NCBI GenBank assembly: GCA_021767745.1
Contig: JAASSS010000004.1
Location: 1 to 37,181 of the forward strand
Length of the DNA: 37,181 bases
Source: Pseudomonadota bacterium
GTDB taxonomy: Bacteria; Pseudomonadota; Gammaproteobacteria; UBA5335
Reading direction: 5' to 3'
In this document: positions 1 through 37,181 of the stretch, piece after piece
How positions within the stretch are numbered: position 1 is the first letter of the stretch
Layout of the letters: each line of letters begins with the position of its first letter
Translations under genes and position numbers: made by a program
The notes under the pieces: model-generated
The model's database searches: none
Told to the model about the DNA's origin: nothing
What the model saw: only the letters and a program-made list of their open reading frames with translations

Positions 1-261
1 CAGCGGCTGGCCATCGTGGTCGATCCCATGCTCGCCACCGGCCATTCGGCCATCGCCGCCATCGACCGCCTGAAGGCCCGCGGCGCCGGGCCGCTGCGTT
101 TCCTGTGCCTGCTGGCCGCACCGGAGGGCGTCGCCGCGTTGCAGGCTGCGCACCCGGAAGTGCCGATCTACACCGCTGCCATCGACGAGGGGCTGGACGA
201 GCATGCCTACATCGTCCCGGGCCTCGGCGATGCCGGCGATCGCATGTACGGTACCCGCTAG
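1..261 (+). CDS. upp: Uracil phosphoribosyltransferase, C-terminal part (5' end outside window)
   Basis: The frame is open from the first base, so only the last 86 residues are present. The enzyme converts uracil and PRPP to UMP in pyrimidine salvage in the cytoplasm. Visible family signatures are the PRPP-binding loop [11 protein letters not shown], where His replaces the more usual second Gly, then [11 protein letters not shown], and the uracil-binding C-terminal segment [17 protein letters not shown], which ends at the family's normal terminus. The stop is TAG. No uracil permease gene follows; the next gene is a small acetyltransferase-like protein on the same strand 95 bases on. Family identification is firm; nothing can be said about its start or promoter. 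Confidence 0.95.
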
Positions 262-356
262 CGGCCGCGGACCGCCGCGCCGGGCGGCGCCGATCCGGGG
301 CCAAAAGCCATCGCCCGGCAGCCACGGCGGCCCGGGCCACTACCTCAGGAGCGGAT

Positions 357-641
357 ATGGCCGAGTTCCCGATCGAGCGCGAGGAGCAGGGCGAGGGCGG
401 GCGCTACCACGCCTGCATCGACGGCCACGAGGTGGAGATGACCTATCGGCTGGCTGACGCCAGCACGATGGTGATCGACCACACCTTCGTGGCGCCAGCG
501 CTGCGCGGCCGGCAGGTCGGCGAGGCGCTGGTGGCCCGGAGCGTGGCCGATGCCCGGCGGGAGGGTCGGCGCATCGTGCCGGTCTGCAGCTTCGTCAAGG
601 CGCAGCTCGCGCGCCATCGCGACTGGCAGGACGTGCTCTAG
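357..641 (+). CDS. Small GNAT-like N-acetyltransferase (YjdJ/COG2388 type)
   Basis: A 94-residue protein whose start is fixed by AGGAG at 347-351, five bases before the ATG; longer in-frame starts would run into upp in another frame. It resembles the minimal GNAT fold of the YjdJ/COG2388 group: a beta-rich N-terminus (MTYRLADASTMVIDHTFV), then the acetyl-CoA pyrophosphate loop VAPALRGRQVGEALV at about residues 43-57, and a C-terminal VPVCSFVKAQLARH segment typical of these small proteins. In that family the substrate is generally unknown, so no reaction is assigned. It is convergent with the glycosidase gene on the other strand: the TAG stop at 639-641 overlaps that gene's last codon, at 638-640, by two bases. 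Confidence 0.8.
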   Translation: MAEFPIEREEQGEGGRYHACIDGHEVEMTYRLADASTMVIDHTFVAPALRGRQVGEALVARSVADARREGRRIVPVCSFVKAQLARHRDWQDVL

Positions 642-2689
642 CCGGCCCGGCCCCGGGGCCGGCGGCGCAGCACCACCTGCAGTCGGCCGGCCTGCAGCGC
701 GCGCAGCTGCAGGCACTGACCGTCGGCGCGCAGCGCTTCCTGTCCCGGTGCCTCCAGCGAATAGCCGTGGGGAAAGTGCCGGGCCGGCACGTGGATCTCG
801 CTCGGCGCGGGCAGCGCCGGATCGGCGTCGAAGGCGAGCGTGAACTCGCCCCGCCGCCGGTCGAAGTGCATGCCGGCGAGCCGGCCCTGCACGGCGCGCG
901 GGTAGGGCCGCACGAAGCCGTCCACGGCGCGGCCGCCGCTGTCCGGGTCGGTCGGATCGTGCTGCTGGTCGCGCGAGAAGATGCTCAGATCTTCCTGATT
1001 CCAGCCGTCGCCGATCGCCGGATCGTTTCGGTTGCTGGCCGTGTAGTTCCACTGCGTGGCGCTGAGCAGCAGGTCATCGAGCGCCTCGTAACAGATCTCC
1101 AGCGCGCGCACGTGCCGCCGCCACACGCGGGCATCGCCCGGGTGGCGGGCATCGTCGCGATAGGCGCGCCCACCGGCGAGATCGAAGGGCAGGCCGAACT
1201 CGCCGATCAGGGTCGCGCAGCCCGCCGGCCGACCGGCCGCGACGATCTCCTGCAGCCGCTCGCGATAGTTCGCCAGGTGCGCCTGCCGCCCCGCCAGCAG
1301 CCGGCCACGTTCCAGGTCGACGCCCAGCGGGTACAGGTGGCGCTTGAGCAGCAGGGTGGTGATGTCGTAGCAGTGCCCGGCGTTGACCGTCGCGGCCGGC
1401 AGGTGCCGGGGGAAGGCCCGTGCCGGATCGCCGGCCAGCAGGTCCGGCTCGGCGAAGATCAGCCAGTCCGGATTGTGGCGGCGCAGATTGGCTGCGCCTG
1501 CTGCGTAGAAGGGGGCGAGGTAATCCTCGGTGAAGTCCACCTGCCGGCCGTGGCGCTGGCGGAAGTAATCCTCCTGCAGCGCCTCGGCCTCGGCGCCGTT
1601 GCGCCGCCAGGCGCCGGCGGCGGCGAAGGGATCGGCGGCGCCATCGCGCCAGATCGAGACGCCTTCGGGATTCATCTGCCGGGTGCCGGTAGTCACCACG
1701 CCGCGGCGCAGCACCGAGATGGCCATCATCGGTACTGCGCGCGGCAGACCGCTGCCGGCCGCCAGGCAGTCGAGCGGTGACCAGGCCGGGCCGGGCAGCA
1801 CCGGGCGCGGATCCTCGGCCGTCGCGGCGGTGTGGCGATGCGAGAGCGGCCGACCGATCCAGCCGGCGTTGGGCTCGTTCAGCAGGTCGAAGCCGATGAC
1901 GTGCCCCAGGCCGGCGAGCCGTCCGGCCAGTGCCGCCTGGGCGCCGAAGAAGTGCTGCTGCAGGTAGTCCTGCACGTTGCGCCCCTCGATCGTGAACTGC
2001 GGGGCGAAGTCGCGGCCGCCGAAGAACAGCGTCCAGAGGATGCCGTTGGCCGCCAGGCCGTAGTTGCTCGGCCAGCTCATCTGCGGGTAGTTGTCCGGCT
2101 GGCGCGGGCGTGGATCGGCGTAGTCGTACTCGTGCTGCATGACGAAGGCGGCGCCGGCGGCGGCCAGCCGGGTATGGTCGAGCCCGACCGCCGCCAGCGT
2201 CCAGCCCGGTGCGCCGTCGCCGCCCGTCAGCCGGCTCCAGACGTCCTGGTGGAAGTCGACGTAGACGTACAGGCCGAAGTGCCCGGCCCGTGCGCACAGC
2301 TCCGTGAAGTAGTCGAGATAGGCGGTGTCGTACTGGCCCGGGCCGGCATGCTCGATCGCTTCCCAGCTCGTCAGCAGGCGCAGGCAGTTGAAGCCCCAGT
2401 GCCGCAGGCGGCCGAAATGCTCGTCCGCCTCGCCGAGCGGGAACGGGCGGCCGATGAAGCTGACGCTGCGGTGATCGGTGAAGCGGCTCGGCACATGGGT
2501 GCCGCCGTTCGGGTAGGGCAGCTTGCAGTCGCCGCCGAGGTTCACGCCGCGCAGCAGCACCTCCCGGCCACTGGTGTCGAGGAAGCGCCCCGCCTCGATG
2601 TGCAGCGGGCCGGGCGGACAGCTGCCGAGCATCCCGGCGCTCTCGGCGCGCCTGGAAGGCGGGGCGTGTTGCGGATCAGGCGTGACCAT
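638..2689 (-). CDS. GH5 family beta-glucosidase, glucosylceramidase/steryl-glucosidase-like
   Basis: A 683-residue glycoside hydrolase family 5 protein. The N-terminal barrel opening (RGVNLGGDCKLPYPNGG), WGFNCLRLLTSWEAIE and YVDFHQDVWSR match the endoglycosylceramidase/EGCrP branch (GH5_12 in my judgement). The acid/base is probably E272 in FDLLNEP and the nucleophile E497 in LIGEFG, both in canonical context. The last ~90 residues look like a C-terminal beta-sandwich. No signal peptide is visible, so it is predicted cytoplasmic. Characterised fungal relatives remove glucose from glucosylceramide or sterol glucosides; the substrate here is unknown. The ATG at 2689 is chosen because it falls 52 bases after the upstream gene; ATG at 2632 is an alternative. 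It is probably cotranscribed with the Pat-like gene. A plain endoglucanase is less likely given the long family-specific insertions. Confidence 0.85.
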   Translation of the reverse strand: MVTPDPQHAPPSRRAESAGMLGSCPPGPLHIEAGRFLDTSGREVLLRGVNLGGDCKLPYPNGGTHVPSRFTDHRSVSFIGRPFPLGEADEHFGRLRHWGFNCLRLLTSWEAIEHAGPGQYDTAYLDYFTELCARAGHFGLYVYVDFHQDVWSRLTGGDGAPGWTLAAVGLDHTRLAAAGAAFVMQHEYDYADPRPRQPDNYPQMSWPSNYGLAANGILWTLFFGGRDFAPQFTIEGRNVQDYLQQHFFGAQAALAGRLAGLGHVIGFDLLNEPNAGWIGRPLSHRHTAATAEDPRPVLPGPAWSPLDCLAAGSGLPRAVPMMAISVLRRGVVTTGTRQMNPEGVSIWRDGAADPFAAAGAWRRNGAEAEALQEDYFRQRHGRQVDFTEDYLAPFYAAGAANLRRHNPDWLIFAEPDLLAGDPARAFPRHLPAATVNAGHCYDITTLLLKRHLYPLGVDLERGRLLAGRQAHLANYRERLQEIVAAGRPAGCATLIGEFGLPFDLAGGRAYRDDARHPGDARVWRRHVRALEICYEALDDLLLSATQWNYTASNRNDPAIGDGWNQEDLSIFSRDQQHDPTDPDSGGRAVDGFVRPYPRAVQGRLAGMHFDRRRGEFTLAFDADPALPAPSEIHVPARHFPHGYSLEAPGQEALRADGQCLQLRALQAGRLQVVLRRRPRGRAG

Positions 2690-2741
2690 GCCTGTCAGAT
2701 CGGCCGATCGGGCGGCGGCTGCACCGTCGGCAGCCCCGGCC

Positions 2742-5423
2742 TTATGCGGCCTCGAGCATGAGGGTGGCACGCATGATCGATGCGCCCTCGGGGGAGGTTC
2801 TGATCGTGAAGCCCAAGTCCCGGCAGATGCGCAGCATCGGCCGGTTCTGCGCCAGGATCTCGCCATAGATCTCGCGATAGTCCCGACTGCGGGTGTAGTC
2901 GATGATCGCGCGCATCAGCCGGGTGCCGAGGCCCTGGCCGGCGTAATCGTGGCGCACGGAGATGCCGAATTCGGCGCGTTCGTTGTTGGGGTCGCCGGCG
3001 ATGCGGGCGCCACCGACGATCTCCGCCTGCCCGGGCGGCTTGCGCTCGGCGATCACCAGCGCCATCTCCCGGTCGTAGTCGATCTGCGACATGCGCGCGG
3101 CGAGCTGATGCGGGAACTTCGGCATCGGCGAGAAGAAGCGCATGTAGCGTTCCTCGTCGGTGAGCGACTCGAACAGCCGCACCAGCGCCGGCTCGTCCTC
3201 CGGCTGGATCGGCCGCAGCAGCATCTCCTGGCCGTCGCCGAGCTTGAACGGCCGCTCGAGCTCCTGTGGATAGGGGCGGATGGCGAAGCGGGTGCCCGGC
3301 GCCGGTGGGCCGATGCGCACGCGCGCATCCAGCGCCAGCACGCCGCGCTCGTCCGCCAGCAGCGGGTTGATCTCGATCTCCTGCACCACGTCCTGGTCGG
3401 CGACCAGTTGGGCGAGCTTGATCAGCGTCAGCGCGATGGCGTCGCGGTGGGTGCGTGGCAGGCCGGGGGCGCCGTCCAGCAGCTGGCTGACGCGGGTGCG
3501 ATCGATCAGCGAGCAGGCGAGGGTCATGTTCAGCGGCGGCAGCTCGAAGGCGGTGTCCTTGACCAGCTCCACCGTGGTGCCGCCCTGGCCGAACAGGACC
3601 ACCGGGCCGAAGGTGGGATCGTGACTGACGCCGCAGATGAGCTCGTGTGCGTGCGCCCGGCGCACCATGGGCTGGACGATGAAGCCGCTCAGCCGCGCCG
3701 TGGGCATCTTCGCCGTCAGCCGCTGGTGCATGGCCTCGGCCGCCTCGCGTACCGCGGCCGGGGTCTGCAGGTTCAGTGCCGCGCCACCCACGGCGCTCTT
3801 GTGGACGATGTCCGGCGAGACGATCTTCAGCGCATAGGGTGCCGGCAGCCGTTCGGCCTGCCGCGCCGCGGCCTCGGCGTCGGTGGCCGGCAGCGTCTCC
3901 ACGCACGGGATCTGATAGTGGCCGAGCAGCGCTGCGGTGGCGGTCGGGTCGAGCCAGGCGCCGCCAGCCTCCAGCGCCTCCCGCAGCAGCCGGCGGGCTG
4001 GCGCCGCGGCCGGCAGGAAGTGCTCGGGCAGCGAGGCCGGCGTCTCCAGCAGCAGGCGCTGGTTGCGGCGGAAATTGACCATGTGCACGAACGCCCGCAC
4101 CAGCTGGTCGGGCGTCTCGTAGGTCGGGATGTGATGCTCGGCGAACAGGCGCCGCGCCGGCCCGGCGGCGTCGATGCCGAGCCAGTTGGTCAGCACCGGC
4201 CGGCGGCTGTTGCCGATGGCATCGATCACCGCCTGGGCCGCATCCAGGCCGGTCGTGACCGCGATCGGGCAGTTGAACACGGCCACCGCGTCCACCTCGC
4301 GCGCCTTGATCAGCACCTCCATGGCCGCCCGGTAGCGCGCCGGCGGCGCATCGCCGAGGATGTCCACCGGGTTGTCGACCGTGCACAACGGCGTCAGCCG
4401 TTCGGCCAGGGCCTGGCGGGTCGCCGGCTCCAGCGGCGCCGGCTGCCCGCCCACGCGCACCAGGTCGTCCACCGCCAGCACGCCGATGCCGCCGCCGTTG
4501 GTCAGCAGCGCCAGCCGATCGCCGAAAATGCGCGGGCTGTGGGCGAGCGTCTCCACGGCGTCGAACAGTTCGGTGAGCGAATCCACGCGCAGCATGCCGG
4601 CGCGGCGGAAGGCGGCATCGTAGACGGCATCGGCGCCGGCGAGATTGCCCGTGTGCGAGGCCACGGCCTGCGCCGCATGCGCGTTGCGCCCGCCCTTGAC
4701 CACGATCACCGGCTTGATGCGCGCGGCCGTGCGGGCGGCGGACATGAACTTGCGCGCGTGGCGGATGGACTCGACGTACATCAGCACGGCGCTGGTGTCG
4801 TGGTCCTGTGCCAGATAGTCCAGCAGGTCGCCGAAGTCGACATCGCTCATCGCGCCGAGCGAGATCAGGTGCGAGAAGCCGATGCGCCGCCCGTTCGCCC
4901 AGTCGATCACCGCCGTCATGATGGCGCCGGACTGCGAGATGAAGGCCAGTTTGCCGGGCAGCGCCATGCGGTGCACGAAGCTGGCGTTCAGCCCCACGCC
5001 GGGCACCACCACGCCCAGGCAGTTCGGGCCGATGATGCGCAGCAGATGCGGTTGGGCGGCCCGCAGCGCCTCGGCCTGCAGTTCGCTGCCGGCCTGATCC
5101 TGCAGTTCGCCGAAGCCGGCTGACAGCACCACCGCCGCCCGCGTCCCGCGGGCGCCGAGCTGGCTGAGGATGCCCGGCACGTCCGGCGCCGGCACCACCA
5201 CCACCGCCAGTTCCGGCGCCTCGGGCAGTTCGTCGATGCCGCGGTAGACATCCTGCGCCGGCACGGTCGCCAGACGCTGGTTCACCCGCATCAGGCGCCC
5301 GGTGTAGCCGCCGGTCTGCAGGTTGTGCGTCACCACGCCGCCGACCGAGCGCGGATCGCGGCTGGCGCCGATGATGGCGACCGAGCGGGGATGGAAGAAA
5401 TAGTCCAGATTGCGCGTCGTCAT
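2742..5423 (-). CDS. Pat/YfiQ-like protein: ADP-forming acyl-CoA ligase domains plus C-terminal GNAT acetyltransferase
   Basis: An 893-residue protein, close to E. coli PatZ (886). In order: CoA-binding Rossmann domain (~1-125, FHPRSVAIIGASRDPRSVGG), two succinyl-CoA-ligase-like domains (~150-460), ATP-grasp domain (~485-705, ALKIVSPDIVHKSAVGG and QEIEINPLLA), and GNAT domain (~730-890) with the acetyl-CoA loop HDYAGQGLGTRLM. PatZ homologues acetylate lysines, for example in acetyl-CoA synthetase. Unusually, the ligase part keeps the SHTGNLAG loop with His257, the phosphohistidine of active ADP-forming acyl-CoA synthetases, so it could still make acyl-CoA and ATP. The start at 5423 precedes the conserved FHPRSVA block by 10 residues; ATG at 5462 is possible, and neither has a strong ribosome binding site. 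The GH5 gene follows 52 bases downstream. Confidence 0.88.
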   Translation of the reverse strand: MTTRNLDYFFHPRSVAIIGASRDPRSVGGVVTHNLQTGGYTGRLMRVNQRLATVPAQDVYRGIDELPEAPELAVVVVPAPDVPGILSQLGARGTRAAVVLSAGFGELQDQAGSELQAEALRAAQPHLLRIIGPNCLGVVVPGVGLNASFVHRMALPGKLAFISQSGAIMTAVIDWANGRRIGFSHLISLGAMSDVDFGDLLDYLAQDHDTSAVLMYVESIRHARKFMSAARTAARIKPVIVVKGGRNAHAAQAVASHTGNLAGADAVYDAAFRRAGMLRVDSLTELFDAVETLAHSPRIFGDRLALLTNGGGIGVLAVDDLVRVGGQPAPLEPATRQALAERLTPLCTVDNPVDILGDAPPARYRAAMEVLIKAREVDAVAVFNCPIAVTTGLDAAQAVIDAIGNSRRPVLTNWLGIDAAGPARRLFAEHHIPTYETPDQLVRAFVHMVNFRRNQRLLLETPASLPEHFLPAAAPARRLLREALEAGGAWLDPTATAALLGHYQIPCVETLPATDAEAAARQAERLPAPYALKIVSPDIVHKSAVGGAALNLQTPAAVREAAEAMHQRLTAKMPTARLSGFIVQPMVRRAHAHELICGVSHDPTFGPVVLFGQGGTTVELVKDTAFELPPLNMTLACSLIDRTRVSQLLDGAPGLPRTHRDAIALTLIKLAQLVADQDVVQEIEINPLLADERGVLALDARVRIGPPAPGTRFAIRPYPQELERPFKLGDGQEMLLRPIQPEDEPALVRLFESLTDEERYMRFFSPMPKFPHQLAARMSQIDYDREMALVIAERKPPGQAEIVGGARIAGDPNNERAEFGISVRHDYAGQGLGTRLMRAIIDYTRSRDYREIYGEILAQNRPMLRICRDLGFTIRTSPEGASIMRATLMLEAA

Positions 5424-5541
5424 AGGGCCGGTCCGACAGCTGCGGCCTCTCACGCTGGCCATGGTGGCACGCCCTGTCAAGCGCCGGACGGCGTCCGTGC
5501 GCGCGGGGTTGACCGACATCAAGATGCCGAGCGCCGGTGCC

Positions 5542-5569
5542 CTTGAAACTGGCCCGGTGAGCCCTACCG
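5542..5569 (+). promoter_or_regulatory. Probable sigma32 (heat-shock) promoter of hsp20
   Basis: CTTGAAA at 5542-5548 is identical to the sigma32 -35 element. It is followed by a 13-base spacer and CCCTACCG at 5562-5569, a partial match to the -10 consensus CCCCATNT. The leader to the Hsp20 ATG would be about 65 bases. The downstream gene being a small heat-shock protein supports the reading. The -10 is imperfect. Confidence 0.5.
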
Positions 5570-5639
5570 ACGCAGGTGGAAACCTAGCCCGGCGCCGCCG
5601 GGGCATTACCGGTCTCACGCAGTGCAAAGGAGGTTCCAG

Positions 5640-6215
5640 ATGGCAGAGAAGGACACCGACATTCAGCTCTCGCGTCCGGCTGGGGAGCGCGATGGACGCG
5701 AGCGGGCGCTGGTGCGCGAACGGCGGCCGGCCTGGTTCTCGCCGCTCGCCGAATTCGAGCGCGACATGGAAAGCCTGCTGCCGCGCAGCATGCTGCCCTG
5801 GCGCGGCATGTCACGGCTGATGCCCGCCTTCAGCGAGGCATTGCGGCCGGTGGATGTGATCGAGCGGGACGACACCTTGATCGTGCGGGCCGAGGTGCCC
5901 GGCATCGAGCCGCAGGATCTCGATGTGGACGTGACCCGCGAGGTGGTGACCATCCGCGGGCAGCACCGGGAGGAGGCTCGCGAGTCGCAGGAGAACTACC
6001 TGCGCTCGGAGATCTCTCACAGCGAGATCCACCGGCGCATCGAACTGCCCGTGCCGGTCGATCCGGACCGGGCGAGTGCCCGCTGCGAGCACGGCGTGCT
6101 GGAGATCACGCTGCCCAAGGTCGAGGCCGCCCGGCCCCGGCGTCTGAACCTCGGTCAGGCCGATTCGCCGCCGCCGTCGGGTGAAGGCGCCGCTGGCGAG
6201 CGCGCGGGGGGCTGA
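5640..6215 (+). CDS. Small heat-shock protein, Hsp20/alpha-crystallin family
   Basis: A 191-residue ATP-independent holdase chaperone. The start is set by a near-perfect AAAGGAGG at 5626-5633 seven bases before ATG. The alpha-crystallin domain spans about residues 68-172: RPVDVIERDDTLIVRAEVPG, EVVTIRGQHREE, and the family hallmark HGVLEITLPK at 151-160. An LNL near residue 170 may serve as the C-terminal IxI-type anchoring motif for oligomers. The N-terminal arm (AWFSPLAEFERDMESLLP) resembles the class that binds unfolded clients, and a Gly/Pro-rich tail of about 20 residues extends beyond the IxI position. Expression is probably heat induced from the promoter just upstream. It is a single gene; the alcohol dehydrogenase follows 104 bases later. 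Confidence 0.95.
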   Translation: MAEKDTDIQLSRPAGERDGRERALVRERRPAWFSPLAEFERDMESLLPRSMLPWRGMSRLMPAFSEALRPVDVIERDDTLIVRAEVPGIEPQDLDVDVTREVVTIRGQHREEARESQENYLRSEISHSEIHRRIELPVPVDPDRASARCEHGVLEITLPKVEAARPRRLNLGQADSPPPSGEGAAGERAGG

Positions 6216-6259
6216 GCCATCGGCGGGGCGGCGCCGGCCACGCCGGCCCGCCTGCCGCG

Positions 6260-6281
6260 GCCGGCCCTCGCATCGGCCGGC
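6260..6281 (+). terminator. GC-rich hairpin after hsp20 (possible transcription end)
   Basis: Arms GCCGGCC (6260-6266) and GGCCGGC (6275-6281) pair perfectly over 7 bases with an 8-base loop, 45 bases after the hsp20 stop. There is no T-run, so it is not a standard intrinsic terminator, and such stems occur by chance in DNA this GC-rich. Confidence 0.2.
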
Positions 6282-6319
6282 GGGGCCGGCGAGTGGCTGC
6301 GCCGAGCCGGAAGGAGACG

Positions 6320-7354
6320 ATGAGCGGTACCGGCCGCCCCCACGGCATGCAGGCGATGGTGCTGACGGCGCCGCGCCGCCCGCTTAGCCTGCAACATCTG
6401 CCGATCCCGGTGCCGGCACCCGGCCAGGTTCGCCTGCGGGTGCTGGCCTGCGCCGTCTGCCGCACCGATCTGCACGTCATCGACGGGGACCTGCCCGATC
6501 CCGCGCTGCCGCTGGTGCCGGGACACGAAGTCGTAGGCCTGATCGATGCCGTGGGCGAGGGAGTGACGCTCGCGGTGGGTCAGCGGGTGGGGGTGCCCTG
6601 GCTCGGCTGGACCTGTGGCACCTGCGCCTATTGCCGGGCCGATGCGGAGAATCTCTGTCCCGCCGCGCGCTTCACCGGCTACACCCTGCCGGGCGGCTAC
6701 GCCGACTACCTGGTGGCCGACGCCCGCTACTGCTTCGTCCTGCCGGAGGGGCCGGATGCCGCCCATGCGGCGCCGCTGCTGTGCGCCGGGCTGATCGGCT
6801 ATCGGGCGCTGCGCCTGGCCGGCGTGGCGCAGCGGCTCGGCTTCTATGGCTTCGGTGCCGCCGCCCACCTGCTGACCCAACTCGCGCGCTGGCAGGGCCG
6901 GCAGATCTACGCCTTTACCCGCCCCGGCGATACATCGGCGCAGGCCTTCGCCCGCGAGCTCGGCGCCTGCTGGGCGGGCGACAGCACGCAGGCGCCGCCG
7001 CAGCCGCTGGATGCGGCCATCCTCTTCGCGCCAGTCGGCGCGCTCGTGCCGGCGGCGCTGGCAGCCGTGCGCCCCGGCGGCGCCGTGGTCTGCGCCGGCA
7101 TCCACATGAGCGAGATCCCGGCCTTTCCCTACCGCCTGCTCTGGCAGGAGCGCCAGCTGCGCTCGGTGGCGAATCTCACGCGGCGCGATGGCGAGGCGTT
7201 TCTGGCGCTGGCCTCGCAGGTGCCGGTGAGAAGCACCGTGACCTGCTATCCGCTTGCCGCTGCGAATCAGGCGCTGGAGGATCTGCGAACCGGTCGTCTG
7301 CACGGCGCCGCCGTGCTGCTGCCGACACCGGCCGGCCGCCCGGCCGCCTCGTGA
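6320..7354 (+). CDS. Zinc-dependent alcohol dehydrogenase family protein
   Basis: A 344-residue medium-chain dehydrogenase of the group annotated as zinc-binding alcohol dehydrogenase family (TIGR02822-like). Catalytic zinc ligands are expected at C47 (AVCRTDLH), H69-E70 (PGHEVVG) and C155 (LLCAG). The structural zinc lobe is intact with C99, C102, C105 and C113. The nucleotide loop reads YGFGAAAH instead of the classical GxGxxG with Leu, as is common in this subgroup. It should oxidise an alcohol or reduce an aldehyde with NAD(P); the natural substrate is unknown. The start at 6320 follows AAGGAG at 6311-6316 with short spacing (3 bases); ATG at 6347 is an alternative. It is transcribed in the same direction as hsp20, but a shared transcript is uncertain. 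Confidence 0.92.
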   Translation: MSGTGRPHGMQAMVLTAPRRPLSLQHLPIPVPAPGQVRLRVLACAVCRTDLHVIDGDLPDPALPLVPGHEVVGLIDAVGEGVTLAVGQRVGVPWLGWTCGTCAYCRADAENLCPAARFTGYTLPGGYADYLVADARYCFVLPEGPDAAHAAPLLCAGLIGYRALRLAGVAQRLGFYGFGAAAHLLTQLARWQGRQIYAFTRPGDTSAQAFARELGACWAGDSTQAPPQPLDAAILFAPVGALVPAALAAVRPGGAVVCAGIHMSEIPAFPYRLLWQERQLRSVANLTRRDGEAFLALASQVPVRSTVTCYPLAAANQALEDLRTGRLHGAAVLLPTPAGRPAAS

Positions 7355-7497
7355 GGCGCCCACCCGCCTGCGTGGCGCGATTTGCCCGGTGCGGCGAGGC
7401 GCCGGGGGCCGGGCTGCCGGCGGGACAGGAGATGGCGGCGGGCGAGGGCCCGCCAGTGGGGAGGCCACCTGCGCCCGCGGCGGCCTGGCCGGTCTTG

Positions 7498-7522
7498 CCC
7501 CCGCGCGCTCAGTGCGCGGGGG
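7498..7522 (-). terminator. Perfect 9-bp hairpin over the glk stop codon
   Basis: CCCCCGCGC (7498-7506) and GCGCGGGGG (7514-7522) pair perfectly around a 7-base loop that contains part of the glk stop codon. It lies between the convergent alcohol dehydrogenase and glk genes, where a bidirectional terminator would be expected, but neither side carries a T-run. It may act with Rho or protect mRNA 3' ends. Confidence 0.35.
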
Positions 7523-8525
7523 CGGCCTGTGCCAGGCGCATGGCGGCCCGTTCGGCGCCGCGCAGGCCGACGTCGGGATCGAGCACCAGGTGCACCGGCA
7601 TCCGCGCGATCAGCCGGCCCATCCGGCCCTTGTCGTGCATGGGCTGCAGAAAGTCATCGCTGTGCATGCGCTCGCGGAGGTGGCCGGCGACGCCGCCGGC
7701 GATGTAGATGCCGCCGAAGGGCAGACACTGCAGCGCGGCATTGCCGACGAAGGCGCCGTAGGCGTTGAGGAACAGCCGCACCGCGCCGACCGCCACCGCA
7801 TCGCTGTCCGCCAGCGCCAGCCGCGTGATGACCGGGGCGGCATCCTCGCCGTCGAGTGCCTGCGCCAGTTCCGCGCCGGCCGCTTCGCGCGCCGCCAGGA
7901 ACTGCGCGATCCGCACCAGGCCGGCGCCGGAAACCACCCGTTCCACGCTCACCCGGCCATGTTCGGCCAGCAGCTCGCGCCACAACGCGATTTGCGCCTC
8001 GCCGAGCGGCGCGAAGTCGATGTGCCCGCCCTCGCTCGGCAGCACCTCGTCCTGCCCCGGTTCGCCGACCAGGATCGCCTGGCCGAGGCCGGTGCCGGCG
8101 CCGACCACCAGCCGCGGCGCCCCGGCCTGCGCATTTGCCGCCTGCAGCGTCAGTAGCTGCGCGGGAGGCAGCGCCGTCACGCCGAGCGCGGTGGCCTCGA
8201 AGTCGTTCAGCAACGCCACCCGACCGACTGGCAGATCCGCCGCCAGGCGCTCGGGATGCAGGTGCCAGGGCAGGTTGGTCAGCCGGCGCCCGCCGTCGTC
8301 GGCCGTCGGCCCGGCCACGGCGAAGCAGGCGCCGGCGGGATCCTCGCCCGCCAGCTGCGCCTTGACCTGCGGCCGAGTGAGAAAGTCGAGCACCAACTCG
8401 CGCAGGTGCGGGTAGTCACCGCTGGGCAGCCGGGCCTGATGCAGGCAGCGCGGCCCGTCGGCTTCCAGCCGGCAGATCGACAGCAGCGTCTTGGTACCGC
8501 CGACGTCTCCTGCAAGCACTAGCAT
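7509..8525 (-). CDS. glk: Glucokinase
   Basis: A 338-residue ATP-dependent glucokinase of the bacterial Glk family (not ROK). ATP-binding phosphate-1 loop: AGDVGGTKTLL (residues 5-15). The catalytic base is D108 in LLNDFEATALGV. The GAGTGLGQA motif (143-151) and SEGGHIDFAPLGE (164-176) are diagnostic of the family, and GGIYIAGGVA (271-280) closes the adenosine site. It phosphorylates free glucose to glucose-6-phosphate. The start at 8525 is supported by GAAGGAA at 8531-8537. Its place beside the glycogen genes fits reuse of the glucose that MalQ releases, an inference from context. It is convergent with the alcohol dehydrogenase gene; the four-cysteine protein gene lies upstream on the same strand, 95 bases away. 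Confidence 0.95.
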   Translation of the reverse strand: MLVLAGDVGGTKTLLSICRLEADGPRCLHQARLPSGDYPHLRELVLDFLTRPQVKAQLAGEDPAGACFAVAGPTADDGGRRLTNLPWHLHPERLAADLPVGRVALLNDFEATALGVTALPPAQLLTLQAANAQAGAPRLVVGAGTGLGQAILVGEPGQDEVLPSEGGHIDFAPLGEAQIALWRELLAEHGRVSVERVVSGAGLVRIAQFLAAREAAGAELAQALDGEDAAPVITRLALADSDAVAVGAVRLFLNAYGAFVGNAALQCLPFGGIYIAGGVAGHLRERMHSDDFLQPMHDKGRMGRLIARMPVHLVLDPDVGLRGAERAAMRLAQAAPAH

Positions 8526-8620
8526 CGTTGTTCCTTCGCCTCTTGCCCCAGGGGTTGCGCCCAGCCTAACGAAAACACCCGGCCATGGGGCCGGGCTGTG
8601 GTGCCGCCGCCGGCGGCGGC

Positions 8621-8827
8621 TCAGCGAATCCAGTCGGCACGCAGCTGCTGGCACTCCTGCCACCAGCGACAGTCCGATTCCTCGCAGACGTGGCGTCGTT
8701 CGGTGGCGAAGCAGATTGCGTGTCCGGCACGTTCCTGCGACTGCCAGATCTCCCAGCGGCGCTGTACCCAGTCGGTCCGGCCGGACTCGGGTCGGCGGGA
8801 GGATTCGTTCGGTTCGGCCGTCATCAT
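8621..8827 (-). CDS. Small four-cysteine hypothetical protein
   Basis: A 68-residue protein with no function I can assign. The translation start is credible: GGGGAG lies about seven bases before ATG at 8827 (a second ATG follows directly). The C-terminal half has four cysteines in the pattern ICF...HVCEESDC...QEC within about 20 residues, plus several tryptophans (WVQRRWEIW, CRWWQEC), which suggests a small metal-binding or disulfide-stabilised fold. No signal peptide or membrane segment is visible. It sits between glk and the SDR gene in the same direction, with 49 bases separating it from the SDR stop, so it may be part of their transcript. Confidence 0.6.
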   Translation of the reverse strand: MMTAEPNESSRRPESGRTDWVQRRWEIWQSQERAGHAICFATERRHVCEESDCRWWQECQQLRADWIR

Positions 8828-8876
8828 TTCGTCTCTCCCCGGCGCACCGCCTGTCGCGGAATGCGCTGCTCGGCGT

Positions 8877-9620
8877 TCATTGACAGGTATAGCCGCCGTC
8901 GACCACCAATTCAGATCCCGTCATGTAGCTGGCGGCGTCGCTGGCCAGGAAGGCGACAGGACCGGCGATTTCCTCCGGCCGTGCCGGCCGCTTGAGCAGC
9001 GTGGGGCCGAGCAGTTCGCCCGGACCGGCCTTGCCCACGTGCTGCGTCATCGGGGTATCGACCACGCCGGGATGCACGGAGTTCACGCGGATGCCGTAAG
9101 GGGCGAGCTCGGCGGCGGCGTTCTTCGTCAGCAACCGCACCGCGCCCTTGGTGGCCTGATAGGCACCCGCGCCGGCCGGGCCGACGAGCCCGTAGATCGA
9201 GGAGAGGTTGACGATGGCGCCGCCGCCTGCGCTGCGAAGGGCAGGGGCCGCGGCCTGGATGCCGAGGAACACCCCACGCGCGTTGACGGCGAAGATGTGG
9301 TCCCACTCCTCGACGCTGGTCTCCAGCAGCGGGCGCAGCAGCAGGATGCCGGCGTTGTTGACCAGCACGTCCAGGCGCTGGTGCCGCGCCAGCACGAGGT
9401 CCACCGTGCGCCGCCAGGCGGACGCGTCGGTGACGTCGAGCGGCATGGCCTCGGCGCGGCCGGGCAGCTCCATGCCGTCGGCCACCGCGACGGCGCTGGC
9501 CTCGTCGGCGTCGGTGACGATCACATGGCCGCCGAGCGCCGCGAACTGGCGCGCGCAGGCGGCGCCGATACCGCTGCCGGCGCCGGTGATGAGGATGATC
9601 TTGTGGTCGAAGCGGATCAT
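8877..9620 (-). CDS. SDR family oxidoreductase
   Basis: A 247-residue classical short-chain dehydrogenase/reductase. Visible signatures: cofactor loop TGAGSGIG (12-19), Asp37 after beta-strand 2 (VIVTDAD), which favours NAD(H) over NADP(H), NNAG (88-91), catalytic Ser in NLSSIYG (about 140-141), YxxxK as Y154/K158 in AYQATKGA, and the C-terminal YMTGSELVVDGGYT typical of 3-oxoacyl-reductase or sugar/alcohol dehydrogenase members. The substrate cannot be read from the sequence. The start at 9620 is four residues before the first beta-strand; the upstream ATG at 9674 would add a poorly conserved tail, and no clear ribosome binding site separates them. glgA lies 76 bases upstream on the same strand. 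Confidence 0.92.
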   Translation of the reverse strand: MIRFDHKIILITGAGSGIGAACARQFAALGGHVIVTDADEASAVAVADGMELPGRAEAMPLDVTDASAWRRTVDLVLARHQRLDVLVNNAGILLLRPLLETSVEEWDHIFAVNARGVFLGIQAAAPALRSAGGGAIVNLSSIYGLVGPAGAGAYQATKGAVRLLTKNAAAELAPYGIRVNSVHPGVVDTPMTQHVGKAGPGELLGPTLLKRPARPEEIAGPVAFLASDAASYMTGSELVVDGGYTCQ

Positions 9621-9696
9621 GGCGGACTCGCGAGCTGGGATGTCCTCCCATGCTCGACGGGCCGGCGCAGGCATACGTTGATGCAGGTCAAACGGC

Positions 9697-11157
9697 TCAG
9701 GTTCGGGCGAGACGTGTCATCGCCGCTTCATAGACCTCCACGTAGGCGCGGGCGCTGCGCTTCCAGCCGAAGTCCGCGTTCATGCCCCGCGCCTGCAGTT
9801 GCCGCCAGGCCTGCGGCTGGCGGAACAGCGCCAGGGCATGCTCGATGGCCGCGCCAAGGGCCTCGGGCGTCTGCTGATCGAAGACGAAGCCGGTGCCGGC
9901 AGCCGGCGCGGCAGTGACATCCACCACGCTGTCGGCGAGTCCGCCGCAGCGATGCACGACGGGTGGGGTGCCATAGCGCAGGCTGTAGAGCTGGTTGAGC
10001 CCGCAGGGCTCGAAGCGCGAGGGCATCAGGAACAGATCGGCCGCCGCCTCCAGCCGGTGCGCCAGCGCCTCGTCGAAGCCGATCTGCACCGCGACGCGGC
10101 CCGGGTAGGCCGAGGCGAGATCGCGCAGCCGCTGTTCCAGCGCGCTCTCGCCGCTGCCCAGCACGGCCAGCTGCACGGCGCCGCGGTTGAGCAGATCCGG
10201 CAGTGCCTGCAGCACCAGATCGACACCCTTCTGCGGTACCAGCCGGCTGATCATGACCAGCAGCGGCATATCGGCCGCCACCTCCAGCCCCAGTGCCTGC
10301 TGCAGGTGCTGCTTGGTCTGGCGCTTGCCCGCCAGATCCTGCACCGAAAAATTGGCCGGCAGGTGAGGATCGCTGCGCGGATCCCACTCGTCTGGATCGA
10401 TGCCGTTGAGAATGCCGACCAGGTCCTCCCGGCGGTGGCGCAACAGGCCGTCGAGGCCCTCACCACGCGCCGGCGTGCAGATCTCCTCGGCGTAGGTCGG
10501 GCTCACGGTGGTGAGCATGTCGGCGAATACCAGTCCGCCCTTGATGAACGACAGGTCGCCATAGAACTCCAGCGCATCGGCATGCCAGAGATAGCTCGGC
10601 AGGCCGAGCCGATGCAGCGTCTGTGGCTCGAAGCGGCCGTGATAGTTGAGGTTGTGCACCGTGAAGATGCTGGCTGCCGGCACGCGCCGCTGCTGCATCC
10701 ACACCGGCACCAGACCGGTCTGCCAGTCGTTGCAGTGCACCACGTGCGGTCGCCAGACGGTGCCGGCGCGACCGGAGGCCAGCGCGGTGGCGATGCGGCA
10801 GAAGGCGTTGAAGCGAACGGCATTGTCCGGCCAGTCCTGGCCGTGTTCGTCCAGATACGGCGAGCCGCGCCGGTCGCTGAAGCCCGGCCCGGAGGCCAGC
10901 CACAGGCGGATGCCGTCGGTGCGTCGCCGGGGCGTCAGCAGCTGCCAGTCCTCGAAGCCGGCCGGCGCGCGGAAGCGGTGCACCGGCCGCAGGGACTGCT
11001 CGCCGGCAAGGATGTCACCGTAGGCCGGCAGCAGCACGCGCACGTCGTGCCCCAGCGCGGCGAGCGCCTTGGGCAGCGCGCCGGCGACGTCGGCCAGGCC
11101 GCCCGTCTTGATCCATGGCTGCACTTCACTGGCGATGAACAGGATACGGTGGCTCAT
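9697..11157 (-). CDS. glgA: Glycogen synthase (ADP-glucose dependent)
   Basis: A 486-residue GT5 glycosyltransferase (E. coli GlgA has 477) that adds glucose from ADP-glucose to alpha-1,4-glucan. The N-terminal ADP-glucose motif KTGGLADV is at residues 17-24, [11 protein letters not shown] at 141-151, the GT-B second Rossmann domain begins near [11 protein letters not shown] (303-313), and the catalytic Glu of the EX7E motif is E383 in [17 protein letters not shown]. The start at 11157 is supported by GAGGGAG just upstream. It is divergent from glgC across 180 bases, so synthesis of ADP-glucose and its polymerisation can be controlled together. Its 3' side is followed by the SDR gene in the same direction. 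Confidence 0.97.
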
Positions 11158-11337
11158 GCGGCTCCCTCGCGTGTTGGGGCAGATGGTGGAAACCTGGGCG
11201 GCGGCTGGCACTCTATAGCAAGGCCGTCCCGGCGCGCCGATGCCGCCGGCGCTGGGTGTATCGAGCCCGGCGCCCGTCGCGGGTTCCTCGGCCGGCACGC
11301 ACCATGGACTATCGACCGCTCACGGAGAGTCACCCGG
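11158..11337. promoter_or_regulatory. Divergent glgA/glgC control region
   Basis: These 180 bases must carry promoters for both glgA (minus) and glgC (plus). The one AT-rich spot is a CTATAG palindrome at 11213-11218. Read on the minus strand it gives TATAGA (11217-11212), a fair -10 for glgA, but no good -35 is seen at 16-18 bases. The glgC ribosome site GGAGAG is at 11324-11329. I see no clear operator repeat. Confidence 0.35.
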
Positions 11338-12609
11338 ATGCAGATCAACCCGTCGCAACGTTTCATCAGCCTGGTCACCAAAGACACCCTCGCCCTGATC
11401 CTGGCCGGTGGCCGGGGTAGCCGGCTGGGGGATCTGACCAACCAGCGCGCCAAGCCGGCGGTGCCCTTCGGCGGCAAGTTCCGCATCATCGATTTCCCGC
11501 TCTCCAACTGCGTCAATTCCGGTATCCGCCGCGTGGCGATCCTCACGCAGTACAAGGCACACTCGCTGATCCGCCACCTGCAGCAGGGCTGGGGCTTTCT
11601 CCGCGGCGAGTTCGGCGAGTTCATCGAAGTCTGGCCCGCCCAGCAGCGGGTCGGCGAGATGTGGTATCGCGGTACGGCGGACGCCCTCTACCACAACCTC
11701 GACATCATCAAGGCCCACAATCCCCGCTTCGTGCTCGTGCTGGGCGGCGATCACGTCTACAAGATGGACTACGGCACCATGCTGGGCTTCCACGCCCAAC
11801 ACCAGGCGGACGTGACGGTCGGCTGCATCACCGTGCCGCGGATGGAGGCGACGCCGTTTGGCGTGATGGGCGTGGACGAGGACGCCCGCATCGGTTTCTT
11901 CCAGGAGAAGCCGGCCGATCCGGCCTCGCTGCCGAACGACCCCGAGCGTGCGCTGGTGTCGATGGGTATCTACGTCTTCAACACCGACTACCTGGTGGCG
12001 ATGCTGGAGGAGGATGCCGCCCGTGCCGAGTCCAAGCACGACTTCGGCAAGGATATCGTCCCGCGGGCGCTGGAGCGCGGCCATGCCGCCTACGCCTATC
12101 CGTTCCAGAACACCGTGGGGCGTGGGCGCGCGTACTGGCGCGATGTCGGCACCATCGACGCCTATTGGGCGGCGAACATGGAGCTGATCGGAGTGACCCC
12201 CGAGCTGGACCTGTACGACGACTCCTGGCCGATCTGGACCTATCAGGAGCAGGCGCCGCCGGCGAAGTTCGTGCTCGACGAGGACGGCCGGCGCGGCACC
12301 GCCACCAATTCCATGGTGGCCGGCGGCTGCATCGTCTCCGGCGCCACCGTGCAGCACTCGCTGCTGTTCTCCAACGTGGTGGTCGAGGAAAAGGCGCTGG
12401 TGCGCGATTCGGTGGTGCTGCCGCGGGCCCGCATCGGTACCGGTGCCCGCGTCTGCAAGGCCGTGATCGAGAGCGGCTGCGTGATCCCGCCGCAGATGAG
12501 CATCGGTGAGGACGAGGCCGAGGACCGGCGCCGCTTCGAGGTGACCGACAAGGGCGTGGTGCTGGTCACCCCGGAGATGCTGCACCAGGAGCTGCCCTAC
12601 GTGCTGTAG
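11338..12609 (+). CDS. glgC: Glucose-1-phosphate adenylyltransferase (ADP-glucose pyrophosphorylase)
   Basis: A 423-residue enzyme (E. coli GlgC has 431) that makes ADP-glucose from glucose-1-phosphate and ATP, the committed step of glycogen synthesis. The nucleotide loop [14 protein letters not shown] is at residues 21-34, with the K39 region ([11 protein letters not shown]) matching the fructose-1,6-bisphosphate regulatory site, catalytic Asp138 in [11 protein letters not shown], and the glucose-1-phosphate-binding lysine K191 in FFQEKPADP. The C-terminal left-handed beta-helix begins around residue 320 ([14 protein letters not shown]). The start follows GGAGAG at eight bases. malQ follows on the same strand after 54 bases, suggesting a glgC-malQ transcript. 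Confidence 0.97.
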
Positions 12610-12663
12610 TCATACCTCAAGACCAGACCTGCGTTTCTCCCCCCTGCTGCGGAAGCGTCGTCT

Positions 12664-14169
12664 ATGGCCCAGTTCACTGACTGTCGTCGTGCCGGATTGC
12701 TGCTCCATCCCACCTCTCTGCCGGGCCCTGCCTGGCAGGGGCAGCTCGGGGCGCCGGCCCATGCGTTCATCGATTTTCTGGCCAGCGCCGGCGCCACGGT
12801 GTGGCAGACCCTGCCGCTGTGTCCGGTGGACAGCACCGGCAGCCCGTATCAGTCCAGTTCGGTCTTCGCCGGGGAGCCGGCGCTGATCGACCTGGAAGGA
12901 CTGGCCGCGCAGGGCCTGCTGGCGGTGGAAACGGTGCGCGCAGCGCTGGAGACCGGCTGCGATGCTCCGCAGCATCGGCGCCTGCTGGCGCAGGCCGCGG
13001 CGGCGTTGCCGCAGGCACCGGTGGCGCTGCAGGCCGAGTTCGCCCGCTTCTGCCAGGAAGAGGCCGGCTGGCTCGAACCCTATGCGCTCTTCCATGCGCT
13101 GCATGACCGGCTGGCGGCGCCGTGGTGGGCGTGGCCTGTCGGCCTGCGCGATCGCGAACCGGCGGCGCTGGCGCAGGCGGCGGACGAGCTCACCGGCGAA
13201 CTGCACACGCAGCGCTTCGAGCAGTTCGCCTTCGACGCACAGTGGCGCCAGCTGAAGCAGGCGGCCAACGCCCGCGACGTCCTGCTGTTCGGCGACATGC
13301 CGATGTTCGTGGCGCACGACAGCGCCGATGTATGGGCCAACCGCGAGCTGTTCCACCTCGACGGTGAGGGGCACATGACGCGGGTCGCCGGGGTGCCGCC
13401 GGACTATTTCTCCGCCGACGGCCAGCTGTGGAACATGCCGCACTACAATTGGCCGGCCATGGCGAGCGACGGCTACGCCTGGTGGACGCGGCGGCTGGCC
13501 CGCCAGCGCCAGTGGTTCGACCTGATCCGCATCGACCACTTCCGCGGCTTTGCCGCCGCCTGGGCGGTCGCGCCCGGACAGTCGACGGCGCGCGAGGGCC
13601 GTTGGGAGCCGGGGCCGGGCGCGGCGATGTTCCACACGCTGGCCGAGCGCCTCGGGCCCCTGCCGCTGGTGGCAGAGGATCTGGGCTTGATCACGCCGGA
13701 CGTTGACGCCCTGCGCGACTCGTTGGACCTGCCGGGCATGCGGGTGTTGCAGTTCGCCTTCGACGGCGATGCCGGCAACGTGCATCTGCCGCACAATCAC
13801 GTGCGCAACGCGATCGTTTACACCGGCACGCACGACAATCCCACGGCGCTCGGCTGGTGGGCGGGACTGGACGCGGCGGCGCGCGCGCAGGTGCGCGACT
13901 ACCTGGGACCGGGCGATGAGGTCATGCCCTGGCTGCTGATCCGCCCGACGCTGGCCTCCGTGGCCGGCTGTGCCGTGCTGCCACTGCAGGATGTGCTCGG
14001 CCTCGGCGAGCAGGCGCGGCTCAACACGCCGGGCACCGCCGACGGCAACTGGTCGTGGCGCTACCCGCAGGGTGCGCTCGACCCGTCGCTGGCCGAGCGG
14101 CTGCGGCATCTGTTTGCCCTGTACGGCCGGCTGCCGGACTCCACGGCGCCGGCAGCCGCGGCGGACTAG
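12664..14169 (+). CDS. malQ: 4-alpha-glucanotransferase (amylomaltase)
   Basis: A 501-residue GH77 enzyme that transfers alpha-1,4-glucan segments between oligosaccharides and releases glucose. It has the short (Thermus/plant DPE1-like) length, not the long enterobacterial form. N-terminal motif GLLLHPTSLPGP (11-22), substrate loop GSPYQSSSVFAG (59-70), nucleophile D291 in IRIDHFRGF, acid/base E338 in VAEDLGLITPDV, and transition-state Asp D391 in YTGTHDNPTALGWW are all intact. The start follows a GGAAG about nine bases upstream. It lies downstream of glgC and converges on glgP: its TAG stop is read from the same CTAG that gives the glgP stop. With GlgP it would recycle short maltodextrins. 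Confidence 0.97.
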   Translation: MAQFTDCRRAGLLLHPTSLPGPAWQGQLGAPAHAFIDFLASAGATVWQTLPLCPVDSTGSPYQSSSVFAGEPALIDLEGLAAQGLLAVETVRAALETGCDAPQHRRLLAQAAAALPQAPVALQAEFARFCQEEAGWLEPYALFHALHDRLAAPWWAWPVGLRDREPAALAQAADELTGELHTQRFEQFAFDAQWRQLKQAANARDVLLFGDMPMFVAHDSADVWANRELFHLDGEGHMTRVAGVPPDYFSADGQLWNMPHYNWPAMASDGYAWWTRRLARQRQWFDLIRIDHFRGFAAAWAVAPGQSTAREGRWEPGPGAAMFHTLAERLGPLPLVAEDLGLITPDVDALRDSLDLPGMRVLQFAFDGDAGNVHLPHNHVRNAIVYTGTHDNPTALGWWAGLDAAARAQVRDYLGPGDEVMPWLLIRPTLASVAGCAVLPLQDVLGLGEQARLNTPGTADGNWSWRYPQGALDPSLAERLRHLFALYGRLPDSTAPAAAAD

Positions 14170-16730
14170 CTCAGCCAGACCATCCGGCCGAGCTCGAAGG
14201 GATGGGCGAGGTCCGGGTGGTAGGGGAACACGCGTAGCTCGTAGCTGAACAGGCCGGTCTGCTCCAGCGGGATGTCCAGTTCGAACAGGGTCGCGCCGTC
14301 CTGCTCGCCGGCCGGCGTCAGCCGGTAGCACGCGGACTTGTCGAAGCCGCCATCCGGCTGCTCGGTGCCGACCACGCATTCCAGGCGCACGTCCTGGGGG
14401 CTCAGCCCGTTCAGGTGCGCCTGCACCCGCACGCGGAAGGCCTCCCCCCGTGCCAGTCGGCTGGTAGGTTCGTCCAGCCGCGCCAGACTGACGCCCTGCC
14501 AGCACTCACGCACCCGTTGCTTCCAGGCCGTGAGCGCGCGCGCGCGGCGCGCGTCGTCGGCCTGCAGCGAACGGGCGTGCTCCATCGCTGGCACGTAGAA
14601 GCCGTCGAGATAGTCCAGCAGCATGCGCTGGCTGTTGAACTCCGGCAGGATCGTCGCCATCGCGTGTTTCGAGCGGGCCACCCAGGCCGGCGAATAGCCG
14701 TGGTTGTTCTGCGCGAAGTAGGTCGGCACCACCTGGTGTTCGAGCACGTCGAGCAGATCGCGCGCTTCCTGCTGATCGCGCAGCTCCGCATCACCGTCCT
14801 CGCGGTGCGGCGTCAGGCCCCAGCCGTTGTCGCCATCGCAGATCTCCGGCCACCAGCCGTCCAGCACGCTGACGTTGAGCACGCCGTTCAGTCCCGCCTT
14901 CTGGCCCGAGGTGCCGCAGGCCTCCTTCGGGTACTGCGGCGTGTTGATCCACACGTCGACCCCGCTCACCAGCTTGCGGCCGAGCGCAAGGTCGTAGTTC
15001 TCGATGAAGAACAGCTTGCCGAAGAACGGCGGCGTGGCCGCCAGTTCGTTGATGCGCCGGATCAGTGCCTGCCCTGGCTCGTCGGCGGGATGGGCCTTGC
15101 CGGCATAGAGCAGCACCACCGGGCGCTGGGGATCGTTCAGCAGCGCCGCCAGCCGCTCGGTCTCGCGCAGCAGCAGCGTCGCCCGCTTGTAGGTGGCGAA
15201 GCGGCGGGCAAAGCCCAGCACCAGCGGCTTGGGGCCGTTGGGGTCGAGGCGGGCGAGCGCGCGCTCGCGATGCGCCTCGCTGGCATCGTTGCGCCGGTAC
15301 TGCTGGTCCAGTGCCTGACGCACGAAGCTCAGGGTGCCGCTCTTGATCGTCTGGCGCACGTGCCAGAAATTCTCGTCCGGCAGCGTCTCCACCACGTGCT
15401 GCCAGAAGGCCCGGTCGGTGAGCCGGTCGCGCCAGCCGACGAAGCGCATGTCGAACAGCTGGGTCCATTCCTGGGCGAGGAAGGTGCTCACGTGCACGCC
15501 ATTGGTGACATGGCGGATCGGATTCTCCGCCGGCGGCACCTGCGGCCAGTGATAGGCCTCCATCTGCGCCGCCACCTCGCCGTGAATCGCGCTGACCCCG
15601 TTGTGGTAGCGCGAGCCACGCAGGCCCAGCGCCGTCATGTTGAAGGCGTGCTCGTGTGCCGGCGAGCTGCCGAGCTGCAGCAGCGTCTCCACCGGCACCT
15701 GCAGCTCCTGCGCGAACGGCGCCAGATAGGGCCGGATCAGGTCGTGCTCGAACATGTCATGACCGGCCGGCACCGGCGTGTGGGTGGTGAACACCGTGGC
15801 GCCGGCCACCGCTTCCAGCGTCGGCGCGAACGGCAGGCCGCCGCGTACGCTGCCGCAGCAGCGCTCGATGATGGAGAAGGTCGCGTGGCCCTCGTTGATG
15901 TGCCACACCGCCGGCTGCAGGCCGAGCGCATGCAGCGCCCGCACGCCGCCCACACCCAGCACCATCTCCTGTGCCAGGCGGTTGCGGCGATCGCCGCCGT
16001 AGAGCTGGAAGGTGATGGACTGGTCCGCCGCCGTGTTCTCCGGCAGCGCGGTGTCGAGCAGGAGCAGCCGCAGGTTGCCGATCGCCACCTGCCAGACCTT
16101 CACCCGCACCGTGCGTTCGGCCATCGGCACCTGCACGTATACCTCGCGGCCATCGGCGTCGCGGGCCGGGGAGACCGGCAGGTCGCTCAGCGCGTGGGGC
16201 TGGTAGAGGGCCTGCTGCTGGCCGCTGGCGTCGATCGCCTGGCGAAAATAGCCCTGGTGATACATGAGCCCGACGGCGACGAAGGGCAAGCCGAGGTCGC
16301 TGGCCGCCTTGCAGTGATCGCCGGCCAGGATGCCGAGGCCGCCCGAGTAGATCGGCAGGCTCTCGTGCAGGCCGAACTCGGCACAGAAATAGGCGATCAG
16401 ATCGGACTCGGGCGTCACCTGATGACGTACGGCCCGGTGCAGTGCGTCGGTGTGGACCCGGTAGGTGCGATAGGCCGCGAGCGCGTATTCCAGCTCCTCC
16501 AGAAAGGTCGGATCGCTGGCCAGCGCGTCGAGGCGCTGCTGGTCGACCCGTCGCAGCAGGATCTTCGGGTTGTGGCCGCAGCGATCCCACAGGTCGCTGT
16601 CGATGTGGCGGAAGACGCGACGGACGCGTCGATCCCAGCTGTAGAGCAGGTTGTCGGCGAGCGTTTCCAGCCCGGCCAGCCGCTCGGGAAGCTGGGCCCG
16701 AACTTCCACGGCAAAACGTTTGGCAGTCAT
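14166..16730 (-). CDS. glgP: Glycogen/alpha-glucan phosphorylase
   Basis: An 854-residue GT35 phosphorylase of the long-divergent branch (TIGR02094 type, with an N-terminal DUF3417-like segment at about 8-118), distinct from E. coli GlgP. It releases glucose-1-phosphate from glucan using phosphate and pyridoxal phosphate; the PLP lysine is probably K611 in EACGTSGQKAGLNG. Other family blocks are IYSGGLGILAGDHCKAASDL (128-147) and HINEGHATF (277-285). The last ~100 residues look like a beta-rich extra domain. Of two adjacent ATGs (16733 and 16730) the second is preferred, because GAGG at the usual distance precedes it. It is transcribed towards malQ, with the two stops sharing CTAG. Confidence 0.95.
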   Translation of the reverse strand: MTAKRFAVEVRAQLPERLAGLETLADNLLYSWDRRVRRVFRHIDSDLWDRCGHNPKILLRRVDQQRLDALASDPTFLEELEYALAAYRTYRVHTDALHRAVRHQVTPESDLIAYFCAEFGLHESLPIYSGGLGILAGDHCKAASDLGLPFVAVGLMYHQGYFRQAIDASGQQQALYQPHALSDLPVSPARDADGREVYVQVPMAERTVRVKVWQVAIGNLRLLLLDTALPENTAADQSITFQLYGGDRRNRLAQEMVLGVGGVRALHALGLQPAVWHINEGHATFSIIERCCGSVRGGLPFAPTLEAVAGATVFTTHTPVPAGHDMFEHDLIRPYLAPFAQELQVPVETLLQLGSSPAHEHAFNMTALGLRGSRYHNGVSAIHGEVAAQMEAYHWPQVPPAENPIRHVTNGVHVSTFLAQEWTQLFDMRFVGWRDRLTDRAFWQHVVETLPDENFWHVRQTIKSGTLSFVRQALDQQYRRNDASEAHRERALARLDPNGPKPLVLGFARRFATYKRATLLLRETERLAALLNDPQRPVVLLYAGKAHPADEPGQALIRRINELAATPPFFGKLFFIENYDLALGRKLVSGVDVWINTPQYPKEACGTSGQKAGLNGVLNVSVLDGWWPEICDGDNGWGLTPHREDGDAELRDQQEARDLLDVLEHQVVPTYFAQNNHGYSPAWVARSKHAMATILPEFNSQRMLLDYLDGFYVPAMEHARSLQADDARRARALTAWKQRVRECWQGVSLARLDEPTSRLARGEAFRVRVQAHLNGLSPQDVRLECVVGTEQPDGGFDKSACYRLTPAGEQDGATLFELDIPLEQTGLFSYELRVFPYHPDLAHPFELGRMVWLS

Positions 16731-16800
16731 CATCACCTCGCGGGGGAGCGGGACGGGCGCCGGGGGGCGCACACCCGATCTTAACAAGGGTTAATGCGTA

Positions 16801-16836
16801 CGGCTGCTGCGTCTGCCCGCGTTCGGGCTTCAGCCG
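16801..16836 (-). terminator. Hairpin at the end of flgL (possible operon terminator)
   Basis: Nested inverted repeats: outer arms CGGCTG (16801-16806) and CAGCCG (16831-16836), inner arms GCCCG (16815-16819) and CGGGC (16824-16828). The structure overlaps the flgL stop codon and separates the flagellar genes from glgP, which is read in the same direction. There is no T-run on the minus strand after it. A small TTAAC/GTTAA repeat lies just beyond, at 16781-16794. Confidence 0.35.
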
Positions 16837-18026
16837 AGGAAGCGGAACAGCGAGAGGTTCTGGATACGGGTGAAGGCGGCCTGCGCCGCTTCCAGTCCCA
16901 CGAGGTCGAGGTTGAGCTGGCTGACCGCGCTGGCGATGTCGAGATCCTGCGTCTGCGAACGCAGCCGTTCGAGCTCCAGGCCCGTGTCTTCCAGTGCCAG
17001 TCGCTGGCGGTCGAGCGTGGTCAGCCGGCTGCCGATGCCGGCACGGATCTCGTTCAGCTCGCCGAGCGCGCTGTCGAAGCCGGCGAGCGCGGTGGCATAG
17101 GCCTGCTGCTGCTGCGCGGCGCCGGCGGCATCGCCGGCGGGAGCCAGCACCGCGGCCAGCGCGCCGTCGAGCACATCGAAGGCGCTGATCGCCCGGGCGG
17201 GTTCGATGGAGAAGCCATCCCCCGCGGCGGGTGCGCCTTCGATCGTCACGCTGATGCCGGCCACGGCGAGCGGTTCGCCCGCCACGTAGGGGCCGGCAGC
17301 GATCAACCCGCCACCGCCGTCGCGCACCTCGTAGGCATCGGCTGCAGTGAAGCGGATCTCGAAGCTGGCGTTGGCGTAGAGCGTCGCATCGGTGACCACG
17401 CCCGGGCCGATGCGGCCCGTACCGGTATTGGTTGCCGCCGGCGCCGCGACGAACTGGCCGTTGCCCGGGCGCACGCGCATGAACACCGCCTCGCCGCTGT
17501 CGCCGATGGCGATCTGCCGACCCTCGCCCAGCGCGAGCCGCGGCTGGCCCTGATCGCCCCGGTAGCTGACCTCGCCCGCCGTGCGCACGAACGGTGCCTG
17601 CTGGCTGGCGTAGCCGCCGAACAGATAGTTGCCGTTGCCGTCGGTGGTGTTGGCGAGCGCCAGCAGGTCGGCCTGCAGACCGGCGAGCTCCGCCGCGATC
17701 GCCTCGCGTCCGGCGGCATCCTGCACGCCGCTGTTGGCCTGCAGGGTCAGCTCGCGCGCCCGGTTGAGCACATCCCCCGCCGCGGCGAGGGTGTCCTCTT
17801 CCAGTTGCAGGCTGCCCTCGGCGCGATCGATGTTGCCCTGGTAGCGCGCCAGCTCGGCCAGGGCGCCGCCCAGCTCGCTGACGCGGGCGGCGCCGAGGGG
17901 ATCCTGCGCCGCGGTGGTGAAGCGGACGCCGCTGGCGATCTGCTGCTGGGTGCGCAGCAGCTTCGCCTGCTGATCGAGCAGGGCCTGCAGCGCCTGCTGC
18001 TGGGCGGAACTGGTGGCGACGCGCAT
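16830..18026 (-). CDS. flgL: Flagellar hook-filament junction protein FlgL
   Basis: A 398-residue hook-associated protein 3. N-terminal coiled D0/D1 region (MRVATSSAQQQALQALLDQQ, then QIASGVRFTTAAQDPLGAAR) and the C-terminal heptad-rich region (RLTTLDRQRLALEDTGLELE ... LFRFLG) flank a variable centre, as in flagellins. Residues about 210-275 hold a beta domain ending IEGAPAAGDGFSI, closely similar to one in FlgK. The start ATG shares its first base with the last base of the flgK stop (TGATG), a sign of translational coupling. It is exported by the flagellar type III system and forms the ring between FlgK and the filament. Confidence 0.95.
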   Translation of the reverse strand: MRVATSSAQQQALQALLDQQAKLLRTQQQIASGVRFTTAAQDPLGAARVSELGGALAELARYQGNIDRAEGSLQLEEDTLAAAGDVLNRARELTLQANSGVQDAAGREAIAAELAGLQADLLALANTTDGNGNYLFGGYASQQAPFVRTAGEVSYRGDQGQPRLALGEGRQIAIGDSGEAVFMRVRPGNGQFVAAPAATNTGTGRIGPGVVTDATLYANASFEIRFTAADAYEVRDGGGGLIAAGPYVAGEPLAVAGISVTIEGAPAAGDGFSIEPARAISAFDVLDGALAAVLAPAGDAAGAAQQQQAYATALAGFDSALGELNEIRAGIGSRLTTLDRQRLALEDTGLELERLRSQTQDLDIASAVSQLNLDLVGLEAAQAAFTRIQNLSLFRFLG

Positions 18027-19885
18027 CACCGGCCCACCGCGTTCAGCAGTGTGCGGAAGACCTCGTCTGCCACCGCGATGATGCGGGCGGCGGCCTGATA
18101 GGCCTGTTCGTAGCGCAGCAGGTTGGCCGCCTCCTCGTCCAGATTGACGCCGGCGACGGCATCGCGCGCCACCTGGGCCTCGCCAAGAATGGCATCGCGC
18201 GCTTCGGCGCGGCCCTCGGCCGCCCGGGTGGCCGCGCCCACCCCGGCGAGCATGCCGGCAAAGCGTTCGCCGGCGGAGACCGTGCCGCCCTCGAACAGGC
18301 CCTGATCGAGGCTCTGGGCCAGCGCTGCGGCATTGCGGCCGTCGCCGGGGTTGTCGTTGGCGCTCACGCTGAAGCGGTCGCCCGCGGCCGGCGTGCCCTG
18401 GATCTCCACCTGCCAACCGTTGTAGGCGATGGCCTCGCCCGGCACGTAGGCCTGCGGCGGGCCGCCGTCGAGCTGATAGGTGGTGGCGTCGATGAAGGTC
18501 AGGGTTACCGGGTCACGCAGTGCCGGGTCGGCGGCGTCGAGCACGATCCCGGGCGAGATCTGCGCCTGCCCGAGATTGCCGGCATCGGCCTGGCCGAGGA
18601 TCGGCGCGGCGGCGGCCAGCTCGGCGCCGCTGCGGGGCGCCGCCGCCAGCCCCGCGGCGGCGCCGCCGGCCGGCAGCAGACGGTAACGCTCGCCCGCACT
18701 CGCCCCGGCCGGCGGCGTGATCTCCAGCCCGTCGACGAGGAAGGGGCCGCTGCCGGTCGCCAGGGTGGCGCCGGCATCGTCGGTGAGGTTCCACTGCGTG
18801 CCGTCATAGCCCAGGCGGTAGGCCTGCGGCTGCACGGCGGACAGGTCGGTCACCTGTACCTGCGGCAGGTTTGCACTCGCCTGACCCCGCGGGACCTGCA
18901 CCTGCGGCGGCGGCACGGTGTAGAGCGGCAGGCCAGGCTGGCCGTTGCGGTCGACGCCGCCCGCCTGCGCGGCGTTGGCGGCGCCCGCCACGCCCAGCGC
19001 CAGCGTGTCGAGCTCGCGCTGGGTGGGCTCGAGCATGTCGCGGCGGAAGGCGAGGGCGCCGCCGAGTTCGCCGCCGGTCAGCTGGCTGTCAATGCTGCCG
19101 CCGCTGGCGAAGGCGACCTGCCGCCGCGTGGGATCGAACGGATCGGCGGTGACGACGAGCGCCTGACTGTCGCGCCCCACCACCAGCGACTGGCCGCTGC
19201 CGACGTAGACGTTCAGCGCGCCGCTGGGCTCGGTAGCGGTGGTCACGTCCACGTACTGCGCGAGCGCCTGCACCGCCGCGTCGCGCTGATCGAGCAGGTT
19301 CAGGGGTGTGGTGCCCGCCGCGCTGCCGGCATCGACGATCTGCCCGTTCAGCGTCGCGATCTGCTGTCCCAGGCGATTGATCTCGGCGACCGAGTTGTCG
19401 ACCGTGGCGTTGACCGAGGCTTCGATGCGGTCGAGCTGGGCGGCCGAATCGTTGAACTGCGCGGCGAGGTTCGCCGTTTCGGCGAGCAGCACCTGCCGGG
19501 TGGCCGGATCGGCCGGGTCGGCGGCCAGCGCGTTGGCGGCATCGGCGAAGCGGGAAAAGCCCGCGCCGAGATCGCCGCTGGTGCCCGCCAGCAGGTTGTC
19601 GACCTGCGCCGCCAGCTCGGCGTAGGTTCGGCTGGCGCTGGCGCCGGCCTCGGCCTGCTGCAGTTGCTGGGTCAGCAGCGCATCGTAGCTGCGCCGGGTG
19701 CCGGTCACCTGCACGCCGGTGCCGAAGGCGCCGTTGCCGGCGAATTCCGCCGGCCGCGTGGTCTGCTCGATCCGCTGGCGGCTGTAGCCGGGCGTGTTCA
19801 GGTTGCTGATGTTCTGCCCGGTGGTGGTGAGCCCCCGCTGGGCGGCCAGCAGGCCGGAGACACCGATGTTCGCGAGATCTGGCAT
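18026..19885 (-). CDS. flgK: Flagellar hook-associated protein FlgK
   Basis: A 619-residue hook-associated protein 1, the first junction ring on the hook. The N-terminal rod/hook motif GLLAAQRGLTTTGQNISNLN with NTPGYSRQRIEQ (residues 11-41) is diagnostic, and the C-terminal coiled segment GVNLDEEAANLLRYEQAYQA is the family signature. A central beta domain (about 455-508) ending IQGTPAAGDRFSV resembles the FlgL domain. No clear ribosome binding site precedes the ATG at 19885; the gap to flgJ is 21 bases. The stop overlaps the flgL start by one base. Confidence 0.96.
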   Translation of the reverse strand: MPDLANIGVSGLLAAQRGLTTTGQNISNLNTPGYSRQRIEQTTRPAEFAGNGAFGTGVQVTGTRRSYDALLTQQLQQAEAGASASRTYAELAAQVDNLLAGTSGDLGAGFSRFADAANALAADPADPATRQVLLAETANLAAQFNDSAAQLDRIEASVNATVDNSVAEINRLGQQIATLNGQIVDAGSAAGTTPLNLLDQRDAAVQALAQYVDVTTATEPSGALNVYVGSGQSLVVGRDSQALVVTADPFDPTRRQVAFASGGSIDSQLTGGELGGALAFRRDMLEPTQRELDTLALGVAGAANAAQAGGVDRNGQPGLPLYTVPPPQVQVPRGQASANLPQVQVTDLSAVQPQAYRLGYDGTQWNLTDDAGATLATGSGPFLVDGLEITPPAGASAGERYRLLPAGGAAAGLAAAPRSGAELAAAAPILGQADAGNLGQAQISPGIVLDAADPALRDPVTLTFIDATTYQLDGGPPQAYVPGEAIAYNGWQVEIQGTPAAGDRFSVSANDNPGDGRNAAALAQSLDQGLFEGGTVSAGERFAGMLAGVGAATRAAEGRAEARDAILGEAQVARDAVAGVNLDEEAANLLRYEQAYQAAARIIAVADEVFRTLLNAVGR

Positions 19886-19906
19886 GGCGTGGCCGGGTGG
19901 TTGGTA

Positions 19907-20881
19907 CTAGGCCCTGTCGGGGCTATCGGCCGGGCCCGCGGCCAGCTTGATGCCGGCCCCGGTTCCGGTCGGGTCGAGATCGGCAAGGGCGGCGTTGAGT
20001 GTCGGCCCGCGCATGATCGCCTTGAGCTTGTCGGCGTAGCGCGGATCGGTGGCATAGCCCGCGGCCGCCAGTGCCTCGGCGCTCGCGGCTTCGTCGGTGC
20101 CGGCGGCGCGCACGCCGGCGTAGCGCGGCCGGTTCAGCAGTGCCTCGTAATCGGCCAGCGCGCTCGGCAGGTCCGGATAGCTGCGGAAGTGATCGCGCAG
20201 CCGGCGCGGCTGGCCGGCGATGAACTCGGTCGTCGGCACTTCCACCCGCTCGCCCTGCCAGCGGCCGCTGCCCTTGATGCCGAACAGGTTGAAGCTGGCG
20301 CGGCCGTCCTCATGGCGGATCTGGTGGCGGCCCCAGCCGGTCTCCAGTGCCGCCTGGGCGACGATGGTGCGCGGCGAGATGCCGAGCCGGGCCGCCACAC
20401 GCTGCGCATGCGGCCACAGACCTTGCACGAATTCCTGCGGACTCTCCGGGTGCCAGCGCGCATCCTGCCGTGGCGCCAGCGTGGGGTCGACGCCACCGGT
20501 TGCGGCGGTTGGCGGCGAGGCGGCGGGGCGCCCATCGAGGGGCGGTGTGGCCGGGAGCGCCGCGCTTGCCGACGGCGCCGGCGAGGGCGCCGGCGCGCCG
20601 CCGAGGCTGCGCGTCAGCACGCTGGCCAGACCTATGCCTTCGCCGCGGCTCAGTTCCTGGCTGATCTGCTGGTCGAACATCTCGCGGTACAGCCGGGTCT
20701 GGTCGCTCTCGAAGGGCGAGCGGGCCAGTTCGGCATCGCGCATGCTTTTCAGCAGCGTCTGGATGAACAGGGCCTCGAACTGGCGCGCGGTGGCCGGCAG
20801 CGCGGCGTCGGCGTCGCGCTGTGCCTGGGCGCGCAACTGGCCGAGCTGGGCAAAGGCGCTCTGCAGCGGCAGGGCGTCCAT
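19907..20881 (-). CDS. flgJ: Flagellar rod cap / peptidoglycan hydrolase FlgJ
   Basis: A 324-residue dual-domain FlgJ. The N-terminal rod-capping domain covers about 1-100 (ARQFEALFIQTLLKSMRDAE; MFDQQISQELSRGEGIGLA). A Pro/Ala-rich linker (~105-150) joins it to a C-terminal glucosaminidase-type muralytic domain with catalytic Glu180 in QAALETGWGRHQIR and the NLFGIKG and YPDLPSALADY blocks. It cuts the periplasmic wall to let the rod through. The ATG overlaps the flgI stop by one base (TGATG). Confidence 0.96.
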   Translation of the reverse strand: MDALPLQSAFAQLGQLRAQAQRDADAALPATARQFEALFIQTLLKSMRDAELARSPFESDQTRLYREMFDQQISQELSRGEGIGLASVLTRSLGGAPAPSPAPSASAALPATPPLDGRPAASPPTAATGGVDPTLAPRQDARWHPESPQEFVQGLWPHAQRVAARLGISPRTIVAQAALETGWGRHQIRHEDGRASFNLFGIKGSGRWQGERVEVPTTEFIAGQPRRLRDHFRSYPDLPSALADYEALLNRPRYAGVRAAGTDEAASAEALAAAGYATDPRYADKLKAIMRGPTLNAALADLDPTGTGAGIKLAAGPADSPDRA

Positions 20882-21996
20882 CAGATCACCACCAGCTGGG
20901 CGCGCAGGGCGCCGGCCTGCTTGAGCGCCTCGAGAATCGCGATCAGGTCCGAGGGTGAGGCGCCGACGCGGTTGACCGCGCGCACGATCTCGTCGAGACC
21001 GACGCCCGGGTCGAACAGGAACATGCGGTTGTCGTCACGATCCACATCGATCTCCGAGTCCGTCGTCGCCACCGTGCGGCCCTGGCCGAAGGCCTCGGGC
21101 TGGGAGACCAGCGGCTCCTCGCTGATGGTGACGGTGAGGTTGCCGTGCGAGACGGCCGCCGGGCGCACCCGCACGAAGCTGCTGATCACCACGGTGCCGC
21201 TGCGGGAGTTGACGATCACCCGTGCCGGCGCATCGCCCGGCTCGATCTCCAGGTTCTCCAGCGAGGCCAGGAAGCCGACCCGTTGGGCAGCGCTCTGCGG
21301 CGAGCGCACCTGTACCGAGCTGGCATCGAGCGGGCGGGCGATGCCCTCGCCGAAGGTGCGGTTGATCTCCGCGCTCATGCGTTCGGCCGAGGTGAAATCG
21401 GCGGTGTGCAGGTTCAGCGTGACGAAGCCGCTCTCGCCGAACGGGTCGGGCAGCACACGCTCGACGATGGCGCCGGCCGGAATCCGCCCGCTGCTGGGCA
21501 CATTCACGACGATCTGCGAGCCGTCCGCGCCGGAGGCCGCCAGGCCGCCGACCACCAGCGAGCCCTGCGCGAGGGCGTAGATGTTGCCGTCCGCGCCTTT
21601 CAGCGGGGTCAGCAGCAGACTGCCGCCGCGCAGACTCTTGGCGTTGCCGACCGAGGAGACGGTGATGTCGATCTGCTGGCCCGGCTTGGCGAACGGCGGC
21701 AGCTCGGCATGCACCGACACGGCGGCGACGTTCTGCAGCTGCAGGTTGGTACCCGGCGGCACGAAGACGTCGAACTCCGCCAGGAAGTTGCGCAGGCTCT
21801 GCGTGGTGAACGGCGTCTGGCTGGTCTGATCGCCCGAGCCGACCAGCCCGACCACCAGACCGTAGCCGACCAGCTGGTTGCTGCGTACGCCGGCGACGCT
21901 GGCGATGTCCTTGATCCGCTCGGCGAGCGCGGCGCCCGGCAGGAGGGCGAGCGCGAGCAGCGGCACGAGCAGGTAATGGCGGCACGGGCGGCGCAT
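20881..21996 (-). CDS. flgI: Flagellar P-ring protein FlgI
   Basis: A 371-residue periplasmic protein with a Sec signal peptide: hydrophobic [17 protein letters not shown] and probable cleavage after A25, before ERIKDIASV. The mature part shows the FlgI hallmarks [34 protein letters not shown] and [15 protein letters not shown] at the C-terminus. It builds the ring around the rod in the peptidoglycan layer, together with the FlgH L-ring. The start at 21996 lies five bases after the flgH stop, and this is the start that yields a proper signal peptide; a ribosome site is not obvious, so coupling to flgH is likely. Confidence 0.96.
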
Positions 21997-22001
21997 GGGA
22001 T

Positions 22002-22700
22002 TCAGAACGGCCAGAGCGGGGTGTTGACGAACCACATTGCCCAGCCCGGCGTGTTCGCCGCGGCTATCGTGCCGCGCCCGCTGTAGGTGATGCGTGCATC
22101 GGCCACCTGGGTGGAGGCGACGGTGTTGTCCGGGCCGATGTCGTTCGGCCGCACGATGCCGCTGATGCTGACCAGCTCGCGGCCCTGGTTCAGGGTCATC
22201 CACTTGTCGCCCCGCACCAGCAGATTGCCGTTCGGATGCCGCTCGACCACCTGCACGGTGATGCTGCCGGTCAGGCTGTTGCTCTGCGCCGAACTGCCCT
22301 CGCCATCGAACTCGCGGCCCGCCTGCACCTGCGCCTGCAGGATGGGGATGCCGTTGGCGGTGACGGGCGCGCCGAAGATCGTCGGCGCGGGGAAGTCGAT
22401 GCTGCTCTCCTTGCTGGTGCTGGTGCTCGCGCGCTTGTTCGCATCCGTCCGCTCGGTCAGCACGATCGTCAGCACGTCGCCCACGTGGCGGGCGGTCCGG
22501 TCCTCGAACAGTGAGCGCCCCCCGGTGGGCTGGTAGATCGCCCCGATGTTGCGCACCGGCGACGGCTGCGGGTAGATCATCTGCGGCGCTGGCACGGGCG
22601 CGAGCGGCTGGGGCGGCGGCGCGCTGGCGCAGCCGCCCAGCACGCCGATGAACAGCACGGACGCGGTGGTGCGGATCAGATGGGTGAGCGGCTTAGACAT
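22002..22700 (-). CDS. flgH: Flagellar L-ring lipoprotein FlgH
   Basis: A 232-residue outer-membrane lipoprotein. The signal peptide carries a lipobox LGGC with the lipidated Cys24, followed by a Pro-rich linker. Family motifs include [19 protein letters not shown], the Ser/Thr stretch with [21 protein letters not shown] and the [15 protein letters not shown] block. It forms the L ring in the outer membrane. The start codon lies inside the end of flgG: the two frames overlap over eight bases (ATGTCTAA), implying translational coupling. Confidence 0.96.
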
Positions 22701-23478
22701 TGTTGTTCGCGTACTGCAGCATCTGATCGGTGGCGGCGATCGCCTTGGAGCTCATCTCGTAGGCGCGCTGCGTCTCGATCATGTTCACCAGCTCCTCCAC
22801 CACGTTCACGTTCGAGCCCTCCAGCGCACCCTGGATCAGCGTGCCGACGCCGTTCAGCCCCGGCGTGCTGGTCTGCGGCGGGCCGCTGCTGCCACTCTCG
22901 GCGTAGAGGTTCTCGCCCCGCGGCTGCAGGCCGCTCTGGTTGATGAAGTCCACCAGCTGCAGCGTGCCGAGCTGGGTGGGCGTCGCCTGGCCGGGCAGCA
23001 CCACCGAAACGGCGCCGTCGCTGCCGATGGTGACGCTCTGCGCGCCCGGCGGGACGCTCACCGGCGGCTGCAGCGGGTAACCGGCCGGCGTCACCAGCTG
23101 GCCCTGGTCGTTGAGCTGGAAGCTGCCGGTGCGGGTATAGGCCGCGCTGCCGTCGGCCATCAGGATCTGGAAGAAGCCCCGCCCCTGGATGGCGAGGTCG
23201 AAGGCGTTGCCGGTCTGCAGCATGCTGCCCTGGGTGAACAGCTTCTCGGTGCCCACCACGCGCACGCCGGTGCCGAGCGTGAGCCCGGAGTTGTATTCGG
23301 TCTGCTGCGTGCTCTGGCCGCCGGCCTGGCGCAGGTTCTGGTACATCAGGTCCTCGAACACCACCCGACCACGCTTGAAGCCGGTCGTGTTGGCGTTGGC
23401 GAGGTTGTTGGAGATGGTGGCCATGCGCATCTGTTGCGCATCCAGGCCGGTCTTGGCGACCCACAGGGCAAGGTTCAT
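22693..23478 (-). CDS. flgG: Flagellar distal rod protein FlgG
   Basis: A 261-residue protein of standard FlgG length. N-terminal [20 protein letters not shown] and [26 protein letters not shown] near residue 101, and the C-terminal [20 protein letters not shown] plus [20 protein letters not shown] identify it. It forms the distal rod in the periplasm. GGAG lies upstream of the ATG at 23478. The stop overlaps the flgH start by eight bases; flgF ends 25 bases upstream. Confidence 0.97.
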
Positions 23479-23503
23479 ATCGGTTCTCCGTCGGGCGTCG
23501 CCG

Positions 23504-24244
23504 TTACTGCAGCGACATCAGCCGCGTCGAGGCGGCGTCGTTGTCTTCGGCGGCCTTCATCACCCGGGTGTGCAGTTCGAACTGGCGGGCGAGCGTGACC
23601 ATCTTCACCAGCGCCTCGGCAGGGCTGACATTGCTCGATTCCAGGCTGCCGGAGGCGAGCGTGACAGCGGCATCGGCCGGGCTGGTACCGCCGTCACGCA
23701 GCGCCAGCAGCCCGTTCGGCGCACGCACCAGCTCGCTCGCCTGGGGATTCACCAGCTTGATGCGATCGAGCACCACACGCGCGTTCGCCGGCTGGCCCAG
23801 CGGCAGCACCGAGATCGTGCCGTCGCGGCCGATCTCCACGTCCTCCGCCGGGGGCACGGCGATCGGCCCGTCATCGCCGAGCACCAGGTGGCCGTTCGCG
23901 GTCTCCAGCAGGCCGCCGGTGCCCACGCGCAGATCACCGGCCCGGGTGTAGCCCTCGCCGCCGTCCTCGCGCTGCACCGCCAGCAAGCCCTGGCCGTCCA
24001 CGGCGACATCCAGCGAACGGCCGGTGGCTACGAGCTGACCGCCGCGCAGGTCGATGCCGGCACTGTCGGCCGTGGCATAGGCCCGGCTGGCTAGCCCCGG
24101 ACCGTTCACCGGCCGCGAGGTGAAGTTCTGCAGCTCCGCGCGAAATCCCGTGGTGCTGGCATTGCTCAGGTTGTGGCTGTTGGCCGCCTGGGCTTTCAGC
24201 ACCTGGCGGGCGCCGGTCATGGCGAGGTAGAGCGAGCGATCCAC
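23504..24244 (-). CDS. flgF: Flagellar proximal rod protein FlgF
   Basis: A 246-residue FlgF. The N-terminus reads [20 protein letters not shown] with [12 protein letters not shown], followed by [11 protein letters not shown] and the C-terminal [20 protein letters not shown]. The start codon is GTG (24244-24242), justified by a strong GGAGGGAGG just upstream. It is a proximal rod component exported by the flagellar apparatus. It lies 17 bases after flgE and 25 before flgG in the same operon. Confidence 0.96.
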
Positions 24245-24261
24245 GGGTGCCTCCCTCCGGT

Positions 24262-25476
24262 CTAGCGGATGTTGATGATGGTCTGGGTGATCGTGTCGGC
24301 GGTGGAGATCATCTGGGCGTTCGCCTGGAAGTTGCGCTGCGCCGTGATCATGTTCACCAGCTGATCGGTCAGATCGACGTTGGAGGCCTCCAGCGCGCCG
24401 GACTGGATCAGCCCGAGGCTGCTGGTGCCGGCCTCGCCATTGAGGGCATTGCCGGAGCTGAAGGTCTCCGTCCAGGTGGTGTCGCCCAGCTGCTGCAGGC
24501 CCTGCGGATTGGCGAAGTTGGCCAGCGCCACCTTGCCGAGCGGAATCGCCTGGCCATTGGTGTAGCGGGCCAGCGCCACGCCCTCGGGATTGATGTCGAT
24601 GCCGGTCAGTCGCCCGGAGGCATAGCCGTCCTGGAACAGGCGGTTGACGCTGAAGTCGCCGCCGTACTGCGTGGTCTGCAGCACGTCCACCTGCAGCGGC
24701 AGCGGGTCGGCGCCGTTGGTCGGCGTGAAGTTGCCGAACAACAGCTGGCCGTCGGTCGGCGTGTTCAGCGTACCGTCCGGATCGAACACCACCGGCTGGG
24801 CGGTGCCCACGGCGGTGCCGTCGGTGTAGAGATAGGCCTGCCAGCTGGTGGCGGCGGCATCGCGCACGAAGTAGATCTGCGCCGTGTGCTCGGCGCCGAG
24901 CGAATCGAACACGGTCGTCGCGGTGGAGTGGTTGTAGCTCGCCGGCTCGGCCGGATCGAAGGCGACCGGCGGCGGCACGGCGTCGGCTGGCAGGTTCGCG
25001 CCCAGCTCGATCACGCTGGTGGCCTGCGGCGTGCCCTCGGTGGTGGCCAGCTGCAGGTCTTCCAGGCTGCCGGTGTTGAAGCTGCCATCGCCCGCAGGCG
25101 GGAAGACCTGCAGCCGCTGGTCCTGGCCGTTGACCACGTAGCCTTCGCGATCGGTCTGGAACGAGCCGGCGCGGCTGTAGACGGTGCCGCCGTCATCGGC
25201 CAGCACGAAAAAGCCCTGGCCGTTGATCGCCAGATCCAGGTTGTTCTGCGTGAAGTCCACGTTGCCCTGGGTGAACTGCTGGCTCAGCTGGGCGAGGCGC
25301 GCGCCGGAGCCGGTGGACGTGGCGCTGATGCCCTGGTTGGCGACGGCGTAGACGTCGACGAACTCGGCCCGCGACTCCTTGAAGCCGGTGGTGTTGGCGT
25401 TGGCGATGTTGTTGGCGGTGACGTCCAGGTCGGCCGAGGCGGCGTTCAGGCCGCTGAGAGCGATGTTGAATGGCAT
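24262..25476 (-). CDS. flgE: Flagellar hook protein FlgE
   Basis: A 404-residue hook subunit. The N-terminal rod motif MPFNIALSGLNAASADLDVT plus [14 protein letters not shown], the LAINGQGFFVL block at about residue 83-93, and the C-terminal GALEASNVDLTDQLVNMITA with TITQTIINIR are diagnostic. The middle (SYNHSTATTVFDSLGAEHTA) is the conserved D1/D2 core. AGGAG precedes the ATG by six bases. It assembles the flexible hook outside the cell under the FlgD cap. Confidence 0.97.
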   Translation of the reverse strand: MPFNIALSGLNAASADLDVTANNIANANTTGFKESRAEFVDVYAVANQGISATSTGSGARLAQLSQQFTQGNVDFTQNNLDLAINGQGFFVLADDGGTVYSRAGSFQTDREGYVVNGQDQRLQVFPPAGDGSFNTGSLEDLQLATTEGTPQATSVIELGANLPADAVPPPVAFDPAEPASYNHSTATTVFDSLGAEHTAQIYFVRDAAATSWQAYLYTDGTAVGTAQPVVFDPDGTLNTPTDGQLLFGNFTPTNGADPLPLQVDVLQTTQYGGDFSVNRLFQDGYASGRLTGIDINPEGVALARYTNGQAIPLGKVALANFANPQGLQQLGDTTWTETFSSGNALNGEAGTSSLGLIQSGALEASNVDLTDQLVNMITAQRNFQANAQMISTADTITQTIINIR

Positions 25477-25505
25477 GGTTGACTCCTGTTGGTGTTCTTG
25501 TCGGA

Positions 25506-26192
25506 TCAGCCGACGCGGCGGACGTCGCCGAGGGCGACGGCGCTGCCGTCATCGAGGTTCAGCAGCGGCTCGCCGCCATCGCCGGCGAGCGTGACGCTCT
25601 CCACGCGACGGGCAGCCAGCACCGCCAGCTCCACGCCGCGCTGGCCCTCGCCGTCGGCGGCGCTGGCCTGCAGCCGGTAGCTGCCGGGTGGCGCGGTGGC
25701 GCCGCCGGCGGTTTCGCCGTTCCAGCGAATCGGAACCTCGCCGGCGCCCTGCGGGCCGAGATCGAGCGTCTGCACGAGCTGGCCGCTGGCATCGCTGATG
25801 CGCACGATCACCCGCTCGGCGGGCGTATTCAGCTGCAGCACGGCCTCGAGCGGGACGTCCTTTGCCAGCTGCGCCTGCGTGCTCGGCACCAGGACCTGCC
25901 GGTCCACCAGCGCCGCGGCGGCGAGGCGCCGATCGCTCTGCAGGCCCTGCGCCACGCCCTCGAAGCTGCCCTGCAGCTCCTGGATGCCGGTGACGGTGTT
26001 GAACTGCGCCAGCTGGCTCAGGAACTCACCGTTCTCCATCGGCTGCAGTGGGTCCTGGTTGCGCAGCTGCGCCAGCATCAGCGTCAGGAAGGCGTCGGCA
26101 CCGAGCTCGTTCTCCGGCGCCGTGCTGGCGGCCGGGCGGGTGAGGCCGAGCTGTTCGTAGAGATTGGTATCGGTGGCGTTGATCGGGTTCAT
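25506..26192 (-). CDS. flgD: Flagellar hook assembly (cap) protein FlgD
   Basis: A 228-residue scaffold needed for hook polymerisation. The N-terminal conserved helix region reads ADAFLTLMLAQLRNQDPLQP with MENGEFLSQLAQFNTVTGIQ. The C-terminal half has the FlgD Tudor/Ig-like beta region (VPLEAVLQLNTPAERVIVRI; VPIRWNGETAGG). It begins two bases after the flgC stop without a strong ribosome binding site, suggesting coupled translation. Confidence 0.95.
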   Translation of the reverse strand: MNPINATDTNLYEQLGLTRPAASTAPENELGADAFLTLMLAQLRNQDPLQPMENGEFLSQLAQFNTVTGIQELQGSFEGVAQGLQSDRRLAAAALVDRQVLVPSTQAQLAKDVPLEAVLQLNTPAERVIVRISDASGQLVQTLDLGPQGAGEVPIRWNGETAGGATAPPGSYRLQASAADGEGQRGVELAVLAARRVESVTLAGDGGEPLLNLDDGSAVALGDVRRVG

Positions 26193-26194
26193 GC

Positions 26195-26608
26195 CTACTG
26201 TCCCAGCGAGAGGGTGCGCAGCAGCAGCTGCTTGGCGGTGTTCATGACCTCGACGTTGTTCTGGTAACTGCGCGAGGTGGAGATCATGTTGGCCATCTCC
26301 TCGACCGGATCGACGTTGCTGCCCCAGACGTAGCCGTCCTCGTCCGCCAACGGATGTTCGGGCAGGTACTGACGCTCCGGCGCCGCGCCGTTCTCGACGA
26401 TGCCGGCCACTTCCACGCCGTTCAGCTCGCTGCCGTCGGCCAGGCGCTGCAGCACGCTGCGAAAGTGCGGCGAGCGGCCGCGATAGCTCTCGGCCTCGCT
26501 GGCGGCCACGGTGTCGGCATTGGCGAGGTTGCTGGCCGTGGTGTTGAGCCGCACGTTCTGTGCGCTGAGCGCGCCGCCGGCGAGGGTGAAGACGTTGAAC
26601 AGGGACAT
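26195..26608 (-). CDS. flgC: Flagellar proximal rod protein FlgC
   Basis: A 137-residue rod protein of normal length. It has the N-terminal MSLFNVFTLAGGALSAQNVR with TTASNLANADTVA, the middle PDEDGYVWGSNVDP-like block (here PLADEDGYVWGSNVDPVEEM), and the C-terminal SRSYQNNVEVMNTAKQLLLR. AGAGG lies about eight bases upstream of the ATG. It is located between flgB (five bases) and flgD (two bases). Confidence 0.97.
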   Translation of the reverse strand: MSLFNVFTLAGGALSAQNVRLNTTASNLANADTVAASEAESYRGRSPHFRSVLQRLADGSELNGVEVAGIVENGAAPERQYLPEHPLADEDGYVWGSNVDPVEEMANMISTSRSYQNNVEVMNTAKQLLLRTLSLGQ

Positions 26609-26613
26609 GATGA

Positions 26614-27003
26614 TTACCTCTGCCCGCCGGTGATGGCGGTGCGCAGGCCGCGGATGCGGCTGTTCAGGAACTCGAGCGTGGCCTGGTAGCGGATGGCGTT
26701 GTCGGTGAAGGCGGCCTGCTCGGCCTGCCGGTCCACGGTATTGCCGTCCAGACTCGACTGCAGTGCCGGCCGATAACCCATCCCCGCCGTGCCGGCTGCC
26801 TGCCGGCCGGCCAGGTGACCGGGCGCCGTGCGCGCCGGGGCCTGGCCGCCGGCGGCGTCGAGTGCCTGGCGAAAGTCGATGTCGCGCGCCTTGTAGTGCG
26901 GCGTGTCGGCATTGGCCAGGTTCGAGGCCAGCAGCCCCGTGCGCTGGCCCAGCACGCGCAGTGCCTTGACGTGCAGTGCGAACGGATCGTCGATGGAAGC
27001 CAT
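26614..27003 (-). CDS. flgB: Flagellar proximal rod protein FlgB
   Basis: A 129-residue rod protein, first gene of the rod-hook operon. MASIDDPFALHVKALRVLGQ, SNLANADTPHYKARDIDF and the C-terminal TDNAIRYQATLEFLNSRIRG are family signatures. The ATG at 27003 is preferred over one at 27045 because AGAGGTGG lies eight bases before it and because the upstream ATG lies within the sigma54 promoter at 27041-27056. Confidence 0.96.
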   Translation of the reverse strand: MASIDDPFALHVKALRVLGQRTGLLASNLANADTPHYKARDIDFRQALDAAGGQAPARTAPGHLAGRQAAGTAGMGYRPALQSSLDGNTVDRQAEQAAFTDNAIRYQATLEFLNSRIRGLRTAITGGQR

Positions 27004-27040
27004 GGTGTCGCCACCTCTGCCCAGCATTCGCAGCTCAGGC

Positions 27041-27056
27041 AGCAAGCGGCATGCCA
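27041..27056 (-). promoter_or_regulatory. Sigma54 promoter of the flgB operon
   Basis: On the minus strand the sequence reads TGGCATGCCGCTTGCT (27056 to 27041): -24 TGGCAT, five-base spacer, -12 TTGCT. This matches the RpoN consensus TGGCAC-N5-TTGCW at all but one position. The predicted start point gives a leader of roughly 27 bases to flgB. It fits activation by FleQ or a related enhancer-binding protein. Confidence 0.75.
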
Positions 27057-27162
27057 GTGACAGGCGGCGGCCGACGGACGGTAGCGGCAGGTGGTCAGGC
27101 GGTAGGAAAGCAGGAACGGGGGCGGCACGCCGGGGCGCGCCGTGCTGCGTCCGGCCCGGACG

Positions 27163-28539
27163 TCAGTCGCGCTCGTTGAGGTTCGGCAGGTTCGCCAGCT
27201 GCTGGGTGAGGAAGGCGCTGGTGGAGTTGAGCTGGCTCAGCAGGCTGTCCAGCGCCTGAAACTCCCGCAGCAGCCGCGATTCCAGCGCGCTGGTGCGCTC
27301 GTCGAGCCGCTCGCGCTGCACGTCCAGCGCGGCGATCGAGGCATCCAGGCCCTCGGTGCGGGCCGTCAGAAGTCCGTCGTCGCCGAGATAGCCCGCCACG
27401 AAACCGTCGAGCCGCCCGCCAAGGCCGGTCTCCCCCAGCAGCGCCGCCAGCGCCGCCGGATCGTTCTCGAGCTGTTCGACCAGCGCGTCCTTGTCGAGCG
27501 AGAGCGTGCCCTCGGTCGAGGTCGTGATGCCGATCTGCGAGAGCAGGCGCAGCGGGCCCTCGCCGTTCTCGCCGCCGACGATGCCGCGCAGGCGCGATTC
27601 CAGTCCGCGCGCGGTGGCGTCGCCCAGCAGCGGTCCGCGCGCATCGCCCTCGGGGTCGAAGCGGGTCAGGTCCCCGAGCGTCTGCACGAGTTTGTTGTAG
27701 GTCTTGATGAAACGCTCGACGTCGGCGACGGCGCCGTCCGTGTCGCGGCCCACGGTCAGCGCGGTGCGCTCCCCGGGCCGGGCCGTCAGCGCCGTGAGGC
27801 TCACGCCGGCGATGGCGTCGTCGAAGGTGTTGTCGGCACTCTCGATCAGGATGCCGTCGATCCGCAGCTGGCCATCGCGTGCGGCCTGCTGCTCGCTGAG
27901 GTTGCGTACGCCCTCGGGATCGGCTTCCCAGACGAAGCCGGCGAGGCTACCGGCGTCATCGCGGGCGGCCACGGACAGCGCCTGGGCCGTGCCGCTGCCG
28001 GCGGCGGTGAGTACCAGCCGAGTGCCTTCCGCGCCGGTGATCAGGCCCGCGCGCACGCCGGGGTTGTCCTCGGCCTCGTTGATGGCGGTGGCGAGCTCGG
28101 CGAGCGTCGCGCCGCTGGCCAGCGTCACGCTGAAGGTGTCGGTGCCGGCGGTGATATCGAGGCTGCCCGTGCCGACGGCGACATCGGCGCCGCTGAAGGC
28201 GGCGCTGGCGAGTTTCTGCGTCTGCGCCAGCTGCACCACTTCGATGTCGTAGCCGGCCAGGGCCGCCGTGGGCTCGGCGGTGGCCGCGAAGGTGGCCGGC
28301 TCACCGATCGTCACGCCGCGGGCGGCGAAGCGGTCCGCCTCGCCCAGCGCGGCGTAGGCATCCTGGAAGGCCTGTAGCGCACTGCGCAGCGTGCCGAAGG
28401 CGGACAGCTGCGCCTGATAGCCCGCCTCGCGCCGGGCGAGCCGGAGCGTGGCCGGCTGGCGCTCGGCCGCCACGAGCTGATTCACCAGCCCGCTGACGTC
28501 GAGGCCCGAGCCGATGCCGGGAGAGCTGAGCGAGGCCAT
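27163..28539 (-). CDS. fliD: Flagellar filament cap protein FliD
   Basis: A 458-residue hook-associated protein 2. N-terminal domain (about 9-105): GIGSGLDVSGLVNQLVAAER and YQAQLSAFGTLRSALQAF. C-terminal domain (about 215-440): VSLTALTARPGERTALTV, VERFIKTYNKLVQTL, and the closing coiled coil SRLLREFQALDSLLSQLNST. It caps the growing filament and folds flagellin at the tip. GGAGG lies 12 bases before the ATG. It is the last gene of the fliC-flaG-fliD unit; fliS is not next to it but on the other strand. Confidence 0.96.
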   Translation of the reverse strand: MASLSSPGIGSGLDVSGLVNQLVAAERQPATLRLARREAGYQAQLSAFGTLRSALQAFQDAYAALGEADRFAARGVTIGEPATFAATAEPTAALAGYDIEVVQLAQTQKLASAAFSGADVAVGTGSLDITAGTDTFSVTLASGATLAELATAINEAEDNPGVRAGLITGAEGTRLVLTAAGSGTAQALSVAARDDAGSLAGFVWEADPEGVRNLSEQQAARDGQLRIDGILIESADNTFDDAIAGVSLTALTARPGERTALTVGRDTDGAVADVERFIKTYNKLVQTLGDLTRFDPEGDARGPLLGDATARGLESRLRGIVGGENGEGPLRLLSQIGITTSTEGTLSLDKDALVEQLENDPAALAALLGETGLGGRLDGFVAGYLGDDGLLTARTEGLDASIAALDVQRERLDERTSALESRLLREFQALDSLLSQLNSTSAFLTQQLANLPNLNERD

Positions 28540-28546
28540 GGCGGTG

Positions 28547-28966
28547 CTAGGCCTCCACGTCCAGCAGCGCGGGATCGCCGCCCTCGGCGAGCACCTCGCG
28601 CAGCCGCACGACCTCTTCGGGCGGCAACTGGCGGATCTGCTCGCCGCTGTTGGCGTCCATCACCCGGATGATGGTCTGGCGACTGGCGCCGTCGACCTCG
28701 AAGCGCAGCCGCAACTGGCGGGCGCCGGAGGCCGCGTCGAGCGCGGCGGCCAGCTCGCCGGCGAGCTGTGCGATCCGGCTCATCTCCTCCGGCCCGGTAT
28801 CGGGAGTCGAAGATGGCAGGCCGGCGTCGTCGGCGCCGGCCGCAAACGGAGTCGCCCGCGAGACAACGCTCGCGGGCGGGGAAACGGGTCCGGCAGCAGG
28901 CCCGGCCGCACCCGGCGCGGGCCGCTCCGGGAGCGGGAGCATGCTGCTTGCAGGAGTGATTGCCAT
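28547..28966 (-). CDS. flaG: FlaG family flagellar protein
   Basis: A 139-residue FlaG-like protein. The C-terminal half carries the conserved domain: LRFEVDGASRQTIIRVMDAN followed by SGEQIRQLPPEEVVRLREVL, both typical of FlaG. The N-terminal ~60 residues are a low-complexity Pro/Ala-rich leader. FlaG affects filament length in polar flagella, by a mechanism not fully settled. It lies between fliC (53 bases) and fliD (7 bases), the usual Pseudomonas/Vibrio order. Confidence 0.92.
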   Translation of the reverse strand: MAITPASSMLPLPERPAPGAAGPAAGPVSPPASVVSRATPFAAGADDAGLPSSTPDTGPEEMSRIAQLAGELAAALDAASGARQLRLRFEVDGASRQTIIRVMDANSGEQIRQLPPEEVVRLREVLAEGGDPALLDVEA

Positions 28967-28985
28967 GGCACCAGGCTCCGATGGG

Positions 28986-29011
28986 GGCGGCGTCGCCGCA
29001 GCGACGCCGCC
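28986..29011 (-). terminator. Perfect 11-bp hairpin after fliC
   Basis: GGCGGCGTCGC (28986-28996) and GCGACGCCGCC (29001-29011) pair perfectly around a CGCA loop, starting eight bases after the fliC stop. No T-run follows on the minus strand, and the flaG start lies just beyond. It may be a partial terminator or an mRNA 3' stabiliser that keeps flagellin transcripts far more abundant than flaG-fliD. Confidence 0.5.
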
Positions 29012-29019
29012 GGCGGGGC

Positions 29020-30447
29020 TTACTGCAGCAGCGACAGGGCCGACTGCGGCAGCGTGTTGGCCTGCGCCAGGATCGACAGACTCGCCTGCTGCAGGATCTG
29101 GTTGCGGGTCAGGTTCGCCGTCTCGGCAGCGAAGTCGGCATCGACGATCCGCGAGCGCGCGGCGCTGATGTTCTCCGAGGTCGCCTGCAGGTTGTTGATG
29201 GTCGACTCGAAACGATTCTGCACCGCACCCAAAGAGGCGCGGGCCGCGTTCAGCGAACCCAGCGCCGAGTCCACGCGCTGGATGGCTTCCTGCGAGCCTG
29301 CCACTGTGGAGATGTCCACGGTGTTGATGCCGCTGGCGTCCTTGGCGATGGCGGCGCTGAGGCCGACGTTGGCCGTCGTGCCACCCACGGCGATGCTGTC
29401 GGTGCTGGACACGGTCAGCGTGCCGCGCAGGACGCCGTCGAAATCGCCACCGGTCACCGAGATGCCGTCGGTGCCGGCGGTGAAGCCGGTGCCGCTTTCG
29501 GTCACGGTGATGTTGCTGCCATCGGCCGCGCTCAGCGTCAGATCGCCGCCGTTCAGGGAGGCGATCACGCCGGTGCGGTCAGATTCCGCGTTGATGGCAT
29601 CGCGCAGCGCGCTGTTCGTCAGCGCCGTGCTGACATCCTGATTGGTGTAGATGGCGACGCCGTTCACGCTGAGGTTGTACGTGTCGCTGGCCGTGCCGCC
29701 GATGGCGCCGACCGTCTGCGTGCCGCTGGTCTGGGCCGTGACGCTCAGGTCGGACAGACCGGCATCGTTGATCGCCGCAGCCTTGGCGAAGGCGGACGTG
29801 GCGTCCTTGGAGGTATCACCGGAGACGGCGAAGCCGGCACTGGAGGCGATTTCCTGTGCCGCGCCGCCGCCGATGGCAATCGTGATGTCGGTCGCCGCAG
29901 CAGCGGCCACTTCCGCGCCGGTCTCGGTCGCGATGCCGCCGATGCTCGAGGACTTCACGCTGGTGATGCCGAACTCGATCGTCTGGTTGGCGTTCGCGCC
30001 GACCTGGAAGGAGGCGCTGGTGAACGAGCCGTCCAGGATGCGGATGCCGTTGAACTCGGTGGTGGACGCCACCCGGTCGAGCTCGGCCACCAGCTGACTG
30101 ACCTCCGACTGCAACGCCTGACGGTCGCTGGCCGAGTTGGTCGCGTTCGCGGACTGGATGGCCAGCTCACGCACGCGCTGCAGCAGCTGGGTGGTCTCGC
30201 CGATGGCGCTCTCCGCCGTCTGCGCCAGCGAAATGCCGTCGTTGGCGTTGCGCGCCGCCTGGTCGAGACCGCGGATCTGGGTGGTGAACCGCTCGGCGAT
30301 GGCGATGCCGGCGGCGTCGTCCTTGGCACTGTTCACGCGCAGGCCCGAGGACAGGCGCTCCAGCGAGGTCTGCAGGGCGCTTTGCGAGCGGTTCAGACCG
30401 CGCTGTGCCGTCAGCGAGGCGATGTTGGTATTGATGACCTGAGGCAT
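29020..30447 (-). CDS. fliC: Flagellin
   Basis: A 475-residue flagellin. The conserved N-terminal D0/D1 region starts [20 protein letters not shown] and includes [20 protein letters not shown] and [11 protein letters not shown]. The C-terminal D1/D0 (about 390-475) includes [20 protein letters not shown] and ends [12 protein letters not shown]. The central part (about 180-385) is Ala/Gly/Thr/Ser rich and variable, as expected of surface-exposed D2/D3. There are no cysteines. GGGAGA precedes the ATG by five bases. It is exported through the hollow flagellum with FliS as the likely chaperone, and is driven by the sigma28-like promoter about 90 bases upstream. Confidence 0.97.
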
Positions 30448-30744
30448 GGGGGTCTCCCGTTGTTCGACTTCCAGGCGATGGCCGCTCGTGGGCTCCGTGA
30501 TCGCCAAGGCGCGACAGTGCGCTCTCGTGGCGGTTATCGGGCTGGCCGGGGGCGCGCTTGAGGGGCCGGGTGCCGGATTTCTGACGACCGGACGGACGGC
30601 ATTCGGGCGCCGAACGGCGGTGGGGCGGACCGCCGGTCGGGGCACCCCCTGCCGGTCGATCAAGAAGCACGCCGGCCTCCCGTTAACCCCGGTGGCGGCG
30701 GCATGGGCCGGCCGTCGTTTCCGATCCACCTGCCGGGGTAGCAC
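30448..30744. other. Divergent fliC/fliS intergenic region
   Basis: These 297 bases separate fliC (minus) and fliS (plus). The sigma28-like fliC promoter is at 30534-30561, leaving a flagellin leader of about 80 bases. On the plus strand I found no convincing sigma54, sigma28 or sigma70 site for fliS. No open frame here looks like a gene. Confidence 0.5.
30534..30561 (-). promoter_or_regulatory. Sigma28 (FliA) promoter of fliC
   Basis: On the minus strand TCAAG (30561-30557) is followed by 15 bases and CCCGATAA (30541-30534). The -10 differs from the FliA consensus GCCGATAA at one base. The -35 resembles TAAAG with one change, with spacing within a base of ideal. Position and gene fit late flagellar expression. 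Confidence 0.7.
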
Positions 30745-31155
30745 ATGAAGTACGAGAGCGCAGTCGGCGCCTACCGCCGCATGGGCGCGGAGCGGGCCAG
30801 CACGGCCGAGCCCGCCATGCGGGTGACGATGCTCATGCAGGGCGCGCTCGATCGTCTGGCCGCGGCCGGTGGCGCGCTGGCGGCCGGGCGGCGTGCCGAG
30901 AAGGCCCGCCACATCGGCCGCGCCGTGGCCATCATCGATGCCCTGGGCGGCAGTCTGGACCGCGAGGCGGGCGGCGAGATCGCCGAGAACCTTGCCGCCC
31001 TGTACGGCTACATGCTGCGGCGTCTGCTGCAGGCCAACCTGCACGACGATGCCGCCGCGCTCGCCGAGGTCGGCACCCTGCTGCGGCAGGTGAAGTCCGG
31101 CTGGGATGCTGCCACCGGCGCGCCATCGGCCGGGGCGGCGGCCTCGGCCGGCTGA
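30745..31155 (+). CDS. fliS: Flagellin export chaperone FliS
   Basis: A 136-residue helical chaperone. [20 protein letters not shown] at the N-terminus, [40 protein letters not shown] and the [20 protein letters not shown] block are the FliS signatures. It binds the flagellin C-terminus in the cytoplasm and prevents early polymerisation. The ribosome site is weak (GGGG about nine bases upstream). It is divergent from fliC, whereas in Pseudomonas fliS follows fliD on the same strand. The stop overlaps the start of the next gene by one base. Confidence 0.93.
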
Positions 31156-31505
31156 TGCCGACGCCGGGCCCCGCCGCGAGGCGGCCTGCTATGGCCGCGG
31201 TCGCCGGCCCGCAGCCCGCCGGCCAGCTGGCGCCGGTGCTGGCGGCATCATCCCTGGCGCCGGCCGTGGCGGCGCTCGAGGCGAGCGTGAGGGCCGCCGA
31301 CTGGATGCGCTTGCTGACACTGCACGCCGATCTCGACCGTCGCCTGCGCACCGAGGCCTTCTCCGCCGACGAGCTGCGCGCCGTGCAGGCCTGCCACGAG
31401 GCCTGGCGCGAGGCGCTGGTGCAGGCGCGCGAGGCGCTGTGCGCCGAGGCGGCCAGCCAGCGCGCGAACGCGCGCGCCGCCCGCCGCTACCTGCAACATC
31501 CCTGA
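31155..31505 (+). CDS. FliT-like flagellar chaperone
   Basis: A 116-residue, Ala-rich, predicted helical protein. Its start shares a base with the fliS stop (TGATG). After a Pro/Ala-rich stretch of about 25 residues, the region [20 protein letters not shown] and the helix ending [11 protein letters not shown] have the look of small FliT/FleP-type proteins that follow fliS in Pseudomonas and relatives. Sequence similarity alone is weak; the call rests mainly on position, size and helical pattern. A FliT-type partner would be the FliD chaperone. Confidence 0.6.
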
Positions 31506-31630
31506 CGATCCCTCCGGGCGCGCCGCCGCGCCCCTGCCCACACCAGACCGCCGTGGGGCGCCGCCGGCAAGCACCCGATTCGGCGTTGTCCGGCTGCCGG
31601 TCATGAGCCTGCTGGTGCCGCTCGTCGGCC

Positions 31631-31660
31631 TTGACAGCGCGCGCTGTGCCTGCGTCTACT
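31631..31660 (+). promoter_or_regulatory. Possible sigma70 promoter of fleQ with an overlapping palindrome
   Basis: TTGACA at 31631-31636 is a perfect -35. TCTACT at 31655-31660, 18 bases on, is a modest -10. A perfect 14-base palindrome, ACAGCGCGCGCTGT (31634-31647), overlaps the -35 and spacer and could be an operator. fleQ starts about 50 bases downstream. The rest of the 31506-31711 gap shows nothing else. Confidence 0.4.
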
Positions 31661-31711
31661 GCGCCAAAATAATGACACTCTGCGGCCGGGCAGAGCGGGG
31701 AGCCGAGGCGC

Positions 31712-33130
31712 ATGGCGCGATCGAAATTGCTGATCGTCGACGAGGATCCGGCGCGAGTCGAAGAACTCACGCGGGTCCTCGAGTTTCTGGATGTCGATGT
31801 CGAGCGCGGTGCCGATCCGGCCACCGTGCCCGTGGGCGACGATGCCGCCCTGGCCGGCGTGTGCCTGGGCAGGCTCGCCAGCGAGGCAGCCCTGGAGGCG
31901 TTGGCCAGGCGACTGCGTGAGCAGGCACCGCGGCTGCCCGTGCTGTTGCTGGATGAGCCGCCGGCGACGCTGGAGGGCCAGCCGGTATGGCGGGTACGCC
32001 GGCCGATCCGGTACGCCCAGTTGGCCGAATCGCTGCGCGCGGTGGAAATCTACCGGGCCCGCCAGCGGGCGCAGGCGCCCGGGGGCGGCGAGCGCGACCC
32101 GGAACTCTTCCGTAGCCTGGTCGGCAATTCCCGCAAGATCCGCCAGGTGCGCCAGCTGATCTCGCAGGTGGCGGGTTCGGATGCCTCGGTGCTGATCCTC
32201 GGCGAGTCCGGCACCGGCAAGGAGGTGGTGGCGCGCAACATCCACTACCACTCCACGCGGCGGGACGGGCCGTTCGTGCCGGTGAACTGCGGCGCCATTC
32301 CGGCGGATCTGCTGGAGTCGGAGCTGTTCGGCCACGAGAAGGGGGCCTTCACCGGCGCGATCAGCGCTCGGCAGGGCCGCTTCGAACTGGCGCAGGACGG
32401 CACCCTGTTCCTCGACGAAATCGGCGACATGAGCCTGTCGATGCAGGTCAAGCTGCTGCGGGTGCTGCAGGAGCGGGTATTCGAGCGCGTGGGCAGCAAT
32501 CGGCAGCTGACCGCCAACGCCCGCATCGTGGCGGCCACCCACCGCGATCTGGAAACCCGCATCGACGAGGGGGACTTTCGCGAAGACCTGTTCTACCGGC
32601 TCAACGTCTTCCCGATCGAGATGCCCCCGTTGCGCGAGCGGGTCGAGGACCTGCCGCTGCTGATCGAGGAGCTGATCACCCGCATCGAGCACGATCGCGG
32701 GCACTCGGTGCGGCTCACCTCGGCCGCCATCATCGCCCTGTGCCAGTACCGCTGGCCCGGCAATGTGCGCGAGCTGGCGAACCTGGTGGAGCGGCTGGCC
32801 ATTCTGCATCCGTTCGGCGTGGTCGACATCGGCGACCTGCCGGCACGCTACCGCGAGCACGCCGGCGACATCGAGCAGGCGCCGGTGCTGGAGCTGCCCG
32901 CGGGCGGCGGTGGCACGGCGGCCGACGGGGCCATGCCCCGGCTGCCGCGCGAGGGCCTGGATCTGAAGGAGCACCTGACGTCGGTGGAGGTCTCCCTGAT
33001 CCGCCAGGCACTGGAGAGCAGCAACGGGGTGGTTTCGCGCGCGGCGAAGCTGCTCAACGTCGGGCGCACCACGCTGGTGGAGAAGATGCGCAAGTACGGC
33101 ATGAGCCGGGACGAGGCGACAAACGCTTGA
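31712..33130 (+). CDS. fleQ: Sigma54-dependent flagellar master regulator FleQ/FlrA
   Basis: A 472-residue enhancer-binding protein. N-terminal FleQ receiver-like domain (~1-115); AAA+ domain (~135-380) with Walker A GESGTGKE (164-171), the sigma54-contacting GAFTGA (211-216), Walker B TLFLDE (231-236) and R-finger region; C-terminal FIS-type helix-turn-helix (~425-462, [20 protein letters not shown]). The c-di-GMP contacts described for P. aeruginosa FleQ are all present at an offset of 10: LFRS (132-135), KEVVARN (170-176) and ELITR (320-324). It should activate sigma54 flagellar promoters and respond to c-di-GMP. GGGGAG and GAGG lie upstream of the ATG. The next gene is separated by 137 bases with its own sigma54 promoter. 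Confidence 0.95.
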
Positions 33131-33166
33131 CGCCGCCGGCTTTCCGACGCTAGAGATTTTCGCCAA

Positions 33167-33184
33167 GTCAATAATAATAAAGAC
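33167..33184 (+). promoter_or_regulatory. FleQ-box-like sequence upstream of a sigma54 promoter
   Basis: GTCAATAATAATAAAGAC lies in an AT-rich island unlike the rest of the window. Its left half matches the P. aeruginosa FleQ half-site GTCAAT, and the ends (GTC/GAC) are symmetric. It lies immediately upstream of the -24/-12 promoter, a position used by FleQ-type activators. Inference from sequence and position only. Confidence 0.45.
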
Positions 33185-33194
33185 ATTATTTGCC

Positions 33195-33210
33195 TGGCAC
33201 GTGATCTGCT
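33195..33210 (+). promoter_or_regulatory. Sigma54 promoter of the 33268-fliEFGH operon
   Basis: TGGCACGTGATCTGCT: perfect -24 TGGCAC followed by G as in the extended consensus, five-base spacer, -12 CTGCT (consensus TTGCT). The leader to the ATG at 33268 would be about 47 bases. In Pseudomonas the corresponding fleSR promoter is FleQ and RpoN dependent. Confidence 0.8.
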
Positions 33211-33267
33211 AACGATCGTTTGAGACCGCACCGCGGCCCACGATCAACCGACGCAGACAGGTGCCAC

Positions 33268-33939
33268 ATGAACTCGCCCAGTCCCCGGCCTGCCCCATCC
33301 CCGGCACCGCTGCCGAGCGCCCGTCAGGCCCAGACGCACTTCCTGCTGCTGTTCGATCCCGATTCCGCCCGCGCCGACGACTGGCGCCGACGGCTCGCCC
33401 CCCTGGACTGCCCCGTCCTGGTGGCGAACGACTGGCCGGCGATGCTGGCCTTGGCCCAGCAGGTGCCGGTGGGGCTGGTGGTCTGCGCGGCGGCGCCGGG
33501 ACTCGCCAGTGCGACCCGCCTGCTGCAGCGTCTGCGTCAGCGGCTGACGGTTGTGCCCCCGGTGGTATTGGTCGGCCCGGCACTCGCTGATCGGGATATC
33601 GCGGCCGGGCGGGAAGCCGGCGCGGCCGAGGTGCTGATCGCCACCGCCACCGATCGGCGGCTGGTCGAGCGCCTGGCGCAACACTGGCTAGAGCGTGCGC
33701 CGGTGACCGCAGACCGGCTGCCGCAGGCGCCGGCACCCCCGGTCGTCGCCCCGATGCCCGCGCAGGCACAGGCGCTGGCACAGGACCTGCACGTTCCCGA
33801 GCAGGGGCAGATCCTGGCGGCGCTGGAACGCTTCGCCGGCCACCGTCTGCGGGCGGCGGCGCATCTGGGCATGAGCCCCGGCGCCTTCGCCGACCGGCTC
33901 AGCGCCCTGCGCGCGGCCGGCGTCGTGCTGCCGGCCTGA
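33268..33939 (+). CDS. Pseudo-receiver plus FIS-type HTH protein in the fleSR position
   Basis: A 223-residue protein I do not recognise as a named gene. Residues about 23-143 have receiver-like alternation: LLLFDPDSARADDW with the acidic pair D30/D32, then GLVVCAAAPG where the phosphoacceptor Asp should be, PPVVLVGPA with Gly at the Thr/Ser site, and EVLIAT without the conserved Lys. A Pro/Ala linker (~144-170) leads to a FIS-like helix-turn-helix (~176-213: ILAALERFAGHRLRAAAHLG). There is no AAA+ domain and no GAFTGA. It lies between fleQ and fliE, where Pseudomonas has fleS-fleR. CAGGTG precedes ATG 33268; the frame could start at 33220, but that is at the predicted transcription start. 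It is likely a DNA-binding flagellar regulator not controlled by phosphorylation; function unproven. Confidence 0.65.
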   Translation: MNSPSPRPAPSPAPLPSARQAQTHFLLLFDPDSARADDWRRRLAPLDCPVLVANDWPAMLALAQQVPVGLVVCAAAPGLASATRLLQRLRQRLTVVPPVVLVGPALADRDIAAGREAGAAEVLIATATDRRLVERLAQHWLERAPVTADRLPQAPAPPVVAPMPAQAQALAQDLHVPEQGQILAALERFAGHRLRAAAHLGMSPGAFADRLSALRAAGVVLPA

Positions 33940-33950
33940 AGAGCGAACAG

Positions 33951-34301
33951 ATGAACACGAGTGGGATCGGCAACGCGTCGCTGCTGCGCCAGCTGGCGGC
34001 CCAGGCACGTCAGGTTGCGACCGAACCGGTCGCCCCGGGCGCCGCGCCGGGCAGCGCGCCCACGCCTGCCCAGGTGGACAAGCCGGATTTCGCGGCCCTG
34101 CTGGGTGAGGCGCTCGGCGGCGTCAACGATGCCCAGCAAAGCGCCGCGGCGCTCGGCGAGCGCTTTCTGCGCGGCGGCGATGTCGACCTCGCCGAGGTGA
34201 TGGTGAGCATGCAGCGCGCGGGGCTTTCCTTCCAGGCGATGACCGAGGTACGCAATCACCTGGTGAGTGCGTATCAGGAAATCATGCGGATGCCGGTGTA
34301 A
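33951..34301 (+). CDS. fliE: Flagellar hook-basal body protein FliE
   Basis: A 116-residue protein joining the MS ring to the rod. The conserved C-terminal half reads DFAALLGEALGGVNDAQQSA, then FLRGGDVDLAEVMVSMQRAG and LSFQAMTEVRNHLVSAYQEI, the FliE signature. The N-terminal ~40 residues are Ala/Pro-rich. GAAGAG precedes the ATG. It starts 11 bases after the regulator gene, so both are on one transcript; fliF follows after 9 bases. Confidence 0.95.
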   Translation: MNTSGIGNASLLRQLAAQARQVATEPVAPGAAPGSAPTPAQVDKPDFAALLGEALGGVNDAQQSAAALGERFLRGGDVDLAEVMVSMQRAGLSFQAMTEVRNHLVSAYQEIMRMPV

Positions 34302-34310
34302 GGGGCGCAC

Positions 34311-35948
34311 ATGGCCGGAACGATCCAGAGCGAGGGCACGCCCGCCGGGTTCGGCGCGCTGCAGCAGTTCATCGGCACCGTGAATCTGCGCCAGCTGATC
34401 CTGTTGATCGGCCTGGCCGCCAGTGTCGCGGCCGGCATCACGGCGGTGCTGTGGCTGCGCGGGCCGGACTACCAGAGCCTGTTCGCCAGCCTGCCCGACC
34501 AGGAGGCCGCGGCGGTGGCCGAGGCGCTGGAGGCCGCGGGCGTCGACTACCGCCTCGATGGGCGCGGTGGCGGCGTGCTGGTGGCGGCGGACGAGCTCTA
34601 CGCCGCGCGGCTCAAGCTCGCTGCCGAGGGCCTGCCGCGCAGCAGCGCCAGTGGCTTCGACCTGCTGGACGAGCAGCCGAGCTTCGGCGTCTCGCAGTTC
34701 ATGGAGAGCGCCCGCTACCAGCGCGCCATGGAGCTGGAACTGGCCCGCACCATCGTCGGCCTCGCGCCGGTGGCCAATGCGCGGGTCCACCTCGCGCTGC
34801 CCAAGCCCAGCGTCTTCGTGCGCGATGCCCGAACTGCCAGCGCCTCGGTCACGGTGCAGCTGCACGCGGGCCGGCAGCTGCTGGCGGAGCAGATCGGCGC
34901 CATCACCTACCTGGTCGCCTCCAGCGTGCCGGACCTGGAACCGGGGCAGGTGACGGTGGTGGACCAGCAGGGCGTGCTGCTGAGCGGACGGCAGGAGGAT
35001 CCGCTCGCCAGCGCCAGCGATCGCCAATTCGAGCAGGCCCGTCGTCTGGAGTCTGCCTACGTGCGCCGGATCCACGATCTGCTGGCGCCGGTGGTCGGCG
35101 CCGAGGCGGTGCGGGCCCAGGTCGATGCGGATCTGGACTTCACTGCCGTGGAGGAGACCCGCGAATCGTTCGATCCGGAGCGCTCCGTCCTGCGCAGCGA
35201 GCAGGTGGACCAATCCGAGCGGCGCAACCTGCAGCCCGGCGAGGGCGGTGCACCCGGCGCCCTGAGCAATCAGCCGCCGGAGGCAGGCACGCTGGCGCCG
35301 GCCGGCGAGCAGACGCCGGTCGAGCGGCGCGAGACCAATTCCCAGACCACCCGCAACTACGAGGTGGACAAGACCGTCAGCCATATCCGCCGCCCCCTGG
35401 GCGAGGTCGAGCGGCTGACCGTGGCGGTCGTGGTGGATGACTGGCGGCGTATGGACGCCGACGGCAACGCCGTGCGCGAGCCGCTGGCCGAGGCCGAACT
35501 GCAGCGCCTGCAGCAGCTGGTGGAGCAGGCGGTGGGCTTCGACGCCGCGCGGGGCGATCGCATCAGCGTCATCAACCAGTCGTTCCAGTCACCCGAACTG
35601 CTCGAACCGCTGCCCGAACCCTCGCTGCTCAGCCGCCCGTGGCTGCGCGAGCTGCTGCGCCAGGGCCTGCTGGCACTGGTGCTGCTGGTGCTCGGCTTCG
35701 CCGTCGTCCGACCGACGCTGCGCTCGTTGACCCGCGGCCTGCCGGGCTTGCCCACCGGCGACACCCCGGCCCTGCCGGCGCCTGCACGCCGGCTCGAGGG
35801 CCCGGTCGCGACGCCGGCCAGGGAGATGACCTTCGAGGGCAGTGGACTCAGCTTCGATCAGAAACTGCAGGCCGTGCGCAGCCTGGCCAGCCAGGATCCA
35901 GGCCGGGTCGCGCAGGTGGTGAAGAGCTGGGTGCGCGAGGATGGCTAA
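34311..35948 (+). CDS. fliF: Flagellar MS-ring protein FliF
   Basis: A 545-residue inner-membrane ring protein. There are two transmembrane helices, at about 29-48 (LILLIGLAASVAAGITAVLW) and 446-464 (RQGLLALVLLVLGFAVV). Between them are the ring-building motifs PDYQSLFASLPDQEAAAVAE, SFGVSQFMESARYQRAMEGE-like block (here ...AMELELARTI), ARVHLALPKPSVFVRD and NYEVDKTVSHIRRPLG. The C-terminal cytoplasmic tail (FDQKLQAVRSLASQDPGRVA) binds FliG. AAGGGG precedes the ATG. The stop overlaps the fliG start by eight bases (ATGGCTAA), similar in design to flgG/flgH. Confidence 0.96.
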   Translation: MAGTIQSEGTPAGFGALQQFIGTVNLRQLILLIGLAASVAAGITAVLWLRGPDYQSLFASLPDQEAAAVAEALEAAGVDYRLDGRGGGVLVAADELYAARLKLAAEGLPRSSASGFDLLDEQPSFGVSQFMESARYQRAMELELARTIVGLAPVANARVHLALPKPSVFVRDARTASASVTVQLHAGRQLLAEQIGAITYLVASSVPDLEPGQVTVVDQQGVLLSGRQEDPLASASDRQFEQARRLESAYVRRIHDLLAPVVGAEAVRAQVDADLDFTAVEETRESFDPERSVLRSEQVDQSERRNLQPGEGGAPGALSNQPPEAGTLAPAGEQTPVERRETNSQTTRNYEVDKTVSHIRRPLGEVERLTVAVVVDDWRRMDADGNAVREPLAEAELQRLQQLVEQAVGFDAARGDRISVINQSFQSPELLEPLPEPSLLSRPWLRELLRQGLLALVLLVLGFAVVRPTLRSLTRGLPGLPTGDTPALPAPARRLEGPVATPAREMTFEGSGLSFDQKLQAVRSLASQDPGRVAQVVKSWVREDG

Positions 35949-36936
35949 GGACGCCGCCGAGGGTCTGCAGCGGGCCGCGATCCTGCTGCTCTCGCTGGGC
36001 GAGGAGCAGGCCGCGGCGGTGCTCAAGCTGATGGGCCCGCGCGAGGTCCAGCAGCTCGGCCAGACCATGACGGCCATCGCCGGCGTGGAGCGCGAACAGG
36101 CCGACGCCGTGCTCGAATCCTTCGTGCTGGCGGCGGAGAAGGGCACCTCGATCGGCATCGGCGCGGAAGACTACGTGCGCCGTGCGCTGATCGGTGCGCT
36201 GGGCGAGGAAAAGGGCGCCGGCCTGATCGATCGGGTGCTGCACGGGCCGCCGAGCAAGGGCGTCGAGGCGCTGCGCTGGATGCAGCCGCGCGCCGTCGCC
36301 GGGCTGGTGCGGGAAGAGCATCCGCAGGTGATCGCGGCGGTGCTGGCGAGCCTCGAACCCGATCAGGCTGCCGCGGTGGTGGACCAGCTGCCCGAGGCCG
36401 TGCGCGGGGATGTGCTGCTGCGGGTGGCCACGCTGGAGAGCGTGCAGCCAAGCGCCCTGCAGGCGCTCGATGAGATCGTCGCCCAGCAGCCGCAGCGGCG
36501 CGCGGGCGGCACGGCCGCTGCCGGCGGCGTGAAGCGCGCGGCGGAGATCGTCAACGCGCTCAAGAGCAGCGACGATCGCAAGCTGATCGAGGAGATGGTC
36601 GGCATCGACGAGGCCACCACCCGCCAGATCCAGGAGCAGATGTTCGTCTTCGACAATCTGCTGGAGCTGGACGATCGCGGCATCCAGACCCTGCTGCGCG
36701 AGGTCTCCTCCGACCAGCTGGTGGTGGCGCTGAAGGGCGCCGAGCCGCAGCTGCGCGAGAAGATCTTCAAGAACATGTCCACGCGCGCGGCCGACATGGT
36801 GCGCGACGATCTCGAGACGCTGGGCCCGGTGCGCGTGGCGGACGTGGAGGCGGCGCAGCGCGAGATGCTCACCGTCGCACAGCGGCTGGCCGACGAGGGC
36901 CAGCTCGCGCTGGGCAGCAGCGATGACTTCGTCTGA
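35941..36936 (+). CDS. fliG: Flagellar motor switch protein FliG
   Basis: A 331-residue rotor protein of standard length. The N-terminal FliF-binding domain (GLQRAAILLLSLGEEQAAAV), middle domain with the EHPQ motif (VREEHPQVIAAVLASL), and C-terminal torque domain (MFVFDNLLELDDRGIQTLLR, VVALKGAEPQLREKIFKNMS) with the charged helix that meets the stator are all present. It starts inside the end of fliF; its own end overlaps the start of fliH by 14 bases. Confidence 0.97.
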   Translation: MAKDAAEGLQRAAILLLSLGEEQAAAVLKLMGPREVQQLGQTMTAIAGVEREQADAVLESFVLAAEKGTSIGIGAEDYVRRALIGALGEEKGAGLIDRVLHGPPSKGVEALRWMQPRAVAGLVREEHPQVIAAVLASLEPDQAAAVVDQLPEAVRGDVLLRVATLESVQPSALQALDEIVAQQPQRRAGGTAAAGGVKRAAEIVNALKSSDDRKLIEEMVGIDEATTRQIQEQMFVFDNLLELDDRGIQTLLREVSSDQLVVALKGAEPQLREKIFKNMSTRAADMVRDDLETLGPVRVADVEAAQREMLTVAQRLADEGQLALGSSDDFV

Positions 36937-37181
36937 GTCGGCCCCCGCCCGCTGGTGCCCGCCCGAGGTGGTCGGGCCGGCTGCCATCGCGCCCACGGCG
37001 GACGAGCTGCAGGCGTTGCAGCGTGCCGCCCACGAGGAGGCCTGGGCGCAGGGCCATCAGGAAGGACTCGCCGCCGGTCGCGCGGCGGCGGTTGAGCGGG
37101 TGGCACGGCTCGATCATCTGCTGGCCGAGCTGGCGGCTCCGCTGGCGGTGATCGACGAGCGCCTGGAACAGGAACTCGCCG
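36923..37181 (+). CDS. fliH: Flagellar export regulator FliH, N-terminal part (runs off window)
   Basis: The first 86 residues of a FliH-like protein; the 3' end lies outside. The start ATG lies 14 bases before the end of fliG in another frame. The protein shows RWCPPEVVGPA, then the charged helix with ELQALQRAAHEEAWAQGHQE and the GLAAGRAAA glycine-spaced repeat typical of FliH, then LDHLLAELAAPLAVIDERLE. FliH binds and regulates the export ATPase FliI. Order fliE-F-G-H matches the standard cluster; fliI and fliJ are expected next. Confidence 0.9.
   Translation, partial: MTSSESAPARWCPPEVVGPAAIAPTADELQALQRAAHEEAWAQGHQEGLAAGRAAAVERVARLDHLLAELAAPLAVIDERLEQELA

Follow-up and report, generated by a model that had tools for sequence, protein, structure and literature searches.

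A putative GH5_12 β-monoglucosidase with Sgl1-like architecture in a gammaproteobacterial family

The window analysed here (the whole stretch of 37,181 nucleotides) carries a minus-strand gene whose product is probably a cytoplasmic, retaining β-monoglucosidase of GH5 subfamily 12 (GH5_12) that has the architecture of the fungal enzyme Sgl1 and acts on glucosides with a hydrophobic aglycone. The predicted activity, location and aglycone hydrophobicity build on homology, fold, a conserved sugar site, the lack of any trace of serine palmitoyltransferase (SPT) or cyclase, and retention of the gene in all six genomes of the window's family.

Gene model, fold and active site

The ORF runs from ATG 2689 to the stop codon at 638-640 (683 aa) without internal stops. 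It had been listed in an earlier note with no strand given; it is real and lies on the minus strand. The open frame extends 5' as far as ATG 2866. In five family relatives the frame, taken at its longest, begins within a few residues of ATG 2632 of the window; the latter is thus probably the true start, giving a protein of 664 aa. The gene and its domains are as follows (residue numbers are those of the 683-residue frame).

638-2689, minus strand: frame of the earlier note, with 19 extra N-terminal residues and the stop codon
641..2632, minus strand: GH5 protein, probable actual coding region of 664 aa, stop codon excluded (from the ORF and the starts of relatives)
2237..2425, minus strand: best stretch of PF00150 (Cellulase, GH5 barrel), residues 89-151 of 683 (Pfam)
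734..910, minus strand: PF18564 (Glyco_hydro_5_C), C-terminal β-sandwich, residues 594-652 of 683 (Pfam)

Both Pfam matches exceed the gathering score, and the C-terminal β-sandwich is also covered by the AlphaFold model. At the level of sequence, a chance ORF is ruled out by 61-67% identity to proteins of five other family genomes, by the many relatives and by homology to two solved structures. Crude hydropathy showed no strongly hydrophobic segment at the N-terminus, which is consistent with the absence of a signal peptide claimed in the earlier note; a location inside the cell, as proposed there, is likely.

A PDB sequence search returned Sgl1 (4.8e-80) and SglA (4.6e-78), followed by endoglycoceramidases at 2.9e-16 or weaker and by no cellulase at E 0.01. 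In a profile search against the PDB, SglA (1.2e-98) and Sgl1 (4.2e-94) were followed by endoglycoceramidases (4.3e-24), a GH5_22 xylosidase (5.3e-7) and cellulases (9e-5 or weaker). Sgl1 and SglA thus lead the solved structures by more than 60 orders of magnitude, in line with the earlier assignment to an EGCrP-like branch of GH5 distinct from cellulases. It is from this ranking among solved structures that we infer the subfamily 12 label. The Endoglycoceramidase I model NF051847 (NCBIfam) scored 97 bits against a cut-off of 700 bits, and this identity was rejected on that score and on the presence of the cap Trp.

The AlphaFold model (pLDDT 88.6, pTM 0.92) was compared with solved structures by VIA-align. 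Its best match was SglA 8exd (Z 36.7, 598 residues), tied with Sgl1 7lpo (Z 36.4, 615 residues); EGCase II reached Z 30.1 over 424 residues. The difference in aligned length indicates that most of the extra residues which distinguish Sgl1 align too. The fold match is partly generic to GH5, with endoglucanases reaching Z 22-24. Model confidence is poorest at the places of greatest interest: pLDDT falls below 50 at residues 38-48 and 137-141, and the 10-residue blocks containing Lys56 and Trp563 (37 and 544 in model numbering) have mean pLDDT of 58 and 63, respectively.

Alignment to Sgl1 located the following putative active-site residues.

2522..2524, minus strand: Lys56, equivalent to Sgl1 Lys47, glucose contact
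2249..2251, minus strand: His147, equivalent to Sgl1 His142, glucose contact
1874..1876, minus strand: Glu272, equivalent to Sgl1 Glu270, catalytic (presumed acid/base by analogy)
1199..1201, minus strand: Glu497, equivalent to Sgl1 Glu520, predicted catalytic nucleophile
1001..1003, minus strand: Trp563, equivalent to Sgl1 Trp584, predicted cap Trp blocking a second sugar

At ten catalytic and glucose-site positions of Sgl1, including the cap Trp, the window protein is identical, and the same ten are kept in 84 of 84 prokaryotic rows (the His in 83, with one X). According to the available part of PMC8497620, cap residue Trp584 restricts Sgl1 to a single sugar. A corresponding cap in the window protein is indicated by Trp563 and by the 598-615 residues aligning to capped enzymes versus about 424 to uncapped EGCase II. 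At the four pocket positions that were probed by mutation in Sgl1, the window protein retains Leu431 and Leu458 and has Val in place of Leu290; Ala470 aligns to Pro, in a column that is unsure because MAFFT places another Sgl1 residue there. Position 458 is Leu in 81 of the 84 prokaryotic rows, while positions 290 and 431 vary freely.

Distribution and gene neighbourhood

The earlier note regarded the gene as an oddity of a single gammaproteobacterium. It is instead a small offshoot within a large and widespread prokaryotic branch: the available part of Aspeborg et al. 2012 (PMC3526467) already mentions a GH5_12 clade in which bacterial enzymes predominate, and the window protein most probably belongs to it. 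We found 141 relatives in named genomes and kept 80 of them. Carriers include Caulobacter, Brevundimonas, Sphingomonas and Rhizobium, GH5_12 being common in Alphaproteobacteria, and also the Nevskiaceae Nevskia, Solimonas, Hydrocarboniphaga and Stenotrophobium. The picture of an odd fungal gene is partly right. In the class sample, 3 of 369 genomes carry GH5_12, all three of the window's family; this figure understates the spread in Gammaproteobacteria, as the sample contained no Nevskiaceae match. Another genome of the class (G015) matched the GH5 protein twice, weakly and over short lengths (1.9e-8, 3.2e-6), perhaps through an endoglycoceramidase-type relative. No characterised bacterial GH5_12 enzyme was recognised in the open-access literature searched.

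The tree of 86 rows came from a rapid search with no bootstrap; its root was placed on two long branches of fungal sequences, and locus L013 was omitted. Alignment A2 omits L023 and L091, whose called starts look too far upstream. Neighbouring genes were tallied at 80 loci with our own ORF picker, clusters being named from one representative each and groups assigned by hand after the tree was seen. L092, L015, L066 and L089 (no GH5 ORF called) and L013 (contig shared with L012) were omitted from this tally, and eight loci end beside the GH5 gene on one side; at L062, L068 and L082 the ORFs as called overlap. Loci L014 (genome G003) and L011 (G005) of the family are nearly identical. In the window, the following neighbours were considered.

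2742..5420, minus strand: ADP-forming acyl-CoA ligase fused to a GNAT domain, 52 bp upstream of ATG 2689
7509..8534, minus strand: glucokinase, in the glycogen-gene group
9697-11298, minus strand: glgA, glycogen-gene group
about 11323-12609, plus strand: glgC, glycogen-gene group
12664-14169, plus strand: malQ, glycogen-gene group
14166-16787, minus strand: glgP, glycogen-gene group

The acyl-CoA ligase-GNAT gene had no match in the stretches of relatives searched and is therefore probably not linked functionally to GH5. In the window and in G005, two of the five family contigs with usable flanks, glycogen genes are found no further than about 14 kb from GH5; they were not near GH5 in G001, G002 and G004 as far as the contig stretches reach. 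No neighbour conserved in all members of the family was found. Other neighbours such as an AMP-ligase and an enoyl-CoA hydratase belong to large superfamilies or come from close relatives, and were not counted as evidence.

Candidate substrates

Serine palmitoyltransferase was not found in any of the six family genomes. In the AOS screen, each of them yielded a single bioF-type match, and at 1e-10 there was no further AOS enzyme. Among 15 other GH5_12 carriers, at least five had SPT-type enzymes detected by this screen, a minimum since 30 of 32 matches became loci and the weaker ones of G070 and G066 are unclassified; among the SPT-type enzymes, the PDB check covered the Caulobacter SPT only. 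Squalene-hopene/oxidosqualene cyclase (SHC/OSC; PF13243) was likewise found in none of the six, with a control search matching 2 of 14 known genomes. Because the window genome is 82% complete, single absences are weak and the case rests on the six genomes together (completeness: G001 99%, G002 96%, G005 95% with 7% contamination). Given the lack of detected SPT and SHC/OSC, a self-made glucosylceramide or steryl glucoside is unlikely in this host, which fits the expectation of the earlier note. Self-made glucosylceramide was rejected as a likely substrate for want of SPT, and self-made steryl or hopanoid glucoside for want of a cyclase.

GT21-like PF13506, the glucosylceramide-synthase family, gave weak matches above the Pfam cut-off in five of the six genomes (best 7.5e-8); it says little, as it also matches 9 of 14 control genomes. 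The squalene/phytoene synthase family PF00494 occurs in five of the six, which keeps a C30/C40 isoprenoid aglycone possible. Known bacterial glucosylglycerol is α-linked, and GH5 enzymes act on β bonds. This mismatch disfavours the glucosylglycerol-like substrate suggested in the earlier note, as does the search for GT20, which four of the six family genomes have and which was not found in the genome of the window itself (82% complete).

What the enzyme acts on can be read in several ways. A real possibility, if short of an even chance, is uptake and catabolism of glucosides (plant or algal phenolic, saponin-like or steryl), whose glucose would be removed in the cytoplasm and then serve as fuel or be stored. 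Of the 33 loci scored in the basal, transporter-linked part of the tree, 19 carry a gene for a GPH-type MFS_2 or ABC sugar importer no more than three called genes away, and in 16 it is the immediate neighbour (13 MFS_2, 3 ABC binding protein); carboxylesterases (11), TonB receptors (5), tannases (4) and one GH78 rhamnosidase occur within the same distance. Hydrocarboniphaga and a Brevundimonas strain are among the importer-linked carriers; beside the gene of Parvibaculum indicum no importer was scored. Exogenous substrates are thereby suggested in those genera. However, none of the six window-family loci has an importer near GH5, and in the other group only 4 of 41 loci do, through a generic ABC ATPase, so that dedicated importers appear to be a trait of other lineages. 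An OmpW gene does lie just upstream in three of the six family loci; of the remaining three contigs, two stop short of this position. An endogenous glycolipid is also possible. Turnover of a self-made hydrophobic β-glucoside, to which a GT1 UDP-glucosyltransferase (MGT/YjiC type) would add the glucose that GH5 removes, is a more tentative proposal and would parallel fungal sterol glucosyltransferase and Sgl1. TIGR01426 (MGT-type) exceeds its cut-off in all six family genomes versus none of three order sisters; it is rare in the class (5 of 274 genomes, three of these of the window's family) and is present in G389, the genome of the nearest gammaproteobacterial relative, L015. The GT1 copy of the window genome resembles YjiC and OleD-type enzymes. 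Against this, GT1 is unlinked to GH5 where seen (in five genomes it is on a different contig, in G002 about 163 kb off; the assemblies are fragmented), the overlap of the two rests on one or two evolutionary events, and a search of 30 other GH5_12 carriers gave no GT1 above cut-off in 29 (six of these with a weaker match), which makes GT1 no general partner of GH5_12. A glucosylation-deglucosylation cycle of these two enzymes on an unrecognised membrane or signal compound, its aglycone being neither sterol nor sphingolipid but, for example, an isoprenoid or hydroxylated fatty compound, is rather unlikely.

It is improbable that the protein is a true sterylglucosidase or glucosylceramidase acting on its host's own or scavenged steryl glucoside or glucosylceramide. 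Sterylglucosidases are the closest solved enzymes and the sugar site is identical, but pocket positions 290 and 431 vary across relatives and the six family genomes lack detectable SHC/OSC and SPT, findings with which a scavenged substrate stays compatible. Hardly credible is a misread ordinary GH5 cellodextrinase or endoglucanase: the barrel is shared with cellulases and PF00150 matches, yet cellulases rank far below Sgl1 in both sequence and fold and the cap Trp is conserved, on which grounds an ordinary cellulase was rejected.

In the favoured reading of a cytoplasmic β-monoglucosidase, a TIM barrel, a large cap and the C-terminal β-sandwich would form the enzyme. Glu272 as acid/base and Glu497 as nucleophile would cleave off a single β-linked glucose, Trp563 would block longer sugar chains, and the aglycone would sit in a pocket diverged from its fungal counterpart. 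The substrate in the family would be a hydrophobic mono-β-glucoside other than glucosylceramide or steryl glucoside of the cell's own making. The products would be the aglycone and glucose, the latter being phosphorylated by the glucokinase (7509..8534, minus strand) and passed on to glycogen. GH5_12 also includes a yeast flavonoid β-glucosidase (available part of PMC3526467), and a phenolic aglycone would therefore fit as well as a lipid.

Comparison with known enzymes

The window's family has the enzyme, but neither of the two known lipid substrates has a detected route there, so that what bacterial GH5_12 acts on is open to direct testing. As the sugar site and cap Trp are common to 84 prokaryotic sequences, inhibitors directed at the glucose end might also affect bacteria.

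Bacterial endoglycoceramidases (EGCase II, 2OSX, GH5_28; EGCase I, 5J14) share with the window protein the GH5 barrel and β-sandwich, as well as an equivalent catalytic Glu pair (available part of PMC8497620). They differ in being extracellular (available part of PMC3526467) and in having an active site open for oligosaccharide chains with no Sgl1-type cap, as described in the accessible text of PMC8497620; only about 420 of their residues align with the window model. Sgl1/EGCrP2 of Cryptococcus neoformans (GH5_12; 7LPO, 7LPP, 7LPQ), 36% identical over 544 residues, has the same domain plan, both catalytic Glu, the cap Trp584 and the glucose-contact residues named in the available part of PMC8497620. 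Its chain is longer, the window's host has no detected sterol cyclase, and pocket position 290 is Leu in Sgl1 and Val in the window protein, position 470 being ambiguous in the alignment. The same likenesses and differences apply to SglA of Aspergillus fumigatus (8EXD). Within the bacterial GH5_12 clade, most of the members collected here are alphaproteobacterial and the basal ones often adjoin importers, whereas the window's family does not; to the 83 other prokaryotic rows the window protein is 47-67% identical.

A GH5_12-type enzyme close to fungal sterylglucosidases

The contig has a GC content of about 71% and carries the following features.

638-2689, minus strand: GH5 open reading frame, a stop-free frame of 683 aa
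7509-16787: glycogen-related group with glucokinase, glgA, glgC, malQ and a DUF3417-type glgP
about 11323-12609, plus strand: glgC

The longest frames of five same-family relatives favour ATG 2632 and suggest this codon as the start of a predicted 664-aa protein (residue numbers below follow the 683-aa frame). Pfam matched both the barrel (PF00150) and the C-terminal domain (PF18564) of GH5; the sole NCBIfam match, endoglycoceramidase I, was sub-threshold (97 bits versus a cut-off of 700). A crude hydropathy scan detected no strongly hydrophobic stretch at the N-terminus.

When compared with all PDB sequences, the protein matched the sterylglucosidases Sgl1 of Cryptococcus neoformans (4.8e-80) and SglA of Aspergillus fumigatus (4.6e-78), followed by bacterial endoglycoceramidases (2.9e-16 or weaker) and by no other match below 0.01. 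SglA and Sgl1 also headed the search with a six-sequence profile, ahead of endoglycoceramidases (4.3e-24 or weaker), a GH5_22 xylosidase (5.3e-7) and cellulases (9e-5 or weaker). The two were likewise the nearest folds to the AlphaFold model (pLDDT 88.6, pTM 0.92; some active-site loops, including the Lys56 and Trp563 blocks, at low to modest confidence), both by Foldseek and by VIA-align 2 (Z 36.7 over 598 residues and Z 36.4 over 615 residues). EGCase II aligned over 424 residues only (Z 30.1), and ordinary GH5 enzymes among the listed matches reached Z 22-24. The extra aligned length fits a cap in common with Sgl1, the part reported to set Sgl1 apart from EGCase (PMC8497620). With the sterylglucosidases leading in sequence, profile and fold and cellulases far lower, the EGCrP/Sgl-like placement proposed in an earlier note was borne out, and a real GH5_12-type enzyme is well supported.

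The glucose-site and catalytic residues described for Sgl1 (PMC8497620) are Lys47, His142, Asp144, Asn269, Glu270, Tyr453, Glu520, Trp570 and Glu587, while Trp584 walls the site off from a second sugar. The window protein has the same residue at each of the ten aligned positions (Lys56, His147, Asp149, Asn271, Glu272, Tyr441, Glu497, Trp547, Glu566 and Trp563, respectively), and these residues are invariant over 84 prokaryotic GH5_12-type proteins, save one X at the histidine. Among pocket positions, 290 and 431 are highly variable, Leu458 is retained in 81 proteins and alignment at 470 is ambiguous. The glucose end thus appears fixed and the aglycone end largely free to vary; we infer from the alignment that the prokaryotic branch comprises single-glucose beta-glucosidases with differing aglycones.

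Distribution and origin

A contig scan of named genomes yielded 141 relatives, of which 80 were kept. Alphaproteobacteria predominate, accompanied by Nevskiaceae (Nevskia, Solimonas, Hydrocarboniphaga, Stenotrophobium), Binatota and one Asgard-type archaeal bin, which may be contamination. A GH5_12 clade "dominated by bacterial enzymes" was on record from Aspeborg et al. (PMC3526467), so that bacteria were known to belong to the subfamily, although a 2025 paper, in its introduction, restricts EGCrP2/Sgl1 to fungi (PMC12061408). The gene most probably belongs to this known bacterial branch, and its initial framing as an oddity of one gammaproteobacterium was not supported. No characterised member of this branch was found in the open-access literature searched.

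All six window-family genomes carry the gene, versus none of three from the order's other family. At 1e-30, 3 of 369 sampled genomes of the class matched, all from the window family, in a sample evidently without the Nevskiaceae carriers. In a quick, non-bootstrapped tree the window groups with its family (98*) and next with a gammaproteobacterial bin (99*); the resulting group lies together with Binatota and a single archaeal row on a long branch (99*), nested in a wider set dominated by Parvibaculaceae/Rhodobiaceae. The simplest reading is transfer into the window family from outside Gammaproteobacteria. Locus L054 (JAUQYZ010000092.1), from a bin labelled as the Asgard archaeon Candidatus Sigynarchaeum, has a long-branched GH5_12-type gene next to Binatota and the window family in the tree, reflecting either cross-domain transfer or contamination.

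Substrate routes and gene neighbourhoods

At 1e-10 every window-family genome has a single alpha-oxoamine synthase, which exceeds the bioF cut-off, and hence no entry enzyme of sphingolipid synthesis by this search. Among 15 other GH5_12 carriers, 14 have one to three such enzymes, and, with two weaker matches left unassigned, at least five possess a serine palmitoyltransferase by tree grouping (Caulobacter, matching PDB serine palmitoyltransferases at 1.5e-142, Sphingomonas, Sphingopyxis, Solimonas and Hydrocarboniphaga); GH5_12 thus does not generally track sphingolipid synthesis. Searches for squalene-hopene and oxidosqualene cyclases likewise found none in the six family genomes (the window's own is an incomplete 1.93 Mb assembly). 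Self-made glucosylceramide or steryl glucoside, the classical GH5_12 lipid substrates, is therefore an unlikely substrate, in agreement with the earlier expectation that these lipids are uncommon in such bacteria. A weak GT21-like domain in five of the six is too unspecific to alter this, as 9 of 14 controls also have it.

Of the 33 scored loci at the base of the tree, 19 have a GPH-type MFS_2 or ABC sugar importer gene within three called genes, directly adjacent in 16 (13 MFS_2, three ABC sugar-binding protein). Carboxylesterases, TonB receptors, tannases and one rhamnosidase also occur nearby, and the basal enzymes look catabolic. Loci L052 and L062 (Rhizobium) and L046 (Lichenibacterium) have an ABC sugar importer (binding protein and permeases) divergently adjacent to the GH5_12-type gene and offer a good lead to the substrate in a culturable host. 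The other alphaproteobacterial/Binatota group has only a generic ABC ATPase, at 4 of 41 loci.

Neither MFS_2 nor an ABC sugar importer or ATPase was near the gene at any of six window-family loci. Neighbours vary within the family; OmpW is just upstream at three loci, and two of the other three contigs stop short of there. In one family genome the gene directly adjoins a type I Zorya defence operon that looks complete (zorABCD; L012:3680-11795, contig G004:C17). The window itself carries a flagellar cluster at 18026-36936 (flgK, flgJ-type, flgI, FlgE/F/G-type rod and hook genes, flgD, fliD, fliF, fliG) that includes a FleQ-like sigma-54 regulator.

The enzyme most probably acts in the cytoplasm, where it would cut one beta-linked glucose off a hydrophobic aglycone. 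The glucose released would pass to glucokinase and possibly onward to glycogen; glucokinase and glycogen genes lie about 5-14 kb away in the window, and glgC, glgB, glgA and malQ are also near the gene in family genome G005.

A glucosyltransferase as possible partner

Four family genomes have a GT1 (MGT/YjiC-like) gene beside a sulfotransferase-like gene (PF13469) and a VTT-domain membrane protein (L153:2937-12069; L151, L154, L158), in three cases adjoining metK-ahcY-metF; the group may be a sulfated-glycolipid cassette.

The GT1 copy of the window genome resembles YjiC and OleD-type UDP-glucosyltransferases. TIGR01426 (MGT, GT1) exceeds the cut-off in all six window-family genomes versus none of three order sisters, and is scarce in the class (5 of 274 genomes, three of them window family). 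Among 30 other GH5_12 carriers only the nearest gammaproteobacterial relative exceeds it, with weaker matches in six more. In the fungal steryl glucoside cycle a GT1 enzyme is paired with Sgl1 (PMC9698648). Although their co-occurrence traces to one or two evolutionary events and no linkage was seen, the GT1 and GH5 enzymes would make an attractive bacterial counterpart.

Follow-up and report, generated by a model that had tools for sequence, protein, structure and literature searches.

A probable FleR derivative without an AAA+ domain occupies the FleSR slot between fleQ and fliE in a draft gammaproteobacterial genome

Introduction

A two-component system associated with the flagellum is widespread among polar flagellates, where it couples basal-body assembly to the rod and hook genes; Xanthomonas campestris is a known exception (PMC7064773). 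In Pseudomonas aeruginosa, the flgB operon requires FleSR and sigma54 (PMC7064773). In the genomes surveyed here, this pair is usually encoded between fleQ and fliE. Outside flagellar systems, the RegA/PrrA proteins combine a receiver with a Fis-type helix-turn-helix (HTH) and have no AAA+ domain, and RegA, PrrA and ActR are phosphorylated and bind DNA. A solved effector domain of PrrA is listed in PMC11407668.

We analyzed a stretch of 37,181 nucleotides (the window), which is contig C76 of the draft genome G000 (1.93 Mb, 184 contigs, 82% complete). An earlier note had described a single gene of 223 residues between fleQ and fliE in this window, and its coordinates, start and length were confirmed. 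We refer to this gene and its product as X.

Gene order and promoters around X

The + strand of the window carries fliS, a gene of 116 aa, fleQ, X, fliE, fliF and fliG in this order (Table 1), and the - strand carries fliC, fliD and the rod/hook genes flgB to flgK. The 116-aa gene may be a fliT analogue, judging by position alone. The fleQ product showed 67% identity to FleQ of G001, a genome of the same family. X and fliE, co-directional and spaced by 11 bp, form one operon, in which fliF follows. The diverged receiver of X and the regular spacing of promoter and operon make an assembly artefact unlikely.

Table 1 Coordinates of X, its domains, neighboring genes and predicted promoters in the window
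Feature	Position	Strand	Evidence or remark
sigma54-like site TGGCATGCCGCTTGCT	27041-27056	-	37 bp upstream of flgB start (27003); predicted rod/hook operon promoter
fliS	30745-31155	+	precedes the 116-aa gene
short gene, 116 aa	31155-31505	+	interval between fliS and fleQ; no Pfam match
fleQ, intact sigma54 activator, 472 aa	31712-33130	+	Pfam FleQ PF06490 46.8 bits, Sigma54_activat 247 bits, HTH_8 50.6 bits
predicted sigma54 -24/-12 promoter TGGCACGTGATCTGCT	33195-33210	+	one mismatch to TGGCACGNNNNTTGCW; 64 bp past fleQ stop
X, 223 aa, probable FleR derivative without AAA+	33268-33939	+	stop codon included
pseudo-receiver of X, aa 23-143	33334-33696	+	receiver-only alignment, profile scores, AlphaFold2, Foldseek
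linker of X, aa 144-164	33697-33759	+	location of AAA+ in FleR; low model confidence, no AAA signal
Fis-type four-helix domain of X, FleR type, aa 165-223	33760-33936	+	HTH profiles, AlphaFold2 helices
altered recognition helix GAFADR of X, aa 205-210	33880-33897	+	RTLRYK in FleR
fliE	33951-34301	+	PF02049 96.7 bits; 11 bp from X stop to fliE start
fliF, next operon gene	34311-35948	+	match to G001 FliF

Sigma54 sites with one mismatch occurred twice in the window against 0.5 expected (first-order model, whole window), and none is expected by chance in the 137-bp gap between fleQ and X. In relatives, where a site was accepted with at most two mismatches and with both GG and GC present, 106 of 144 gaps following fleQ contained one, many at a similar distance, as did 16 of 104 gaps between fleR and fliE. 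The site ahead of X is predicted to be the inherited fleSR promoter, and the promoter survey places X at the position where fleS begins in relatives. Downstream of the site on the - strand, FlgH, FlgI, FlgE and FlgK were identified by Pfam. No FleQ box (GTCAATAAATTGAC, up to 3 mismatches) was found in the window.

The G000 genome encodes rpoN. A search for fleSR elsewhere in the genome, as proposed in the earlier note, found neither FleS nor FleR in this 82% complete assembly, from which a distant fleSR could be missing. Since sigma54 is encoded and no FleR was found, FleQ would be the natural activator of both promoters. The fleQ product would thus be the probable driver of the X-fliE operon, and flagellar gene control in G000 seems to rest on this master regulator alone. 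Other sigma54 activators of G000 were considered as a hidden FleR, compared with FleR/FleS and rejected by their sequences and neighbors: C140 is PilSR-like, C132 belongs to an NtrBC pair adjoining glnA, C51 is GlrR/QseF-like and C111 is NifA-like. The gene for the NifA-like activator (L048:43-1650, - strand) lies beside a homocitrate-synthase-like gene, suggesting nitrogen fixation.

Architecture and predicted fold of X

The likely start of X is the ATG at 33268, because the alternative TTG upstream, at 33220, does not lie beyond the transcription start expected for sigma54. X consists of a receiver-like half and a Fis-type HTH, with no AAA+ domain. The Pfam HTH_8/Fis profile matched aa 178-211 with 26.0 bits, exceeding its cut-off of 22, while Response_reg, matching aa 30-136, stayed below its own (12.7 bits, E 0.15). 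Neither Pfam FleQ (PF06490, E up to 10) nor Sigma54_activat was detected in X. For finer comparison, we used our own profiles from the survey genomes, built from 133 FleR rows (receiver, AAA+ and HTH), 25 rows of FleR without FleS and 129 FleQ rows. The FleR AAA profile gave -3.7 bits with X, bearing out the description of X as an HTH protein without AAA+. The receiver half scored 18.8-20.8 bits with the FleQ receiver profile and 14.3 bits with the FleR receiver profile, and the maxima among 300 shuffled sequences were 6.8 and 3.6 bits, respectively. Its resemblance to receivers, as judged by these scores, is therefore beyond chance.

An AlphaFold2 run on the single sequence of X predicted a (beta-alpha)5 domain joined by a disordered linker to four helices (165-173, 178-188, 193-199 and 204-216), with a mean pLDDT of 62.6. 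When FleR and FleQ receivers were supplied as an alignment for the receiver half, its pLDDT reached 85.5. This alignment could bias the model, and the single-sequence run therefore matters. Foldseek retrieved receivers with both models, and the matches of the alignment-based one included the solved receiver of P. aeruginosa FleR (7w9h). The structure prediction thus agrees with the fold that the earlier note had read from the sequence.

Origin of X

With the two FleR HTH profiles, the HTH of X reached 33.9 and 35.8 bits, compared with 2.1 bits for the FleQ HTH profile. The C-terminus of X matched FleR of G001 at 48% over 54 aa, in an alignment running through the last residues of both proteins. 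The receiver half is more difficult to place. The FleQ receiver profile also gives genuine FleR receivers a median score of 42, and this half of X is too diverged for a firm assignment from score. Its mean identity is about 21% to FleR receivers and 15% to FleQ receivers, the closest of the latter being that of the window's own FleQ (23%). In a receiver-only alignment, the alpha4-beta5 part of X ('GAAEVLI') retains the shape of true receivers, a feature absent from FleQ. In a search of 369 genomes, eight of the best 50 matches to the receiver half were FleRs, each encoded directly upstream of fliE; the FleR share of all receivers is about 1% by our estimate (from receiver counts per genome and about 0.4 FleR per genome). 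This over-representation favors a FleR origin, although the matches are mutually related, so that a binomial value exaggerates its significance. Taking together the FleR-type HTH, the slot, the promoter and the receiver matches, a remnant of FleR, one of the origins that the earlier note had offered, is the best one, and we consider it highly probable that X is FleR-derived.

The receiver residues of X given below were assigned from the receiver-only alignment. Alignments of whole X with full FleRs, or with mixed receiver and HTH fragments, were not used, as MAFFT misplaced X in them. No orthologue of X was found in 185 genomes queried with it or among the 193 fliE loci described below, the genus of the window being represented by G000 alone. 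A literature search, to which subscription papers were mostly out of reach, found no AAA-less FleR or pseudo-receiver derivative of a bEBP.

Altered functional residues

Compared with FleR receivers, X has A74, preceded by C73, at the position of the phosphoacceptor Asp, and the conserved Thr and Lys are replaced by G103 and A125, as had been noticed before. The acidic pair is partly retained (D30/D32, with P31 between). Judged by these residues, X cannot be switched by phosphorylation. With AAA+ absent, X likewise cannot remodel the sigma54 polymerase, which upholds the view that it cannot activate sigma54 itself.

The recognition helix is also altered. Across 133 FleR rows it reads RTLRYK almost invariably (R in 133, T in 132, L in 133, R in 133, Y in 128 and K in 133), and the motif was present in 24 of 24 FleRs checked from the set without FleS. 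In X, all six positions are changed to GAFADR, including Gly at 205 and the acidic D209, and R193, R195 and R210 are retained. E178 and I182, corresponding to the most conserved Fis residues in FleR helices 1-2, are also kept. In the related activator LuxO, replacement of S423, I425, Y426, R427, K428 or L429 by alanine abolished binding in gel shifts, though the proteins were stable (PMC11407668). By our alignment, with the LuxO numbering anchored on alanines 414/415, these residues equal positions 205 and 207-211 of X. Given the six changes and the LuxO data, the suggestion that X kept the DNA binding of FleR is unsupported. Fis domains differ in these residues. NifA, for example, binds DNA with the recognition helix TPRQIAYRI (PDB 9qq6), which has some positions in common with SPGAFADRL of X, and a new DNA specificity is therefore possible.

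Selection or decay

The stop-free frame of X was set aside as proof of function, because 37-43% of simulated neutrally drifted copies had no stop at the present GC content. Codon-position composition was used instead. Second-position GC was 0.556 over the whole of X. The receiver (0.51) and the HTH (0.53) had lower values than the N-terminal tail (0.77) and the linker (0.67). For neutral drift to 32% identity, a simulation that assumes a mutational equilibrium of 0.86 GC, and compared here with a single X sequence, gave 0.69-0.79. Selection thus appears to have maintained both folds of X as the tail and linker drifted, and the composition in this one genome argues against neutral decay. Together with the predicted models, X looks still folded and selected.

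The FleSR slot in related genomes

A neighborhood survey, also proposed in the earlier note, covered 193 fliE loci in addition to that of the window (the members of a set of 80 contig loci that extended to fliE, 120 whole-genome loci and three of the same family). Because the contig and whole-genome sets overlap in some genomes, the counts are of loci and not of independent species. The order fleQ-fleS-fleR-fliE was found in 123 loci, and 37 had fleQ and fleR without fleS; fleQ with neither gene was seen in 10, and 23 had no fleQ in the stretch. G001 has the complete order. No second gene with both ends of FleR but no AAA+ was found in the slot at these 193 loci.

Most of the FleRs without FleS had lost the receiver and retained AAA+ and HTH. 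Those of Steroidobacteraceae and kin (L119, L121, L122, L128 and others) keep RTLRYK, and this receiver-less type is probably independent of phosphorylation. In eight loci, fleQ lies 70-154 bp from fliE with nothing between. In genus g3, of the same family as G000, fleSR is missing, and fliS, a FliT-like gene and an atypical PilZ gene precede fliE. The PilZ (tPilZ) gene lies directly upstream of fliE at L043:8852-9397 (G002), and the same order was observed in L044 (G004). A FliF tree joined the window to G001 (97/91) with g3 outside (90/51), the window having a long branch. With this topology, FleSR losses in the window lineage and in g3 may be separate, the placement being tentative. In another family, the slot at L267:4223-5008 (G309:C250) holds a 261-aa protein for which a FleS profile built from 100 rows gave 41.6 bits, and no FleR is adjacent. 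In this FleS-like protein, LAHQIRTPL has become LAERIETPD, with loss of the phosphoacceptor His, and the ATP-binding part is mostly missing. In two genomes of the same family (L238 and L255), fleQ directly precedes fliE. Therefore, dead halves of the FleSR pair seem to persist for some time upon loss of the tier.

Possible role of X

We favor, at a probability of about 0.55, the explanation that X is an eroded, non-catalytic fleR descendant left by loss of FleSR and acting, if at all, through protein contacts. In this history, fleS would have been lost and the AAA+ ATPase excised from fleR, joining the receiver to the Fis domain, while the fleSR sigma54 promoter would have been retained and would now drive X-fliE-fliF. 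X would thereby be reduced to two folded domains of types that form dimers. Produced with the early flagellar genes, it may pair with FleQ or another receiver or Fis protein and damp or tune its partner, an action comparable to that of Id proteins on bHLH factors. Control of the fliE tier as well as the rod/hook tier would fall to FleQ, the one flagellar sigma54 activator that was found. Contact action is favored because the switch, the motor and FleR-type DNA reading are gone, and domains of dimer-forming types and E178/I182 are left. Should X indeed come from FleR, a contact-acting modulator is the preferred though tentative role, a vestige is doubtful yet nearly as likely, and a DNA-binding regulator with new specificity is less likely. 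A more specific and rather improbable version is that the stripped FleR, expressed from a FleQ/sigma54 promoter and keeping dimer interfaces, pairs with and limits FleQ, so that stoichiometric feedback would replace the catalytic checkpoint of FleSR.

X might instead be a functionless leftover of FleSR loss, retained only because it shares an operon with fliE, whose translation may still benefit from that of X. The loss of all three active parts of FleR, the eight empty slots and the eroded FleS stump of another family are in line with this somewhat doubtful view, but in both domains second-position GC lies well away from what neutral drift predicts, the tail and linker having drifted, and AlphaFold2 recovers both folds from X alone. 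The intact HTH scaffold, the retained arginines and the positions in common with NifA would also suit a Fis domain that reads another site, making X a phosphorylation-independent repressor or co-activator. The replacement of every RTLRYK position, including by Gly and Asp, and the effect of alanine at the LuxO positions (PMC11407668) that are equivalent by our alignment render this unlikely.

Other explanations concern the origin. The higher score with the FleQ receiver profile and the closeness of the window's own FleQ could indicate a chimera, in which FleR contributed the HTH alone and the receiver half came from FleQ, whose own receiver is a pseudo-receiver. However, true FleR receivers score well with that profile too, X has no PF06490 match and possesses the 'GAAEVLI' shape, and both mean identity and the best matches lean to FleR, so that we hold a chimera to be very improbable. 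Least probable is the arrival in the slot of an unrelated RegA/PrrA-like response regulator; its architecture would equal that of X, but the HTH is of FleR type, slot and promoter are those of fleSR, and sequence matches in PDB at E up to 10 included the FleR receiver and not PrrA.

Overall, X is a real and unusual, very probably FleR-derived variant of the known FleR type, found in one genome, and it may, as the earlier note proposed, be an undescribed flagellar regulator. The survey indicates that the FleSR tier erodes in several ways, by loss of the receiver, of the ATPase or of everything, or by reduction of the kinase, and X is the only ATPase-less form found. As a sigma54-like promoter precedes the rod/hook genes despite no FleR being found, control of two tiers by FleQ alone is testable in this lineage, which also offers a test case for the reuse of dead two-component proteins.

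Comparison with known systems

X resembles FleR/FlrC, a group I bEBP, in its FleR-type Fis HTH with a receiver in front, its slot before fliE and its sigma54 promoter after fleQ, whereas it lacks the AAA+ (GAFTGA) domain, the phosphorylation site and RTLRYK, and no cognate FleS was found in the 82% complete assembly. With FleQ/FlrA, whose gene adjoins it, X shares a receiver-like domain without a phosphoacceptor and a Fis HTH, but it differs in the absence of AAA+, in the undetected Pfam FleQ domain and in its low score with the FleQ HTH profile. The likeness to RegA/PrrA/ActR is one of architecture only, as X lacks the Asp and lies in the FleSR slot. The receiver-less FleRs (L119, L122) are an eroded form of the same pair, in the order fleQ-fleR-fliE without FleS; they kept AAA+ and RTLRYK and lost the receiver, a loss complementary to that in X. 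Finally, the eroded FleS of L267 is a non-catalytic FleSR leftover in the same slot, but it represents the kinase half of the pair, whereas X represents the regulator half.
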